Positions 1-64,000 of a DNA stretch of 64,000 bases are shown piece by piece. Source of the stretch: Diprion similis (Eukaryota > Arthropoda > Insecta > Hymenoptera > Diprionidae); the NCBI RefSeq assembly GCF_021155765.1, contig NC_060106.1:2301501-2365500 (forward strand). The letters run 5' to 3'. Both the position numbers and the translations under genes were made by a program. The notes below the pieces were generated by a model. It was not told the DNA's origin. It ran no database searches and worked only from the letters and a program-made list of their open reading frames with translations. Position 1 is the first letter of the stretch, and each line of letters starts with the position of its first letter.

Positions 1-304
1 TTCAGGAAGGGATGGTCCACCCCAGAGAGCCTGCTATATATAATAATATTAATAATAATCCAATTTTTTTCATGCGGTTAATACTTATTTCATTTTCAGT
101 AAACTGTTTTTCATTGTAGTCAACTTTTTAAATTTTCAGTCAACTTTTTTCCAACAAATAATAAATAAATAGTTTTCATATATATTAATAAATAAAATAA
201 ATAAATGGTTGTATACCTGTACTGCTAATCCTATAATTAGTTTATTAAGGGTCAGCTGCAAACCCCGAGGTACTGTATCAGTCTGTCCGGGTATTAATTG
301 CCGT
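1..304. other. AT-rich sequence without a gene
   Basis: Short TAATAATA and AATAAATA runs. The phrase CAGTCAACTTTTT occurs twice near 115-150. No reading frame here has recognisable protein features. Confidence 0.6.
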
Positions 305-567
305 TTGTCATCTTGCCAACTCATCGTAAGGAAACTTGCGCTGAATTGCAACTTCGAAAAGTTGGTTGACTCACTAAAAGATCAGTCCCTGTATGGGATC
401 AAGACATTAAAATCAGATTATTTGAAGAAAAAGATATAACGCTGTCGAAGGAGCTAGATATTGCAACAACGCGGGAAATAGCCGTGAAAAGCGCGACAAC
501 AACAAGCAATGCCCTAGATAAGAAGAACTCAAAAGCTGAAGTATACGCAATACAAAGCGGATCATAG
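305..567 (+). pseudogene. Gypsy-type gag fragment (retroelement relic)
   Basis: Two overlapping frames together resemble the middle of an arthropod Gypsy Gag. The first frame reads RKLALNCNFEKLVDSLKDQ. After a frameshift near 395-400 the second frame reads DQDIKIRLFEEKDITLSKEL and then a charged tail ending at TAG 565-567. The pattern (reduced residues followed by an x-RDQ-LV-GI-D-x-I-x-RLL-EKDLTL-type stretch) is a familiar Gag landmark in insect Gypsy elements. No protease or RT follows, so this is a truncated relic. The assignment rests on motif memory, not on an alignment. Confidence 0.55.
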
Positions 568-2812
568 CAGTATCAACGAGGCATGTTGTTATAGTCCTGT
601 ACAGGTCTGTGAGATTTTTTTAATGGTTGAGGCTAATTTATAATAATGAAAGATTCGATAGCTGATGGTTCAAAATAAATGTTTCAAAAATGATTTAATC
701 GGTAAAAGATAAGATATATTCTTCAATCGATTTGGTTATAAAAAATGAACGATGACAATAAATGATATAACAGTCGAAAAGAAACAATTAAATCAATGAA
801 AGTGTTTAAATTTATACAAAGGCTTCGTCGACGAGAGAATTTGGTTTCAAATACAGAGAAGCTGTAGAATTAGTCAAATTCAATCATTTACGTTCTTCAG
901 GAAATGTGTACGTTGTATTAATATAAAACGGTAAAATTAATCGATACCAAGAAGATATATGCTGATTGCTGAACGATTATTATCTCTCGTGGTCGTTCAT
1001 AATTAACTTGTATCTCTCTTTTTAGATTTATAAACGTCTTATGTTAAAATGCAAATTATAACTATATGTAATTCGTCTGCAGAAGCACACACTATTCGGG
1101 ATATGAATTTGTGAATTAACATGGACGTACTTCCGCCGGTCAAGACATATGTTTGTACTATTTGTGACAAAATCTTGTGATTGAAGTTCTCAGAAAACAA
1201 TATGTTTCGTTTTGGCAGTGGCTAAAGCGATTGAAGTTCTCAGAAAACAATATGTTTCGTTTTGACAGTAGCTAAAGAAGCTTGCCACCAGTTCTATGTT
1301 TGCTAATTGAGCAACGAGTATTAAAATTCGCCACCAATTCTTGTGTTACTCTGAGTTGATATAGTAGAGAAAGGTAAAGTTTATCAAATGGTGAAAACGA
1401 GGATTTGCTGAATGTTGGAGAATACTGCTTGAATTGGACTTATCTTTGGATGCACTCGTATGGGAGGACGAGATTGAAGGCCGTCGCATCGTGTCGGTCT
1501 AAGTCGATGGTATTCTGGAGCAGAGTCTCACCTCCGATTCATACAGGTAGTTGAATGGAATTCGTAACGATAATGTTCAGCCACGCAGTCTTGATGAATT
1601 TAGAATTTAGATGGTTTAATGCCGAAATAGTTATTGTTTGAAAATGTTCAAGAGTTCACTCGATGGTTTAATTGAATTGATGAATTATATAAATGAAAAG
1701 ATTGTTTAATTAAAAATATAGCGTGATTATTATCAGTATTATTATTTTCGATGAACACTTAATATTACCTGATTCTCTTTGAATCATGGCAGGACCTGAT
1801 TTGATTCAAGGAAAATGGAATATCATGAAAATGTCTATTCGCGAAAATATTAGAATTAGTAACTAACAGAAGCGAGTTGAAATTAGTTGATAGTGAGTCT
1901 TTTGCATTTCAAGAAGTAAACTGAATAGTCGAGATTATCGAATCAGCACGAGACTTTAGTCTGGTTTCCATTAACATTTCACTACTATTGCTGAGAAGGG
2001 CTAATACGGGTTCACGTCCACACACCTCGTGACTTGACAGACGAAAGACATATGGCTTCTTGGGCCTGACGGTCCAAGAGCCCAAGGCTGCAACCTTTTG
2101 TATTAACGCGCGCGTTAATTAGCCAATGAGGTGTAAGATTGACCTTGAGCTGGACCTATGAGTCAGCTGTTTTTGCCGGAGCACGACCTGGGTAATCCAA
2201 TGGTTCTTAGTCTTGTCATTTACATAATTAAAATATCGATAAAAGATATCTTGGTGTAATTTTCAGACATACATCTATACTGTATACCAATTACTTTATT
2301 TTAAGGGGACTATGCAGCGAAAATAGGCTGAAAGTGGGAAAAAATTCAAATAGCACTTGTGAAAAACTGAAACAACATAGATACATTTTTTTTTTTTTTG
2401 CAACTTTTGATCGGAGTTCTGGCGTCAAAATTCAGTGATTGGGGTTTGAATAATATGAATATTTAAGGAAGATATGGGCGGATGTAGAGAACCCCGCGTC
2501 TCACGTGTAGCTCTCTTATTGCCATGATTTTGAGTGAACGGTTTCAGTTTTTGGCAATTTCCAAGCGGCATTCTCTGTGTTGGATGTTCCTTCACAGATT
2601 GAACCGATATTTTCTGGAAAAACATGAAAATTGAAAAAACCGCGTGAAAATTTGAAAAAATGTTAAAAAATGGATGACATTTATTGTAAAAACAACAATA
2701 GTGATTTTTCTTACATAGACGTTGGTTTAATGTTCAGAGAAAGTTGATATCTTCATTTAAAAAAAATTGAAAAGATATCTTCAATGGTTCTCGAATTATC
2801 GTGGCAAAACTA
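568..2812. other. Unassigned intergenic or repeat-derived DNA
   Basis: No convincing coding region. It contains a 50-bp tandem duplication (1178-1277, listed separately), a GC-richer stretch near 2000-2200 and a poly-T run near 2390. A 66-codon minus-strand frame at 2425-2625 has no recognisable motif and I do not call it a gene. Confidence 0.5.
1178..1277. repeat. Tandem duplication, 50 bp x 2
   Basis: Two adjacent copies (1178-1227 and 1228-1277), each containing GATTGAAGTTCTCAGAAAAC and CAATATGTTTCGTTTT. They differ at only a few positions (GGCAGTGGC versus GACAGTAGC). It looks like a simple recent local duplication. Confidence 0.9.
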
Positions 2813-3130
2813 TTACAAAATACTACGGTAGAAACATTGCAACTCACGTACGTTAAAAATCGCCGGCGCTGTAGAAGGACGTCTCGATCTCTGCTGCTTG
2901 TGTTGCAGCAATCGCGTAGCAAATCGATGTAGCGTGACTCCCGATGTTGATAAACAACTTTTATCTAAAATGCCAATCCAGTATGACATACCGAGCATTG
3001 CATACTGCATTCCTTTCTTGCACACTTTACACAGCACAAGTTCACTCAGCGCACAGAAAACGGTGACAAAGTTTATAATTTCAAACGCGATATCAGGATT
3101 AGCCGCGCGATCTCGTCGAGACGAGCTCAT
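2813..3130 (-). pseudogene. Possible fragment of an unnamed insect transposon protein
   Basis: From the ATG at 3128-3130 the minus strand encodes an Arg/Ser-rich start, then a hydrophobic stretch (FEIINFVTVFCALSELVLCK) and a C-x2-C pair (CKVCKK). Many unannotated insect transposon-encoded proteins begin with a basic stretch, an I/V-N-F-x-x-VF-x-x-LS segment and a CK-x-C motif, and this resembles such an N-terminus. The downstream part does not look conserved. The overlapping plus-strand frame at 2898-3233 looks like its shadow. Weak evidence. Confidence 0.25.
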
Positions 3131-3233
3131 CTTTCTCCACCTTTTCCTTCTCATTATTATTAGTATTATTTTTATTATTATTCAACTCAATCAATCTAAT
3201 CACGGATCCGGGAGTCCGTCACTCCGTGCATAA

Positions 3234-3845
3234 TGCATTTCCCTTGCCATAAAAAAAAAATTAATAAATAAATTCATATTATGAATAATATAATATAAAA
3301 TAAAATGATATAATAAAAATATAATAAAATAATAACATTAATTATTATTTATAATAGTAGTATTAATAATTTCTGAATATCTTATGCCGTTTTATCCGAT
3401 ATGAAATGTTTTCCGCTCGTAGTACGGTACGTAGTACAGCTTTACTAAAATATACAGGAGCATGATTCAATATGCAGCATTATTATAATCTCATGGACAT
3501 TCTGCGTCCACTCGGCCTTTACAGCGTCATAGCTCTTAAACTTTACATTTCAGGGAAAACAATTTCAGATAAAATTTATAGGAAATTTTATGTTCTACAA
3601 ATTTGGTTATTACCATTTTTCATGTATCATCAACCGTTAACTATATATTTAGCAATAAACAAATTGAAAAAAGTTTGGAGCGCTATAAATAAAAATCTAT
3701 GCATCGTACAGAAAGAAGTTATCGATAAAAGTTGTAGAGAATGTTATTATCTACGAAAATGATTCGTACTATTTTTGTCGTACGATGCACAGTTCACGAG
3801 ATATTTGATAAAACGTGTTTTCCAAGATGGCGGCTAACGCCCCCC
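3234..3845. other. AT-rich DNA, no supported gene
   Basis: Low-complexity AATAAT/ATAAAA sequence at 3250-3370. A 96-codon plus-strand frame follows at 3472-3762; it is hydrophobic in its middle but has no motif I recognise and no neighbouring gene context. A run of about sixteen C begins near 3841. Confidence 0.5.
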
Positions 3846-3959
3846 CCCCCCCCCCCGTGACACCAACTTGCATTTATATTCAGTGGACACCCCTGAACAT
3901 GATCCAACAGTAAAATTTGGTGTGTAGAAGATTGCAGAGAAAAAATACGCGGCTCTTAG

Positions 3960-4099
3960 CCTAAAGAGGACGTCCTTCAATTATGGATCGGAAAAACTTT
4001 AGGGTGGAAAACATAGCAAGTAGTTAACGATTATATGTGCTATATTTCCGTTGATCGAGAGGAAGTTTTTTGGAGTAAAATCCCAACGGTTCTCATTTT
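3960..4099 (-). pseudogene. RNase H region of the interrupted Gypsy element (left of the Copia)
   Basis: On the minus strand the reading that stops at 15263 resumes here after one copy of the ATTTT target duplication. It gives EPLGFYSKKL and then a STY-x-R-x-LLA segment, the standard start of a Gypsy RNase H domain. The codon just before EPLG is TGA (4093-4095), where relatives carry Trp. Further stops follow and the similarity fades near 3960. This continuation is the best evidence that the Copia landed in a pre-existing Gypsy pol gene. Confidence 0.75.
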
Positions 4100-4401
4100 T
4101 GTTAGGTTGGCAACATTGCCGGCCCGCCTCACCGACTCTCCTCTTATCCCCCACCCTACCTACTATGCCGCGCGGCATTCACCCTCTCGCACTGTGACTT
4201 TACATGAGAGGCTTGAAGGTCCACGCCGCACGTATTATTAGAGACTGACTTGTGATATTAAGTAACTGTGATATAAGAGGAAGTAACATAAGAAGACTAG
4301 AGACCAAATATAAATAATAAAATAACTATATAGAGTGTTTATCAGAGGTAAGTCTTTTATTCAATCCCCGGCCTCGTTCCTTGGAATCCCATAATCCAAC
4401 A
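4100..4401 (+). repeat. Copia 5' LTR (302 bp)
   Basis: Starts TG and ends CA, with the same length as the 3' LTR at 14961-15262. Visible differences are a handful of substitutions, for example TTTACATGAGAGGC versus TTCACATGAGGGGC. Flanked on the left by the target duplication ATTTT. Confidence 0.95.
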
Positions 4402-4415
4402 GGTTATGGGCCCAG
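4402..4415 (+). promoter_or_regulatory. Primer-binding site, initiator-tRNA-Met type
   Basis: GGTTATGGGCCCAG lies directly after the LTR. This sequence, related to the initiator tRNA-Met, is commonly found after the LTR of insect Copia elements and is where minus-strand DNA synthesis is primed. Confidence 0.75.
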
Positions 4416-5751
4416 GGCACACGGTACATTGCGCTTACTGTTAGAGAAAGGTTTTTTTGTGACGTGTGTTCCGGAATAAGGATTGATGTGTCTTGCCTAG
4501 AGAGAAGAGAAAAACAAAGCACTGAGAGGAAAGAGCGCCCGCAGAATGTTGAAAAACTTTCTAGAGGCAAAGAAAAAATTAGAGGTAAGCAAAAAAATTA
4601 CTAAGAAAATTCGTAGCGTGGTGGCATAAGATGTGCACAGAGTAATACTTATTAAGAGGATAGAGTTGTACTTATTAAGAGGATAGAGTTGTACTTATTA
4701 AGAGGATAGAGTTGTACTTATTAAGAGGATAGAGAATAGAGATTGTGGAGGTAAAAAGCTAATGGGGAAAGGTGCAGCGTACACGTGCGATTAGAAGAAA
4801 AACGTGGTCGGGACGCCGGTTCGGTCGGCCATCTTGGCTTGGCGCGAAGCCAGCGTCTTGAAAAAGGCGGCAAGCCGCACAACGCACGACGCTAGAGAAT
4901 CCGTCCGCCACGAAGCGCGGAACTATTTTTCGCGCGCGCACGAACACAAGAGCTGCCACGTGCGTCCAGGCGCACGCGGTCAACCTTCCTCAGGCTCTCC
5001 GAAAGTACGCTGAGCAACAACAGGTGCATGCACAAAGAAAAATCCATGTAAAATGCTTAGCTAATTGTTTGGGGGTCGTGATCAGAGGGGAGCGTGCTGT
5101 GCTGTGGAGCTCTGACTGCGACTAGAGAAATCGAGGGATCTCGTCTGTGTCCCGTGTAAGCACAAGGCCTACCTAACTCCAAGAGATTTCATTGCCGTGC
5201 GTGGAATCCAACCTCGGTAACTGGGTGCAAGCACGTGTCTGGCGCAGCCGCGAGAACCGATTTTTCGTTTCGAATTGAAAGAGATTGTGTTCGTCACTCT
5301 CGATTCAGAAGCATAAAAATGACTCAAAAATTAGAAGTGACCTGTTTTAGAATACTGCAAGAATAACAAACATAGAGTCTAGAGTTCTTGTAGTGTACTA
5401 GAGTCCGGAAAACTAGAGTTATTGTGAAATTTGTTAGAGATTTGGAATACATGGTAAACTGAGAAAGTAACTAGAATATTTCACAATATTTCAGAATACA
5501 GGCTTAGAATATTTGCAAGTTAATCAAGATTAGAAGTAGACGTAGAAAAATTTGCGAATTTTAGAGCAACGTAGATCCAAAACACAAGAGTATATTACTG
5601 GAATAAAGAGGTTGTTTAGAGAATTCTAGAGTGAGATCTACTGGTAGACTTGAGAGTCATAACAAAAATTAAGTCATTTTGCACAATCCCCTAACAGATA
5701 AAGAAGTCAAGAGATGAAGAGCGGCTTGACAGCGACGACGAAGAGGCTCCT
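4416..5751 (+). other. Copia 5' leader (about 1.3 kb)
   Basis: Long untranslated leader between the primer site and the first long frame. It contains a 23-bp tandem repeat (4648-4734) and many purine-rich AGAG motifs. Short frames at 4759-5013 on both strands look like chance openings in GC-rich sequence. Confidence 0.6.
4648..4734 (+). repeat. 23-bp tandem repeat, nearly four copies
   Basis: Copies start at 4648, 4671, 4694 and 4717. The unit contains CTTATTAAGAGGATAGAG followed by TTGTA, and the last copy is incomplete. The copies are identical by eye. Confidence 0.92.
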
Positions 5752-6117
5752 GTGATGGAGATAGGAGAAGAGTCTGAAAACTCGCTGCTGGCGCCCTCCC
5801 CCACTGGCAGTGGAACCTCCGGAGGAGGTGCAAAGAGTAAGAGGCCGCTGATAGAGGAAATATCGACACCTCCAAAAACAGTGCCTCCAAGTCAAGCGGA
5901 ACGAGCTCCCGCACCGCAGAAACCGAGGGTGAGATGCGTGGAGGAGATGCCACAAAGAGGAGACATTCCGGAGCTGCTGACAGTGATACAGGAGCTAAAC
6001 AACAACGTAGTAATACAGACGGTCAATATAAATGAATTGACAAAAACGCAAGGAAACCTATCGGAGGCAATGAGGGAAATTGTCCAAAAACTATTAGAGG
6101 CATCGGACAAAAACTGA
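5752..6117 (+). CDS. Small ORF upstream of Copia gag, unknown role
   Basis: 121 codons from ATG 5752 to TGA 6115-6117. The N-terminal half is rich in Ser, Gly and Pro (low complexity). The C-terminal half is a likely helix or coiled coil with Asn, Leu and Glu repeats ending in LLEASDKN. It lies 12 bp upstream of the gag frame. It could be an N-terminal extension of Gag separated by a stop, or an accessory protein. I recognise no domain. Confidence 0.5.
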   Translation: MMEIGEESENSLLAPSPTGSGTSGGGAKSKRPLIEEISTPPKTVPPSQAERAPAPQKPRVRCVEEMPQRGDIPELLTVIQELNNNVVIQTVNINELTKTQGNLSEAMREIVQKLLEASDKN

Positions 6118-6129
6118 GAGGCAGAGAGG

Positions 6130-6744
6130 ATGCGATTGAGACGATTAGAGGTAAAGAGAAAAAATAAAGAAAACAATATGGAGGTAGACTCAAATCACAT
6201 AAGTACCGATAACTTGAGCATTTTAGAGGTTAAGAGGGTAGTCGCGGAAGAAAAAAACTTGCAAAAGATAAATATTAAGACGGATTACAAACTGACACAG
6301 AAATCGAACATAGACATTTGGCTAGACTACTTGAAGTCCGAATTAATGAGTAACGATTTGAGTGACGTGATAGATGATAGCTTCAGAGGTCCGACTAATC
6401 TGTCAGAGGAGTCGGAAAACAAGAGAAAAAGTTTAGTAAGAGACATAATTATAAATCATATAGATGAGTGCTATCATAAGAGGATCCTTAATGCTAGAGA
6501 GCCAAAAGAGATTCTAGAGAAATTAATGACATTTAAGACGACAGAGCTAAACGTCACACAGACTTCTGTTAGAGCAAAACTGCACCAAATTGAAATGAAA
6601 AGAGGAGAAAAAGTAGACGATTTCTGTGAACGTTTCGAATCTATTATTAGAGAATACGGAATGTGTAAAGATGCGAACCCCCTCTCCGAACAAGAGAAAA
6701 GGGCAGCGTTTTATCGGGCCGTGGTACAAGCAGTACCGAAGTGA
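6130..6744 (+). CDS. Copia Gag, N-terminal part
   Basis: 204 codons. It contains the usual Copia Gag helical core: a W-x-x-YLKSEL segment near residue 70, an ILEKL-x-TFKT stretch, the V-x-AKLHQI-x-M-K-G repeat and FCERFESIIREY. This resembles the UBN2-type Gag core that assembles virus-like particles. The frame ends at TGA 6742-6744, while the rest of Gag continues in another frame from about 6741, so a frameshift separates core and nucleocapsid. There are many Arg AGA and Leu TTA codons, which generate frequent TAGAG motifs. Confidence 0.85.
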   Translation: MRLRRLEVKRKNKENNMEVDSNHISTDNLSILEVKRVVAEEKNLQKINIKTDYKLTQKSNIDIWLDYLKSELMSNDLSDVIDDSFRGPTNLSEESENKRKSLVRDIIINHIDECYHKRILNAREPKEILEKLMTFKTTELNVTQTSVRAKLHQIEMKRGEKVDDFCERFESIIREYGMCKDANPLSEQEKRAAFYRAVVQAVPK

Positions 6745-7655
6745 GAAACGCTGATCTTATAAGAAGGCAAACAACAAAGGAAATGAGTTTAGAGGAAATA
6801 AGATCGTTCCTTTTTCAGTTAGAGGCAGAAAAGAAAGAGGAAAATGCTGCTAGAGGAGGAGGAGGTGGGCTGCAAGCAAACAGAGTATACACAAATTCAT
6901 CAACAAATCAAGAGGAAAAATGCTACCGCTGCAGCAGGCCGGGACACTGGGCAAAAGAGTGCCCCCTAAAGGCTAAGAACTTATGGTTCTGCTATTATTG
7001 CCAAGCAGTAAAGAACCATAAGGGGTCAGACTGCACAACACAAAACGGTTACAACAAAGCCATAAACAAAAATACATTTAGAGGTAAAACTGCTCAAGAG
7101 TCGGGAAATAAGAGGGACGAGTCTAATAGAGTAAATAATAGAGGGAAAATAACGAAATTTAAGAAGGACAATAGAAGGTTGAGGAGAGCGGCCACCCAGA
7201 TGACAAAAGAGAATAACCAAAACGAAAACAAACAAGGTAAGGGTATAGCATATATAGATTTCATTGCTGATTCAGGTGCGACAGATCACATTGTGAACAA
7301 GACAATGATTCTAACCGATTTCAAAACATGCAAAAATAATGTTATTAAGAGCGCAAATAAAAACGAATTTGCAGACATTTCAATAGATGGAAAGGGAAGT
7401 CTAATATTAGAGTCGAATAGTGCAGAGAACAGTAGTTTTAAACTAACAGAGGTTTATGCAGCTAGAGATATATCAGAGAATTTACTCTCGCTAAGAAGGC
7501 TAGCTGATGCTGGATTCGGTATCTATTTGGACGATGAGACATTTAGAGTATACGAAAAGAGTACAAATAAAACTATTATGGAGGGAGACTACGAGAGACC
7601 GAACTGGGTGATTAGATTCACAGATCAACAAGCTAGAACAAACAAAACTCAGTGA
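6741..7655 (+). CDS. Copia nucleocapsid and protease
   Basis: 304 codons. Near residue 60 is a CCHC knuckle, CYRCSRPGHWAKEC, that binds element RNA, followed by a second Cys/His cluster. Near residue 175 is FIADSGATDHIV, the catalytic D-S/T-G site of the Copia aspartic protease, followed by the IDGKGSL flap-like region and SENLLSLRRLADAG, the typical end of the protease region before integrase. The frame ends at TGA 7653-7655 and the integrase resumes within 5 bp in another frame, so the polyprotein is broken here as well. Confidence 0.9.
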   Translation: MRNADLIRRQTTKEMSLEEIRSFLFQLEAEKKEENAARGGGGGLQANRVYTNSSTNQEEKCYRCSRPGHWAKECPLKAKNLWFCYYCQAVKNHKGSDCTTQNGYNKAINKNTFRGKTAQESGNKRDESNRVNNRGKITKFKKDNRRLRRAATQMTKENNQNENKQGKGIAYIDFIADSGATDHIVNKTMILTDFKTCKNNVIKSANKNEFADISIDGKGSLILESNSAENSSFKLTEVYAARDISENLLSLRRLADAGFGIYLDDETFRVYEKSTNKTIMEGDYERPNWVIRFTDQQARTNKTQ

Positions 7656-7659
7656 ATCT

Positions 7660-9147
7660 ATGTTGTGGCACATAAGATTAGGTCACGCCTCACTGGGATA
7701 TCTGAGGAAACTCCAAAAATTAGAGATAGAATTAGAGAACGTAAACTTTGACGAAACTATACTGGATTGCGAGGTCTGCATAATGGCAAAAATGAACAAG
7801 TTGCCGTTCAAAGAGGTTAGAGCAAAGACACAAAGGCTTTTCCAAATAATACACACAGATATTATGGGTCCAATTAAGCCGACTTCGTATCCGGGTAATA
7901 AGAGGTTCATAGTAGTATTCGTAGACGAATATTCTAGATGAGCAAAAGCATACCCACTAAAATCAAAAGAGGAAGCAGGAGACGCGCCAGAGAGTTTCTT
8001 AATATCTGGAGGGAATTTGCTAGGGAAAGACAAAAAGGTGTGCTATATAAAATCAGACCAAGGTACAGAGTACACGGGCGGAAAATTCTTAGAGATACTT
8101 AAGAGGGAGAAAATAGAGTCAGAGTTTTCGCACCCGTATACACCAGAGCACAATGGACTGGCGGAACGATTTAATGACATTTTGCAGAGAAAAATTAGAT
8201 CGGTAATGTTCGACTCGGGCTTACCTAAGAGTATGTGGGAACTAGCGGTGGATGCAGCAGTGCATGCCTACAATAGATCTCCACACAGTGGGATTGATTA
8301 TCAAACACCACTGAGGAAATTCTCCTTAGAAGCGAAATATCATTTTGGTCAAATCAAGAGGTTCGGTTGCATTGCTTATGTAAAGCTACCGAAGCCAGCC
8401 ACAAAGTTTGATGTTAGAGCGATTAGAGCTGTGCTGGTGGGATACAAACCGACAAGTTACGTGCTTTGGCATCCAAATTCCAGAAAATTTATAGAGTCTC
8501 GGCATGTTAGATTTAATGAGAAAATAGTCTATAAATACGTCTATAGAGAAAATCAGAAACAGGCAAAGAAAAATGACTGGAACTGGTTAACTCAATTAGA
8601 AGAAGACAAAGAAGAGCTAGAGGAAAACACAAACAAAGAGGAAAATCAGAGCGAAACGAAGAAAAGAGGCAGACCGCCGAAACAGAAGCTACAAGAAAAG
8701 TCTGAAAGCATACAACCAGCAACCGAAACTCCAAAAGAGAACAACGGAGTAACAACTAGAAGTGGATCTAAGAGGAAACAAGGAACTCAAAATAAAACAG
8801 CAAGCGCAAAACCTGCTAGACGCGTAGAGGATACAAGCTTTGCAAGATACGTTAGTATAGAAAATCAAAACGACTTGAATATAGAGGGTGAATTGGGAAA
8901 TATACTCCTTGCATCTGTAAATAGAGACCCAGTGACGTATGAAGAGGCAATGACCAGTCTAGAGAGTAGAAACTGGAAAGAGGCAATTAGAGAAGAGTTA
9001 GAGTCAATGAAAACAAATAATGTCTGGGAAATAGTTAAGAGACCAGAAATGGGACCTGACAAAAAAAACGCAACATTGTCGACTCAAAATGGGTGTTCAA
9101 GAGGAAAACAGAGAGTGACGGCTCAACTAGATTTAAAGCGAGATTAG
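7660..9147 (+). pseudogene. Copia integrase, then start of RT
   Basis: The same frame runs throughout, apart from a TGA at 7939-7941. The N-terminal zinc site is HIRLGHASLGYLRKL plus CEVCIMAK (HHCC). The catalytic core shows the first Asp in IHTDIMGP, the second in IKSDQGTEYTGG and the Glu in HNGLAERFND, giving D-D-E. A Copia GKGY-like region, a basic linker (KKRGRPPKQK) and the NNVWEIV start of the RT region follow. The in-frame stop sits where relatives read SRWAKAYPL, so Trp was converted to stop. The frame is lost near 9070, where the RT text continues in another frame. Confidence 0.88.
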
Positions 9148-9831
9148 TAATTAGAGGCTTTAAAGATAGAAATGTGTACGAGCTAAAAGAGACGCATTCT
9201 CCGGTGTCGAGACTAGCAACAGTTAAAGCAGTATTGGCAATAGTAAACAAGTACGATCTAGAGGTGATTTAAATGGACGTGAAAACGGCCTTTTTGAATG
9301 GGGAGATCGAAGAGGAGATATACATGGTTATTCCAGATGGGTTAGAGGTAGATGAAACAATAAAAATAAACAAGGTCTGCAAACTTAAGAGGGCTATCTA
9401 TGGGCTAAAGATAAGTCCGAAGAAGTGGAATAAGAGGTTTACTAAAGAGATGGTAAAACTCGGTTTAGAGAACGACCTTCACGAACCATGTTTGTTTACG
9501 TGGAGAAAAGAAAGGAAAAATGGTTGTCGTTGCACTTTGCGTTGACGATCTGCTGATAGCGGGAAACAATCAAGAGAGACTAGACGAGGTAATAAAGAGC
9601 TTATGCGGAGCCTTCGAAATGAAAAACCTGGGAGTACCAAAAGTATTTCTGGGTATGAACATAGAGAGAAATAGAGAAAGCGGAATTTTGAAAATTCATC
9701 AGAACACATACACAGAAAACATTCTAGAGAGATTCAACATGAGTGAGTGTAAACCCCAAAACACTCCAATGGTGACAAGGCAAGTAAACAACAGGTACAA
9801 AAGGTGCAAAGTAGAAGAAAAGGAGCCTGAG
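9078..9831 (+). pseudogene. Copia reverse transcriptase, 3' truncated by LINE insertion
   Basis: RT text begins with IVDSKWVFKRK and runs through FKARLVIRGF and THSPVSRLATVKAVLA. It meets TAA at 9270-9272 (relatives usually have Gln), then MDVKTAFLNG, which holds the first catalytic Asp, and AIYGLKISPKKW. After a frameshift near 9519 it continues with ALCVDDLLIAGN, the Y/C-VDD box with two catalytic Asp, and SECKPQNTPM. It stops at the LINE junction at 9831. The conserved Copia stretch around YREAIGSL-x-YLA is absent on both sides of the LINE. Confidence 0.87.
9827..9831 (+). repeat. Target-site duplication CTGAG (left copy)
   Basis: CTGAG at 9827-9831 matches 14212-14216 after the LINE poly(A). 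Removing the LINE and one copy restores an in-frame Copia reading. Confidence 0.75.
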
Positions 9832-9853
9832 AGTCCAGGGCCTGGATGGATCC

Positions 9854-10327
9854 ATGTCCGGTGGGGAACTGGCTCGCATCCTCGCTGAGCATGGTGGTTG
9901 CAAACCGGAGGAGGTCCGCGTGGGTGTTCCTAGGGGGACACCCAACGGGCTATTCAGCGTGGGGGTGCAGTGCCCGCTGAGGGCAGCTACGACTATTGCA
10001 TCGAAGGGCAAGGTGAGGATTGGTTGGGTCACAGCCAGGGTGGTGCTGCTGGATGCGCGTCCCAGGCAGTGCTATAAGTGCTGGGGGTTTGGCCATATAG
10101 GCAATACGTGTAAAGAGCCGATGGAACGCCGGGCAGCGTGCTATAGGTGCGGTACCGAAGGCCACCAGGCGCGTGACTGTACGACCAAACCTAAATGTGC
10201 GGTGTGCCAGGAGAGCGGTAAAGACAGCGCCCACAGGATGGGTTCCGGACGCTGCGCGTCCGTAGGCGAACGGGGTCGGAGGCCCGCAACTAATCCCAGC
10301 GAAAATGGCCAAGTGTGTCCAGAGTAA
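9854..10327 (+). CDS. LINE ORF1 protein, C-terminal part with three CCHC knuckles
   Basis: 157 codons. Near residues 70-130 are CYKCWGFGHIGNTC, CYRCGTEGHQARDC and a third, longer CAVCQESGKDSAH-x6-C. Three closely spaced knuckles of this spacing are characteristic of R1-clade ORF1 (Gag-like) proteins, which coat the LINE RNA. The preceding KVRIGWVTARV-type stretch also fits this family. The true N-terminus is missing. It overlaps ORF2 by 23 bp in another frame, as usual for the clade. Confidence 0.85.
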   Translation: MSGGELARILAEHGGCKPEEVRVGVPRGTPNGLFSVGVQCPLRAATTIASKGKVRIGWVTARVVLLDARPRQCYKCWGFGHIGNTCKEPMERRAACYRCGTEGHQARDCTTKPKCAVCQESGKDSAHRMGSGRCASVGERGRRPATNPSENGQVCPE

Positions 10328-13300
10328 TCTGAACCATAGTAGGGGGGCTCAGGATCTACTGAGGCAGTTCGTGCTCGAGGAAGGGATCGACATATGCCTA
10401 GTATCCGAGCCATACGTTGTCCCGGATATACCCACTTGGCTCAGCAGCGACGACGGCTTAGCGGCCATACACTGGAGGGCAGGGGGTAACGCCGGCGAAG
10501 GCTCGCTCCTTGGGAAGGGTAGAGGGTATGTGGCCGCTAAGATTGGGGACATTGCCGTCATATTGGTGTATATATCCCCGAACATACGACTGGCGGAGTT
10601 CATTGCCCACCTGGAGGACTTGGCTCGGGTGATCCAGCTGGCGGGGGACAGCGGACGGGGGGTACTTGTAGGGGGGGATTTCAACGCCCGCTCACATACC
10701 TGGGACCCTTCTTGGTCCAACCGTAGGGGAGAGCTGCTCGAGGAGTGGGTGGCATCGTGTGGCATGCGTCTCCGCAATGCTGGCAAGACGGCGACATGTG
10801 TGAGGCCACAGGGGTCGTCCGTCGTGGACCTGACATGGTCGTCGGTAAATCTGGGGCCGGTGATCTATGGGTGGCAGGTGTTGAAGGACCAGGAAACGCT
10901 GTCCGACCACCGGTACATCTTGTACAGCGTTGGCGTTCCCAGACGCGAAGAGCGTAGGAGTGGAACGAGCCATGTGCGGTGGAGTTGGTCGAAGTTCAAC
11001 CCCGAGAATTTTGCAGACGCTCTGTCCCTCACCCTCTCGTGGGGACCAGCCGGCGAGGACCACACAACACCGACGGGCCTTGCAGGGTGGATCGAACGTA
11101 GTATGACGCAGGCTTGTGAAAGCGACGCACTAGTGGAGCGAGGAGCTGGCGGATATACGCAGATCCTGCGTAGCAGCGAGAGGGCACCTCTTTAGGGGGA
11201 GAAGGACGACAGACGACCGCCAAGAAATAGAGGCCGAGTATCGAGCCGCCAAAAGAAGGCTCCGGGATGCAATCAAGGCGAGCAAGGCCAAGGCGTGGAG
11301 AGACCTCGTGGGTTCCGTGGAAGCGGACCCATGGGGTCTGCCTTATAAGTTGGTGATTGGCAAACTGCGAACCTCCCAAAAAGGGTTGACGGAGACGCTG
11401 GAGGAGGACACTCTCAGAAGTCTCCTTAATTCCCTCTTTCCAAGGGGAGACGGACGTGCACCGACAGCCCAGAGCGGCTCGCGATGGGATGAGGGATGGG
11501 CGGTCACGACGGAGGAGGTCAGAGCCGCATTAAAGAAAGGGTGCGCGCAAAGCGTCGCCCCAGGGCCGGTGGCGTAAAAGGAATTACGTGGGCCAAAGTT
11601 CCAGAGGGAATGATTAAGCTTCTAGCGAGAAACTTTACCCTCTGCCTCCAAGAAAGAACGGTCCCACGGCCATGGAGAAAGGCCCGGCTTGTGCTCATCC
11701 CTAAGGGGGGAGTACCCAGCGGGCCTCTCCCTAAGGTAAGGCCGATATGCCTACTTAGTGAGCTGGGGAAGACTTTCGAAAGAATCGTGGTGGCCCGTTT
11801 GAGGAAGTGGATTGAGGAGGACCCCCAAGCGCGCTTGTCAGCGGACCAGTACGGTTTCCGGGAAGGGCGATCCACAAACAACGCCCTGATAAGGGTGCGG
11901 CGGTTTGTGGAAAACGCCACAGAGAAAGGGGGCTACGCGGTGGCGGTGTCCTTGGACATCGCAAACGCTTTCAATAGCCTGCCATGGCCAACTATCAGCG
12001 GGGCACTCGAGGACAAAGGGGTCCCAGAGTATCTGCGGTGGGTCCTGGACTCCTACCTGTGGGACAGGCACGTGGAGTACGTGGGCAAAGACGGGGAGTT
12101 TAGGAGCCTAGCAGTGACGGCCGGGGTTCCACAGGACTCAGTCCTAGGGCCCCTTCTATGGAACCTGACGTTCGACGAGGTTTTGCGGGTGGGGGCGATT
12201 CCGGACTGCGCTGTTGTCTGCTATGCAGATGACACGCTAGTCCTGGGATCCGCAGGGGATCCATCCACGGCGGTAGCACTGGCAAACACGCTGGTAGCCA
12301 GGGTAGTCCGGCGAATATCGGGTCTCGGCCTCACAATCTCGGCCAGCAAGACCGAGGCCGTCCTGTTTGGGCGCGTGAAGAAGGGGGGAGCAGCGAACAT
12401 CCCGGATGTGAGAGTTGGTGCGGAGAGGATGCCGCTGTCGGGGTCCATGAAGTACCTGGGGATACGGCTAGACTCCGGCCTGACGTTCCGGGCACACTTT
12501 ACCTCTATGAAGGCTAGGCTTGGGGGTGTCACGAGGGCGCTGGGCAGGCTGATGCCAAACCTGAGGGGTCCATCCGAGGTCAGGCGTAGACTATATGCTG
12601 GAACCCTATTCGCGGTGATCCTATACGGCGCTCCAGTGTGGGGGGATGTGGCGGGGTCCTCGAAGCACATACAACGGGCCATTACGAGATACCAGAGGGA
12701 GATCTGCGCAAGAGTTGTTGCTGCGTATCGCACGGCCTCCTTTGTATCCGTCTCCTTACTGGCCAGGATCCCGCCGCTATATCTAGTGGCCAACGCGTAC
12801 GTGCGTACGTTTGGTAGGATACAGGAACTGCGGTCAACCGGAATGTGGTCTCCGGGCATGGGTAAGGCAGTTAGGGATGAGGAATTGCGCGTCGTCCTCG
12901 AACGATGGAAGACGTACCTCGGCAGCGCAGGGCTTCCCAGCGAGGGGTTGAGGTTGGCAATTCTAGCCAACTGGTCGGGATGGTTCGAGCGGGCGCACGG
13001 AAGCGCGACATTCCGTGTGACCCAAGTCCTAACAGGCCACGGCTACTTCGCAGATTTCCTCCGCAGAATAGGGAAGGCGGAGTGGCCGACCTGCTGGTAC
13101 TGCGGGCTGGAGGAGGATACCACGCGCCACACAGCAGAGGTCTGCCCCGCGTGGGAAGTCGAGAGGGACGCACTACGGCGTGCCGTTGGGGAAGACCTTA
13201 CCCCACCTGGCCTAATAAGGGCTATGGTGAAGTCCGGGGAGGGATGGGCGGCGGTAGCCAGATTTGCGGAGCGAGTCATGATGGCTAAGGAAAAGCGGGA

Positions 13301-13361
13301 GCGGGAACACCAGCGGGCACAGCACCGCTCGCACCGGACGATAAGGGCAGAGAGCGAGTAG
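10305..13361 (+). pseudogene. LINE ORF2: endonuclease and reverse transcriptase (R1 clade)
   Basis: The endonuclease occupies the first ~230 residues: QSNLNHSRGAQDLL start, catalytic region GVLVGGDFNARSHTWD, and the SDHRYI end. After a frameshift near 11190 the linker continues (EAEYRAAKRRLRDAIKASK), with another shift near 11570. RT then shows KARLVLIPKGG, QYGFREGRSTNNAL, VSLDIANAFNSL, GVPQDSVLGPLLWN and CYADDTLVL, the YADD catalytic box. The C-terminus has VTQVLTGHGYF and a CCHC motif, CWYCGLEEDTTRH-x5-C. In GVPQDSV the usual Gly after Gln is Asp. It would nick target DNA and prime reverse transcription from the nick if intact. Confidence 0.9.
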
Positions 13362-13549
13362 GCACGCGCATAAGGCAGATGAAGACCTCAACGGGCAGGG
13401 GACCAGACGGGCTGGCAGGACGGGGCACCGGCCGGCCTCCACCCTGTCCCTCGGGGGCGAGGCCCTGAGGCGGGTGAGGGGAGGGGGGAAGCGCGGGGCG
13501 ACATAGATGGTGCCAGGATAGGGAGTGTCACGTTGTGAGTTGATAGGTT

Positions 13550-13625
13550 TAGGATAGGGTCGCCCCGGCCATGCTTCCTCTTCTTCTTCCTCTTCCTCTC
13601 CTTCTTCTTCGGCCTCCGACGCCTT
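13550..13625 (+). repeat. CT-rich tract in the LINE 3' UTR
   Basis: Polypyrimidine stretch of TTCCTCTTCTTCTTC-type repeats between ORF2 and the microsatellite. Confidence 0.7.
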
Positions 13626-13859
13626 GGGACGGTGGATGGAACGGCCGCGTCGGACCCATTATTACCTCGTGTTCGCGTGGGTAGGGTGCTCGGTTAAGGC
13701 AACACGAGCACTGAGTGGGGGTCACCATACGCTGGGCGGCTCCGCCGGGCGGAGCTCGGGCTACAGCGCTGAATGGAGACCATCCACCATCGGGCAGGAA
13801 TGCATTTACCGATGTTTTTTATCGGTGGAATAGGGAAGGCGAAAAGATATAAGGGAATG

Positions 13860-13968
13860 GAATGCATATATATGCGTATGTGTTTGTATGTATATGTATG
13901 TACGTGTGTGTATGCATATGTATGTACGTGTGTGTCTGTATATGTATGTGTGTATGTATATAGTGGGG
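13860..13968 (+). repeat. TATG/TGTA microsatellite in the LINE 3' UTR
   Basis: Imperfect repeats of TATGTATG and TGTGTGTA over about 110 bp, an alternating purine-pyrimidine tract. Such simple repeats are frequent in 3' UTRs of this LINE group. Confidence 0.85.
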
Positions 13969-14192
13969 TGGGACGGGAGGCGCAACTCCCAATTAGGCGT
14001 CAGGGGTAGGTCCGCACGAATGCTGAAAGGTGCCGGGGGGCTCCCTGAGGTTATGCCTCGTGCGGTTCCGGGGAGTCCCCTACCCGTACCAGGGTGGCCG
14101 CTGGTTTTTTAGTGGGTGCGAGTCCCACACTACCCTGGAGTTTCTTGCGCGAAACTTCAGGGTGTGCATAAGGCATTTTTACCAGCGATATC

Positions 14193-14211
14193 AAAAAAAA
14201 AAAAAAAAAAA
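14193..14211 (+). other. LINE 3' poly(A) tail
   Basis: Uninterrupted A run after TATC, ending at the right CTGAG duplication. It marks the 3' end of the reverse-transcribed LINE RNA. Confidence 0.88.
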
Positions 14212-14213
14212 CT

Positions 14214-14934
14214 GAGGATGATTGGCTAGAGGTAAAGAGAATCTCCAGATATCTAAGAGGAACGGCGAATGTAGGCATAATTTTTAGAGGAAAATCTGAT
14301 ACATTAGAAGCGCTGACTGATGCCAGCTTTAGACTGTCAGGACCCGACTTCCACTGGAAGATGTGTAATTAACTTGTTCGGCGATCCGATCGCATGGATA
14401 AGTCACAAGCAATCCTACGTCACTCTGTCAACGTGTCAAGCCGAATACCTGGCTATTAGCGATGCTTGTCAAGAGTTGATTTCCCTGGAAAAATCCATAA
14501 GGTACATATTGGGGAAAACCCTGATGCCTGTCACTGTCTGGTGTGACAATATGTCAGCAGTGAAATGTACCATGATGGATGGCTGTCACAAACTGAAAAC
14601 ATTTGACGACAGTATAGAGGACATAAAGAGAAAACTACAAGAAAGAGAAAAGACGGGGACTAGAGTACATATGTCTGTGACGCATGGAGACTTTATTAGG
14701 CAATGCGTCAACCAAGGCAAAATAAGAGTGGACTGGATACCCACAAAGGAAAATTTAGCAGACATAATGACCAAACCATTGCCTCTGGAGGCACATAGTT
14801 CGCTTAGAGATAAGATAATAAACAAGAAGGAAATTAGAGTCAACTTAGAGGCCTGTAGAATTTTTAGAGAATATATGTACAAAAATAGAACATATGCATT
14901 GACTTTGTTTTTGTTCACAGATGTAAAAATCTAG
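14214..14934 (+). pseudogene. Copia RT end and RNase H (right of the LINE)
   Basis: Starts with the Copia phrase EDDWLEVKRISRYLRGT and then LTDASF, containing the first RNase H Asp. A frameshift near 14320 leads to the frame 14320-14934. That frame has the RNase H core AWISHKQSYVTLSTCQAEYL with the catalytic Glu, VWCDNMSA with the second Asp, and the C-terminal end VDWIPTKENLADIMTKPL, which closes almost every Copia polyprotein. About 30 bp after the stop lie the purine tract and the 3' LTR. Confidence 0.88.
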
Positions 14935-14948
14935 AGGAACCGGGCGGC

Positions 14949-14960
14949 AATGGGAGGGAG
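14949..14960 (+). promoter_or_regulatory. Copia polypurine tract
   Basis: AATGGGAGGGAG directly abuts the 3' LTR start TGTTAGG, as expected for the plus-strand primer. Confidence 0.85.
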
Positions 14961-15262
14961 TGTTAGGTTGGCAACATTGCCGGCCCGCCTCACTGACTCT
15001 CCTCTTATCCCCCACCCTACCTACTACGCCGCGCGGCATTCACCCTCTCGCACTGTGACTTCACATGAGGGGCTTGCCGGTCCACGCCGCACGTATTATT
15101 AGAGACTGACTTGTGATATTAAGTAACTGTGATATAAGAGGAAGTGAAATAAGAAGACTAGAGACCAAATATAAATAATAAAATAACTATATAGAGTGTT
15201 TATCAGAGGTAAGTCTTTTATTCAATCCCCGGCCTCGTTCCTTGGAATTCCATAATCCAACA
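14961..15262 (+). repeat. Copia 3' LTR (302 bp)
   Basis: Pairs with 4100-4401. Followed by the duplicated target ATTTT at 15263-15267. Confidence 0.95.
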
Positions 15263-16617
15263 ATTTTCCATTACTATACTGCTCGAGAACGGCACCCATT
15301 GACGAGTCAGACGCGTCCGTCTGTAGAGCCAGTGAAGCATTCTCGAGGGGATAAGCAAGAGAGATGCGTTTGCGAGCTGAGTTTCACAATCCAGGAAATC
15401 TTTCTCTGCTTCCGGAGTCCAGATGATGGGACGTTTATCCTTCTTTCTTGCACCAATAAGGTAAGCGTTAAGCGAAGCTTGAGGACGAGCGGAATTACCA
15501 ATAACTCGGCGATAGAAATTCAGGATACCAATAAACCGATGTAGTTGTGAAATGTTTTCAGGTTTTTTATAATCGAGAATTGCCACGACCCGATCGGGGA
15601 GAGGACAAGTTCCGGGCTCGTCGATTTCGTACCCAAGGTAACGAACCGATTTATTTCCGAACACGCACTTCGCGAGATTAATTGAGAGCCCGTGTTTTTC
15701 GAGACGTTGAAAAAGAATACGCAAGTGTTGCTGGTGCTCTTCGAAATCCCTCGATGCGACTAGGATGTCGTCAATATAACAAAAAACAAAATCTAAACCA
15801 CGAATCACAGTATCCATAAGTCTTTGAAACGATTGAGCAGCATTGCACAGTCCAAAAGTCATAACACGAAATTCAAATAATCCAAATGGAGTTATAACAG
15901 CTGTTTTTGGCCGGTCTTCAGGTGCAACAGGTACTTGCTGTTATGCACGAGTAAGGTCAATTGTTGAAAATACTGCACAGCCACGAAGTCTATACGAGAA
16001 ATCATGTAGGTGCGGGATAGGATACTTATCAGGTACGGTTAGGGAGTTGAGATGTCGATAATCTCCACATGCTCTCCATTCGCCAGACTTTTTCGGGACG
16101 AGATGAAGAGGGCTGGCCCACTGGCTGTTCGATCAGTAGCAGATTCCTCGCGACATCATATCTTTATATCCCAGCTTCATGGCTTTTAGCTTTTCGCCAG
16201 TCAAGCGTCGAGCACGTTCAGCGATAGGGGGTCCTTTAGTGATTATATGGTGCTGTACATCATGCACCGGGACTTCAGTGAATTGGAAAGGCCTTGTGAT
16301 AGCTGGAAATTCACTGAAAAGCTCACGAAAAGGTGTATCATCTGAAACAGTTGAAATAGAAGAATATGCCTCATAAGTGATGGTACCGATAGAAAACAAG
16401 TTTGTCTTAGTATCGATGAGCCGTTTTCCTTTAAGATCTACTAGTAGTTTGTAATGAGAAGGAAAGTCTGCACTAAGAATTGCATGGGAGACGTCTGCCA
16501 CTGTGAATTTCCACATGAAATTACGACGACGTTTCAAATTTAACGATAAAAGTTTTTGTCCGTAAGTATTTATCACAGAATTGTTCGCAGCGTACAGTTT
16601 AAAAGAAAAAGACGATG
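15263..16617 (-). pseudogene. Gypsy reverse transcriptase region (minus strand)
   Basis: From high to low coordinate it reads a pre-RT segment (FREL-x-EFPAITRPF, VPVHDVQHHIIT, AERARRLTGEKLKAMK), the [10 protein letters not shown] block, TIDLTRA with the first catalytic Asp, FGLCNAAQSFQRLMD, and FCYIDDILVAS, the intact YIDD box. It then continues with FLGY-x-I-type text and the FYRRVI connection region, and runs up to the Copia target site. In-frame stops occur near 16133 and 15945, with a frame change between the pre-RT and RT blocks. It continues beyond the Copia at 4099. Confidence 0.88.
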
Positions 16618-16627
16618 GGTTAGGACT

Positions 16628-16922
16628 ACGGTCTTACATACAGGTTTTGCAACGAAAGTAGTGGGGGTGGCTCATTTCACGGGCGCTTATTTATCTCACT
16701 TTGTGGCCGCCAAGTCGGCGTTGTGATCGAGGGATGGATAATCAACGCGTGCGCAATGCAGCGCCAACCTAATAATAATACATTTTCATCCCTACCCTAC
16801 GTACATCCCTAGATAGCAGCGCCGCGACATGGCTATTTCAAACACTTAAAACACGGACAACAAGAGAACCACGCCGCTCTGTAGAAAATTGGCTTCGTTG
16901 CAAGACCTGTATGTAAGACCGT
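16628..16922. mobile_element. MITE (295 bp) with ~29-bp TIRs and 10-bp TSD
   Basis: Ends begin ACGGTCTTACATACAGGT (left) and the reverse complement on the right, with one mismatch over about 29 bp (GGTTTTGC versus GGTCTTGC). It is flanked by the perfect duplication GGTTAGGACT (16618-16627 and 16923-16932). Removing the element and one duplication restores an uninterrupted Gypsy protease/pre-RT frame, which proves precise insertion. It has no coding capacity. A 10-bp duplication is in the range known for Mutator-like elements, but I cannot assign the superfamily. Confidence 0.92.
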
Positions 16923-16932
16923 GGTTAGGACT

Positions 16933-17095
16933 AACATCGTTAGCATTGACACGCGGTATCACGGAAATGTCCGCCCCCGTATCGACGAGAAAAGATTCTC
17001 CGGATTCTCCGTCATATATTAACAGGCGGTATTGTTTAGAAACGTCGTTGCTTACCGCCGCAATGTGCAACGACGTTGCTAGTTTTCCGAATTAA
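16933..17095 (-). pseudogene. Gypsy aspartic protease
   Basis: The minus-strand text YRLLIYDGESGESFLVDTGA continues with DISVIPR. DTGA is the catalytic Asp-Thr-Gly site of a retroviral-type protease, here preceded by the usual S/F-x-V. The MITE cuts the domain after NANDVSPN. The domain follows gag directly, as in other Gypsy elements. Confidence 0.85.
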
Positions 17096-17896
17096 TTTCA
17101 TGGGAAGACCATGCACAAGAAGGATGCCATTTAAGAGCTTTTGAACCAAATCGTTTGTGATAGAAGCACATTTTTTTACTGGTGTTACCGTTATCACTAT
17201 TGTTTTTATTATGATTGTTGTTGTTACGCCACGGTGATCTCGTTCGCGATCTGCTTTTACCATTTCTTTGGGATTGTTTGTTGCCATATTTAACAAACTG
17301 ATCAAAATGAGTAGCCAACGCTTCAACACGTTTTATGAGTTCACTATGGAGGCTATCCGTAGTGGAATTGCTGACGGTATTGATGTGAGCGGGACGTTGT
17401 AAATCCAAAATCTTATCTGCCAAAAGAGCTAATTTACTCAAATCCTCTTCCGTGGATGCCGAGAGAATTGCGCTCACTTGTTGCGGGAGCTGCTCCAAAA
17501 AAATAAATATCTGAGAAGCGCGTCGTTACATTGACTAGCGGCAAGGTTTCGCATGTGCTGCAGAAAATGTGATGGTTCTTGATCACGCAAAAGCTGTCCT
17601 TTTAGCAACCGGCGAATTTTACTCTGCTTTGATTCTGCGAACGAATTCAAAATACGAGTCTTAATCGCATCGTATTTGTTGTCACTCGGTGGATTTTGAA
17701 TAATATCAGTGACAAAAGGTAACACCGTGGGGTCAAGATTAGCGAATGAATATTGATATTTGGTTTCGTCCGTTTAAACTCGAGCGATGCCGAAAGCTGC
17801 CTTGACTTGAAAAAACCAAACTGCCGGTTCGTGTTTCCAAAATGGCAGTAGTTTTGCGATGCGAGACATGTGAAGCTCAGGAGACGGACTTATCAT
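17079..17896 (-). pseudogene. Gypsy Gag (minus strand)
   Basis: The start is the ATG at 17894-17896. The N-terminus reads LLPFWKHEPAVWFFQVKAAF, the standard Gag opening of one arthropod Gypsy group, then a stop within IARV-x-TDETKYQYSFANLDP. The middle contains NKYDAIKTRILNSFAESKQS and LLRDQEPSHFLQHMR. A frameshift near 17490 leads to the C-terminal part with LSKLALLADKILDL and a very basic Asn-rich tail, then CFYHKRFGSKALKWHPSC, a degraded Cys/His motif. Gag would package the element RNA. Confidence 0.85.
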
Positions 17897-18345
17897 GATT
17901 GCGGAATGAAAACCAAATAAGTCGTGGAAATACCGAGCGAAAGGTAGTCGAAAAAATCTTCGTAAAATTCGAATGTAAGAAAAAGCGATGATAACACTCG
18001 GAGTAACGAGACACTACGGAACGACACACAAACGAGTTTTTTTTTTTTTTATTTGCGCCTCGTGTTCGGTGTCGATACCTGACAAAGCACAAAGTTAAAA
18101 ATTCAGCCGTAAAATTATTCTTTTTAATTTCGAACACTGACTTTAAAAAAAAACGCTGTCCGTATAAAGACAGTAATAATTAATCGTTCGAAGAAAATGC
18201 ACGAGTTGCTAAATACACGAAAAAGGAGTATGAGGTGTAGTCGACACTTAATGGTCACACACTTTTCGTCCAACCAGAAAACGTTGTTCTTTCTTCCGGT
18301 TGCTTCAACGCATTTAAAAATCACGTCTGGGTCACCAAATATTAT
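17897..18345 (-). promoter_or_regulatory. Gypsy leader and primer-binding region
   Basis: On the minus strand, TTTGGTGACCCAGACGTGA (near 18321-18340) follows the LTR end CCCTACA by a few bases. This matches the leader found after the LTR in this Gypsy group, where the primer tRNA binds. The remaining leader runs to the gag ATG and includes a T-run near 18040. Confidence 0.65.
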
Positions 18346-18766
18346 TGTAGGGAATGCAACAGGAGAATAAGCTGGCTGAATAACTGAGTCACATGACACG
18401 CAATTTTTTGATTAGGTAGTTTGAAAAAAGTTGATTTATAAAGCGATATGATTCAGTCTTTGCGATAGCGTGGTTCATCGAGGACTCTCTTTGATTTTTC
18501 TTAAGGTACGCTAAAAACAAGTTTTACAAAGACGCCACAACTGACGTAGCGAAAAGCGCTGCCAACGGCCAACAATATTTAGTTCAAACTTGACCTACCT
18601 AAAACTAATAGCGTTTTCCACTGGCTACACTGAGTGCGCACTGGCCCGACAGGGTGCATTCGTTTCGTGCACGTGTCGCCCAGTGTCGGGGCAATCCTCC
18701 TCAGTGGAACATGCTCGGCGCCAATGCAAATCAGCTACTAGTGTCAACATTCATTGTAATATAGAA

Positions 18767-18884
18767 ATGGCTGGAACCTTGGACCATGATACTGAAATGT
18801 TGGAATTAAAATTCCGTGTTAATTCGAAAATTATTATTATAAATATTTTACACTCAGATCGTGAAATGTGTCGAAAATTATCAA
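18767..18884 (+). pseudogene. Possible first exon of the Harbinger Myb-like gene
   Basis: ATG 18767 opens a 39-codon reading ending at a good donor site (TCAA|GTAAGT at 18885). It lies between the left TIR and the Myb-like exons and has the same direction. The phase does not match the next exon as I model it, so either the acceptor differs or the exon is decayed. Tentative. Confidence 0.3.
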
Positions 18885-19258
18885 GTAAGTGATAAGACTA
18901 TGTTGTTTAGGTTATGTAAAAAAAAATTCATAACAATACCAATTTTATTATAAAATCGGTAGAAGAAAGAGAAAAAGAGAGAGAGAGTAAACTTGGTATT
19001 TGGTAGTAGATCAAGTTAATGTATAGTGTTTGTAATTTTTTTGCGGATGATCTGTACACATTCCAGTATTTACACATGCTTCATGAACAAAAATTCATTA
19101 CTCTCGGTGCACCAGTCCGCGACGTCAAGAGGGTTATTGGAAATGAGTCAGTTTTATAGTTCTTAAGTCTTGCTACATTTACTTAAGTATGGCAATGCCT
19201 ACATTCAAGTATCCTGTGCTATTATTTCCTGATATATAAATGCTGATCATGTTTTAGA

Positions 19259-20065
19259 GAGATACCAGTATCAACAGAGATCAAAGACGACCGTAATTTG
19301 ATGAGGCCCTCATCCGACATGCTTTGTGGTGACAAAAATATTTCCCCACCTAATACAATCAGCAACTTGGATACAAATAATATATCTGAAAACAGATCAC
19401 AAAAAGATTCAGAATCCACTAATCCTTCAAAACGAGTCGGCCGTCCCAAACTCGGTAAATTATTGCTATTCTAATATTGCCCAGCGTGATTTATAATAGG
19501 AAATCATTTACATATTTATTGACTCTTCATAGAACTCTGGGATGATAAGGAGACCAAATATATCTTGGACAAATACGAAGCATACGTTTCCCAAGTTGGC
19601 CCGATGAAAAAATTTAAAACGAAAAAACTTATGTGGAAAAAGATTTCTTCTGACCTTGAAAATGAGCTTAAATCGATAAGAGATTTCGTCCAAGTCGGAA
19701 ATAGATGTAAAACGTGCCTGAAGAGAAAGAAAACTGCGGTAGAACACAATGCCAAATCCGGAAATGCATGAGAAGAGGTTCCATTCGAAGATGAGCTCTC
19801 TAAAATCTCTGCAAACTATGACAGTATTGAACCTGAGGTATTGTGTAGCGTAAAAAAAACACGATACCTCAAGGTACCACCGCAAAAAACGCAATCTGCA
19901 AATCGAAAGACTATGCAAGATATAATAGTAGAAATGCATAAAAAAAAAGAAGATGCCAAAGAGCTCAGACACCTTGAAAAGATGGACTTAATTGCCAGTC
20001 TTTTGAAAAAAATGATGAGCCATAGGAAACTGGTTTTACAAAGATGGCTATTTATTGTGCAATAG
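19259..20065 (+). pseudogene. Harbinger Myb/SANT-like DNA-binding protein, two exons
   Basis: Exon 19259-19454 encodes a Ser/Asn-rich linker ending in KRVGRPK, an AT-hook-like motif. Donor GGTAAAT at 19455 and acceptor CATAG at 19532 join in phase to exon 19533-20065. That exon starts LWDDKETKYILDKY and contains FKTKKLMWKKIS and CKTCLKRKK, a trihelix/Myb-like domain. The C-terminus (KKEDAKELRHLEKMDLI) is a likely coiled coil. In PIF/Harbinger elements this second protein helps the transposase reach the nucleus and bind the ends. A TGA near 19769 interrupts the second exon. Confidence 0.75.
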
Positions 20066-20591
20066 TACCTATGGTTTTTTGCAAATAGTGATGTAATTAA
20101 AGATATACTACGTTGAGGTAGTATGTGTGATTGAAAAAAAAAAGATTTATTTTATTTTATTTGGTGGCAGCTTGTAATACCGGCAGCAATTCTTTTTCGT
20201 TGGCATTCATAGAATGAGCAAAGGAACATTTTTATTTTACTTATACAACGGCCATCACTTTAAAAATTTTTTTAGACAAGTTTATCTCGATAACTCGTAA
20301 TTTAAGTCGATAGATCGAAATTAATGTCGATGAACCTTAATTTATCTGGAATGTGTTTTTTTTAACCAATATCTCATTTCTACTAGTCATACATGCTTGA
20401 TCGGTATTAAGCTTCACTTCAAACAAGAAAAAGACTGTAAGGCGTGCGTGCGAGAAAAAAGTACATTATGTACTCATATATCGCGCACAGCAAATAAGTA
20501 CAATTTATATATAACAATAGTCCTTAAGCAAGTAGTTAAAAATGAATAAGTTCATTTTAATAGGTATAAAAAATGTTATGTAATATGTCAA

Positions 20592-21262
20592 TTAGTTATT
20601 CTCGTCTTCATTAAAGAGAAAGCTATCTTTAATTGCGTTTCTTCTTTCTTCGCCTAATCTTTTCAATTCTTCCTCGTTTATTTCTACGACTTCTGCAAGT
20701 TCTACGTCGTTCATCTCCTCATATGCTTCATCATATATGTAGATATCCTCGTTGTCGATACATAAATTATGAAGCACGCAGCCGCTAATGATGAATTTGG
20801 AGATTTTTTCTACTTTGTGCATGTCGATTTCTAGCAGTTGTCTCCATCGTCTTTTCAGCAGACCGAATGTGTTTTCAATTAAAACTCGTGTTGCACAAAA
20901 TCGGTTATTATATTCTCGTTCGGCAGCTGTCAAAGTACCGTAATTCTTGAAAGGAATCAACAACCACTCTCGGATAGAGTAGGCGCCATCGCCGAGTAAA
21001 TGGTATGATCTTCCTAACAGTTCCGGCAATTCTTGACCTATGTCGGATAGCTTTAATACCCTCGAATCGTGAATTTTTCCTGGAACTCCTGTGAAAACGT
21101 CGATGAATCGTTTCTTACTATCACATATACCCTGCATGGTGATAGAAGGGACGTCATGACGATTTGTATATGTAGATTTCACTTTGTGGACTACACAAAG
21201 TGGTGTGGGGTGCGAATCTTAACGGACGTACCATCAACACATCCCACAACGTTGGGCAAATC
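20592..21262 (-). pseudogene. Harbinger DDE transposase, catalytic part
   Basis: The minus-strand text starts LPNVVGCVDGTSVKIRTPHH, with the first catalytic Asp in CVDGT. After a 14-bp insertion that shifts the frame (near 21183-21200) it continues with TYTNRHDVPSI, FTGVPGKIHDSRVLK (second Asp), LLGDGAYSIREWLLIPF, and VLIENTFGLLKRRWR with the catalytic Glu. The tail is acidic. This is the DDE_Tnp_4 pattern of PIF/Harbinger transposases, which cut and rejoin DNA at TAA/TTA sites. The inserted bases form a hairpin with flanking sequence. Confidence 0.88.
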
Positions 21263-21446
21263 TGAAATCTAAGACGTATCGGCATCTATTAGTGACATAC
21301 TTACCAACATTAGACTGAAACTAAAAATAATACAGCCGACGAAATATGAGATTACGGGCTGCCATCGATCATATTCTGTTGAATCACTTAGGTATGCACT
21401 AGAGCTGACATACACGCCCATTGATGCAACTGCATATACACTTAAT

Positions 21447-21891
21447 TCAACAGAATATCACCGTTAGAAATCCATAACCGCATATTTTGTTGGCTTTTTT
21501 CTCAGTGTACTCAACCGAGAACTCATGTACTTCTGCAAAGTTCTGAGCCTCATCCAGCTTATTTTGCGGAAATTTAATAATCTCGGGGGCGATGTGCATT
21601 AAAAATGATATGACTCTTGTAAGTAGCCTAGAGCTTGTGGATGGTCCAACACCAAATTTTTGTGCCACTGTTCGTAGAGGAACCTTGTTCGCAGCAAACC
21701 TGTCATGAGAAAACTTTTATATAGCAGCTCCGATATTCCAACTGGCAATAGTTTTCTAAGTATTCACCATATAAATGATAGGACATGAATGTCTGCTGAA
21801 ATAGGATTAGATCTGCCGTGACCCCTATCAGAAGGAAAGTATTCGGAAGCCTCAAATTGTTGAATAAGCATTTCTGCTGTGCGCCTTTCAA
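21447..21891 (-). pseudogene. Harbinger transposase, N-terminal exons
   Basis: Two minus-strand blocks. One (to 21891) resembles the LPNTFLLI region before the helix-turn-helix. The other (to 21668) reads MAQKFGVGPSTSSRLLTRVI, a helix-turn-helix segment typical of the transposase N-terminus, then FAEVHEFS. Stops and probable introns separate them from the catalytic part. Confidence 0.6.
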
Positions 21892-22758
21892 AGCGAAAAT
21901 GCGTCTTGAACTAAAAAATAATTAATGAAGCTTTCATATACCGCTCGGTCATGTGTTTAAAGACTAATTGACACCAGATTATTTATTCGATGTTTATTAA
22001 TATTTCTGGGCGAGATACACTATATAAAAATGTCAAAAAAATTAGGTATCCAACATGCCCCCTAAGTAAATTTAGATATATCATAGGTTCTAAAGAGATT
22101 CCTTGAAAATGTACAAAAGCAGACTAGATCATAATTTTTCCTACATCGCAAATAATGTGACGTTACTTGACCAACTGCGACTGTCAGTTTTTCAAGCAAG
22201 TGATAAATAAGCCAATCAATTGAACGCAAAGGTAATTTTCATGTTTGTAAATGAATGTCACAAATATTGTATGTTAATAATGTCACCAGCATGCCCAAGG
22301 GCAAGAAAATTCGCATTGCCGCTGAAAAGATAAAAATTCATATGCAGCAAGTCAAGTTGTCCCTATCTCTTGTAATATACCTACTAGCAATAATCTCTAA
22401 TAAGCTGAAAAAATGTGTACATCCATACTTCGATATCCGACATACGGTGGATTACGCCAATGAAATTTATTATTTTCTGAATCTCTTGTTTATTTTTCGA
22501 CCCCAGTAAGTCATCAGCACTGCTAGACGAAGATTCAATGATGTCTAATAAAATTGTTGCAGTCACAAGGTTTATTCTGACTCCACGAGCGGCAGCCATA
22601 ATTGCACTGCTTTGACATCGACTCCCGATTTCAGTGCAATATTTTATGCACTCAGTGCTAAATTCATGCACCGGAAGTGCCAGTGGAACACGCGTGAAAA
22701 ACGAGTCTACCCTAGTGCGCACTCACCAGTGCAGCCAGTGGAAAACGCTATAACTACA

Positions 22759-23440
22759 GTATTGGCGCTGCAGGCACCACACGTGCGTCGTCCTGTGGCG
22801 TCATCTCGTCGCTGCTCCTCGCTATCCGAGGATTGGCTCGTGTCGGATGCGCTCGACTGGTTTCGGGAGCACAGGCGATTCCCTTGCGCGGGTAAAGCTT
22901 GCAGCTTTGCGTTTAACCAGAGCAACTCCCGATCTATGCGCTGTTCCCTCCGAGCGTTTTGCTCTTCCATATTAATTATTTTCAGCGTTAGCTTCGTGAT
23001 CGCCTCCAGGATGTCTTCATCACGCTAAGCAGTTTCCTCCAAGGGAGCGGCCGAGGGTCGTCGCGGCTTCCTTCCAACCTTCTTGCGCGCGCCTTGAGAA
23101 ATTTCCTCATCCTGCGAGACGGTTGTTTTGTAATCCCTTTCCAGACTTCGCAATCTGTACCAACGTCGCGGCGGTGGTAGCATTCGTGCATTATCTGCCC
23201 GTGCGTTCTCAGCTGGATTGTTTCGGTCGCCAGGTTGACCTAACGTTGTTGACGGCGTAAGCGTCGGGTCGCCTGTTCGCGCTGTCGAAGATGCGGCGCC
23301 GCGCTGATCCACCGGCGCGTTAATACGTGGATCGTCTCCTGCCGGCTCCTTCCCTCGGCCGGTGCGTCGATGTTCCCCTCGCGTCGCGTCTTCGGCGACA
23401 TCTTTCTTCTCAGCGCGTCGTCGGTGTTTTGATTTCTATT
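22759..23440 (-). pseudogene. Gag-like reading frame of an unidentified retroelement
   Basis: One minus-strand frame runs from about 23440 to the Gypsy LTR boundary, broken only by TAG at about 23027. It is GC-rich and encodes a polar, Arg/Pro-rich protein with RRWYRLRSLERDY, a basic patch (KKVGRKPRRP), a likely helix ILEAITKLTLKIINMEE and an acidic Ser tail. It resembles the N-terminal half of a retroelement Gag in composition only; I cannot name a family. The minus-strand Gypsy inserted at its 3' side, so its continuation would lie left of that element. Confidence 0.4.
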
Positions 23441-24785
23441 AAGCGGACGAGAGCGTGATTAATTTTCGTTATTTACGCAACTAACAAGAAATAAATAAGC
23501 CTACTTTCTGTTTTGCTTTGCGAATTTATCTTAAATTTTCCTACGCAACCTTAGTTTTTTTTTTTTTTTTTTTGGTTTATTGTTTTATCCACGTCCGCCG
23601 TCTTGTTTGTTTTGGTTTTCGTGAGAGCGTCGCAGGCTCGATGAATCGCGGATCGAAATTCGTTTAGTACTTTGTACATTACTAGTTTCCACGAAGCTCG
23701 GTCGACGCGGAAATTTTTTGCGTAATTTCCATAAACGGTTTTATTCCGTTTCGGCGAATTAATTCGGTTTGCCGCGCTTTCGGCGTCTTTTCCGGTGTTT
23801 CGCCAAGGTTTGCGGTAACCATGTGATGGCGAACGGAGGGTTGGCTTTACTTTTCATTCAGTACTGGCTCCGGTAACAGTTTATGTTTTGTACGCGGACG
23901 TTCTGTGGATGTTTGAAGTAATCTTAACCCGTTCGGCTAGAGCACGGTTTTGTTTTCAAACCTTGCGCCTTGTCGTTTCTCCAGGTTGTTTATTTATCTC
24001 TTGGGGAAAGGTGTTGGTATCCCCGCTCGACGCGTATGCTCGTAGGTAGAGTCAGATGCCTGCGAGTACGTGAGTCATGGTCTAGGTGTGTTTAGGAGTG
24101 TGTGTGGATGGTTCTGTAATATAGCGGTAGATCAAGGACTAATTTGATTGATATAATCGACCAGAATCTATTTCGTTTCGTACTTCCAATAATACTCACC
24201 CTTGTTAGAGAATTTATTTCTGTTTCTCTGAGCCTCCTTCTTCATATTCTGACATCCTGATGAATTAATGAATTTCCTCGGGAATTGCACTTTCAAATAT
24301 CACCTCGTGTCACTGAGAATATCAGTTCCTATACAAAGTCAGATAAAGATAAAGTGTACGGACTTATCCGGATTTATCACTCGGATTATCTAGATGCGGA
24401 ACATAGATAAAAAATTACTCTAGCAACCCTCCCTCCATGTAGGTTGTCAGCGTGAATAGTTGCTAGGTTGGCAGCTTGCGTTTTAGAAAAGGGATGCCAC
24501 GCACGGAGAAAGCAGGCCGCCAGTCGATACGGACCATTGGCAACTAACACTATGGTAACCTTGTCTTAAAAATTAAACAAAATGAAGCAATATCCGTACA
24601 AACTATTGTGTTATGAATGATCCACAAGAAAGACAGCAAACAGTCCCTGCTCTTAACATCGATTTCGTATACTAGTAACTACTAACTTCTTACTTCTATG
24701 GGTACCCGTATGGGCCTCAGATATGGCGCCACTTTTGCTTTCGGAAATTTCATACAATGCCATTTTACGACTACGTTTCAAGCAT
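23441..24785. other. Unassigned DNA between the gag-like frame and the phased repeat
   Basis: Contains an 18-base T run near 23558. The GC-richer part (23600-24120) could be the leader or LTR of the gag-like element, since it lies upstream on the same strand, but I find no LTR ends. Nothing else is supported. Confidence 0.4.
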
Positions 24786-24917
24786 TTCACACCAATCACT
24801 AAGTATTTCACAACTATTCCACGTTATTTCACGATCATTTCACAAGTATTTCACGCCATCTCAAGAGCCCTTCACACTATTTCGTACCATTTCAAAATCG
24901 ACTGTCCTAACTATTTC
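24786..24917 (+). repeat. Phased TTTCAC motif array
   Basis: TTC cores of ATTTCAC-like motifs occur at 24786, 24807, 24817, 24828, 24839, 24850, 24860 (as CTC), 24871, 24881, 24891 and 24915. Spacings from 24807 to 24891 are 10, 11, 11, 11, 10, 11, 10 and 10, averaging 10.5 bp. The spacers are not conserved, so this is not an ordinary tandem repeat. Two overlapping short plus-strand frames cross it and are probably incidental. Confidence 0.7.
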
Positions 24918-25383
24918 ACAAGTGGTTACCCCCTCGCTGTCGACGTTTTGCATGTATGTAGAATCTGAGTTGAAAGATATGGACTCAAAAACATCAAGGA
25001 ATTTTCTGAAGGACATACTAAAACGCATTTTAACCATCAAAGAGAAAGAGTAGAATTGTCATCGTGCATGTTCGTGAATGTTCAATGTATGAAGTTTCGA
25101 TCCGTATTATGACACATTATGATAAAAAAGAATTAAAAGAAAATGAAAATGAAAAAAAATAATGAAATCGTTTTTCGTAGAAATGTCTTATGTTTAATTA
25201 ACGACTTCTGAATTACGTACAGAATGTTGCGTTGCCTATACGTATATAGTTTAACGCATACGATTTCGTATAGCTATTGCCGCGCTGGAACTTTACACTA
25301 TGCGAAACACTATGCGTCAATGGTAGGCAATCAGATATTCCCCGGCGGTTTTTTTTAAACAACCTGAATATACCAATATATAT
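24918..25383. other. Unassigned AT-rich DNA
   Basis: No gene recognised. It ends with a short ATATAT tract next to the GATA-rich unit that starts at 25384. Confidence 0.5.
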
Positions 25384-26192
25384 TGTAACGTTGAATTCTG
25401 TTACCCTCTGACAAGGACTTACCGTTGACACTTTGGCGCGATTCTCTAACTTTTCGATACGATATTAAACGATAAGGAAAGGTACTCGTTGGGCGCCAGA
25501 CGCTTCAGCGAAAAGATACGATACGGTAGTGATAGTTAGAGAATCCGTTGTATGGCTGGCTAGGCTCAGGTACTCACACGAACTGGTAGAGTGGCGATAT
25601 CCAAGGCAGTTACAATAGTTGAGGAATAAGGGAAGTAAAGAAATAAAGAAGTAAACCCGAGTCAAGGAAATTAACAAGTCTATCAGTCATGTATTGTCAA
25701 TTAATTCACAAGCGTTAGATCATTCAAATTTGTTACAGAAAGATAGTGAAAGATAAATAATCAACGAGAGTAGTTTAAAAGATTTTCGATGGAGGAAGTT
25801 AAACGATAACTCGAACAAAAATGATAGTTAACAAAAGAAATTAGTCGTAGGTCGGGAGAAGTGATATAATACAAAAAGATTACTCCAAACTTCACGCCAC
25901 TGGGCGACGTGATATTACTCAAGTTTTCGAAAAAACGACACTACGAGAATTGGTAATTTGTTAAGTTACAACAAGAGTGAAACTTTAGCGAAAATCAATA
26001 GTTGACGGAATTAACGATAGCTCGGAACGGTAGTGACAATAAATTGAATAGAAATTACGATAAACGGTAATTAGCAAGAGTGATTTACAGTGATCGACAA
26101 TTTACAAGTATCGGTAGCTTATACGAGAGAATAATTCACAGCAAGTGAATCGGTAATTTACAACGGTCAAAATTACGAGATTAAAGTAACAA
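25384..26192 (-). mobile_element. GATA-rich LTR-like unit, interrupted by a DNA transposon
   Basis: Begins (plus orientation) TGTAACGTTG directly after ATATAT. At 25488-25498 it carries GTTGGGCGCCA, whose complement TGGCGCCCAAC matches the tRNA-Lys type primer site. To the right it is dominated by degenerate ACGATA/GATACGATA motifs without coding. Two further units (60593-63021 and 63031 onward) share this arrangement, and 47468-49266 shares the GATA-rich body. It is interrupted by the transposon at 26193-29349; the piece 29350-29377 is probably its continuation. Confidence 0.5.
25488..25498 (-). promoter_or_regulatory. tRNA-Lys-like primer-binding motif
   Basis: Minus strand TGGCGCCCAAC, complementary to the 3' end (GTTGGGCG plus CCA) of arthropod tRNA-Lys. 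Eleven bases match; further bases do not. The same motif recurs at 60750-60760 and, with one change, at 63225-63235. Confidence 0.4.
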
Positions 26193-29100
26193 GGGAGCAT
26201 CCATTAATTACGTAAGGTGTCCAGGAGGGGGGGGGGGGGGGTCGACCCGAATCATACCAAATCTCACTTGGGGGAGAGGGGGGGGCTTGGCAAAGTTATG
26301 GAACACAGCAAAACAGAATTTTCCGAAGAAAGGAAATTTGGCTTAGCACGTTCAACATGAGATCAACGAGCTTCTGAGAGAAGCGGCGGAGAGAAAGGCT
26401 CCAAATACTTTAGCGTTCCTTTATAAGATAGGTTGAATACCTTTTTTCTTTCTCCCATTTTTGTTTTGACATAGTTCAATATTTAAAAATTTTCTGTTAT
26501 TTTAAAAATCGTACAGTAACTTAATGTGAATGATAAGTACATTATGTGTTCAAAATGAAAAAAATCATTATCCTATTTTAAACGTATCTAATTTATCAGT
26601 CTTGAGTTTTCATAGCGATATTTTGATTCCAGGGAAACACTAAGACCTCTGATAGTTTTTCAATTCAAGGTGAAACGAGCGTTCAGAGCGTTTCAAGTGT
26701 AGAATGTGCAAGTCGGACTGAGATGAGCGTTCAGAATATTCATAATGAAGAATCTGCGATTCAGAGTAATGAGATCACTCATACTGATCAACAGCTCAGG
26801 GACCAACCTCAGCCGGCAGGTTAGTATTCACCCTTCTTTGTATGTGCGACGTTTTCTTTATTTTTTCCTTACATTACAGGTGAAATAAAACGGGAAACTC
26901 AGCCTCTTGTTATCAGTGACGATAAGGATGAAATTACGTCAACTTCTACACTATCCACTGTACGTCCTACCTCAGCACAAGATGCTATTAAAAAAGAAAT
27001 TGCTAGAAGACGCGTAAAGCTAGATTTGACGGAAAGACGCAAGGGATCTCTTGTTACTGACGGCACCGAACACGACAAGGTACGTAAGTTGCGGCAAGAA
27101 ATTGATGATTATGAGAAAAAACTCAAACATAAGGAGATACAGAGAGTGTACTCGATAAAGCACAGAAAAAATAAAAAACAAAAAATGATTGAATTCTGTT
27201 CTAAAAATCCTGATGAAGCGAAATCGCTGATACCTCAAGCTAGCTCTCGACGTCCACGCTTAAAGGAAGAGCAGCCTGAATTGCTTAAAACAATTAGTGA
27301 TTTAGCTATGTTTGGTGCGTTTGCTGAGGAACGGCGTCGCTGTGAAATTGTTCGCACTGTCCATAGTCTTTCAGAGCTTACCGAAAAACTAATCGTGCTG
27401 GGATTCAATATTTCACGAAGCGCTGCTTATATTCGACTGTTGCCTAGGCGAGCAGATACGCGAGAGGCTAAGCGCCACTTAGTGACTGTACCAGTGAAGC
27501 TAACAATAAGTCGTCCTGAAGCAGACCATCATAAAGCTCACCAAGACCAATACTTTTCTGTGGCATCCATTAGGTCACTAGAAACTATAGCCTCAATACT
27601 TGGCTCTGATTCTGTGTCATTTTTATCTCAAGATGACAAAGCCTGAGTTCCCATAGGACTAACAGCGGTAAACAAACAAGCGCCTTCACTAATGCATGTT
27701 GAATATAAAGTGTCGCTACCAGATCACGACTTTATAATTGCTGCAAGGCATAAATTGATTCCGAGTGTCTATGCTTTGTGTGACGTGAATCCCAATGAGA
27801 TGGGGCGGGTAGAAGTCGTCTCATAGAGTGGACCAACATACATAGCTATCCGAAGTGGTAAGCACTCGTCTTCTACTGCAACTAGTCACGCTCAAGACTT
27901 AGACACTCTCCTAACTCTAGAGCCTTTTCTTAAATTCATGAAGAACGGAGATGGTAAAGTCAAGCCTGTCCTTATTATTTCGAGCGACGGCGGTCCCGAC
28001 GAGAACCCGCGATATCGAAAAGTAATCGCACATGCCATAGAGCATTTCAAAAAATATGATCTGGACGCAAAATTCATAGTGACTAATGCCCCTGGCAGAA
28101 GCGCTTTCAACAGAGTAGAAAGACGCATGGCTCCACTCAGCCGAGAACTAACAGGTGTTTGTCTTCCCCATGACTCTTTTGGGACACATTTTGACTCCAG
28201 CGGCAAAACAGTTGATGATGACTTAGAAAAAAATAATTTCAACAGAGCAGGAGAAAGTTTAGCTGAAATATGGTCTACAGTGTGCATTGATGGACACGAA
28301 GTAGTCAGTAACTACATTGACCCAAACAACGACATTTCAAACGTCCCAGATTTTCCAGCTGAAGAATGGTACACCGAGCATGTTAGAGAGAGTCAATATT
28401 TACTTCAGGTATTTTTTTAGCATTTTTCTGGAAAATTGAAACAAGCATTTGTGCCAACAAATGCATTTTTGTCGAGAATTGAAAATAATTATTGTTTTAG
28501 GTTGTGAAATGCGATGACCGGCAGTGCTACAGCCCACGTCGGAGTTCTTTGCATTTGGTTATACACGATCGTTTTTTGCCAGCCCCATATCCTATCACTC
28601 AAGTTAATGGACATCCGACGATTCCAAATCCTGGAGATCATGACGGAAAATCATTTGCTTCATTCTTAATTCGCCACTGCCTACCGATGCAACCGTTGCA
28701 CGCCTTCATGAGCATGCCTAATGACCTGTATTGCCCAAGCTTACGTGATGATATAAAAAACAGATGCTGCAGTACATGTGGTATCTACTTTGCATCGATC
28801 ACAAAAGTCGCAGAGCATCGACGTGCGGCCCATCATGCACGAGCTGTACAAACTCGTAAATTGCGACCCTCGCGGATTGTCACAAGACAAGCTAATGAGC
28901 TTCTGTGTGCAAGCGACAACGGTTTAGAGTGGCTGAATCAGAGCGAAGTTGAAGGAGCACACGATTTCATTGAAAATCACTTGGATATGTTGGTTCCAAT
29001 AGTCACTCTTGAGACTGTGCACGAGTCTCCATGGACTGAATTAGAATAAATATTTTCTTATTTTCGTTTAATTATTTAATATCTAATTTTATCACTGTGA

Positions 29101-29349
29101 TTTAAGATTACAGAAATATTCTCAAATACTAGTCTTTGCTAGTCTTAAATAAAAATAATTAAGCAAATTGTTTTTTTTTTTTTTATAAATTCAACGCTTA
29201 AATACCCAAAATACAAATTTTGAAAAATCTCACGTGAGATTAGGAAAGGGGGGAGGGAGTCGAGAAAAATCTTATACTGTATCTTACCAAGGGAGGAGGG
29301 GGGGTCAAAAAATTCTCAAAAATACCTCACGTAATTAATGGACGCCCCC
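26193..29349 (+). mobile_element. DDE DNA transposon with G-rich ends (superfamily not assigned)
   Basis: Ends are inverted: the left GGGAGCATCCATTAATTACG is matched by the right end read in reverse, GGGGGCGTCCATTAATTACG, with two mismatches in 20. Just inside both ends lie G-runs and a CTCACxTGxG-type patch. The interior encodes one spliced transposase gene. I see no perfect target duplication. TIRs of this G-rich, CCAT-AATTACGT type are widespread in insect genomes, but I will not assign a superfamily from memory. Confidence 0.85.
26633..29049 (+). pseudogene. Spliced DDE-type transposase gene, two nonsense codons
   Basis: Exons 26633-26819, 26880-28408 and 28501-29049 join in phase with GT-AG introns (GTTAGT...ACAG; GTATTT...TTTTAG). 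The first exon(s) further left are not identified. The protein has a Ser/Gln-rich start, a basic coiled region (EIDDYEKKLKHKEIQ) and a helix-turn-helix-like block. Candidate catalytic residues lie in SQDDKA (Asp), ISSDGGPDENPRY (Asp) and NRVERRMAPLS (Glu). A C-terminal Cys/His finger (CCSTCGIYF plus HRRAAHH) follows. Stops at 27644-27646 (TGA after DDKA) and near 27824 (TAG) disable it. The D-D-E assignment is inference from conserved-looking motifs. Confidence 0.75.
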
Positions 29350-29964
29350 TAAGTAAATTCGAATTAGGTAATATATGAGTTCTGGAACACAATAGCGGCG
29401 TTCCGAGGGGGGGTCCCCCCCGATTCCCACGGGCCGTCCAGGGCGGCTGCAGTGGCACTGGGGGAGGGGGGGGGGGGGGGGGGTCCGCGGGAAAGAGGGA
29501 TGTGGGGGGGGGGGGAGGCAACATTCCTGTCGGGTCTTGTTCGACGGCGGGAAACTCTAAGTTAGATAACGCAAGACCACTTGAAAAAATTACTGGAAAT
29601 GCGGCCTTTCTGGTCAATGCCGATAAAGAACGCAGTGACTTGTAATGTGAATAAATCTGCACATAAAAAATTTTATCGTGAATGCCGGATGCAGCTGTTA
29701 GAATAAATCTGTCACCCATACGAGATTCTTGAAAAAATTATTACAAAATGCCAGATATCGGTTACGGGACGATGGAGAGCGGGGGCGATGCATGAAAAAA
29801 TTTTCCCCACAAAATGAAGGTTGAGTTTTGTTTGATGGGGGAATTGTGGTGGGGATGGATGGTACGTAAAATGCCGACTCATTTCGAAAGTCACTCTGTT
29901 CTCATCGTCTCCTCGTCATGAACTGTTCGCACCTGTGAAAAAAGGGACTCTCACCGAAAACGCT

Positions 29965-30177
29965 ATGGATTTGGGAAAAATCAACCACGTCAGCCGCCTG
30001 GAGAATCTGCCGACTAAGAAGATGTCGGAACTCGAAATTGGAGAGGTGTATGGCGTCACCGGACTACGACTGGTCAAAACGAAATTCGGGGTACGTGTTC
30101 TGGCCGAGATTGTGGGGGAATACAGCGTCTTCTTACCACCAAGAATCGCGAGAATTTTGCAAGAAGATTTGAATTAG
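29965..30177 (+). pseudogene. TIR gene 1, left copy, truncated
   Basis: From ATG 29965, 70 codons: MDLGKINHVSRLENLPTKKM, then SELEIGEVYGVTGLRLVKTK and FGVRVLAEI. TAG at 30175-30177 ends it after EDLN, where the right copy reads through for about 34 more residues (CAG to TAG in the left copy). This small protein family, with an L-P-x-KKMSEL-x-IG-x-Y-x-V-T-x-L-x-x-V-x-TKFG core, recurs in arthropod Maverick-like elements; its function is unknown to me, and an OB-fold-like strand pattern is possible. It is transcribed inward from the element end. Confidence 0.65.
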
Positions 30178-30317
30178 CTGACTGAAATGAGTAATATGGC
30201 TGGGGAAATCGGCTACAGTTGAAATACTAAGGGGGAGTTCAATAAGTTTGAATTTTCGTGCAGTTAGGTGCCATAAATAATTCACATCATCCCCTCCACT
30301 TTCACCAAATTCGAGGG

Positions 30318-30352
30318 GATAAAAGCTGGTGTGCGGAGGGAACAAACAGTCA
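30318..30352 (+). promoter_or_regulatory. Core promoter of TIR gene 2 (left): TATA-like box plus initiator
   Basis: GATAAAAG at 30318-30325 is followed about 28-32 bp later by ACAGTCAGTC (30346-30355), matching the arthropod initiator TCAGT. The ATG of TIR gene 2 lies about 56 bp downstream. Spacing and motifs are those of a compact RNA polymerase II promoter. Confidence 0.6.
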
Positions 30353-30407
30353 GTCTTCTACAGATATTTAAGAATAATCGAGCTCAGCATCCCTCTGCAA
30401 CGTGGAG

Positions 30408-30562
30408 ATGATCCTGGACGTGCAATGTTTTATCGGTCATGGCAACCAGCGTGTACGCAAAAAAGTCGCAGCTATCTACGAGGTAACCATACACGAGGAA
30501 GGCAGTCATCATCGTCTTCACTGCAACCAGATACCACAGATCTTCGGCGCACACCAAGGTAG
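30408..30562 (+). pseudogene. TIR gene 2, left copy, 5' fragment
   Basis: ATG 30408 begins MILDVQCFIGHGNQRVRKKV and continues AAIY before diverging from the right copy exactly where the TIR similarity ends. The rest of the frame (to TAG about 30560) is unrelated. The family opening M-I-L-D-V-Q-C/G-F is common in insect mobile-element proteins; the full gene is in the right arm. Confidence 0.6.
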
Positions 30563-30625
30563 GTTCGTTAACTCCGAATCGTCAATTCTTCAATCCCTAG
30601 ACTTACCTCCTTTTACATTTATACA

Positions 30626-31924
30626 ATGGCCGAAATCGCAACCCTACGCCGCAGACGTGGATCTATCAAGGCATCTATTACAAATCTAAACAAAGTGCTA
30701 GACGGTTGGGTGCGTCTAGGAGTAGCTCAACGCGATGCTGAGTACTTACAAGCATATCTAGAAGAAGTGCAAGAGGCTTTCTCCGGGTTTTCCGAAATTC
30801 AAAACGAAATCGAAAAGCTAGACGAAACCGAAACAGAAAAACGAGGCGAAATGAAAGCAAGGTTCTATACCGTGGTCGGAAGAACAAAAAAACTCTTACG
30901 CGAGCATCACGGCACGTCGTCGGACGTCTCTTCTAGGGCATCTACCCCAGCAGAGAGCTCTACACCGATCCCAGTCGCGTTACCAAAGATCGAACTGCCC
31001 AAATTCGACGGATCATCGGAGGGATGGGCTGCGTTCTATGATTTATTAAGCTGCCTGATCGACAAAAACGAAAATCTACCCGCGGTCCAGAAACTACAAT
31101 ATTTGAGATTCTCATTGACAGGCAGGGTAGCTAGTGCAATACAATCACTAGAAACTACAGAGGCAAATTACGCGGCTGCACTTCAAGCCCTGAGAAAGAA
31201 GTTCGAATGTGAACGTCGGGTCCTTCGACGTCATTGGGAGATTCTATATGAATATCCACGCTTACCGAGAGACACGTCAAGCGCGCTTACCAATCTCGTC
31301 GATACCTTTAACCAGCATACGCAAGCACTCATAAATCTAAAGGCAACCGTGGATCTATGGAACATTCCTCTCGTGAACCTAATTTCATCCACGGTCAGTC
31401 AGAATACAGCCTGGCAGTGAGAACTAACCTTAACAGACAATAAGATGCCGGCCTACACAACGCTCTTGGAATTTTTCGAGAAACGAGCCAACTGCTCTGA
31501 TTTCACATAACAGACCGGAACCACGAACGCAACCAAGAACAGCTCGCAGCGCGATCACAAGAAAAACCGAAAGGGGAAACCATCCCATGAACAGCCGCGA
31601 GCGCAAACTTTCGCTACAACGAATTCCGTAGCGTGTCCAATCTGCAATGAGGAACATCGCATATACACGTGCGATCGTTTTCGCGCCTTGTCAGTCGACG
31701 ACAAGTGGAAAGCAGGCAGTGATGCTTCACTTTGCACTAATTGCCTTGAAAAGGGTCATTCGAATAAACAATGCAAGACAGAACGTACTTGCCACACTTG
31801 TCGTAAGCGGCATCACACCTTCCTGCATAAAAATAAACCGGCAGGTAACCAACAAGCGGCTGGCCAGCCAAATCCTTCAACTAGTCAACCGCTGTCCGAA
31901 GACTCAACGGTAGCGAAAGCATGA
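30626..31924 (+). pseudogene. BEL/Pao Gag
   Basis: 264 intact codons from ATG 30626 start LRRRRGSIKASITNLNKVLD, then a coiled region. The DUF1759-like core follows: LPKIELPKFDGSSEGWAAFY, QKLQYLRFSLTG, ALQALRKKFECERRVLRRHW. After TGA 31418-31420 and further stops come the zinc-knuckle block CPICNEEHRIYTCDRF, CTNCLEKGHSNKQC and CHTCRKRHHTFLH, typical of BEL Gag. It would form the particle shell and bind RNA. Confidence 0.85.
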
Positions 31925-32005
31925 CTAGATAGCCCCGCCGATCCAACCAACAGACCAAACCCTAACGCAATCACCCTCGTAGTCAACTCGGCCACCAGTG
32001 ATATC

Positions 32006-32533
32006 ATGGTCACTGCAATCGTAAACGTTTTAAACGACAAAAATCAAGCTATTCGATGTCGAAGCCTATTCGATACCTGTTCCACCACGAATTTTATGAC
32101 AGAAGATTCAGCAAAGACTCTGGGTCTCAGGAAAATCACCTGCTCAATACCGATTGGTGCGGTCAACTCACTCATGACAGGTTCAAAAAGCATCGTCACA
32201 GCAACTATTCAGTCACCGATCAAGGGCTATGAACGAATATTAACTTTTCTTATTGTTCCACACATCTCTCAAACAGTACCTGATCAACCCATTGACCGCA
32301 CCTTAATTAAAATCCCATCGAACATCAAATTAGCTGACCCACACTTTCATCTACCTGCACCGGTTGACTTATTACTGGGGGCAGGTACCACCCTTTCACT
32401 GTTGTGCGTCGGTCAGCTCAATTTATCCACACCTGACGGTCCTGATCTATACTTGCAAAAGACAGGACTAGGTTGGGTCATCGGGGGAGCGCTCCGTCCA
32501 CCCGACCATCGAAACGAGAATCATGCCACGTAA
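32006..32533 (+). CDS. BEL/Pao aspartic protease region
   Basis: The frame contains SLFDTCSTTNFMTEDSAKTL. In intact BEL proteases this is L-x-DSGSQ-x-x-FI, so the catalytic Asp is present but the D-S-G triad reads D-T-C. Later PVDLLLGAG and LYLQKTGLGWVIGG match the usual end of the domain (LIG-D and T-x-x-GW-x-x-G). The change in the triad would abolish or weaken activity. Confidence 0.8.
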   Translation: MVTAIVNVLNDKNQAIRCRSLFDTCSTTNFMTEDSAKTLGLRKITCSIPIGAVNSLMTGSKSIVTATIQSPIKGYERILTFLIVPHISQTVPDQPIDRTLIKIPSNIKLADPHFHLPAPVDLLLGAGTTLSLLCVGQLNLSTPDGPDLYLQKTGLGWVIGGALRPPDHRNENHAT

Positions 32534-32574
32534 CCACCAGCGATCTTCAATTCAACATGACACGATTCTAGGAA

Positions 32575-34257
32575 ATGGAGGAGGGACCTCCTATTAAATC
32601 GTTCACAGAAGAAGAACGGAAGTGCGAGGCACATTACAATAGGCACACTATTCGAAACGAAGAAAACCGTTACGTGGTAGCTCTGCCGTTCAAGCATAAA
32701 ATAGCAGAGTTAGGCGAATCCAAAAACATGGGCAAAAAACGATTACTGGCCACCGAACGAAAGCTATATGGTGATCCAGAGCTCGAACGACAGTATCACG
32801 CTGTTTTAAACGAATACCTAACCCTCGGTCACATGACCCCAATCGCAGCAGCTCAATCAAGCAACGAAGGATACTACCTACCTCATCACGCTGTTATCAA
32901 ACAAAGCAGTCTCACCACGAAGGTACGAGTTGTATTCGACGGATCTGCGAAAACTACCTCTGGAATTTCACTTAACGATACACTACTTGTCGGCCCTACT
33001 ATACAGCCAGACATCTTCACCCTGCTGATCCGTTTCCGCAAGCACGCCTTCGTATTAACAGGTGATATTGAGAAAATGTACCCACAAGTGCTTGTACGAC
33101 AAGAAGATCGAAAATATCAACGAATCCTGTGGAGAACTCCGTGTGGACAATTGCAAACATACGAGCTCAACACCGTCACCTTTGGCTTGTCTTCTGCTCC
33201 GTATCTGGCTATAAGAACACTACATCAACTCGCGGAAGATGAGAAAAATCTATTTCCTAGGGCCGCCAAGGTCCTCAAGGAAGACTTCTACGTCGACGAA
33301 GTCCTCACCGGAGCCGCTACAAGAAAGGAAGCAATCTCTCTTAGAAAAGAGCTGACGGCAGTGTTGAAATCTACTGGGTTTACCATATGCCAATAGGCAT
33401 CGAACGATCAGGCAATCATGGAAAAGATTCTCTCGGCAAGCATCAATAAGCACCTTATCCTTGGAGAGCCAACAGCACTGAAAACTCTGGGGATATTCTA
33501 GAACTCTAATACAGATACTATTGTATATACGGTCAATCCCTTTTCGAACAAGTCTAGAGTTACCAAACGAACAATTCTGTCGGAGACAACGAAAATCTTC
33601 GACCCATTAGGACTCGTCACTCCGGTAATTATCACTGCTGAAATCCTCATGCAACGGTTATGGAGTCTAAAACTTGATTGGGACGAATCTTTACCTGCCG
33701 CCATTCACACTGACAATGAATGGACGAATATCATCAACAGCTGGCAAGCGCTGAACAATTGGGCATTCAAGCGGGCAGCAGTTTCAACCAATGTTCAAGA
33801 AATTCAACTCGACGGCTTCTGTGATGCCAGCAAAAGGGCGTACGGAGCTTGTATCTACTTGAGAACGATGAATCAAGCTGGTCAAATCTAAACCGAACTG
33901 CTATGCACTAAATCACGCGTAGCACCGCTGAAAACCGTCACAATTCCCAGACTTGAATTGTGCGGAGCTGTACTTTTAACCACACCAGCAGTGAGAGTGC
34001 AAAACAAACTACAGCTGGAAATTGTTAAAATTTTCCTCTGGACCAATTCAACAATCGTGTTACATTGGATTAACACTCCTCCGCATCAGCTAAAGACCTT
34101 CGCCGCAAACAGGGTCTCAGAAATACAACAAAAAACGAAAATTAACAATTGGTATCATGTGCGCACGCGTGACAACCCTGCAGACTTGGCTTTTCGTCGT
34201 CAAACACCAGAAGATTTCCTCCAGCCATCGATCTGGCAGAATGGTCCACCGTGGTAG
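32575..34257 (+). pseudogene. BEL/Pao reverse transcriptase and RNase H
   Basis: RT blocks: GYYLPHHAVIK, VRVVFDGSAKT, FVLTGDIEKMYPQV (first Asp), FGLSSAPYLAIRTL, and DFYVDEVLTGA, where the YVDD box reads YVDE (33295-33300). In-frame stops follow at 33394 and 33499, both where relatives usually have Trp. RNase H resumes with LDGFCDASKRAYGACIYL and later IFLWTNSTIVLHWI and RVSEIQ, ending at TAG 34255. The order and motifs are unmistakably BEL/Pao. It is inactive. Confidence 0.87.
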
Positions 34258-34457
34258 AGCCAAGAAGAAGAGAACTGGCCCACCACTCAGATACCACATC
34301 TACAGGAACTGCCTTAGCAACGACAAGCTACTTGCCTGACGATAACAAGCCCAACAGAATTTGAGGTACGCGGTACTCATCCATCTCTAAACTACAGAGA
34401 GTAATTGCGTACTGTGTACGCTTTTTAAGGAATGAAAGGATCAATGGCCCTCTTACC

Positions 34458-35600
34458 TTGTCCGAATTACGCGCTGCTCACCTAGCTATCATAAGGGTAA
34501 CTCAACAGATGGCCTTCGCCGAAGAATTAAAAGACCTCACAGCGGGAAGTCCACTGAGGCCCAATAGCAAACTTTCGCGGCTAAATCCATTCATCGACAA
34601 AGAAGGAGTGCTCCGAGTCGGAGGACGACTACAACACTCATCATTGCCATTTTCCGCCAGATACCCCATAATTTTGCCTAAAAATAATCACGTAACCGCA
34701 CTGATAATCGACAATGAGCATCGCACTCATTATCATGCTGGAGCTCAAGCAACACTCTATGCGGTTCGACGGCGCTACTGGCCATTGGATGGTCGCAGCC
34801 AGGTATGGAAAGTCATAAAACCATGTATCACTTGCACCAGAATGAATCCTCCGTTCATAAATTGCATCATGGGGAATCTACCCAAACATCGTGTAACCGA
34901 AGCCCGACATTTTGCACATGTCGGCGTGGACTATTGCGGTCCATTCTATCTCAAGGAAAAAAGCACCGGAACCGTAACCGAATAAAGGCATATGTCGCAG
35001 TATTTGTCTGTCTATCGATGAAGGCCGTACACTCCGAAGTTGTCAGCGATCTAACCAGCGAGGGATTCATCGCCGCCCTTCGACGTTTCATCGGACGGCG
35101 TGGATTTTGATCGGACATCTACTCTGACAATGGAACAAATTTCATTGGAGCCAACAATGAATTAAACGAGGTTGCCAAATTGCTACGGAAAACTAACGAG
35201 CAAGAAAAAATTCAGACCATTCTAGCCGCTAAAAGCATCAACTGGCACTTCATACCGCCACTATCACCCAATTTCGGTGGATTATGGGCAGCCGCCGTAA
35301 AATCGTTTAAGCTACACCTCAGATGCACTACAGGTGTAGAGCTCCTCTTCACTTTCGAAGAGTTTAATACATTAACAATAGACATCGAGGCTATCCTTAA
35401 CTCACGCCCTTTAACTCCAATATGCTCAGATCCCAATGATTTTCTCGTCCTCACTCACGGACATTACCTCATTAGCGATTCATTAACGAGCCTGCGCGAG
35501 CGGGATTTCAGAGAAGTACCGACAAACCGTTTGTCTACGTGGCAACACATTCAAAAGGTTAAGAGGGACTTCTGATCACGTTGGAAGCGTGACTATCTCA
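34458..35600 (+). pseudogene. BEL/Pao integrase
   Basis: Zinc-binding part: HHAGAQATLYAVRRRYW-like text (with an early His) and CITCTRMNP. Core: FAHVGVDYCGPF (first Asp), AYVAVFVCLSMKAVHSE, IYSDNGTNF (second Asp) and FGGLWAAAVKSFK, where the catalytic Glu of GLWEAAVKS is Ala (GCA, 35288-35290). A frameshift near 34985 and TGAs at 35108 and 35573 break the frame. The end (SKWTHGQTNIAEG) is cut by the LINE. Without the Glu it could not integrate. Confidence 0.85.
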
Positions 35601-35664
35601 ACGAGTTGAAGGTTCGCAGTAAGTGGACCCACGGGCAGACTAACATCGCAGAAGGATAACGTAG

Positions 35665-37323
35665 GTGGTGGGCGGGCCTCAAAACCCTCTCACTCGAGGA
35701 ATAACGACCCTGTGTACACCTAGTAAGTCGAAGGGGACTGAAGTCGGCACAGGTCCGATGGATGGCCCCGGAGGCGACCTCAGGGGCCGTGTGACGTTCC
35801 GGCACGGTACGGGGACTCGCACCCCCGAGAGACCCGAGCATTACGGAACACCCATGGAGAAGCACGAACAACACAAGGTTTTATCTCAGGTGGTAGCCCC
35901 AGCGCAAGGGAAATCCACCCCTGGTTCCGATCGGGTGAAAGCCCCGGTGGCCAGTTGCAGCGGCATGGATTCTGAGGGCCGCAGAACGTGCAAGGGACAG
36001 GCGACGAAGACGACGACGACAACAACGGACAAGACTGACGGAAATGCCGACAAGACTGTACAACGGCTACCGAGACGGGACAGGACGGACAGTGTGTCGA
36101 GCGTGGGCAGTGGGACTAGTCAAGCCTCCGCTGCATCTACAATCGGCACTTGGACTCTGATAACGGACGTGACGGATCTGAAGGACCTACTTCAGATCAT
36201 ACAGAAGACGGCGACAAAAATGGCTGAGGCAGCAGCCATACAAAAAAACATCAACGTGACGGTCAAGAACGGTATCAAGACGATCATCGAGGCTGCCGAA
36301 GATGCACTGCATAAGTGCGCTAAGACGACCCCGATCGTTCGACATATCGACTTGACAGAGACGGACGGAACGACGAACGCACGAAACGACGAAACGCCAC
36401 GGACGAAGCAGAAGCGGGAAGCGACTGGGACTACACCGGAGTCCTCTGTAAGGAGGCCGACGGTAGTGGAACCGGCCGCTGCCTGGCAAACCGTGACGAC
36501 AAAGAAAAAGAAACGAAAGACGCAGACAGACGAAACAGACGCGACAACGAACACCAAGACCCGGACTGAGAGTCGCGGAGCGGCTCCCAAACACTGGGGG
36601 ACGGCTGTGCTCGTCAAACCCGGGAAGGACAGTTCTTATACGGACATCTTCAAAAGATTACGGACGACGGTCGACCCAGAGAAGAGCCACGTGCAGGTGA
36701 CAACTCTCAGGAAGACCAGAAACGGACTGTGTCTCTTGCAGTTCAGGACAGATACGGACGGACGAGACGAGTTTCGATGCGTGCTGGAGGACGCGGTTGG
36801 GGAAGCGGGCAGCGTCAGGGCTGGGACCCCCAGGGTACAACTGGAGATTCTTGACCTGTACTGTGTTGCGACCAGAGCCGACGTTGTGCAAGCACTGAGA
36901 CGGGAAACGGGACGAGATGCGGACTTCGGGGTCCACATCTTTGGTCCGAACCGAGCCGAGCAGAACATGGCTGTCTGCGACCTTGAATCGCACGAAGCCA
37001 AGGCGCTGCTTGGCAGAGGAAGGATCGGGATTGGATGGGTGGGTTGCCGCGTCTGACAACAACTGAACGTGACAAGATGCCACAAGTGCCTTGGCTACGG
37101 CCACACGAGGGCAAATTGCACGAACAAGGACCGGACCAAGTGCTGCAGAAAGTGCGGCCAGACGGGACATTTTGCGACGGACTGTAAGAACAGACCGAAC
37201 TGCCCACTGTGCTCCAAGGCGGGACACGAGGATGTGGCGCACTTTCCGGACTCCGGAAGGTGTGCTGTGTACAGAGTTGCGCTGGAGGAGTGCAGCAACC
37301 AGGCCGGACGACGGACAGGATAG
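35665..37323 (+). pseudogene. LINE-2 ORF1 (Gag-like) with CCHC knuckles
   Basis: 463 codons from ATG 35665 to TGA 37054-37056, then the same protein continues in the next frame to 37323. The first part is polar, with a Thr-rich run (KTTTTTTDKTD) and a helix (MAEAAAIQKNI). The second half has GTAVLVKPGKDSSYTDIFKR and LGRGRIGIGWVGCRV, the conserved R1-clade ORF1 end. The knuckles are CHKCLGYGHTRANC, CRKCGQTGHFATDC and CPLCSKAGHEDVAH. The TGA comes just before the first knuckle. Confidence 0.85.
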
Positions 37324-38028
37324 TTCAGGGCAACCTGAACCGAAGTAGGACGGCAGACATGCTACTACCACAGATAGCGGACGAACATGACGCTGACATC
37401 CTGATCTTGTGCGAACCGTACAGGAGAAGGTCGACGCAGACATGGATAACGAACGCGACCGAGACAGCAGTGTTGTATCTCTACTTTGTTGTAGGGATAG
37501 GAGAGTGCGGGTAGTTCCCAGAGGGGAGAAAGATGAATTTTTCTCATTTAGATACGAATTGGTGAAACAAAGTATAAAAGGTGTTTGTTCGATCAATTAC
37601 AACGTTCCTGGCACTTGCCGTAGTTCAGGGCTCGGCCCCGGTCTGAACAGTCAACAACGTTCCTGGCACTTGCCGTAGTTCAGGGCTTGGCCCCGTTCTG
37701 AACTGTGTTTGGTCTTCGTTATTCCGTTAATTTATTAATTCTATAATGCTGAGTCAGGCGCTTTGTCGATGCATTGGTTCAGAGGTTCGACACATTCCAA
37801 GTCATGCATCGTTCAGCCGTCTTGACTGCAACAATCTAACCTATAACGCAATTTGACGAATCGTACTACTTTTGGGTTACAACAGTAGCTACCTGGGTGA
37901 GAGGCGCAGCCCGATCTCGGATGACCAGCTGTGGCGTCGGGGACGATTTCGTCTGGGCTGGGGTGGGCGCTGTTATTTACCTCAGCGTCTATCTGACCCC
38001 AAACTGCGCGGCGGAGTTCGAGAGATAG
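37324..38028 (+). pseudogene. LINE-2 endonuclease remnant plus foreign insert
   Basis: The ORF2 start is present (IVQGNLNRSRTADMLLPQIA, ILCEPYRRR), and AGVGAVIYLSVYLTPNC precedes AEFER. The GDFNA and SDH blocks are absent: text jumps from AEFER directly to an RT-upstream linker at about 38030. Roughly 200 residues of endonuclease are therefore deleted. In addition, about 37514-37887 carries unrelated sequence with two 55-bp repeats. This copy could not nick target DNA. Confidence 0.75.
37601..37706 (+). repeat. 55-bp tandem duplication inside the LINE-2 insert
   Basis: AACGTTCCTGGCACTTGCCG starts at 37601 and again at 37656, followed in both by TAGTTCAGGGCT(C/T)GGCCCCG. The unit contains an imperfect inverted repeat (TTCAGGGC near GGTCTGAA). 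Confidence 0.88.
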
Positions 38029-40186
38029 GTGGCGCTCCTTGAGGACAGAGGACAGTACTGGTGGACCGACGGAATAGCCGAGCTGCGAAAGAGTTGCCTC
38101 ACCAAACGAAGACGGGTTACGAGGGCTGGCGGACGACCCGAGAGGGAAATCCTTCAAGCCGAGTACAAGACGGAACAAAAACGACTGACAGTTGCTATTA
38201 GAGACAGCAAGGCGCGTTGCTGGAAGAAGCTCTGCGAGGAGGTGGACCGGGATCCCTGGGGTACGGGTTACAAGATCGTAACTGGTAGACTGGGGGCTCG
38301 GACCCCGCCGGAACTCAAAGACGCGGAAACCACACACCGGATTGTGGACGGACTGTTTCCGACACACCCGATACGGACGGACGTAATGAACGACGACGAG
38401 ACGGCGACGGCCACACCTTTCACCGCAAAGGAGCTTGTCAGAGCAGCCAACGCGATTAGAGTGGGTAAGGCGCCAGGGCCCGATGGGGTACCGGCGGAGG
38501 TCCTTCGGCTGATGGTTAACCTGAGGCCGGAGATACTTCTCGACCTGTACAACACGTACCTGACAACAGGGACCTTCAGCGACCGATGGAAGGTGACGAA
38601 ACTGGTCCTTATCCCGAAAGGTAAGGGTGACCCCAGTGAGCCGTCGGCATACCGGCCGCTGAGCCTACTGGACACGACGGGTAAGCTCTACGAACAGCTA
38701 CTGCGACCCCGACTCACGGACGCGATACAGACCGGGGGAGGCCAATCTGACCGGTAATACGGCTTTCGGAAGGGTCGATCAAACGATTGGGGCGATCCAA
38801 GAGAGGTGGTAGACTCCTTCCGAGCAACGGACAGACATTGCCACGTAGCCCGACCCATCGTGCTGCTGGCGACACTTGACGTAAAGGACGCCTTCAACTC
38901 GGCCAGGTGGGTGGATATCTTGGAGTCGCTGAAAGGCGATTTGGGGGTTCCGCCTTACCTACTTCGGGTTGTCGAAGACTATCTGCGTAGTAGACGATTG
39001 ACGTACGAGACAGTCGAAGGTCAAGTGACGCGACAGAACACCTCGGGGGTCGCCCAAGGTTCCATACTGGGACCCGACTTCTGGAACGGGATCTACGACA
39101 GCCTGCTCAGGATGGAGCTCCCGCTCGGCGTTCGCCGAGTCGCTTACGCTGACGACGTGGCGGCGGTGATAACCGAGCGGAGTCCGGATCTGGCACAGTA
39201 TCAACTCAACCAAACGATGCGACGAGTCGGAAGATGGATGACTGATTTCGGACTTCAACTCGCGACGGAAAAGACGGAGCTGGTGCTTCTCACCAGGAAA
39301 CGCATACCGACAAGACTACTTATGACGGTCGGAACGGACGAGATCGAGACCGGAGGGGAAGTCAAGTACCTAGGGGTGACCCTGGATACGAAGCTGACCT
39401 TCTGGCCTCACATACAGAAGACAGCCCGGAAGGCAGCCAAAGGGATAGCATCCCTAAGCCACCTGATGGCAAACACGAACGAACCGAGACCGGGGAAACG
39501 GAGACTTTTGATGTCGACGACGAACTCGATCTTGCTCTACGGTGTAGAGATCTGGGCAGACTCCCTGAAGACTAAGAAATACTGCCACGCCATGACGACG
39601 GTACGGAGACGGAGCGCGTTGAGGATCTCCTGCTCCTACCGGACGGTCTCGTCAGAGGCTGTTCTGGTGGTGGCGGGCGTGATTCCCATAGATCTCCTTG
39701 CTTTCGAACGCAAGAGAGTCTGTGGAAAGTACGCGGACGTGACCCGATGGGACGCGGTAACCGCGGAGTGACACGAGATGCTACATATGTGGCAACAGCG
39801 ATGGACAGTAGAATCGACAGGTAACTGGACGAGACGACTGATACCGGGTATGGAACCGTGGATCCAACGGGGGTTCGGGGACGTAAATTTCTACGTTACC
39901 CAGCTCCTGACGGGCCACGGTTACTTCAGACGATACCTGCACCGTATGGGCAGAGTACTGACGCTGGACTGCAAATATTGCGGACACGAACGAGACGACG
40001 CGGAGCACACGTTCTGTAAATGCGACCGCTGAAAAGAACTGAGACGGAGACTTGAGATGGTCGTCGGAAGTGTCACGCCTGACAACATCGTCGGGGCGAT
40101 GCTCCGCAACTCGGAAAAGTGGCAACTCGTTGCCACCTACACCGAGACTATCTTACGACGGAAAAACGCGGACGGCTGCCTGACGT
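38029..40186 (+). pseudogene. LINE-2 ORF2 reverse transcriptase (R1 clade)
   Basis: Linker WKKLCEEVDRDPWGTGYKIV, then RT blocks KAPGPDGVPAEVLR, KLVLIPKGKGDPSEPSAYRP, YGFRKGRS, ATLDVKDAFNSARW, GVAQGSILGPDFWN and VAYADDVAAVI (YADD). The C-terminus has FYVTQLLTGHGYFRRYL and CKYCGHERDDAEH-x3-C. Stops occur at 38755 (CAA-type Gln to TAA), 39769 and 40030 (both at expected Trp). The polymerase catalytic residues are intact but the protein is not. Confidence 0.88.
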
Positions 40187-40234
40187 AACTTGACTGACGG
40201 ACGGCCCACACTGAACGGACGGACAGTTTCGGAT

Positions 40235-41150
40235 TCTATTCCGTATACATTGATTTGTAAATTATTCAATTTCTCAAACTTTTCCACATCATGCAGTATA
40301 GCGGGAAATTTGACACCTGTGCAGTCGAACTCTAAAATATGCCGACGATAATGATACACCCTGTGAGCGTTGTCGTTGACCAGAGAAGACATCTTTCGTC
40401 TTCGTTTTTCACGTTGACCACCGCCTTCTTGCGCTGAATGTCCTCCGGTAGCGTAACGAATGTTAAAGTCCCCGCGGCGAGAGGCTGGTACCGGTTGACG
40501 TTTACAGCAATATTGAGAATCTCAATCATACTCCAGCCCGAATCACGTTGGTTGTATTGAATCTTTTGACTTCCGCGGCGATCCCATTGTGCTTCACGTT
40601 TTCAAATTTACATGTCAGTATAATGTCGACCTTCACATTTCCCTCATCACGCTGTACCAGCTTCAATTTTTCGACGATAATCCCCTGCGTGTAACTCAGA
40701 AAGGCTTCCAAATTCTTATAGCCAAGATTGGTGACAATGCCGGTATGAATCCGGTTAGCAAAAGCGCTATCAACATTATCCCACTGTACACCGGCTGGAC
40801 TGCTCATATTGCCACCTATCACCAGGCCGTGCTGCCGCTGTTGCTGCTGGATCTTTGCCACCCAGGATTATATGAGGGAGATCTTATGTTGGATTTGCTG
40901 TTTCGCCCCCACACTAATTCTCGGCTGTTGAAGAATATCCCGCAAAACTTGTATATTCGCTACACCAATACCGAGTCAATGATCGAAAACATCGTGCTTT
41001 CCTTCTGCGGGAGTTTGCTCGCGCAGCAAATTGTACGCCTCCCCCATCTGCTCGACGAGTCCCATGTATGCTTCGGCGGCCATGACTTTGACGTCGGTGA
41101 CGATGATATCCAGAACTTTTATCTTTCACGTGTTGTGTAAGACTGACGAG
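40235..41150 (-). pseudogene. Protein family associated with Maverick DNA polymerase, decayed
   Basis: Minus-strand blocks in three frames. The first is AAEAYMGLVEQMGEAYN-like helical text (to about 41100), then WDNVDSAFANRIHTGIV with LTCKFENVKHNG and FNTTNV (40861-40526). The second is ILNIAVNVNRYQPLAAGTL with KKAVVNVKNEDERC (40529-40332). The third is HRVYHYRRH and KFPAILHDVEKFEKLNNLQI, then NVYGIE (40392 to about 40235). This order is a frequent unannotated arthropod protein that precedes or fuses to viral-type family-B DNA polymerase in Maverick-like elements. The polymerase part is missing, replaced by the LINE. Confidence 0.6.
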
Positions 41151-42729
41151 TCTGCATGAATGTGCTGTCCTTATGCTGAAGGATCGTAAGGGGGGGGGGG
41201 GGGGGGGGGGCGTTCTGCAGCAGCAGCTTCCAAGATAAAAATAGTGGTCAACCACGTCTGTGCCTGCACACGCGCATCCCTCCCCTATCAGTGAAACAAA
41301 AACGTTGAAAACACCCAGTGGGGAAAATCCGCTGGCGAAAAGCGGCTTCAAGCGGCATGGAGATGAATTCTGATCCCTAAACTCTTGAACGGGTGATTTA
41401 TGTTTATGGGACTTGACTAAAAAGGCTGTTTGGAGAGAAAAGTCACATGTGCAACCTATCTAGTAGGGAAAAATCACTTCAGGAAAGGCGGGCAGTGTAG
41501 ATTCTGACAGGAAAATAAAACTCTTCCTCGACGTCAAAATCGAATTGACTCCTCGAGAACTCGATCAACCCCGAACCCTAATAATCGACACTAACCCTGT
41601 TGGTAGAAAATTAGTAAAAAAACATAATCGTCATCTGTATTGTCAACCTATAGATTAGACCAAATATCACGCTCTACGAGGAAAGACTCACATTGTATTC
41701 AACCGCGAAATAAGCACTTCTGCCTGTACACGTTGTCGCAGATCGGCAACAAAGCGAAGACGCTAGATCGGCGCAAACTTGCTACGCATAATACACACGC
41801 TTACTTGTGAGTACTCCTCGAGGAGTCTCTACCACGTTAGGTTGATTTAGTCAAATTTAATATTATATAATCGTCAGTGTAACTGTTCTTCGACCGTCTG
41901 TCGTCGATTAACAAGGATATATAACTTCATCCAGTATTCGACAAATAGTAAATAAATAAATTTATATACCTCCGCCTATACGCTTTTCTATTGTCTTGCA
42001 ATTGCTTTTGATCCTCCACGTATCCTCCCTGTGTAGTCTCTTCTATTTTAATAATCGAGCTAGTCGAGTTCTTTATTTAATTATTTATTCATTGATGTCC
42101 AAATTATAAAAAGGAAATTTAGGTATTAGTTCCTCGAACTAATTGGCGGCCAACGAATTTATAGAGTCAGTTAACTGATTAGCCGAGAGCCTGGTCAGCC
42201 GACGGGTCACGGCCGCGGCAGGTGGTGTGTATTTTCTTTAATATTCGTCAAATTGACTTTGTCAAAAATTACACCGTCTCAAGATCCATGTTACGAAGTT
42301 TTACGATGTTTGACGGGAAACCTCCTGAGAAAAGTCTTTCGGGCAAAGTGTCTTGAGACATGTTTTTCTGCATATTCCTATGCTGCATTTTCGGCCACAC
42401 ATCTCGTGATAATGATGATGATTTTAGAGAAGTAAAACCATGTATTACACAAAATTACACAATTATTCATCATATATTTTCCCACAAATGAAATTCGTGA
42501 TATTTACATTTATTTCACAAGAACGGATGAAAGTTATGAAGATATATGTATAATTGTAATGAATTCCATAATAATCTTATTACGTATAACATTTTAAGTC
42601 TATGTATGCGCTAGGATGTAATTGCAATAAATTCTATTTTTTCTAGATATGTAAATAATTTTATTGAATACTGCATTTTAATTCTATGTATCAACGGAGA
42701 TGTAATTGTTGTAAATTTTATTGGTATTT
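41151..42729. other. Core remnant without recognisable gene
   Basis: Contains a G-run of about twenty (near 41190-41210) and the palindromic ACTCCTCGAGGAGT near 41813-41826. AT-rich DNA follows. A 60-codon frame at 42253-42435 is not convincing. Confidence 0.5.
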
Positions 42730-43590
42730 TCAAACATATGGCCTACATTTTTTAGGCAGACGATTGCATTCCAAACAGTCTTTAACTAGAGGGTTGGGAT
42801 CATCCACTATATCGCCATCGGGTCCGGGTATATAATTCAGGGTACATCTGCGGCAACTGTTGATGCTGGCGTCCATTTTCATATTCTCAGGTAGTTTATC
42901 CCACACATCATTGATGGAATTTGATGCGAACGTGTAGATGAATTCTTCCGGCAAAAAAGCGATATCCTCAGACCTCATTGCTCTTAAACCAGCCAATTCC
43001 TTGTACAGGCGGAGTGATTTCTCGAGAGAGGCGGTACACTCCTTCAAATACCAACTTCTCAGCCGCTGCACGTTCTCAAAGCCGCAGTTGTATCCCGGGA
43101 TGTATTCAGGGTTGACATCATACCAAATCGATCCTTCCCCCGCGTGTTTCCAAATATTGTCCGATGGGAAGTATCCGTGGTTTAAGTCGTGCCAGGGTGC
43201 TGCTTCCATATATTGCAATTTTTCCAGTATAGGAGGTGCGATGTGCAAATCTTCCATATTAATAACCGGCGTTGTACCACCGAGGATCTCCGTCAATCGT
43301 GCTTTCTTCTCTGCTGCTTTAACATATACGTAACACGCATTTCTCACCATTTTTCTCAGAATCTTCGGTACTTCACCGTGAGATTTGTTGCCGGCATTCC
43401 ATGGTATCCCGTGATAATTGCGCGTTAATCAGGCGTTAGTAGCTCTATATTTGATTGGTAGGCAGGTCAAATCACCGGGTGGTTGATTGAGGATGTGCTC
43501 CAAACCCGAACCGTTTATGTAGATGGCTGCGACTTCTTTGGGTACAAGTTGGTTGCCTTGACCGATGAAACATTGCACGTCCAGGATCAT
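42730..43590 (-). pseudogene. TIR gene 2, right copy, nearly full length
   Basis: From ATG 43588-43590: MILDVQCFIGQGNQLVPKEV and AAIY (inside the TIR), then LNQPPGDLTCLPIKYRATN. A frameshift near 43430 leads to NYHGIPWNAGNKSHGEVPKI and the long frame to 42730, with NACYVYVKAAEKKARLTEIL and a C-terminal CRRC plus CLECNRLPKKC cluster. M-I-L-D-V-Q..., L-P-x-x-Y, N-x-HGI-WN-G and YVKG/A-x-EK are landmarks of a protein widespread in arthropod mobile elements. Its biochemical role is unknown to me; conserved acidic residues near the N-terminus could suggest a nuclease, which is speculation. Confidence 0.65.
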
Positions 43591-43640
43591 CTGCATGTTG
43601 CAGAGGGATGCTGAGCTCAATTTTTCTCAAATATCTGTAG

Positions 43641-43936
43641 AAGACTGACTATTCGTCGTCGTAATCTTCTACTCTCTCTCTCTTTTCTTTTTCTTTCCTG
43701 CTTTCTCTATCGCCCCATGTACCAAGTGCTCGATGTTAGGTGTAGGCTTCTCTAGTTAATTTAGTTTTTAGTTTTAAGTACTGCTGTCTTTGTACTACCT
43801 ATTTTTTCAGTTACAGAGTAATTATTATTTCATTTTTTTTGTAATACTCTGTGACTATATTGTCTAATATTGTTATAGACATAAATATACTATGTATCTA
43901 TCTATGTATACGTTCCCCCGCACACCAGCTTTTATC
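43641..43936 (-). promoter_or_regulatory. TIR gene 2 promoter, right copy, split by an insertion
   Basis: Minus strand: GATAAAAG (43931-43937 region) and GTGTGCGGGGGAAC match the left promoter. The initiator AGTCAGTCTTC lies at about 43640-43650, some 280 bp away instead of 30. The intervening AT-rich then GA-rich DNA has no left counterpart. The TATA-initiator spacing is therefore destroyed in this copy. Confidence 0.6.
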
Positions 43937-43977
43937 TCCCCGAATTTGATGGAAGTGGAGGGGATGATGTAAATTAT

Positions 43978-44292
43978 TTATGGTCCGTAACTGCACGAAA
44001 ATTTAAACTTGTTAAACTCTCCCCCGTGGTATTTTAACTGTAGACGATTTGCCCCAGCCATATTACTCATTTCAGTGAGCTGATTCGAATCTTCTTGCAG
44101 AATTCTCGCGATTCTTGGTGGTAAGAAGACGTTGTATTCCCTCTCAATCTCGGCCAGAACACGTACCCCGAATTTCGTTGTGACCAATCGTAGTCCGGTG
44201 ACGTCATACACCTCTCCGATTTCGAGTTCCGACATCTTCTTGGTCGGCAGATTCTCCAGGTGGCTGACGTGGTTGATTTTTCCCAAATCCAT
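43978..44292 (-). CDS. TIR gene 1, right copy, intact
   Basis: 104 codons from ATG 44290-44292. The N-terminus is MDLGKINHVSHLENLPTKKM, followed by SELEIGEVYDVTGLRLVTTK, FGVRVLAEI, NVFLPPRIARILQED, and a C-terminus NRLQLKYHGGEFNKFKF that the left copy lost to a stop. A typical small basic protein of this arthropod mobile-element family with a predicted beta-rich core. It lies about 75 bp from an initiator-like ATAGTCACTC (44361-44370) and a TATATAAAATA box (44385-44394). It appears intact and expressible, but its function is unknown. Confidence 0.7.
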   Translation of the reverse strand: MDLGKINHVSHLENLPTKKMSELEIGEVYDVTGLRLVTTKFGVRVLAEIEREYNVFLPPRIARILQEDSNQLTEMSNMAGANRLQLKYHGGEFNKFKFSCSYGP

Positions 44293-44360
44293 AGCGTTTT
44301 CGGTGAGAGTTTCTTTTTTCACAAGTGCGAACAGTTCATGACGAGAAGACGATGAGAACA

Positions 44361-44394
44361 GAGTGACTATCGAAATGCATCGGTATTTTATATA
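44361..44394 (-). promoter_or_regulatory. Core promoter of TIR gene 1 (right)
   Basis: Minus strand TATATAAAATA followed about 25 bp later by ATAGTCACTC, close to the arthropod initiator. The left copy at about 29875-29905 has a degraded box (TACGTAAAATG) but keeps AAAGTCACTC. Confidence 0.55.
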
Positions 44395-44825
44395 CCATCC
44401 ATCCCCACCACGATTCTCTGATCAAACAAGACTCGACCTGCATTTCGTGGGAAAAATTTTTATGCACCGCACCCGCTCTCCATCATCCCGTAACCGACAT
44501 CTGGCATTTTGTAATAATTTTTTTAAGAATCCCGTATGCGTGACAGATTTATTTCAACAGCTGTATCTGACATTTATGATATTTCGTATGGGCAGATTTA
44601 TTTACATTACCACCCACTGCATTTATTATCGGCATGACCTGAAAGGCCGCATTTTCAGGAATTTTGCCAAGCGATCTAGCGTTATCTAACTTAAGGCTTC
44701 CTGCCGTCGAACAAAACCCGACAGGATCCCCCTGCCCCCTGCTGCAGCCGCCCCAGCCAGGCCGTGGAAATCGGGAGAGGGGGGGGGCGAACGGAACGCC
44801 GCCACTGTGTCCCAGAACTCTTATA

Positions 44826-47465
44826 CCGGGACCATCTCTAGAAACTAAACAGGAACTGCGCATGCGCCAAATGATTTAATTTCATTGGTCAGCGAAATTA
44901 CCCCGCGGAGTAATTTTCGTCAGCTAACCAAGGCGACCAACGTACACGAAATGTGACAAGGCTCTGAATATCTCGCGCGTAAAGTAGCGTATTGAGGTTA
45001 TGTTGATATTTATTCCTACTTATCGTGAATTTTCTAAGAAAAGTGTCATTCAGCAATACCGTAGTTGATATTAGCAGATATTTAATCGACACAATAAAGG
45101 CGTCAATGGAGAAACAAATATCAAAAGCTGCAGAAATTGGATCAGTTATTTATTGAAAGAAGAAAACTGAAATTAAATGTGGAACGTCATCAACGAGTGG
45201 GAGTCTAGACAAACTGAGGCAGGTAAGTAAAAATATTGTTTATTTCAAACAGATTCTTTATTTACATAAAATTAAAAATAAATGGATTGTTGAAACCCAG
45301 TAGAAGGTTGCTCCAGAGTAGATTTGTTACAGTGCAGTGCTCCGGAAGCCAGTAATCAGTGCCAATGAACATGAAATATTAAAATAAAATCAGTAACAAG
45401 GATTAAAAGAAATAGTGTATCTTGAAACACAAAGCTTAGGAGTACAAAAAGTAGCAATTCGTTTTTCTGTCGCAATTTATTGAAAATTAGTGGTATTCAA
45501 AACAATTAGAAGCGCTTGTCTGATGATAATATCTTTTAATATTTTCAGGTGGGAAACAAACATCATCGAAGCGAGACTAAAGTTGTCAGGCGTTGAAGCG
45601 TGTAAGTAAATTTCTGATACTATGATATTTGCATATTACAATATTTTCACATGTATTCAATGATAAAATTCGTTTGTTCTGACAGACTTGAAGTTTCAAG
45701 TTTGGATAATAGGATGAAAATCATACCTTACCTGATGGTCAAAACGTTTTGGTGGGTAGGACCCTAATTTCTCGATTGGTGCCACCGTTCCAACCATCGA
45801 ACCTGGTTGTTCCGTTGTTCCATTAGACAACAGGTATCCGAAGGAATTTCTTCTGGTCATCGCCACCTTCTGAACATCAGTCGTGGCAAAATTGAAGAGC
45901 ACGACACACTACACATCATGGTGTTTGAATATTCCATCATTTTAGATCTATCGAGCCAATAGTAATAAGTTTGTTATTCAACAATTGCTGCTAACTAATT
46001 TTACAGAGCAATCATTCCGTGCACCATTGTAATCCAAGCAGTATTATTGGCCCGCATTATTTTTCAAATTTTATTTTCGGCAGTTTTGATATTTTATTTT
46101 TCACTCTCTTGGTATTCAATTCAGATGAATAGTGTTTCAAGTGTTAAATCAGATTCCAAGGACTTCAGTTGAAAATGTCTTTAAAGTCAATATTAATCGA
46201 CAGTATCATCTGACTAGCTAGTTGCAGCTATCATCCGTGCTTGAGCCTCGTTCAACCCCAGCAAGGTCTAAGGAATGCATTCACTTACTAGTACACATTA
46301 CAAATGATCACTTTGTCTACAATAGGACTTACTTGCTGGCTAACTTTTTTATGATGAATCTTTATCAGGGAGTCATCCGGTAACTTATTGAAAGCTTGAA
46401 ACCAGATTCAATTTTATACTCTTACAATGGTCCTTCATTGAAACTGAGAGTTTGTGAATCTCCATTTATTACAATTAATTCTGCATCCCATGTTAACACT
46501 GTTCGAAACAAAAAATCTCATCCTAAGATTGGAAATGGAATCTGCAATGCAAAAGTTATCTAGTGGCACAAGTTAAAAACAAAGAACCTTATAACGGTTT
46601 CTGCGACAGAGGGATTCCTTCCGGATATTTATGTTACTGGATGATGTTCGGAGCACTATGAACAAGATATTGTATTGGATTTAGGTTTAAGTAAATATTT
46701 TCATGGACTTCAGTGAAAATTAGATATTCATTTGTTTCAAAGGAACAAGGGGTACAATGTTGAATCCGATAAGTCAATATTTTCATATGAATGTTCTGAA
46801 CATTACTCTAAAACATGATTATCCTTAAAGTTAATTACTGAGGCACATTTTGAAAATGTTGATTTTTAACTTGTGTCACAGAATGTTTCTGAGTTTTACT
46901 CTTCGGATTAGATTTCTTTAGATTAGATTTGAAATTGAAAGAAACCGTAAGATCTACAACTTCCTTTTCCAACCAACAAAAGTGGCCGATGATCTCTGCA
47001 TGTGTCACGAATTGAATGGGAAGAGAAGACATCAGCTAACAGCAGAGATGCTATTATTTTAGCTGTATTTTCTGTTGAAAGAAAAAAATTTCATTGTTAT
47101 TCTTAATGTATGAAGTAATGAAAATGATTGAATAAATTGTCCCCACCTACCTGCTTCGTTTCTTCCAAGCACCCAACATTTGAACAGATTTCTTGTTTCA
47201 ATCGAATAGGACGAATTTTCAAAGAGCATCAGCATTAAATTCCGACCGTTCTTTGAACAATCTATTTTCAATAACAAATGCTTCCCAAGTCTTTCCGAGT
47301 GACTATCTCAATGACTTGAGATTCTAACCTCAAAAATGCATGTGAACTACATCCCCGACAGAAACAGAGTTTGACAGCAGGGTCTCGGGGTGGCCAGACT
47401 GCACGGACGGCGGATTTAAATTCGCGCAGGCGCAGTTCCTGTTTAGTTTCTAGAGATGGTCCCGG
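44826..47465. mobile_element. DNA transposon of unassigned superfamily (2.64 kb, probable TA target)
   Basis: Perfect inverted ends: CCGGGACCATCTCTAGAAAC at 44826 and its reverse complement ending at 47465, continuing TAAACAGGAACTGCGC for 36 identical bases and then imperfectly. TA dinucleotides flank both sides (44824-44825 and 47466-47467), consistent with a TA duplication. It lies immediately outside the Maverick-like right end. The interior is AT-rich and only has fragmentary frames (45696-45902 minus, 46835-47032 minus), so the transposase is lost or unrecognisable. Confidence 0.82.
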
Positions 47466-47969
47466 TATATTACCTACTATTCGAAATTGCAATAACGAGA
47501 GAGAATACAAAAATTATGCAAGAGTGAAAGGTTCGCAAGATAAAAGTCATACACTTAATACACCTGGTTACAATGAGCGACGTAAGTTAACAAAGAAGTG
47601 CGATATCCGAGAAACAAGAAAATATTAACAGGTAATAAGCAATACAAAATCGATAATAAGTGATAGAAAAGGTGCGGTAGTATTTAGCGGTTTAACCTAC
47701 GCTCGGCTGTACTCCAAGTAGCTCGATTCCGATACAAAAACTCATGCACAAAGCAAATAAAATAAAATACGCGATACGATACAAAAGCGGTAGGCAATAC
47801 TAATACAGAAAATAAATATTGCGATAGTAAATGATGGTAGAAATTACAAAAGCAATTCTAGCATAAAATCGCAAGAATCAGAGGAAATCAAAAATACAAA
47901 AGACAGTTATTCGGTAGTTACGAGGTCGCTGAACGACAAGTTTTCGGGAATTAATTATTTAACGAAATC

Positions 47970-48024
47970 ATGCAGTTACATGACGGCTTACAGCACCTCA
48001 GTGTTCATGGACCATGATTCACAA
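47970..48024 (+). repeat. Direct repeat, copy 1 (pairs with 48729-48783)
   Basis: About 54 bp, roughly 78% identical to 48729-48783. Both contain ATGCAGT, GACGGCTTAC and TGGACCATGA. Confidence 0.7.
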
Positions 48025-48677
48025 CGATACTGGCATCATTCGATGCAACCAAAACGATAATTAAGATACAATAGAAGAAATAGAAATTAGAGCAACTTCG
48101 TAACTATACGATACAAAGGCAAAAGCCTTAACTTAGTCGGCGACGGTAATAAGAGACACTGATTTTATTTTTAGAGAAACTTGACGATAGTAAAAGCGAA
48201 AAAAGGAAAGGAGCTAAACGGTAGTCAAAACGATAAAGGGCGAAAAAGATTGAACGGTAGCGATAGAGTAAGCGATAACACGATAGAAGGCAAAGGAAGA
48301 AAGAAGGTTAATGAAAATCTAGACACGAAAGCGAGGTAGTAACGACGTGTTTCCCGGCGGGTTGAGCGTAGAATAGGCAGGTTCGAAGTCCGGATCAGCT
48401 ATCTCGCCATTGTCGTCAGGTGATTCTTCCTCCCCTTGATTGGGCATTCGTTCCCCACCATAATTGGGTCATCCCTGTGTGGCGAATATCTGTTACGCGT
48501 TGTCGATGATTACCGCTAGATGAAGCGTAGTTGACACCAACACGTACTCTTCTCCGGCTGTTTCGTGATACTGTCCAGGTTGCCTATCATTGGGGGTTCC
48601 CTTGACGGAGGCAGGTACGTAGGCTACCTCCGCAAGGTTACCGGATGGAGTGCAACTCCACATTGTTTGCCTCCACC

Positions 48678-48724
48678 GGCTTCGTCATATAGGCAGTGGT
48701 CTACTGCCTACGATATATGACGGA
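48678..48724 (+). other. Strong hairpin
   Basis: CGTCATATA and GGCAGT on the left pair with ACTGCC and TATATGACG on the right around a short GGTCT loop, interrupted by a small bulge (TACGA). A second smaller hairpin (CCGGCACTTGGCCGG) lies near 48850. The role is unknown. Confidence 0.65.
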
Positions 48725-48728
48725 GACC

Positions 48729-48783
48729 ATGCAGTCGTACGACGGCTTACTGCAACTCAATATTCGTGGACCATGACTCGCAC
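48729..48783 (+). repeat. Direct repeat, copy 2
   Basis: See 47970-48024. It starts directly after the hairpin at 48678-48724. Confidence 0.7.
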
Positions 48784-49293
48784 TGATTGTAGCCCTTACT
48801 GATAGGAAGGCTGCGTCGAGCCTCAGAACGAGGGCTTTATCAATCCTGGATACCTGGACCGGCACTTGGCCGGTAAGTCGGGGGACGACAGGCTGCGGTC
48901 TGCCCTGTATCGACCTTACGGCATCCGAAAGAGTTGGCTATCGAAGTTGTACGGGGGGTTCATCATTACGGAACGGTAGTGAGATTCGTCGGTAGCTGGA
49001 AAGTGTAATTTTCGGTAGACATTGATCCCTCGGTGAATCAAGAAGAATGTGGATCCCTCGATGATCGTAGTTGTGGTCGCCTTGGTACCTACTTAGCTTG
49101 CGCCGAGGTGCGGAATTACAGAATTTTTACAAAAAATATTAGTAACTAGTATTTTTCACCTATTTTGTACCGAATTTTCTTCGAGTACCCGCCAGGGACG
49201 CGTTTTACGAGAGTTTCCCTTAGCTTTTTGGCCTTGTAACGGGTCATTCCAAAATGCCACGTTACAATAAAAAAATATATACATATATATATA

Positions 49294-49619
49294 TGTTGAG
49301 GTTGTGGGGATCATCTAGTTACACATCGTTATTTTATATTGATAGCTTGAGTATGTTTTATTTGAGGTAATCTTATTTATATGGTTTTACACTTTGATAC
49401 AATGTTATTTTGCGTACGCTCTCGGCAACAGACTGCGAACTCTGCTAGACGTGTACCCGTGTTACTTGGCAGCATTTTGGGGGGAAGGGAATTACCTGAC
49501 CCCTTCTTACAATGACAATAATAGATCGACACCTGCTTCAGCAGTACGCTCGCAAGATATATACACGCACATCTTTTCTCTCTAATAGCGTTGTATGGTT
49601 AAACGGCTATAACTCAACA
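49294..49619 (+). mobile_element. Solo LTR (326 bp) in an (AT)n tract
   Basis: Begins TGTTGAGG and ends CTCAACA, a 7-bp inverted terminus with TG..CA ends, and is flanked on both sides by ATATATAT. No gag, primer site or second copy adjoins it, so it is most simply a solo LTR. The orientation is arbitrary because no primer site or purine tract is present. Confidence 0.72.
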
Positions 49620-49635
49620 ATATATATATATATAT

Positions 49636-49671
49636 AAGGAGGTAAAACGGGTGATTTTACCCTTTGTAACA
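49636..49671 (-). repeat. Inverted 36-bp fragment of the Gypsy-A LTR start
   Basis: Perfect reverse complement of 49698-49733, the first 36 bases of the element A 5' LTR, separated from it by about 26 bp of (AT)n. The pair forms a large palindrome at the left edge of element A. Confidence 0.92.
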
Positions 49672-49697
49672 ATATATATATATATATATATATATAT

Positions 49698-49975
49698 TGT
49701 TACAAAGGGTAAAATCACCCGTTTTACCTCCTTTTCTAATGATCTAGTAGTCGGCATGTGACGCAAGAAAACTAAGTCTTCTTATGTCATCAAATGAATA
49801 AGGTTGCTGCGTCAACCGCTATTATTGTAAAAATAGTCCTGTTTCAGACTTAAAATGAGAAACACCTATTGCCATTAAAGCAATTTTCCTCCAAATATTT
49901 TACATAACGCCTTTTATTGATTCCGTTAACTAAGCTCACGTACCCATATTTTATTTGAAACACAAAACAGTTTCA
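49698..49975 (+). repeat. Element A 5' LTR
   Basis: TGTTACAAAGGG start and CAGTTTCA end, 278 bp. Near the start GGTAAAA-TCACCCG-TTTTACC forms a perfect 7-bp stem that is shared with element B LTRs with one change. Matches 60303-60580 with few differences. Confidence 0.95.
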
Positions 49976-49976
49976 C

Positions 49977-49995
49977 TGGTGTCAGAATCGGGATT
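49977..49995 (+). promoter_or_regulatory. Element A primer-binding site
   Basis: TGGTGTCAGAATCGGGATT starts one base after the LTR. The identical start follows the element B LTR (55627 onward). I do not assign the primer tRNA. Confidence 0.7.
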
Positions 49996-50036
49996 TTGAG
50001 CTTTTCTTTCGTGAATCAATTCAGTGCGTGATTATA

Positions 50037-51578
50037 ATAAGTACCAGCAGAGTCACTCGTTATCGTCGCCGGGAAAGCTGCGGAGACAATCCTCCTTTGA
50101 GTGATTCCCCGCGAGCCCCTGAACCGACTTCAACGCCTTGTGAGAGCCCGGTCACCCAAGCTGATCTGATGAAGATCATCCATCATCAGCAAGAGGCTGC
50201 CGCTCTTCAACAAGAGACCGCTGCCCACCAACATCAGCAGCTTCTTCAAATTCTCCAGGAACAACAAGAACAACGTCGACTGGATCGCGAGGCCCAGACA
50301 TACTCAGAAACGCAAATCATCGAGCTGTTCCAGTCCACAGTGTCGGCTCTTCAAGCTAAAAATCGAGCTCAGGAGTCTGGAGAACCGGTCGCTACTCCCA
50401 GAGTTTCCCCGATACCCACTCCCAGGATGGTTCCTATCCCGACACCCCGGACTTCTCCTCGCCAAATACTAGTAGACCAAGTTCCTCAAAATTCAAGGTC
50501 TGTTCCTTTTATTAGAGAACTTGACTGTTCTCCGATTTTGAGACCTAGAGTAATAACCGAGACCTACTTTCCCGAGCCACCATCAAATCCTGAATCTCAT
50601 TTCCCACAATTCAATCAATTGGATAATCAGAGAGTATTCCGAATCCCCTCTCAAACATGTGAAAAACCTATCTGTGCGTTAAAACCGCCTATTTTTTACG
50701 GAAAAATTCCGTGGGCTGAATATGAAAGACAGTTTAATACAATTGCTAGACATAATCAATGGGACTCCGCTATGAAAGCTCACAGCCTTGCCTCTTGTCT
50801 TAGAACGCCAGCTTTGAATGTATTGACAGCTTCATCAGAAGGAGAAATTTCTGACTTCGAAAAGCTCAGCTCCGCGTTAAAGTTAAGATACGGTATTGAT
50901 CACTTGACAAAATTATACACTGCTCAATTACAAACTAGGAGACAAGGACGAGACGAAGACCTTGCCTCTCTCGGACAAGACATAGAGCGACTGTCGCGAA
51001 TAGCTTTGCCAGACCACGAACCGTCACGTAATATTTTAGCGACACAAGCTTTTTTAAACGCTATTAACGACCCGGAAGTTAAAATGGCCGTTGGAACGTC
51101 GGGTTTAACGTCCTTACGAGAGGCAATGGCCAAAGCTCTCGAGGTGGAGGCCATGCGAAAACAATATTTTGGAGCGGGCAAACTCCGACAAGTACAGGTG
51201 GATGATAACACCTCTATAGAAAAGAGAGGTAGTCGCTCAGAAGAGACCGAGTCTCATAACCTGAAACATAATAAAAATTACAATAATAATAGAAATTTTA
51301 AAGATAAGAATAATCGCGGTTCTTCTCAGAACCACAGTAGAAGACCTCAGTACGTCAATGAGAGAGTAGACAATAGGTTTACTACCCTCACTTGCTTGTT
51401 CTGTAATCAAAAAGGCCATGACGCCAATCACTGCTTCGCGTTAAAACGCAAAACAGAGACGCAGACGCAAAGCTCAAATTCGAACGCTAATAATTGGCGA
51501 AATAGTAAAGTAGCCAGGGAAGATAGTCATCAGAATCCTAATCCCGGCACCTCGACCATGGCTGCCTCGAAAAACTAA
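50037..51578 (+). pseudogene. Element A Gag, start codon mutated
   Basis: The open frame ends at TAA 51576-51578. Aligning with element B, the B start ATG (55690) corresponds to ATA at 50037 in A, so the start is lost. An upstream GTG in frame exists at 50028. Features: Gln-rich coiled region (about residues 50-100), Pro-rich linker with TPR repeats (VSPIPTPRMVPIPTPRTSP), then the capsid core WAEYERQFNTIARHNQWD, LKLRYGIDHLTKLYTAQLQ and SLGQDIERLSRIAL, and one CCHC knuckle CLFCNQKGHDANHC. Except for the start it is intact. It overlaps pol by 37 nt. Confidence 0.9.
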
Positions 51579-54500
51579 ATTCAGATGATTTAGGAGGGCG
51601 AAAATCATCGCAGGTTGTTAGAGTAGAAAGCCCTTTTGCAATTCAGTTTTTATTAAGGAGTTTAAGACAGTCTGGTCTTTACGCACGCGGAACTGTCAAT
51701 GGCGTTGACTGCCTCTGGGTAATTGATACCGGAGCAGAGGAAACCGTTGTTCGGTCGGATCTTTTAAAATCCGACGACCAGACTGTTCCCTCTTTATCTT
51801 TGCGAACAGCCACTGGAGAGACGACCCCGATTTTGGGAGAGGTTATCGTGCAGATTAACCTCTTCGGATGTATCGACTCTCCACACAAGGTTTTTGTCGC
51901 GGATATCGAGGATGAAGGTATTTTGGGTTTAGATTTCCTCACAGCTCACGATTGCGTGATTTCCACCAAGAGGAATTCTCTGACGTCTAACAGCCGCGAA
52001 ATCCCTCTCTGCTCGAAGAAAAGAAGAGTGTATTAGACTCCTCCAAGAATACGAGAAGTAGAACTCTCCAAAGACGATCATCAAAATCTGCTCCCTTCAC
52101 ATCTAGAAAATCTTTTTGAAAAATCGTCGACCACGCTGGATTTGCAACAGAAAGAATTCTCTAAATCTGGTTTATTTAAGTACGCAGATTCTTTTGCAGT
52201 TAACAGCGGAGACAAGGGGAGATGTACGTCGGTAAAACACAAGATCGATGTCGGAAGCAATCCTCCAATTAAACAAGCTCCCTGGAGGCTCGCCCTCAAC
52301 GGCAGAGAGGAAGTAAAGAAACTCGTTGAAGATATGCTGACCAATGACGTAATCGAGCCTTCTTCCAGCCCCTGGGCTTCTCCGACCGTCCTGGTCAACA
52401 AAAAATACGGCTCCAAGCGATTTTGCATAGACTACAGGAAGCTGAACGACATATCCAAGAAGGACTCCTATCCTCTCCCCAGAATCGACGAAACGCTCGA
52501 TCTGATTGCTGGCGCGACCTGGTTCAGTACCATTGATCTTCAGAGTGGCTACTGGCAGGTTGAGATGGATCCCCTGGACAAGGAAAAGACAGCTTTCGTC
52601 ACAGGACTAGGAGGATTACGGCAATTTAAGGTAATGCCTTTTGGCTTAAGTAACGCCCCGGCTACCTTTGAACGGATGATGGAGACTGTTCTCCAAGGAC
52701 TCACAGGAAAAATTTGCCTCGTTTATTTGGACGAAATAATCGTCTTCGGGAAGAACTTTGAAGAAGAAGTGGACCACCTCGAACAAGTCTTCTCCAGGTT
52801 AAAACAAGCAGGCCTAAAGATGAGTCCAAAGAAATGCCATCTGTTCCAGAAAGAAGTCAGCTTCCTCGGTCACATAGTCTCCGCTGAAGGAGTGAAGACC
52901 AATCCCTCCAAGATCGAGAAGGTCTCTGCTTGGCCGACACCGACGAACAAAGAGCAAGTTCAGAGCTTTTTGGGTCTCTGCACCTACTACAGAAAATTTG
53001 TAAAAGGTTTCGCCACGATAGCCAAACCCCTCCATCGTCTCACAGGAATCAAGATTCCATTCGACTGAACTCCGGAATGCGAAGAAGCCTTCAAGAAATT
53101 GAAAAAAAATCTTACTTCTTCCCCGATTTTAGCCTATCCAGAGGTCGAACTTCCTTTTATTTTAGATACAGACGCCTCTTTGTCAGGGATAGGTGGAGTC
53201 TTGTCACAGATTCAGGAAGATCAAGAGAGAGTGATTAGCTATTACAGCAGAGTCCTTAGTAAAACCGAGAGGAACTATTGTGTAACTCGTAGAGAACTCT
53301 TAGCTGTTGTTAAAACCGTAGTCCACTTTCATCATTATTTGTACGGGAGGAAATTCTTGATTAGAACAGACCATGCTTCTTTAAGGTGGTTACTTTCGTT
53401 TAAATCCCCCGAAGGTCAGGTAGCTAGGTGGATTGAGAGGCTCGGACAGTACGATTTCGAAATTCGTCATCGAGCAGGTTTACAACATGGAAACGCTGAC
53501 GCTCTTTCTCGAAGACCCTGCAAAGAAACAACAGATTGTAGGCAATGTACTCGCCTTAAAAAATACAGAAATCCTCCTCCTACAATACGGAAGATTTCTC
53601 TTGGAGAAAACCTCGAAGATTGGAAAAGATCTCAACAAGAAGATTCTACTCTGTCTCAGGTCAAATCTTGGAAAGAAGCAGAAACTCGCCCAGACTGGCA
53701 AGAAATATCCTCAGCTGAGTCTGACGTCAAAATTTACTGGGCTCAATGGGACTCTATTCTTTTAATAGACGGAATATTATACCGCAAATGGGAATCCGCG
53801 GACTTGAAAGAGATCAAGTGGCAATTTTTGGTTCCCAGAAATCGAGTTCCAGAGATTCTTGCTCTTTACCACGATTCTCCTGCAGGTGGACACTTTACCT
53901 CGAATAAAACTTTAGGCAAGATACGCGATCGTTATTTTTGGCCACGATGTCGTGCCGACGTAGAAGACTGGTGTCGGAGATGTCAAGTCTGCACGTCGAA
54001 GAAAGGACCTCGAGATAAAGGACAAAGCTCTCTCCAAGTTTACAACGTGGGAGCTCCTTTCGAGAGGGTAGCAATGGATATCCTCGGTCCTCTTCCTCTA
54101 ACCTACAGTGGGAATAAATACGCCTTAGTCATCGCTGATTATTTTACCAAGTGGCCCGAAGTACCTCCACTCGCCAGTCAGGAAGCCTCTACCGTAGCTC
54201 AGGCGTTCGTAAAAGAATTTATCTGTAGGCACGGAGTACCTTTAGAAATACATACTGACCAGGGCCGAAATTTTGAGTCAAGCCTAATGAAAGAAGTTAC
54301 TCAAATTTTAGGGGTTAGAAAAACTCGCACTACTCCCCTCCATCCTCAGTCTGACGGCATGATAGAACGTCTGAATAGAACTTTGCTCCAATATTTGTCG
54401 TCCTTCGTAGAACAGAATCAGAGAGATTGGGACACCTGGATTCCTTTTTTCCTCCTGTCTTATAGATCTGCGATTCACGAGACGACAAAACAGACGCCCG

Positions 54501-54955
54501 CTTGTATGCTTATGGGGAGAAATCTTCCACTCCCGTCAGATTTAGAGAAAGGCCCTGTTCCCGTGCAAACTCAACCTCAGACAGATTATGCCTCTGGTTT
54601 ACAACAACGCCTAGAAGAAATTCATAATTTTGCAGGAGAAAGAATTTCTATAGCTTCGGATAAATTAAAAGCTCGCTACGACATACGAGCTAGAGATTTA
54701 AAATTCAATCCTGGAGGCTCTGTCTGGCTCTTTCAACCACGACGACAGAGAGGACGATGTCCAAAACTCCAACGAAACTGGGAAGGCCCTTACCAGGTGG
54801 TTAACCGAATAAACGATGTTGTTTATAGAATCCGAAGAGGCCTTCACACAAAAGCAAAGGTCGTTCACCTGGACCGGCTTGCTCCTTTCGAAGATGGACA
54901 TCAATCTGAAACAAACTCACCGAGAGCTGGAACATCTGATGAGGTTAAACATTAA
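51542..54955 (+). pseudogene. Element A Pol: protease, RT, RNase H, integrase
   Basis: The frame is -1 relative to gag and opens at 51542. Protease: WVIDTGAEETVVRSDLL, then ILGLDFL. RT: WASPTVLVNKKYGSKRFCID, FSTIDLQSGYWQ, FGLSNAPATFERMM and LVYLDEIIVFG, where YLDD reads YLDE (52733-52735). RNase H: LDTDASLSGIGGVLSQ, REL-x-AVV and RTDHASLRWLL. Integrase: an H-x-SPAGGHFTSNKT..C-x-x-C zinc region, then VAMDILGPLP, IHTDQGRNFESSL, QSDGMIERLNRTLLQ (D-D-E). Stops: TAG after RRVY near 52036, and TGA 53066-53068 at an expected Trp. The last 618 codons are uninterrupted. Confidence 0.93.
51569..51575 (+). promoter_or_regulatory. Candidate -1 frameshift site at the gag stop
   Basis: In the gag frame, G-AAA-AAC immediately precedes TAA. 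Slippage by -1 would enter the pol frame, which opens at 51542. It is similar to the X-XXY-YYZ slippery pattern with a mismatch in the first codon. Location within the 37-nt gag/pol overlap supports it; it has not been tested. Confidence 0.45.
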
Positions 54956-54984
54956 GAGGATTTCTTCTGTCGACCAAGACGAAT

Positions 54985-55275
54985 GTAACCTCTCTACCTG
55001 TCAAGTTTTCGAAAGATCGATTTTAAAAGACAATTGTTTTCTTGAAGCTTGTTGCAAATTAGGAAAATTTTCGAGACTTCGGGTCTCATTTATTGAACGA
55101 ATTCTGCTCTTCTCGTTCAAGTGTTTAAACTCAGAGTAGATCTCGTTGTTTATTCGTGAGTTTCCTCAGAAATCTCTTACACTCGGATTTGTTCCCATAC
55201 ATGAGAAGAAGAAATTGGGACTGTTCTAGAGTTGCTCAGAATTATTCTTGAAGTTCTTAAAGGATAGTTGGTTTG
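54985..55275 (+). pseudogene. Element A deoxynucleoside-kinase-like cassette, decayed
   Basis: After the pol stop, one frame reads STCQVFERSILKDNCFLEAC. E-R-S followed by an aromatic or hydrophobic position and F-x-E matches the ERS block of deoxynucleoside kinases (TK2, dNK, dCK). The following DNA aligns base by base with the better preserved cassette in element B, including the segment for DLVVYLRVSPE and, in decayed form, the EVHEDWL region, but frameshifts disrupt it. The N-terminal P-loop half is absent. The cassette lies between pol and the 3' UTR. Confidence 0.6.
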
Positions 55276-55341
55276 AAATACGCTTTATTTATCGGAATTC
55301 TTTAAATTTTATTAAATAAACAAGACTTTATAAAAAAATAC

Positions 55342-55625
55342 TGTTACAAAGGGTAAAATCACCCGCTTTACCCCCTTTTCTAATGATCTAGTAGTCGGCA
55401 TGTGACGCAAGAAAACTAAGTCTTCTTATGTCATCAAATGAATAAGGTTGCTGCGTCAACCGCTATTATTGTAAAAACAGATCTGTTTCAGACTTTGAGC
55501 TGATAACACGTTCTTTACCCCAAATACATTTTTCTCAAAGCATATTTCTCATTTAGCGCCTTTTAATTGCTCACCTAACTAAGCTTCTTACCCTCGTTTT
55601 ATTCGTTACACTAAAAAGTGTAACA
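55342..55625 (+). repeat. Element B 5' LTR
   Basis: TGTTACAAAGGG start and AAAAGTGTAACA end, so the termini are inverted (TGTTACA/TGTAACA). The first ~165 bp are nearly identical to the A LTR; the remainder differs strongly. Confidence 0.95.
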
Positions 55626-55689
55626 CTGGTGTCAGAATCGGGATTTAAAGCTTTTCTTTCGTGAGTCAATTCAGTGCGCGAATTTGAAG

Positions 55690-57252
55690 ATGAGTGTCAG
55701 TCGTTCGACCCGCTCACGCCGCCGGGAAAGTTGTGGAGATAGCCCCTCACTGAGAGGAGACCTACAAGTTCCCGAGCCAATTTTTGCGGCTCCAGAAGCT
55801 GCACCGACGGTGACCCCTGTTACAACACCTTCAACGCCCACCGTCACCGCTTTAGACCTTCTGAAGGTTCTTCAGGCTCAACAGGAAGCCACAGAGAAAC
55901 AACGTGAAGCAGCTGAACGTCATCAGCAGCATCTGATGGATCTTCTACAGGAACAACAAGAACAGCGTCGACTGGATCGCGAGGCCCAGACACGCTCAGA
56001 AACACAAATCATCGAGCTATTCCAGTCCACAGTGTCGGCTCTTCAAGCTAAAAATCAAGCTCAGGAGTCTGGAGAACCGGTCGCTACTCCCAGAGTTTCC
56101 CCGGTACCCACTCCCAGGATGGTTCCTATCCCGACACCCCGGACTTCTCCTCGCCAGATCTTTTCGGATCAGGCTCCCCAGAATTCAAGGTCTGTCCCTT
56201 TTATTAGAGAACTTGACTGTTCTCCGATTTCGAGACCTAGAATAATAACCGAGACCTACTTTCCCGAGCCACTATCAAATGCTCAACCTCATTTCCCACA
56301 ATCAAATCAAATAGATAATCAGAGAGTATTCCGAGTCCCCTCTCAAACATGTGAAAAACCTATCTGTGCGTTAAAACCGCCTATTTTTGACGGAAAAATT
56401 CCGTGGGCAGAATATGAAAGACAATTTAATACAATTGCTAGACATAATCAATGGGACTCCGCCATGAAAGCTCATAGCCTTGCCTCTTGTCTTAGAACGC
56501 CAGCTTTGAATGTATTGACAGCTTTGTCAGAAGAAGAAATTTCTGACTTCGAAAAGCTCAGCTCCGCGTTGAAATTAAGATACGGTAATGATCATTTGAC
56601 AAAATTATATACTGCTCAATTACAAACTAGGAGACAAGGACGAGACGAAGACCTTGCCTCTCTCGGACAAGACATAGAGCGACTGTCGCGAATAGCTTTG
56701 CCAGACCACGAACCGTCACGTAATATTTTAGCGACACAAGCTTTTTTAAACGCTATTAACGACCCGGAAGTTAAAATGGCCGTTGGAACGTCGGGTTTAA
56801 CTTCCTTACGAGAGGCAATGGCCAAAGCTCTCGAGGTGGAGGCCATGCGAAAACAATATTTTGGAGCGGGCAAACTCCGCCAAGTACAGGTGGATAATAA
56901 CACCTCTATAGAAAAGAGAGGTGGTCGTTCGGAAGAGACCGAGTCTCATAACCCGAAAAATAATAAAAATTACCATAATAATAGAAATTTTAAAGATAAG
57001 AATAGTCGCGGTTCTTCTCAGAACTACATTAAAAGACCTCAGTACGTCAATGAGAGAGTAGACAATAGGTTTACTACCCTCACTTGCTTATTTTGCAACC
57101 AAAAAGGCCATGACGCCAATCACTGCTTCGCGTTAAAACGCAAAGCAGAGTCTCAGACGCAAAGCTCGGATTCAAACGCTTATAATTGGCGAAATAGAGA
57201 AGTGATCAGGGAAGATAATCCTCCACAGGCAGGTACCTCTTCCAACTTCTAA
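55690..57252 (+). CDS. Element B Gag, intact
   Basis: 520 codons from ATG 55690 (chosen by comparison with the ATA in element A) to TAA at 57250-57252. It has a basic N-terminus, a Thr/Pro-rich stretch, a Gln/Glu coiled coil (LLQEQQEQRRLDREAQTRSE), a Pro-rich linker, a capsid core nearly identical to A, and the CCHC knuckle CLFCNQKGHDANHC. The N-terminal 60 residues differ from A while the rest is over 90% identical by eye. It could package element B RNA or contribute to A particles. The end of the protein lacks the A-type gag/pol overlap. Confidence 0.92.
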   Translation: MSVSRSTRSRRRESCGDSPSLRGDLQVPEPIFAAPEAAPTVTPVTTPSTPTVTALDLLKVLQAQQEATEKQREAAERHQQHLMDLLQEQQEQRRLDREAQTRSETQIIELFQSTVSALQAKNQAQESGEPVATPRVSPVPTPRMVPIPTPRTSPRQIFSDQAPQNSRSVPFIRELDCSPISRPRIITETYFPEPLSNAQPHFPQSNQIDNQRVFRVPSQTCEKPICALKPPIFDGKIPWAEYERQFNTIARHNQWDSAMKAHSLASCLRTPALNVLTALSEEEISDFEKLSSALKLRYGNDHLTKLYTAQLQTRRQGRDEDLASLGQDIERLSRIALPDHEPSRNILATQAFLNAINDPEVKMAVGTSGLTSLREAMAKALEVEAMRKQYFGAGKLRQVQVDNNTSIEKRGGRSEETESHNPKNNKNYHNNRNFKDKNSRGSSQNYIKRPQYVNERVDNRFTTLTCLFCNQKGHDANHCFALKRKAESQTQSSDSNAYNWRNREVIREDNPPQAGTSSNF

Positions 57253-57273
57253 CTCAGCAAAAAAACTCTCTAA

Positions 57274-57691
57274 CAAATTAACCTCTTAGGATTAACCTCT
57301 TTACCTGACAAAATTATGGAAACATCGATTTTCCAGCGGCGATTATTTTATTGAAGCTCGTCGCAGATTAGGATATTTTCGAGACTTTGAGTCTCATTTA
57401 CTCAGAGAGAATTCTGCTCCTCTCGTTCAAGCATTCAAACTCAGAGTAGATCTCGTAGTTTATTTGCGAGTTTCCCCAGAAACCTCTTTTGTTCGGATTA
57501 ATTCTCGTGCACGCAAGGAAGAAACAGAGATTCCTCTGCAATTGCTTAGAACTATTCATGAAGTTCATGAAGATTGGTTGATTAGAGGCACATTTTCTTC
57601 TTCACCCGCCCCCGTTTTGGTTATTAATGCCGAAACTAAAGCTAACCGAATTTACTCAGATTTTTGCATAACTATCAAAACTCGAATTTAG
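57274..57691 (+). pseudogene. TK2/dNK-like deoxynucleoside kinase C-terminal half captured in element B
   Basis: Two frames joined by a one-base shift near 57332. The first, DKIMETSIF, corresponds to the kinase ERS block (here E-T-S). The second, open to TAG 57689-57691, reads DYFIEARRRLGYFRDFESHL and later VDLVVYLRVSPETSFVRINS, RARKEETEIPLQLLRTIHEV, HEDWLIRGTFSSSPAPVLVI and NAET. In the deoxynucleoside kinase family this order is D-x-I-Y-L-R-x-(S/N)-PE, R-x-R-x-EE (lid), IPLEYL-x-x-(I/L)H-x-x-HE-x-WL, then APVLV-(I/L)-(D/E)-A, close to TK2. The P-loop half is missing, so no kinase activity is expected. The assignment is from motif recognition. Confidence 0.75.
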
Positions 57692-58563
57692 CTATTACTT
57701 AAAAAAAAAAAAAAAACTTAAAACTCAGAAGACAATTTTATCTGTTTTTCTTGTCAGTTTTTGTTTCTTTCTAGAAGATTCTTCTTGAAATCGAGTTTTG
57801 TGTCGGACCAGCTCTGATTACTTTATAATCTGAATAGAGCCACGATTGGTATTTTTCATGGTCGATAAGCGATTATTTGATTTTCACATTTTTCTAACCC
57901 ATGTGTCAGTTTTTGTCAGCACTTTTTCAGGTTGTTTTATGACGTAACCTGATTTTCCTTTACCTTCTCCTGGTATTTGAGGATGACTGAAGGCCCCGAT
58001 TTTAAAGAAACACTCAACGATAATCCAGATAAGATCGTTTATTTTCTCTTTTAAAAATAATAAAATTTATACGATCCGTGCTTTTCTCAAATTCGCGTAG
58101 CGAATTCGGATTGGTCTGCCTTCACTCACGTTTGTCCTCCCAATCTAGGGTGTGCAGTTTCCGAAAGAATTCGGGACCGGCTCGCCTCCTTTTCCTCTCC
58201 TGTTCCCGTGGTCTTTCCCCGGATCATTTTGACCAAATTTGGATTTTCCTGATTTCCGGAATTTGGAAACTGGCCGCTCCTTCGGATTTTACACGAAGTT
58301 ATACACTACACACTTTTTACACTGACCTTTGTGAAAACATGGCACATAAAATTTTGAAAATTAAGCTTAATGCTCGACTATCTGTTCAAGGCTTTCTGTG
58401 GTTTACCTTGAGACTGTGGGCAAATGCCAGATAGCAGAAAGGGAGTCTTTGAATTTTTAGAGCCACAGCTCCGACTCACCTTCGAGCGTCGTATACTAGA
58501 TCAAGATCGTTATTGTTTTAATTTGTTCGAGTCGGGACGACTCTTTTCCTCAAGGGGGAGTAG
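57692..58563 (+). other. Element B 3' UTR and polypurine tract
   Basis: Homologous to 59400-60302 of element A. It contains a conserved AATTCGC-x3-GCGAATT hairpin (about 58090-58108), a T-rich part and the purine tract AAGGGGGAGTAG before the LTR. Short frames here (58078-58434, 58424-58627) recur in A but with shifts and do not look coding. Confidence 0.75.
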
Positions 58564-58847
58564 TGTTACAAAGGGTAAAATCACCCGCTTTACCCCCTTT
58601 TCTAATGATCTAGTAGTCGGCATGTGACGCAAGAAAACTAAGTCTTCTTATGTCATCAAATGAATAAGGTTGCTGCGTCAACCGCTATTATTGTAAAAAC
58701 AGATCTGTTTCAGACTTTGAGCTGATAACACGTTCTTTACCCCAAATACATTTTTCTCAAAGCATATTTCTCATTTAGCGCCTTTTAATTGCTCACCTAA
58801 CTAAGCTTCTTACCCTCGTTTTATTCGTTACACTAAAAAGTGTAACA
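58564..58847 (+). repeat. Element B 3' LTR
   Basis: Identical by eye to 55342-55625, indicating recent insertion. Followed by ATAC. Confidence 0.95.
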
Positions 58848-58851
58848 ATAC

Positions 58852-60302
58852 ATTAAACTTAAGTTAGATTCCGTAAAGATGAAAAGAAATTTCGGTAATT
58901 TTCATTAATTCGTTTTTAACTCTCTGACAACTGTATCATGACGAAGTTTCTTTTATGGAACCAATCAGCAGACTCCCTCTGCACCTCCTACAATTAGGTC
59001 CAGGTTCCCCGGTCGTAACGTGTAACCACACTTTCGAACTTGAAGATTCAGGAGCCGGACTGCCAGAATATAGTAAAAAAAAGAATTGAAATTAGGGAAA
59101 GATCATGAGTAGATCTTAGAGAAAATAAAAAAAAACTTAATTTAGGAGGTGACACTGATAACATAAAAGACCTGGCTGTCCTTTAATGTGCGTTTCGTTA
59201 AGGAAACCACATCTCAGTTTTTCCCATTCCTCTCCGAATTTCAGTTGTACTTCCTCGGGACTTAGTTGGGAAAAATCAAAGCCAAACCTCCTCGCTAGGA
59301 CTCCGGCGTTGCGAGAAGCGTGGATTTCAGACGTCATATTTCTTCGACAACTTTTTTCACAATGGTTGTTTGAATCCAGAAATTTGTTATTTTTTTTTTT
59401 TTTTGTTTTCGAGATTGGTTTTGTTTCCTTCTAGAAAATTCTTCTTTTGGAATCGAGTTTTGTGTCGGACCGGCTCTGATTTCTTTATAGTCTGAATGGA
59501 GCCACGATTATTATGTTCATGATCGGCAAGCGATTATTTGATTTTCGCATTTTTCTAACCCATGTGTCAGTTTTTGTCAGTACTTTTTCAGGTTGCTTTA
59601 TAACAAAACCCGTTTTTCTTTTACCCTCTCCTGGAACCTGAGGATGACTAAAGGCCCCAATTTTGAAGAAACACTCCACATTAATCCAGATAAGATCGTT
59701 TATTTTCTCTCTTTCGAATGAAAATAAAATCTATACGATCCGTGTTTTTCCCAAATTCGCTTAGCGAATTCGGATTGGTCTGCCTTCACTCACGTTTGTC
59801 CTCCCAATCTAGGGTGTGCAGTTTCCGAAAGAATTTGGAACCGGCTCGCTTCCTTTCCTCTCCCTCGTTCCCAAAGGTTGAGAAGAAGCCCAAAAATCCT
59901 CCTAAGGCCACCGTCGATTTGGACTCTTATAAGAACCTCTCCTGTCCCCGTGGTCCTCTCTCCGAATCATTTTGGCTCGATTGGATCATCCTGATTTCCG
60001 AAATTTTGAGACTGACCGCTCCTTCGGATTTTACACGAAGTTGTACACTACACACTTTTACACTAACCTTTGTGAAAACACAGCACATAAAATCTTAAAT
60101 TCCGCTTAATGCTCGACTATCTGCTCAAGGTTTTCTGTGGTTTACCTTGAGACTGTGGGCAAATGCCAGATAGCAGAAAGGGAGTTTTTGAATTTTTAGA
60201 GCCACAGCTCCGACTCACCTTCGAGCACCGTCTGTTAGATCAAATTCATTATTGTTTCAATTTGTACGAGTCGGGACGACTCTTTTCCTCAGGGGGGAGT
60301 AG
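58852..60302 (+). other. Element A 3' region after the B insertion
   Basis: 58852-59390 has no counterpart in B. A 66-codon minus-strand frame there (59137-59337: LARRFGFDFSQLSPEEVQLK and more) looks protein-like but I cannot name it. From about 59400 the DNA matches the B 3' UTR, with the hairpin AATTCGC-TTA-GCGAATT near 59754-59770 and the purine tract AGGGGGGAGTAG before the LTR. Confidence 0.6.
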
Positions 60303-60580
60303 TGTTACAAAGGGTAAAATCACCCGTTTTACCCCCTTTTCTAATGATCTAGTAGTCGGCATGTGACGCAAGAAAACTAAGTCTTCTTATGTCATCAAAT
60401 GAATAGGGTTGCTGCGTCAACCGCTATTATTGTAAAAACAGTCCTGTTTCAGACTTAAAACGAGAAACACCTATTGCCATTAAAGCAATTTTCCTCCAAA
60501 TATTTTACATAACGCCTTTTATTGATTCCGTTAACTAAGCTCACGTACCCATATTTTATTTAAAACACAAAACAGTTTCA
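60303..60580 (+). repeat. Element A 3' LTR
   Basis: 278 bp, matching 49698-49975. Followed by ATATATATAT. Confidence 0.95.
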
Positions 60581-60592
60581 ATATATATATAT

Positions 60593-63021
60593 TGCGACCC
60601 GTCAATCGATGCATGCCTACTGAGGATCGTGTCAGCAGCAAGGATGAGGACAAATGAGGCTTACGATACGTCACGAAATTAAGGAATTGTTAAATCGGGG
60701 AATCAGGCTGCAAAGTAATAATTCTCCGAAATAAACAGGAGGAAAATTTGTTGGGCGCCAGGTACGCTGTACCACGATAATCTGAAAGATAATAGGGAAA
60801 AAGGGAGAAGGGAACTCGGTAGCTCAGTATTTGGCGAAGGGGAGTGGCCGGATAGTGAACGGACAACACACTTTTCTATTATAAAAATTGCCCAAGAGTA
60901 AAGGTAACGAAATGTTAGTTTATTAACAGGGACGGACGTGGGTCTCAAAATTACCTAGATCGTACACAGTCTTTGAGGAAGAGTGGTGACAAAGAAAGGA
61001 TAATTTAAAAGACTCGATACAGGAAACGGAAATAATAGCATAACGAAAATAAAACAATCTTCTCTGATCGAAATACACGGACGATATAAAGAAACTCGTT
61101 ACAAAATTAAGATAGTAACTTAAATGGCTATAAACAATCTTCAATGAGCGAGATACAAGTAATCGTAAACTTAATACAACGCGAGAATAATAACGATAAC
61201 TAAAATTGGAAGACAATCTTCGATAAGCGAGATACAAGAAAGCTTAACGGAATAAGGTACGGAATAAACGCAACGTGACAGCTGGTAACGAAAGACTCGA
61301 TATAATACAAAGGAGTCGAAAACGGGATATACAGCGTCAGCTGTCACAAGACTAGAACTCGTCTAATTACAAAATAATAGTAACAAAAGTCTTAACGTTA
61401 AATTATGACCGGTAACGATATTTTAAACAATACGAGATATACTACTTATTGCGCACGCGCTGAATCTACATTAAAGAGGAGCGTACGGTTACGCGGCTCA
61501 CGGCACAACGGAAAGAAGGTACGGTGGCGTAACCACCCAGGGAGCGCTCGATTTATAACTCGACAGCTCTCGAAAGGCACAGTGGCGTGGCGCGGCTTCG
61601 GTTCACCGCGATATTTCGATATATCGAATTCAGCGCCACGCGGTAGCGGGAGATAGCGCGGGGACGATTCAAACAACGAAGCCACAAAGATGGCCGCAAC
61701 CGACGCTATTGCGCAATATTACACGATACAATTTTTGATGAACGGTAACACGATAACGAGATCAAGTACAATATTTAATTAAACGAGAACGATAATCGAA
61801 ACAACATTTCTTCACGATATAACAGTTAAATTACCCGAAAACACAAAAACCTAGAATGACGCCGTGGCCACGCGGACGCGGGGTGAGGGGGCCATGCGGG
61901 GTAAAATTAACAGAAAAATTCGGGAACAAAATTAGGGACGTTAGTAATTAGTTAGGCTCGTCGAAATGGTCATTAAATAAATTAATAAGCCACACGAAAA
62001 CCCGAGATACGGAAAATTACGACCCAAACGGTCACCAAGACAAAAGATAAGCAATCGCGTCTCGGGGGTTCGAGCGGTAACAAAAGCTCACTTACGTTAG
62101 TAGAACGGGATCGGTGTCTCACACACAATAATTAGAGTCCTGGTTAATAGTTTATGACACAGGCTCACTAAACGACACAAAACGATAAAAGAGAAAAGTC
62201 TGGTAACGATAAGAGGGATTAGAAAACAGAGGAACGATATAAACGATAAAAAGAAAAGCAGCAAGGCACGATAGAGAACACGTCTGATCAGACCAAGTCA
62301 AGATGCAGAAGTAAGTCGTTCGGGGACTCTTCCGCGCAGCGTCGTTGTTGCAGCGGCGTTGCCTGCCGAACTTCTTAGGCGGGACGTTAGTTGGCAGCAC
62401 CTCTTGGGCATGATTTCTGGCAGGCCTCGCAGCACACACAGCTTTCGCCGTGCCTAACCCCTTCAAGATGCGTGGGCGGTACTTTCAGCGGTACTGAGCC
62501 AGTAGAGGGCTCTTTAATGTTCCCGAGGTTGTTGGTAATCATCACGTTACGGCCGTGGACATCCCTCATGAATGATCTGGTCGAATTTTAATTTCTTCGG
62601 GCCAGGACGACGAAACAGCTGAGTGGGCATGTCGTTCAGGCGAGCAGATTCGCTCGCATTTCTCGGCTCCGTGGATGATGTTGTTGGCGGCAGCCTCGTA
62701 GCTCTCGGGAACGTATGCGGGGGAGGCACGGGTACTAACTGCGAGGCGTTGAGCCACCTGCCAGGATGGTTTCATCCTTGTAGATGTACCCTCAGAGTCG
62801 GATTGTCGGTAGCTGCTCTTTTCCCTCCTCTCTCTCTCCGCCTTTATCGCTCAGGATAGCTCGGGATAGGTGGGAAGAAAGGGAAACAAAATCGAAAGAA
62901 ATTAGTAATAGTAATTAAGATTATATCAGTGACCATATCGACTGCCAATAATCCTTGCTGCCTTTTCACGATAACGGGGATATCGGAGGTCATATAACGC
63001 GGTGCAAATCGCCGTGTTACA
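60593..63021 (-). mobile_element. GATA-rich LTR-like unit (2.43 kb) between (AT)n tracts
   Basis: Minus strand starts TGTAACACGG at 63021 and ends GGGTCGCA at 60593; both sides abut ATATATAT. Near its 3' end (60750-60760) is the tRNA-Lys-like motif. The body (60760-62450) is rich in ACGATA/GATAC motifs; 62300-62850 is GC-richer with no identifiable protein. It could be a long solo LTR or a non-coding retroelement. Confidence 0.5.
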
Positions 63022-63030
63022 ATATATATA

Positions 63031-64000
63031 TGTTACTTATGCTGGCCTCACGTGGCCATTTTGTAACGTGAGCTTTTCTTTAAAAAAAAAGAGAGAAACG
63101 TGATAAGTGCGTAGTTTATCTTTGAAAACCAGTAATTCTTGAGGGAGGGAAAATCACGCTACCCTACGGCGCAGTTACTGACCTGATCACTAGGTAAAAA
63201 CGATAATTAGAGAAAGATATGATTGTTGAGCGCCAGACGCAGTAGCGTCAGAGATACGATAAATAGAGAATACGAAATAAACGAAATAGATCAGATTCTA
63301 CGACGGTTTTGCACAGCTTACTCAGTAGATAAAGATGATGGTAGAGGGGAGGGGTCATATTCAATTCGATAAAACACAAAATCAAAGAAAATGTAATAGT
63401 ATCACGTGTATTGAAAAGATGAGCAGAGATTCAAATACAGCCAGAGAGAAAGTTTGATTCAGAGGTAACACGTCAGCGGTACAATTATTCGTGCGATTTA
63501 GCGGTATGAACGGGTGTAATCGCGATACTATTACTCGATATAACAATCAGCAAGTTTACAAAGCAGGCGAAATAGGCTAGCATGCAATGCACAATCTAAG
63601 GTTCTCAAAACTAATTGTTACAATTCAAGTCAACCAGCATAGTATGGCGAGAGAAATATAATCACATAAATATGGAATAATCGCAGCAATGTGTAGTTAA
63701 AACTAATAAGGCACGATAATAGATAGAGGATACGAAAATACTACAATTGACAGAAGAAAGCAAGAGATATTACAGTTAATCAGGAAGCAAGAGATATTAC
63801 AATTGATAGAGAAAGCAAGGATTACAAGTCAATTAGATAATTCGATAGTTGAAGCGAAGTTACAAAGAATCCGATATGACGAAATAATACAAAACAGGTA
63901 TGATAGAGATTACAATAGAAATTAGAGAAATACGTAGGTTCTAGCTTGCGATATATTCGATACGACGAAATATTATAATCAAGGCAAACAAGAGACAGAT
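63031..64000 (-). mobile_element. GATA-rich LTR-like unit, continuing past the window
   Basis: Starts (plus orientation) TGTTACTTATGC directly after ATATATAT, with CACGTGGCCATTTTGTAACG similar in style to the start at 49266. The motif GTTGAGCGCCA at 63225-63235 and GATA-rich sequence follow, as in the units at 25384 and 60593. No coding. Confidence 0.45.

What the first reader, a model, noticed from the sequence alone, without database searches (positions are those of the whole stretch)
54985..57691. Gypsy retrotransposons carrying a deoxynucleoside-kinase (TK2/dNK-like) cassette
Elements A and B both hold, between the polyprotein genes and the 3' UTR, sequence readable as the C-terminal half of a deoxynucleoside kinase: ERS-like block, VVYLRVSPE, R-x-R-KEE lid, IPLQLL-x-x-IH-x-VHEDWL, and APVLVI-x-AE. 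Shared position in both elements means the cassette predates their split, so it is part of the family and not a chance neighbour. Retroelements are known to have captured dUTPase; I know of no LTR retrotransposon with a captured nucleoside kinase. A role in raising dNTP supply for reverse transcription would be logical, but both copies lack the P-loop half.
Basis: partly seen in the sequence, partly recalled or inferred. Interest (0 to 1): 0.88.

Follow-up and report, generated by a model that had tools for sequence, protein, structure and literature searches.

The report
Retrotransposon carrying its own nucleoside kinase
The two kinase scraps in this window are worn-down remains of a jumping-gene family whose recently inserted relatives in the same animal genome carry a complete enzyme for making DNA building blocks, kept in working order by selection.

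Summary
Both scraps are the C-terminal part of a deoxynucleoside kinase (Pfam dNK 3.6e-15 for copy B). Copy A is a Ty3/Gypsy element (49698-60580). Copy B (55342-58847) is a pol-less relative inserted inside A.

The genome search gave 62 PF01712 matches. 22 are nearly full length with the P-loop end; 15 of those 22 have no stop. They lie just behind integrase: 36 of 44 family RT matches have a kinase within 4 kb downstream, against 0 of 26 other Gypsy RT matches tested. Element kinases form one group (100/100), are 38-42% identical to an apparently intron-bearing host gene, and evolve under purifying selection (median dN/dS 0.16; pol 0.13). Copies with LTRs 99.3-99.7% identical carry it.

In open copies the kinase frame has no ATG before the P-loop. 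A 56-65-nt GT...AG segment, in phase with pol and kinase, spans the pol stop in 18 of 20 copies. I infer a spliced Pol-kinase fusion supplying dNTPs; splicing and activity are untested.

The parts
49698..49975 (+). element A, 5' LTR (278 bp)
   Evidence: 5 of 278 differences from its 3' LTR; ATAT on both sides, within an AT repeat
49959..51578 (+). element A, gag open frame (stop to stop, 539 codons)
   Evidence: full-length gag matches in related copies
51542..54955 (+). element A, pol: protease, RT, RNase H, integrase; in-frame stops at 52034 (TAG) and 53066 (TGA), end stop at 54953
   Evidence: Pfam gag-asp_proteas, RVT_1, RT_RNaseH, Integrase_H2C2, rve; stops
54944..54985 (+). element A, remnant of the mini-intron between pol and kinase: donor-like GAG|GTTAAA at a pol codon boundary, acceptor and kinase N-half deleted
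   Evidence: sequence, by comparison with the GT...AG segment of other copies; inferred, not a tool call on A itself
54986..55289 (+). element A, decayed C-terminal part of the deoxynucleoside kinase
   Evidence: BLASTN 6e-41 to B; found by an element kinase, E 9.4e-8; frameshifts and stops
55342..55625 (+). element B (nested in A), 5' LTR (284 bp)
   Evidence: 0 of 284 differences from its 3' LTR; target duplication ATAC
55690..57252 (+). element B, gag
   Evidence: frame 55624-57252, ATG at 55690; 94% DNA identity to A's gag over 1276 columns
57293..57691 (+). element B, C-terminal part of the deoxynucleoside kinase (open frame 57296-57691); pol and the kinase N-half are missing
   Evidence: Pfam dNK 3.6e-15; Drosophila dNK about 5e-17; the gag-kinase junction recurs in 22 of 40 scored genome matches
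58564..58847 (+). element B, 3' LTR
60303..60580 (+). element A, 3' LTR

Best explanation
A Ty3/Gypsy LTR retrotransposon family in this animal genome has captured a TK2/dNK-type deoxynucleoside kinase and kept it as a working third gene behind integrase. Shown by sequence: many copies carry a near-complete kinase with P-loop, ERS and Arg-rich lid, in the same place; it is one lineage, unlike the host gene; it evolves under purifying selection; copies with nearly identical LTRs have it. Inferred: in open copies the kinase frame has no start codon before the P-loop, and a 56-65-nt GT...AG mini-intron joins pol to kinase in phase, so partly spliced RNA would give a Gag-Pol-kinase polyprotein while unspliced genomic RNA gives Pol that ends a few codons into the intron. 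Inferred: the kinase phosphorylates deoxynucleosides and so feeds reverse transcription, perhaps inside the particle or in cells with little dNTP. The window holds two derived forms: A (A-type) lost the intron's end and the kinase N-half and decayed; B (B-type) kept gag and the kinase C-half, lost pol, and is presumably moved by helpers.
For: 62 dNK matches, 22 from profile position 1 to at least 169, 15 of the 22 without stops. Kinase within 4 kb downstream of 36 of 44 family RT rows (39 of 44 within 8 kb) against 0 of 26 other Gypsy RT rows. Of 20 copies read, 12 have clear LTR pairs around gag-pol-kinase, 5 of the 12 at 99.3-99.7% identity; 3 of 20 have gag, pol and kinase frames all open, and 11 of 20 show the P-loop pattern in an open frame. 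Kinase median dN/dS 0.161 in 112 pairs with dS 0.6-3 (pol 0.131, gag 0.189) and 0.274 in 50 closer pairs. One group, 100/100, apart from the host gene and Drosophila dNK. Full-length kinase: Pfam 3.8e-41, Drosophila dNK 4.6e-45 against 2.7e-18 for human-type dCK and 6.7e-18 for dGK. Mini-intron: AG|GTT donor in 19 of 20 copies, pol codon boundary in 18 of those 19, AG directly before the kinase frame in 19 of 19, lengths 56, 57, 58, 64, 65, which fall in all three classes modulo 3, so neither stop read-through nor one fixed frameshift fits.
Against: No transcript or enzyme data. No spliced copy was found in the genome (one pattern, up to 3 mismatches). Some copies with an open 1137-codon pol have only a kinase relic (C14:780456 with L042, C3:18602774 with L043), so the kinase is not indispensable. 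Five of 44 RT rows have no kinase even within 8 kb. The P-loop is altered in L036 and L038. Pairs in the dN/dS tally are not independent and dS is often above 1. The comparison of A with B shows no selection.
Confidence: 0.78

Rival explanations
1. A passenger: a kinase fragment was picked up by accident and has been carried along without function.
For: The two copies in the window are broken, lack the P-loop, and differ without a third-position excess (20, 22, 15). A-type and B-type copies move or moved with only a relic.
Against: 22 near-full-length copies, 15 without stops, and dN/dS of 0.07-0.23 between diverged copies, similar to pol.
Confidence: 0.08
2. Repeated recent capture from the host's own kinase gene, so that the selection seen is the host gene's.
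For: The host genome has an open three-piece dNK gene (C2:13551803-13552743).
Against: Element kinases are 63-100% identical to L024's but 38-42% to the host's; they group together with 100/100; same place and same flanking GT...AG segment.
Confidence: 0.04
3. The kinase is real and selected, but reaches the ribosome by another route than the mini-intron (a leader splice plus non-AUG start, or re-initiation), as a free protein.
For: In 7 of 9 copies tested the leader holds GTGAGT or GTAAGT before the gag ATG, and the acceptor AG is present in 19 of 19 copies.
Against: Joined to the leader there is no ATG in the kinase phase (9 of 9 copies). The pol-side GT sits at a codon boundary in 18 of 19 copies.
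Confidence: 0.2
4. A kinase brought in from a DNA virus or another animal rather than from a host ancestor.
For: In the unrooted 12-row tree the host gene goes with Drosophila dNK and the element kinases stand apart.
Against: No viral relative in viral contigs; bacterial matches are only 23-32% identical; phage matches cover a third of B's query. The tree has two outgroup rows and long branches.
Confidence: 0.25

Closest known systems
LTR retroelements with a captured dUTPase (bdelloid rotifer Juno, Vesta and TelKA; many retroviruses; PMC5408684, passages read)
   Same: A nucleotide-metabolism enzyme taken up by an LTR element and kept at family level.
   Different: dUTPase lies between PR and RT in those rotifer families and removes dUTP; here the enzyme is a deoxynucleoside kinase behind integrase, beyond a putative mini-intron.
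Crocodilian ERVs with captured host mRNAs, KIT-ligand and nectin3 (PMC4299795, passages and section 15 read)
   Same: Intronless host-type gene inserted behind pol, intact frames, reported purifying selection.
   Different: Those are signalling or adhesion genes in retroviruses; here it is an enzyme of DNA-precursor supply in a Gypsy element, far diverged from the host gene.
Orchid Ty3/Gypsy elements with an m6A demethylase domain (PMC9289625, listing and start of abstract only)
   Same: Gypsy elements that gained a functional enzyme domain.
   Different: Another enzyme, other host kingdom.
Drosophila dNK / animal TK2 (PDB 1j90, 1ot3)
   Same: Sequence 4.6e-45, P-loop, ERS and lid motifs aligned.
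   Different: Cellular gene; the element version lacks an ATG before the P-loop in the open copies read.
Non-autonomous gag-bearing LTR derivatives without pol (class recalled, not searched)
   Same: B-type copies have LTRs, gag and no pol.
   Different: They also keep the kinase C-half.

Membership tests
Ty3/Gypsy LTR retrotransposon | two LTRs with a short target duplication | tested here: met
   A and B; 12 of 20 related loci have LTR pairs, 9 of the 12 with a 4-bp duplication found
Ty3/Gypsy LTR retrotransposon | gag and pol in the order PR-RT-RH-IN | tested here: met
   Pfam on A; same order in related copies. B has no pol
Ty3/Gypsy LTR retrotransposon | placement in a named Gypsy clade by an RT tree | not tested
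   no reference RT set was used
Deoxynucleoside kinase (PF01712, TK2/dNK type) | profile match over nearly the whole domain with P-loop | tested here: met
   full-length copies: 3.5e-41 and 3.8e-41, profile 1-182 and 1-187; P-loop pattern in 11 of 20 copies
Deoxynucleoside kinase (PF01712, TK2/dNK type) | the same for the two copies in the window | tested here: not met
   B covers profile 87-182 only; A has no Pfam hit in pieces
Deoxynucleoside kinase (PF01712, TK2/dNK type) | phosphorylates deoxynucleosides | not testable with these tools
   needs an assay
Captured gene kept by a retroelement (as with dUTPase) | present across the family, absent from other Gypsy elements of the genome | tested here: met
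   36 of 44 against 0 of 26 RT rows
Captured gene kept by a retroelement (as with dUTPase) | purifying selection on the captured frame | tested here: met
   median dN/dS 0.161, 112 pairs; pairs not independent
Captured gene kept by a retroelement (as with dUTPase) | expressed from the element | not testable with these tools
   no transcripts held; splice signals in 18 of 20 copies at the right phase

The most novel reading that the evidence does not exclude
An LTR retrotransposon that makes a splice-controlled Gag-Pol-kinase polyprotein, packages a deoxynucleoside kinase with its reverse transcriptase, and so supplies its own DNA precursors, letting it copy itself in cells or compartments where dNTPs are scarce.
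Probability: 0.4. Interest if true: 0.92.

Novelty: new variant of a known kind. Interest (0 to 1): 0.82.

Why it matters
Low dNTP supply limits reverse transcription, and hosts exploit this (SAMHD1-type restriction, recalled). dUTPase shows that retroelements capture nucleotide enzymes; a salvage kinase would be a direct answer to precursor shortage and makes dNTP limitation of retrotransposons testable in an animal. The phase-matched mini-intron would be a compact way to add a domain to Pol in part of the products. My searches of the held open-access library for a retrotransposon with a nucleoside, deoxynucleoside or thymidine kinase gave no such element (listings, with passages of some papers). 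Repbase, subscription journals and preprints were not searched.

Tried and rejected
Rejected: chance (E-values); accidental copying of a host exon; passenger status for the whole family. Rejected reading of my own: before the genome search answered, I took B's closeness to dNK (16 of 36 differing residues match dNK in B, 2 in A, 18 in neither) as possible constraint on B. It is better explained by B's half coming from the selected full-length lineages and A's from a long-decayed one; B is closer to L038 (87%) and L024 (85%) than A is (79% and 73%).

Led nowhere: viral contigs for B's half, pol and the kinase alignment (no relative); genome contigs for B's half (none) and for the alignment (30 bacterial relatives, 23-32% identity); phages (2 weak matches); single-sequence fold of B's half (mean pLDDT 44, useless); NCBIfam; the search for a spliced genomic copy (none). 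Ten nearly whole or whole B-type cassettes compared by codon position gave no clear sign of constraint within the young group (L053-L056 differ from B at 2 to 12 sites); third-position excess appears only against more distant B-type copies and may be inherited from full-length ancestors.

Left out of counts: 74 of the 118 RT rows are below 57% identity, and 26 of those 74 were used as controls; RT rows are not all separate elements (some copies are split into two rows). L039 shows a 380-bp direct repeat around its kinase (86%), not like the family LTR and not counted. Of 16 kinase frames extracted, 10 went into the tree. 88 rows merge to 72 loci, one being the host gene.

Full report
What is in the window. 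Element A runs from 49698 to 60580 with 278-bp LTRs (5 differences) and element B from 55342 to 58847 with 284-bp LTRs (no difference) and target duplication ATAC. B lies inside A. A has gag, then pol with two in-frame stops, then a kinase relic; B has gag, then a kinase fragment, and no pol. B's fragment is a clear dNK C-terminal part (3.6e-15; Drosophila dNK about 5e-17). A's relic is recognised through B and through element kinases. Differences between the A and B cassettes fall evenly on codon positions (20, 22, 15), unlike gag (22, 15, 37), so the two do not show selection. The cassette differs more between A and B (0.23) than gag or the 3' UTR, but no more than the U5 and leader stretch (up to 0.30).

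What the genome adds. The window belongs to a 269-Mb, 60-contig genome, unnamed here; I take it for an animal, probably an insect, from its transposon types and host kinase (inference). PF01712 gives 62 matches: 22 nearly full length, three that make up the host gene, and many C-terminal pieces. A full element kinase as query gives 88 rows, 72 loci after merging. I read 20 loci of about 10 kb around the best matches. Twelve have LTR pairs of the family type around gag, pol and kinase, at 90.7-99.7% identity, nine with a 4-bp duplication, eight times ATAT and once ATAC. Three of the 20 have gag, pol (1140 codons) and kinase frames all open.

The kinase. Open copies have 224-226 codons, GNIGCGKT, ERS and RARKEE, and align with Drosophila dNK over almost its whole length. 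They are 38-42% identical to the host gene and 63-100% to L024's copy. In a 12-row tree the ten element rows form one side of a branch, 100/100. Median dN/dS is 0.161 for diverged pairs against 0.131 for pol and 0.189 for gag; for closer pairs 0.274, 0.215 and 0.299. These pairs share history and dS is near saturation, so the figures are descriptive, but the excess of third-position changes is plain (for example 47, 29, 97 between L024 and L023). The kinase is tied to the family: 36 of 44 RT rows at 70% identity or more have a kinase within 4 kb downstream, 0 of 26 other Gypsy RT rows do.

How it may be made. In open copies the kinase frame opens directly after a TAG or an AG and has no ATG until codon 68, behind the P-loop. 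Between pol and kinase lies a stretch that begins AG|GTT and ends in a pyrimidine-rich tract and AG, 56, 57, 58, 64 or 65 nt long, in 19 of 20 copies (L039 lacks the donor). In 18 of the 19 the GT falls on a pol codon boundary (L038 is off by one); in 19 of 19 an AG directly precedes the kinase frame. Exon-side sequence is aligned without gaps behind the AG, while the inner part varies in length. Since the lengths fall in all three classes modulo 3, read-through or one fixed frameshift cannot join the frames in all subfamilies; removal of the stretch can. The donor is not strong, two conserved GT sites inside pol score slightly better on my recalled matrix, and no intron-free copy was found. 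The leader has a GTGAGT- or GTAAGT-type site in 7 of 9 copies, but splicing from there gives no ATG in phase. I therefore favour a Pol-kinase fusion from partly spliced RNA, at moderate confidence.

Derived forms. A-type copies (window A, L042, L043, L045) keep pol but lost the intron's end and the kinase N-half; B-type copies keep gag and the C-half. The right breakpoint is the same within about two bases in A and B types, near kinase codon 93. The B-type junction recurs in 22 of 40 scored matches, 13 at 97% identity or more, so B-type copies have spread recently, presumably with help. A-type copies with an open pol show that the kinase can be lost. Kinase and pol histories disagree in places (L021 and L024: pol dS 0.012, kinase 0.158), so copies have exchanged parts.

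Literature. I searched the held open-access library ten times. No listing showed an LTR retrotransposon with a nucleoside kinase. I read passages of PMC5408684 (dUTPase in rotifer elements; 'kinase' 0 times), passages and section 15 of PMC4299795, passages of PMC12210691 and a term search of PMC6338049 (no hits). Curated repeat libraries were out of reach, so an unnamed entry may exist.

Verdict. The family carries a complete, selected deoxynucleoside kinase; the fusion mechanism is supported by sequence only; the benefit to the element is inference.

Noticed in passing
49636-49671: A 36-bp inverted copy of the LTR's first bases (100% to A's LTR) lies just upstream of A's 5' LTR, separated by an AT repeat.
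   Followed up: partly
55342-58847 and 21 further genome places: B-type gag plus kinase-half elements without pol form a recently spread non-autonomous group: 22 of 40 scored matches cross the same junction, 13 at 97% or more.
   Followed up: partly
58848-59419: About 570 bp in A's 3' part absent from B; similar text appears in the A-type loci L042 and L045 (by eye).
   Followed up: no
L021-L038 flanks: Nine target duplications found are ATAT (8) or ATAC (1), and B's is ATAC: a preference for AT-rich targets.
   Followed up: no
L021, L024, L023, L040: Kinase and pol distances disagree between copies, a sign of recombination that exchanges the kinase module.
   Followed up: partly
L030, L031, L033: Three copies share a frame break near the kinase C-terminus, with the rest of the frame still readable.
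   Followed up: no
L044: Downstream of one family RT copy (C10:494431) lies an unrelated open reading frame that looks to me like a transposase; the kinase relic lies beyond it.
   Followed up: no
5695-9888, 10266-13361, 20592-21218, 30572-31420: Other mobile elements in the window: Copia-type gag, endonuclease-RT non-LTR element, DDE_Tnp_4 transposase, and a DUF1759 frame of a retroelement type (Pfam).
   Followed up: no
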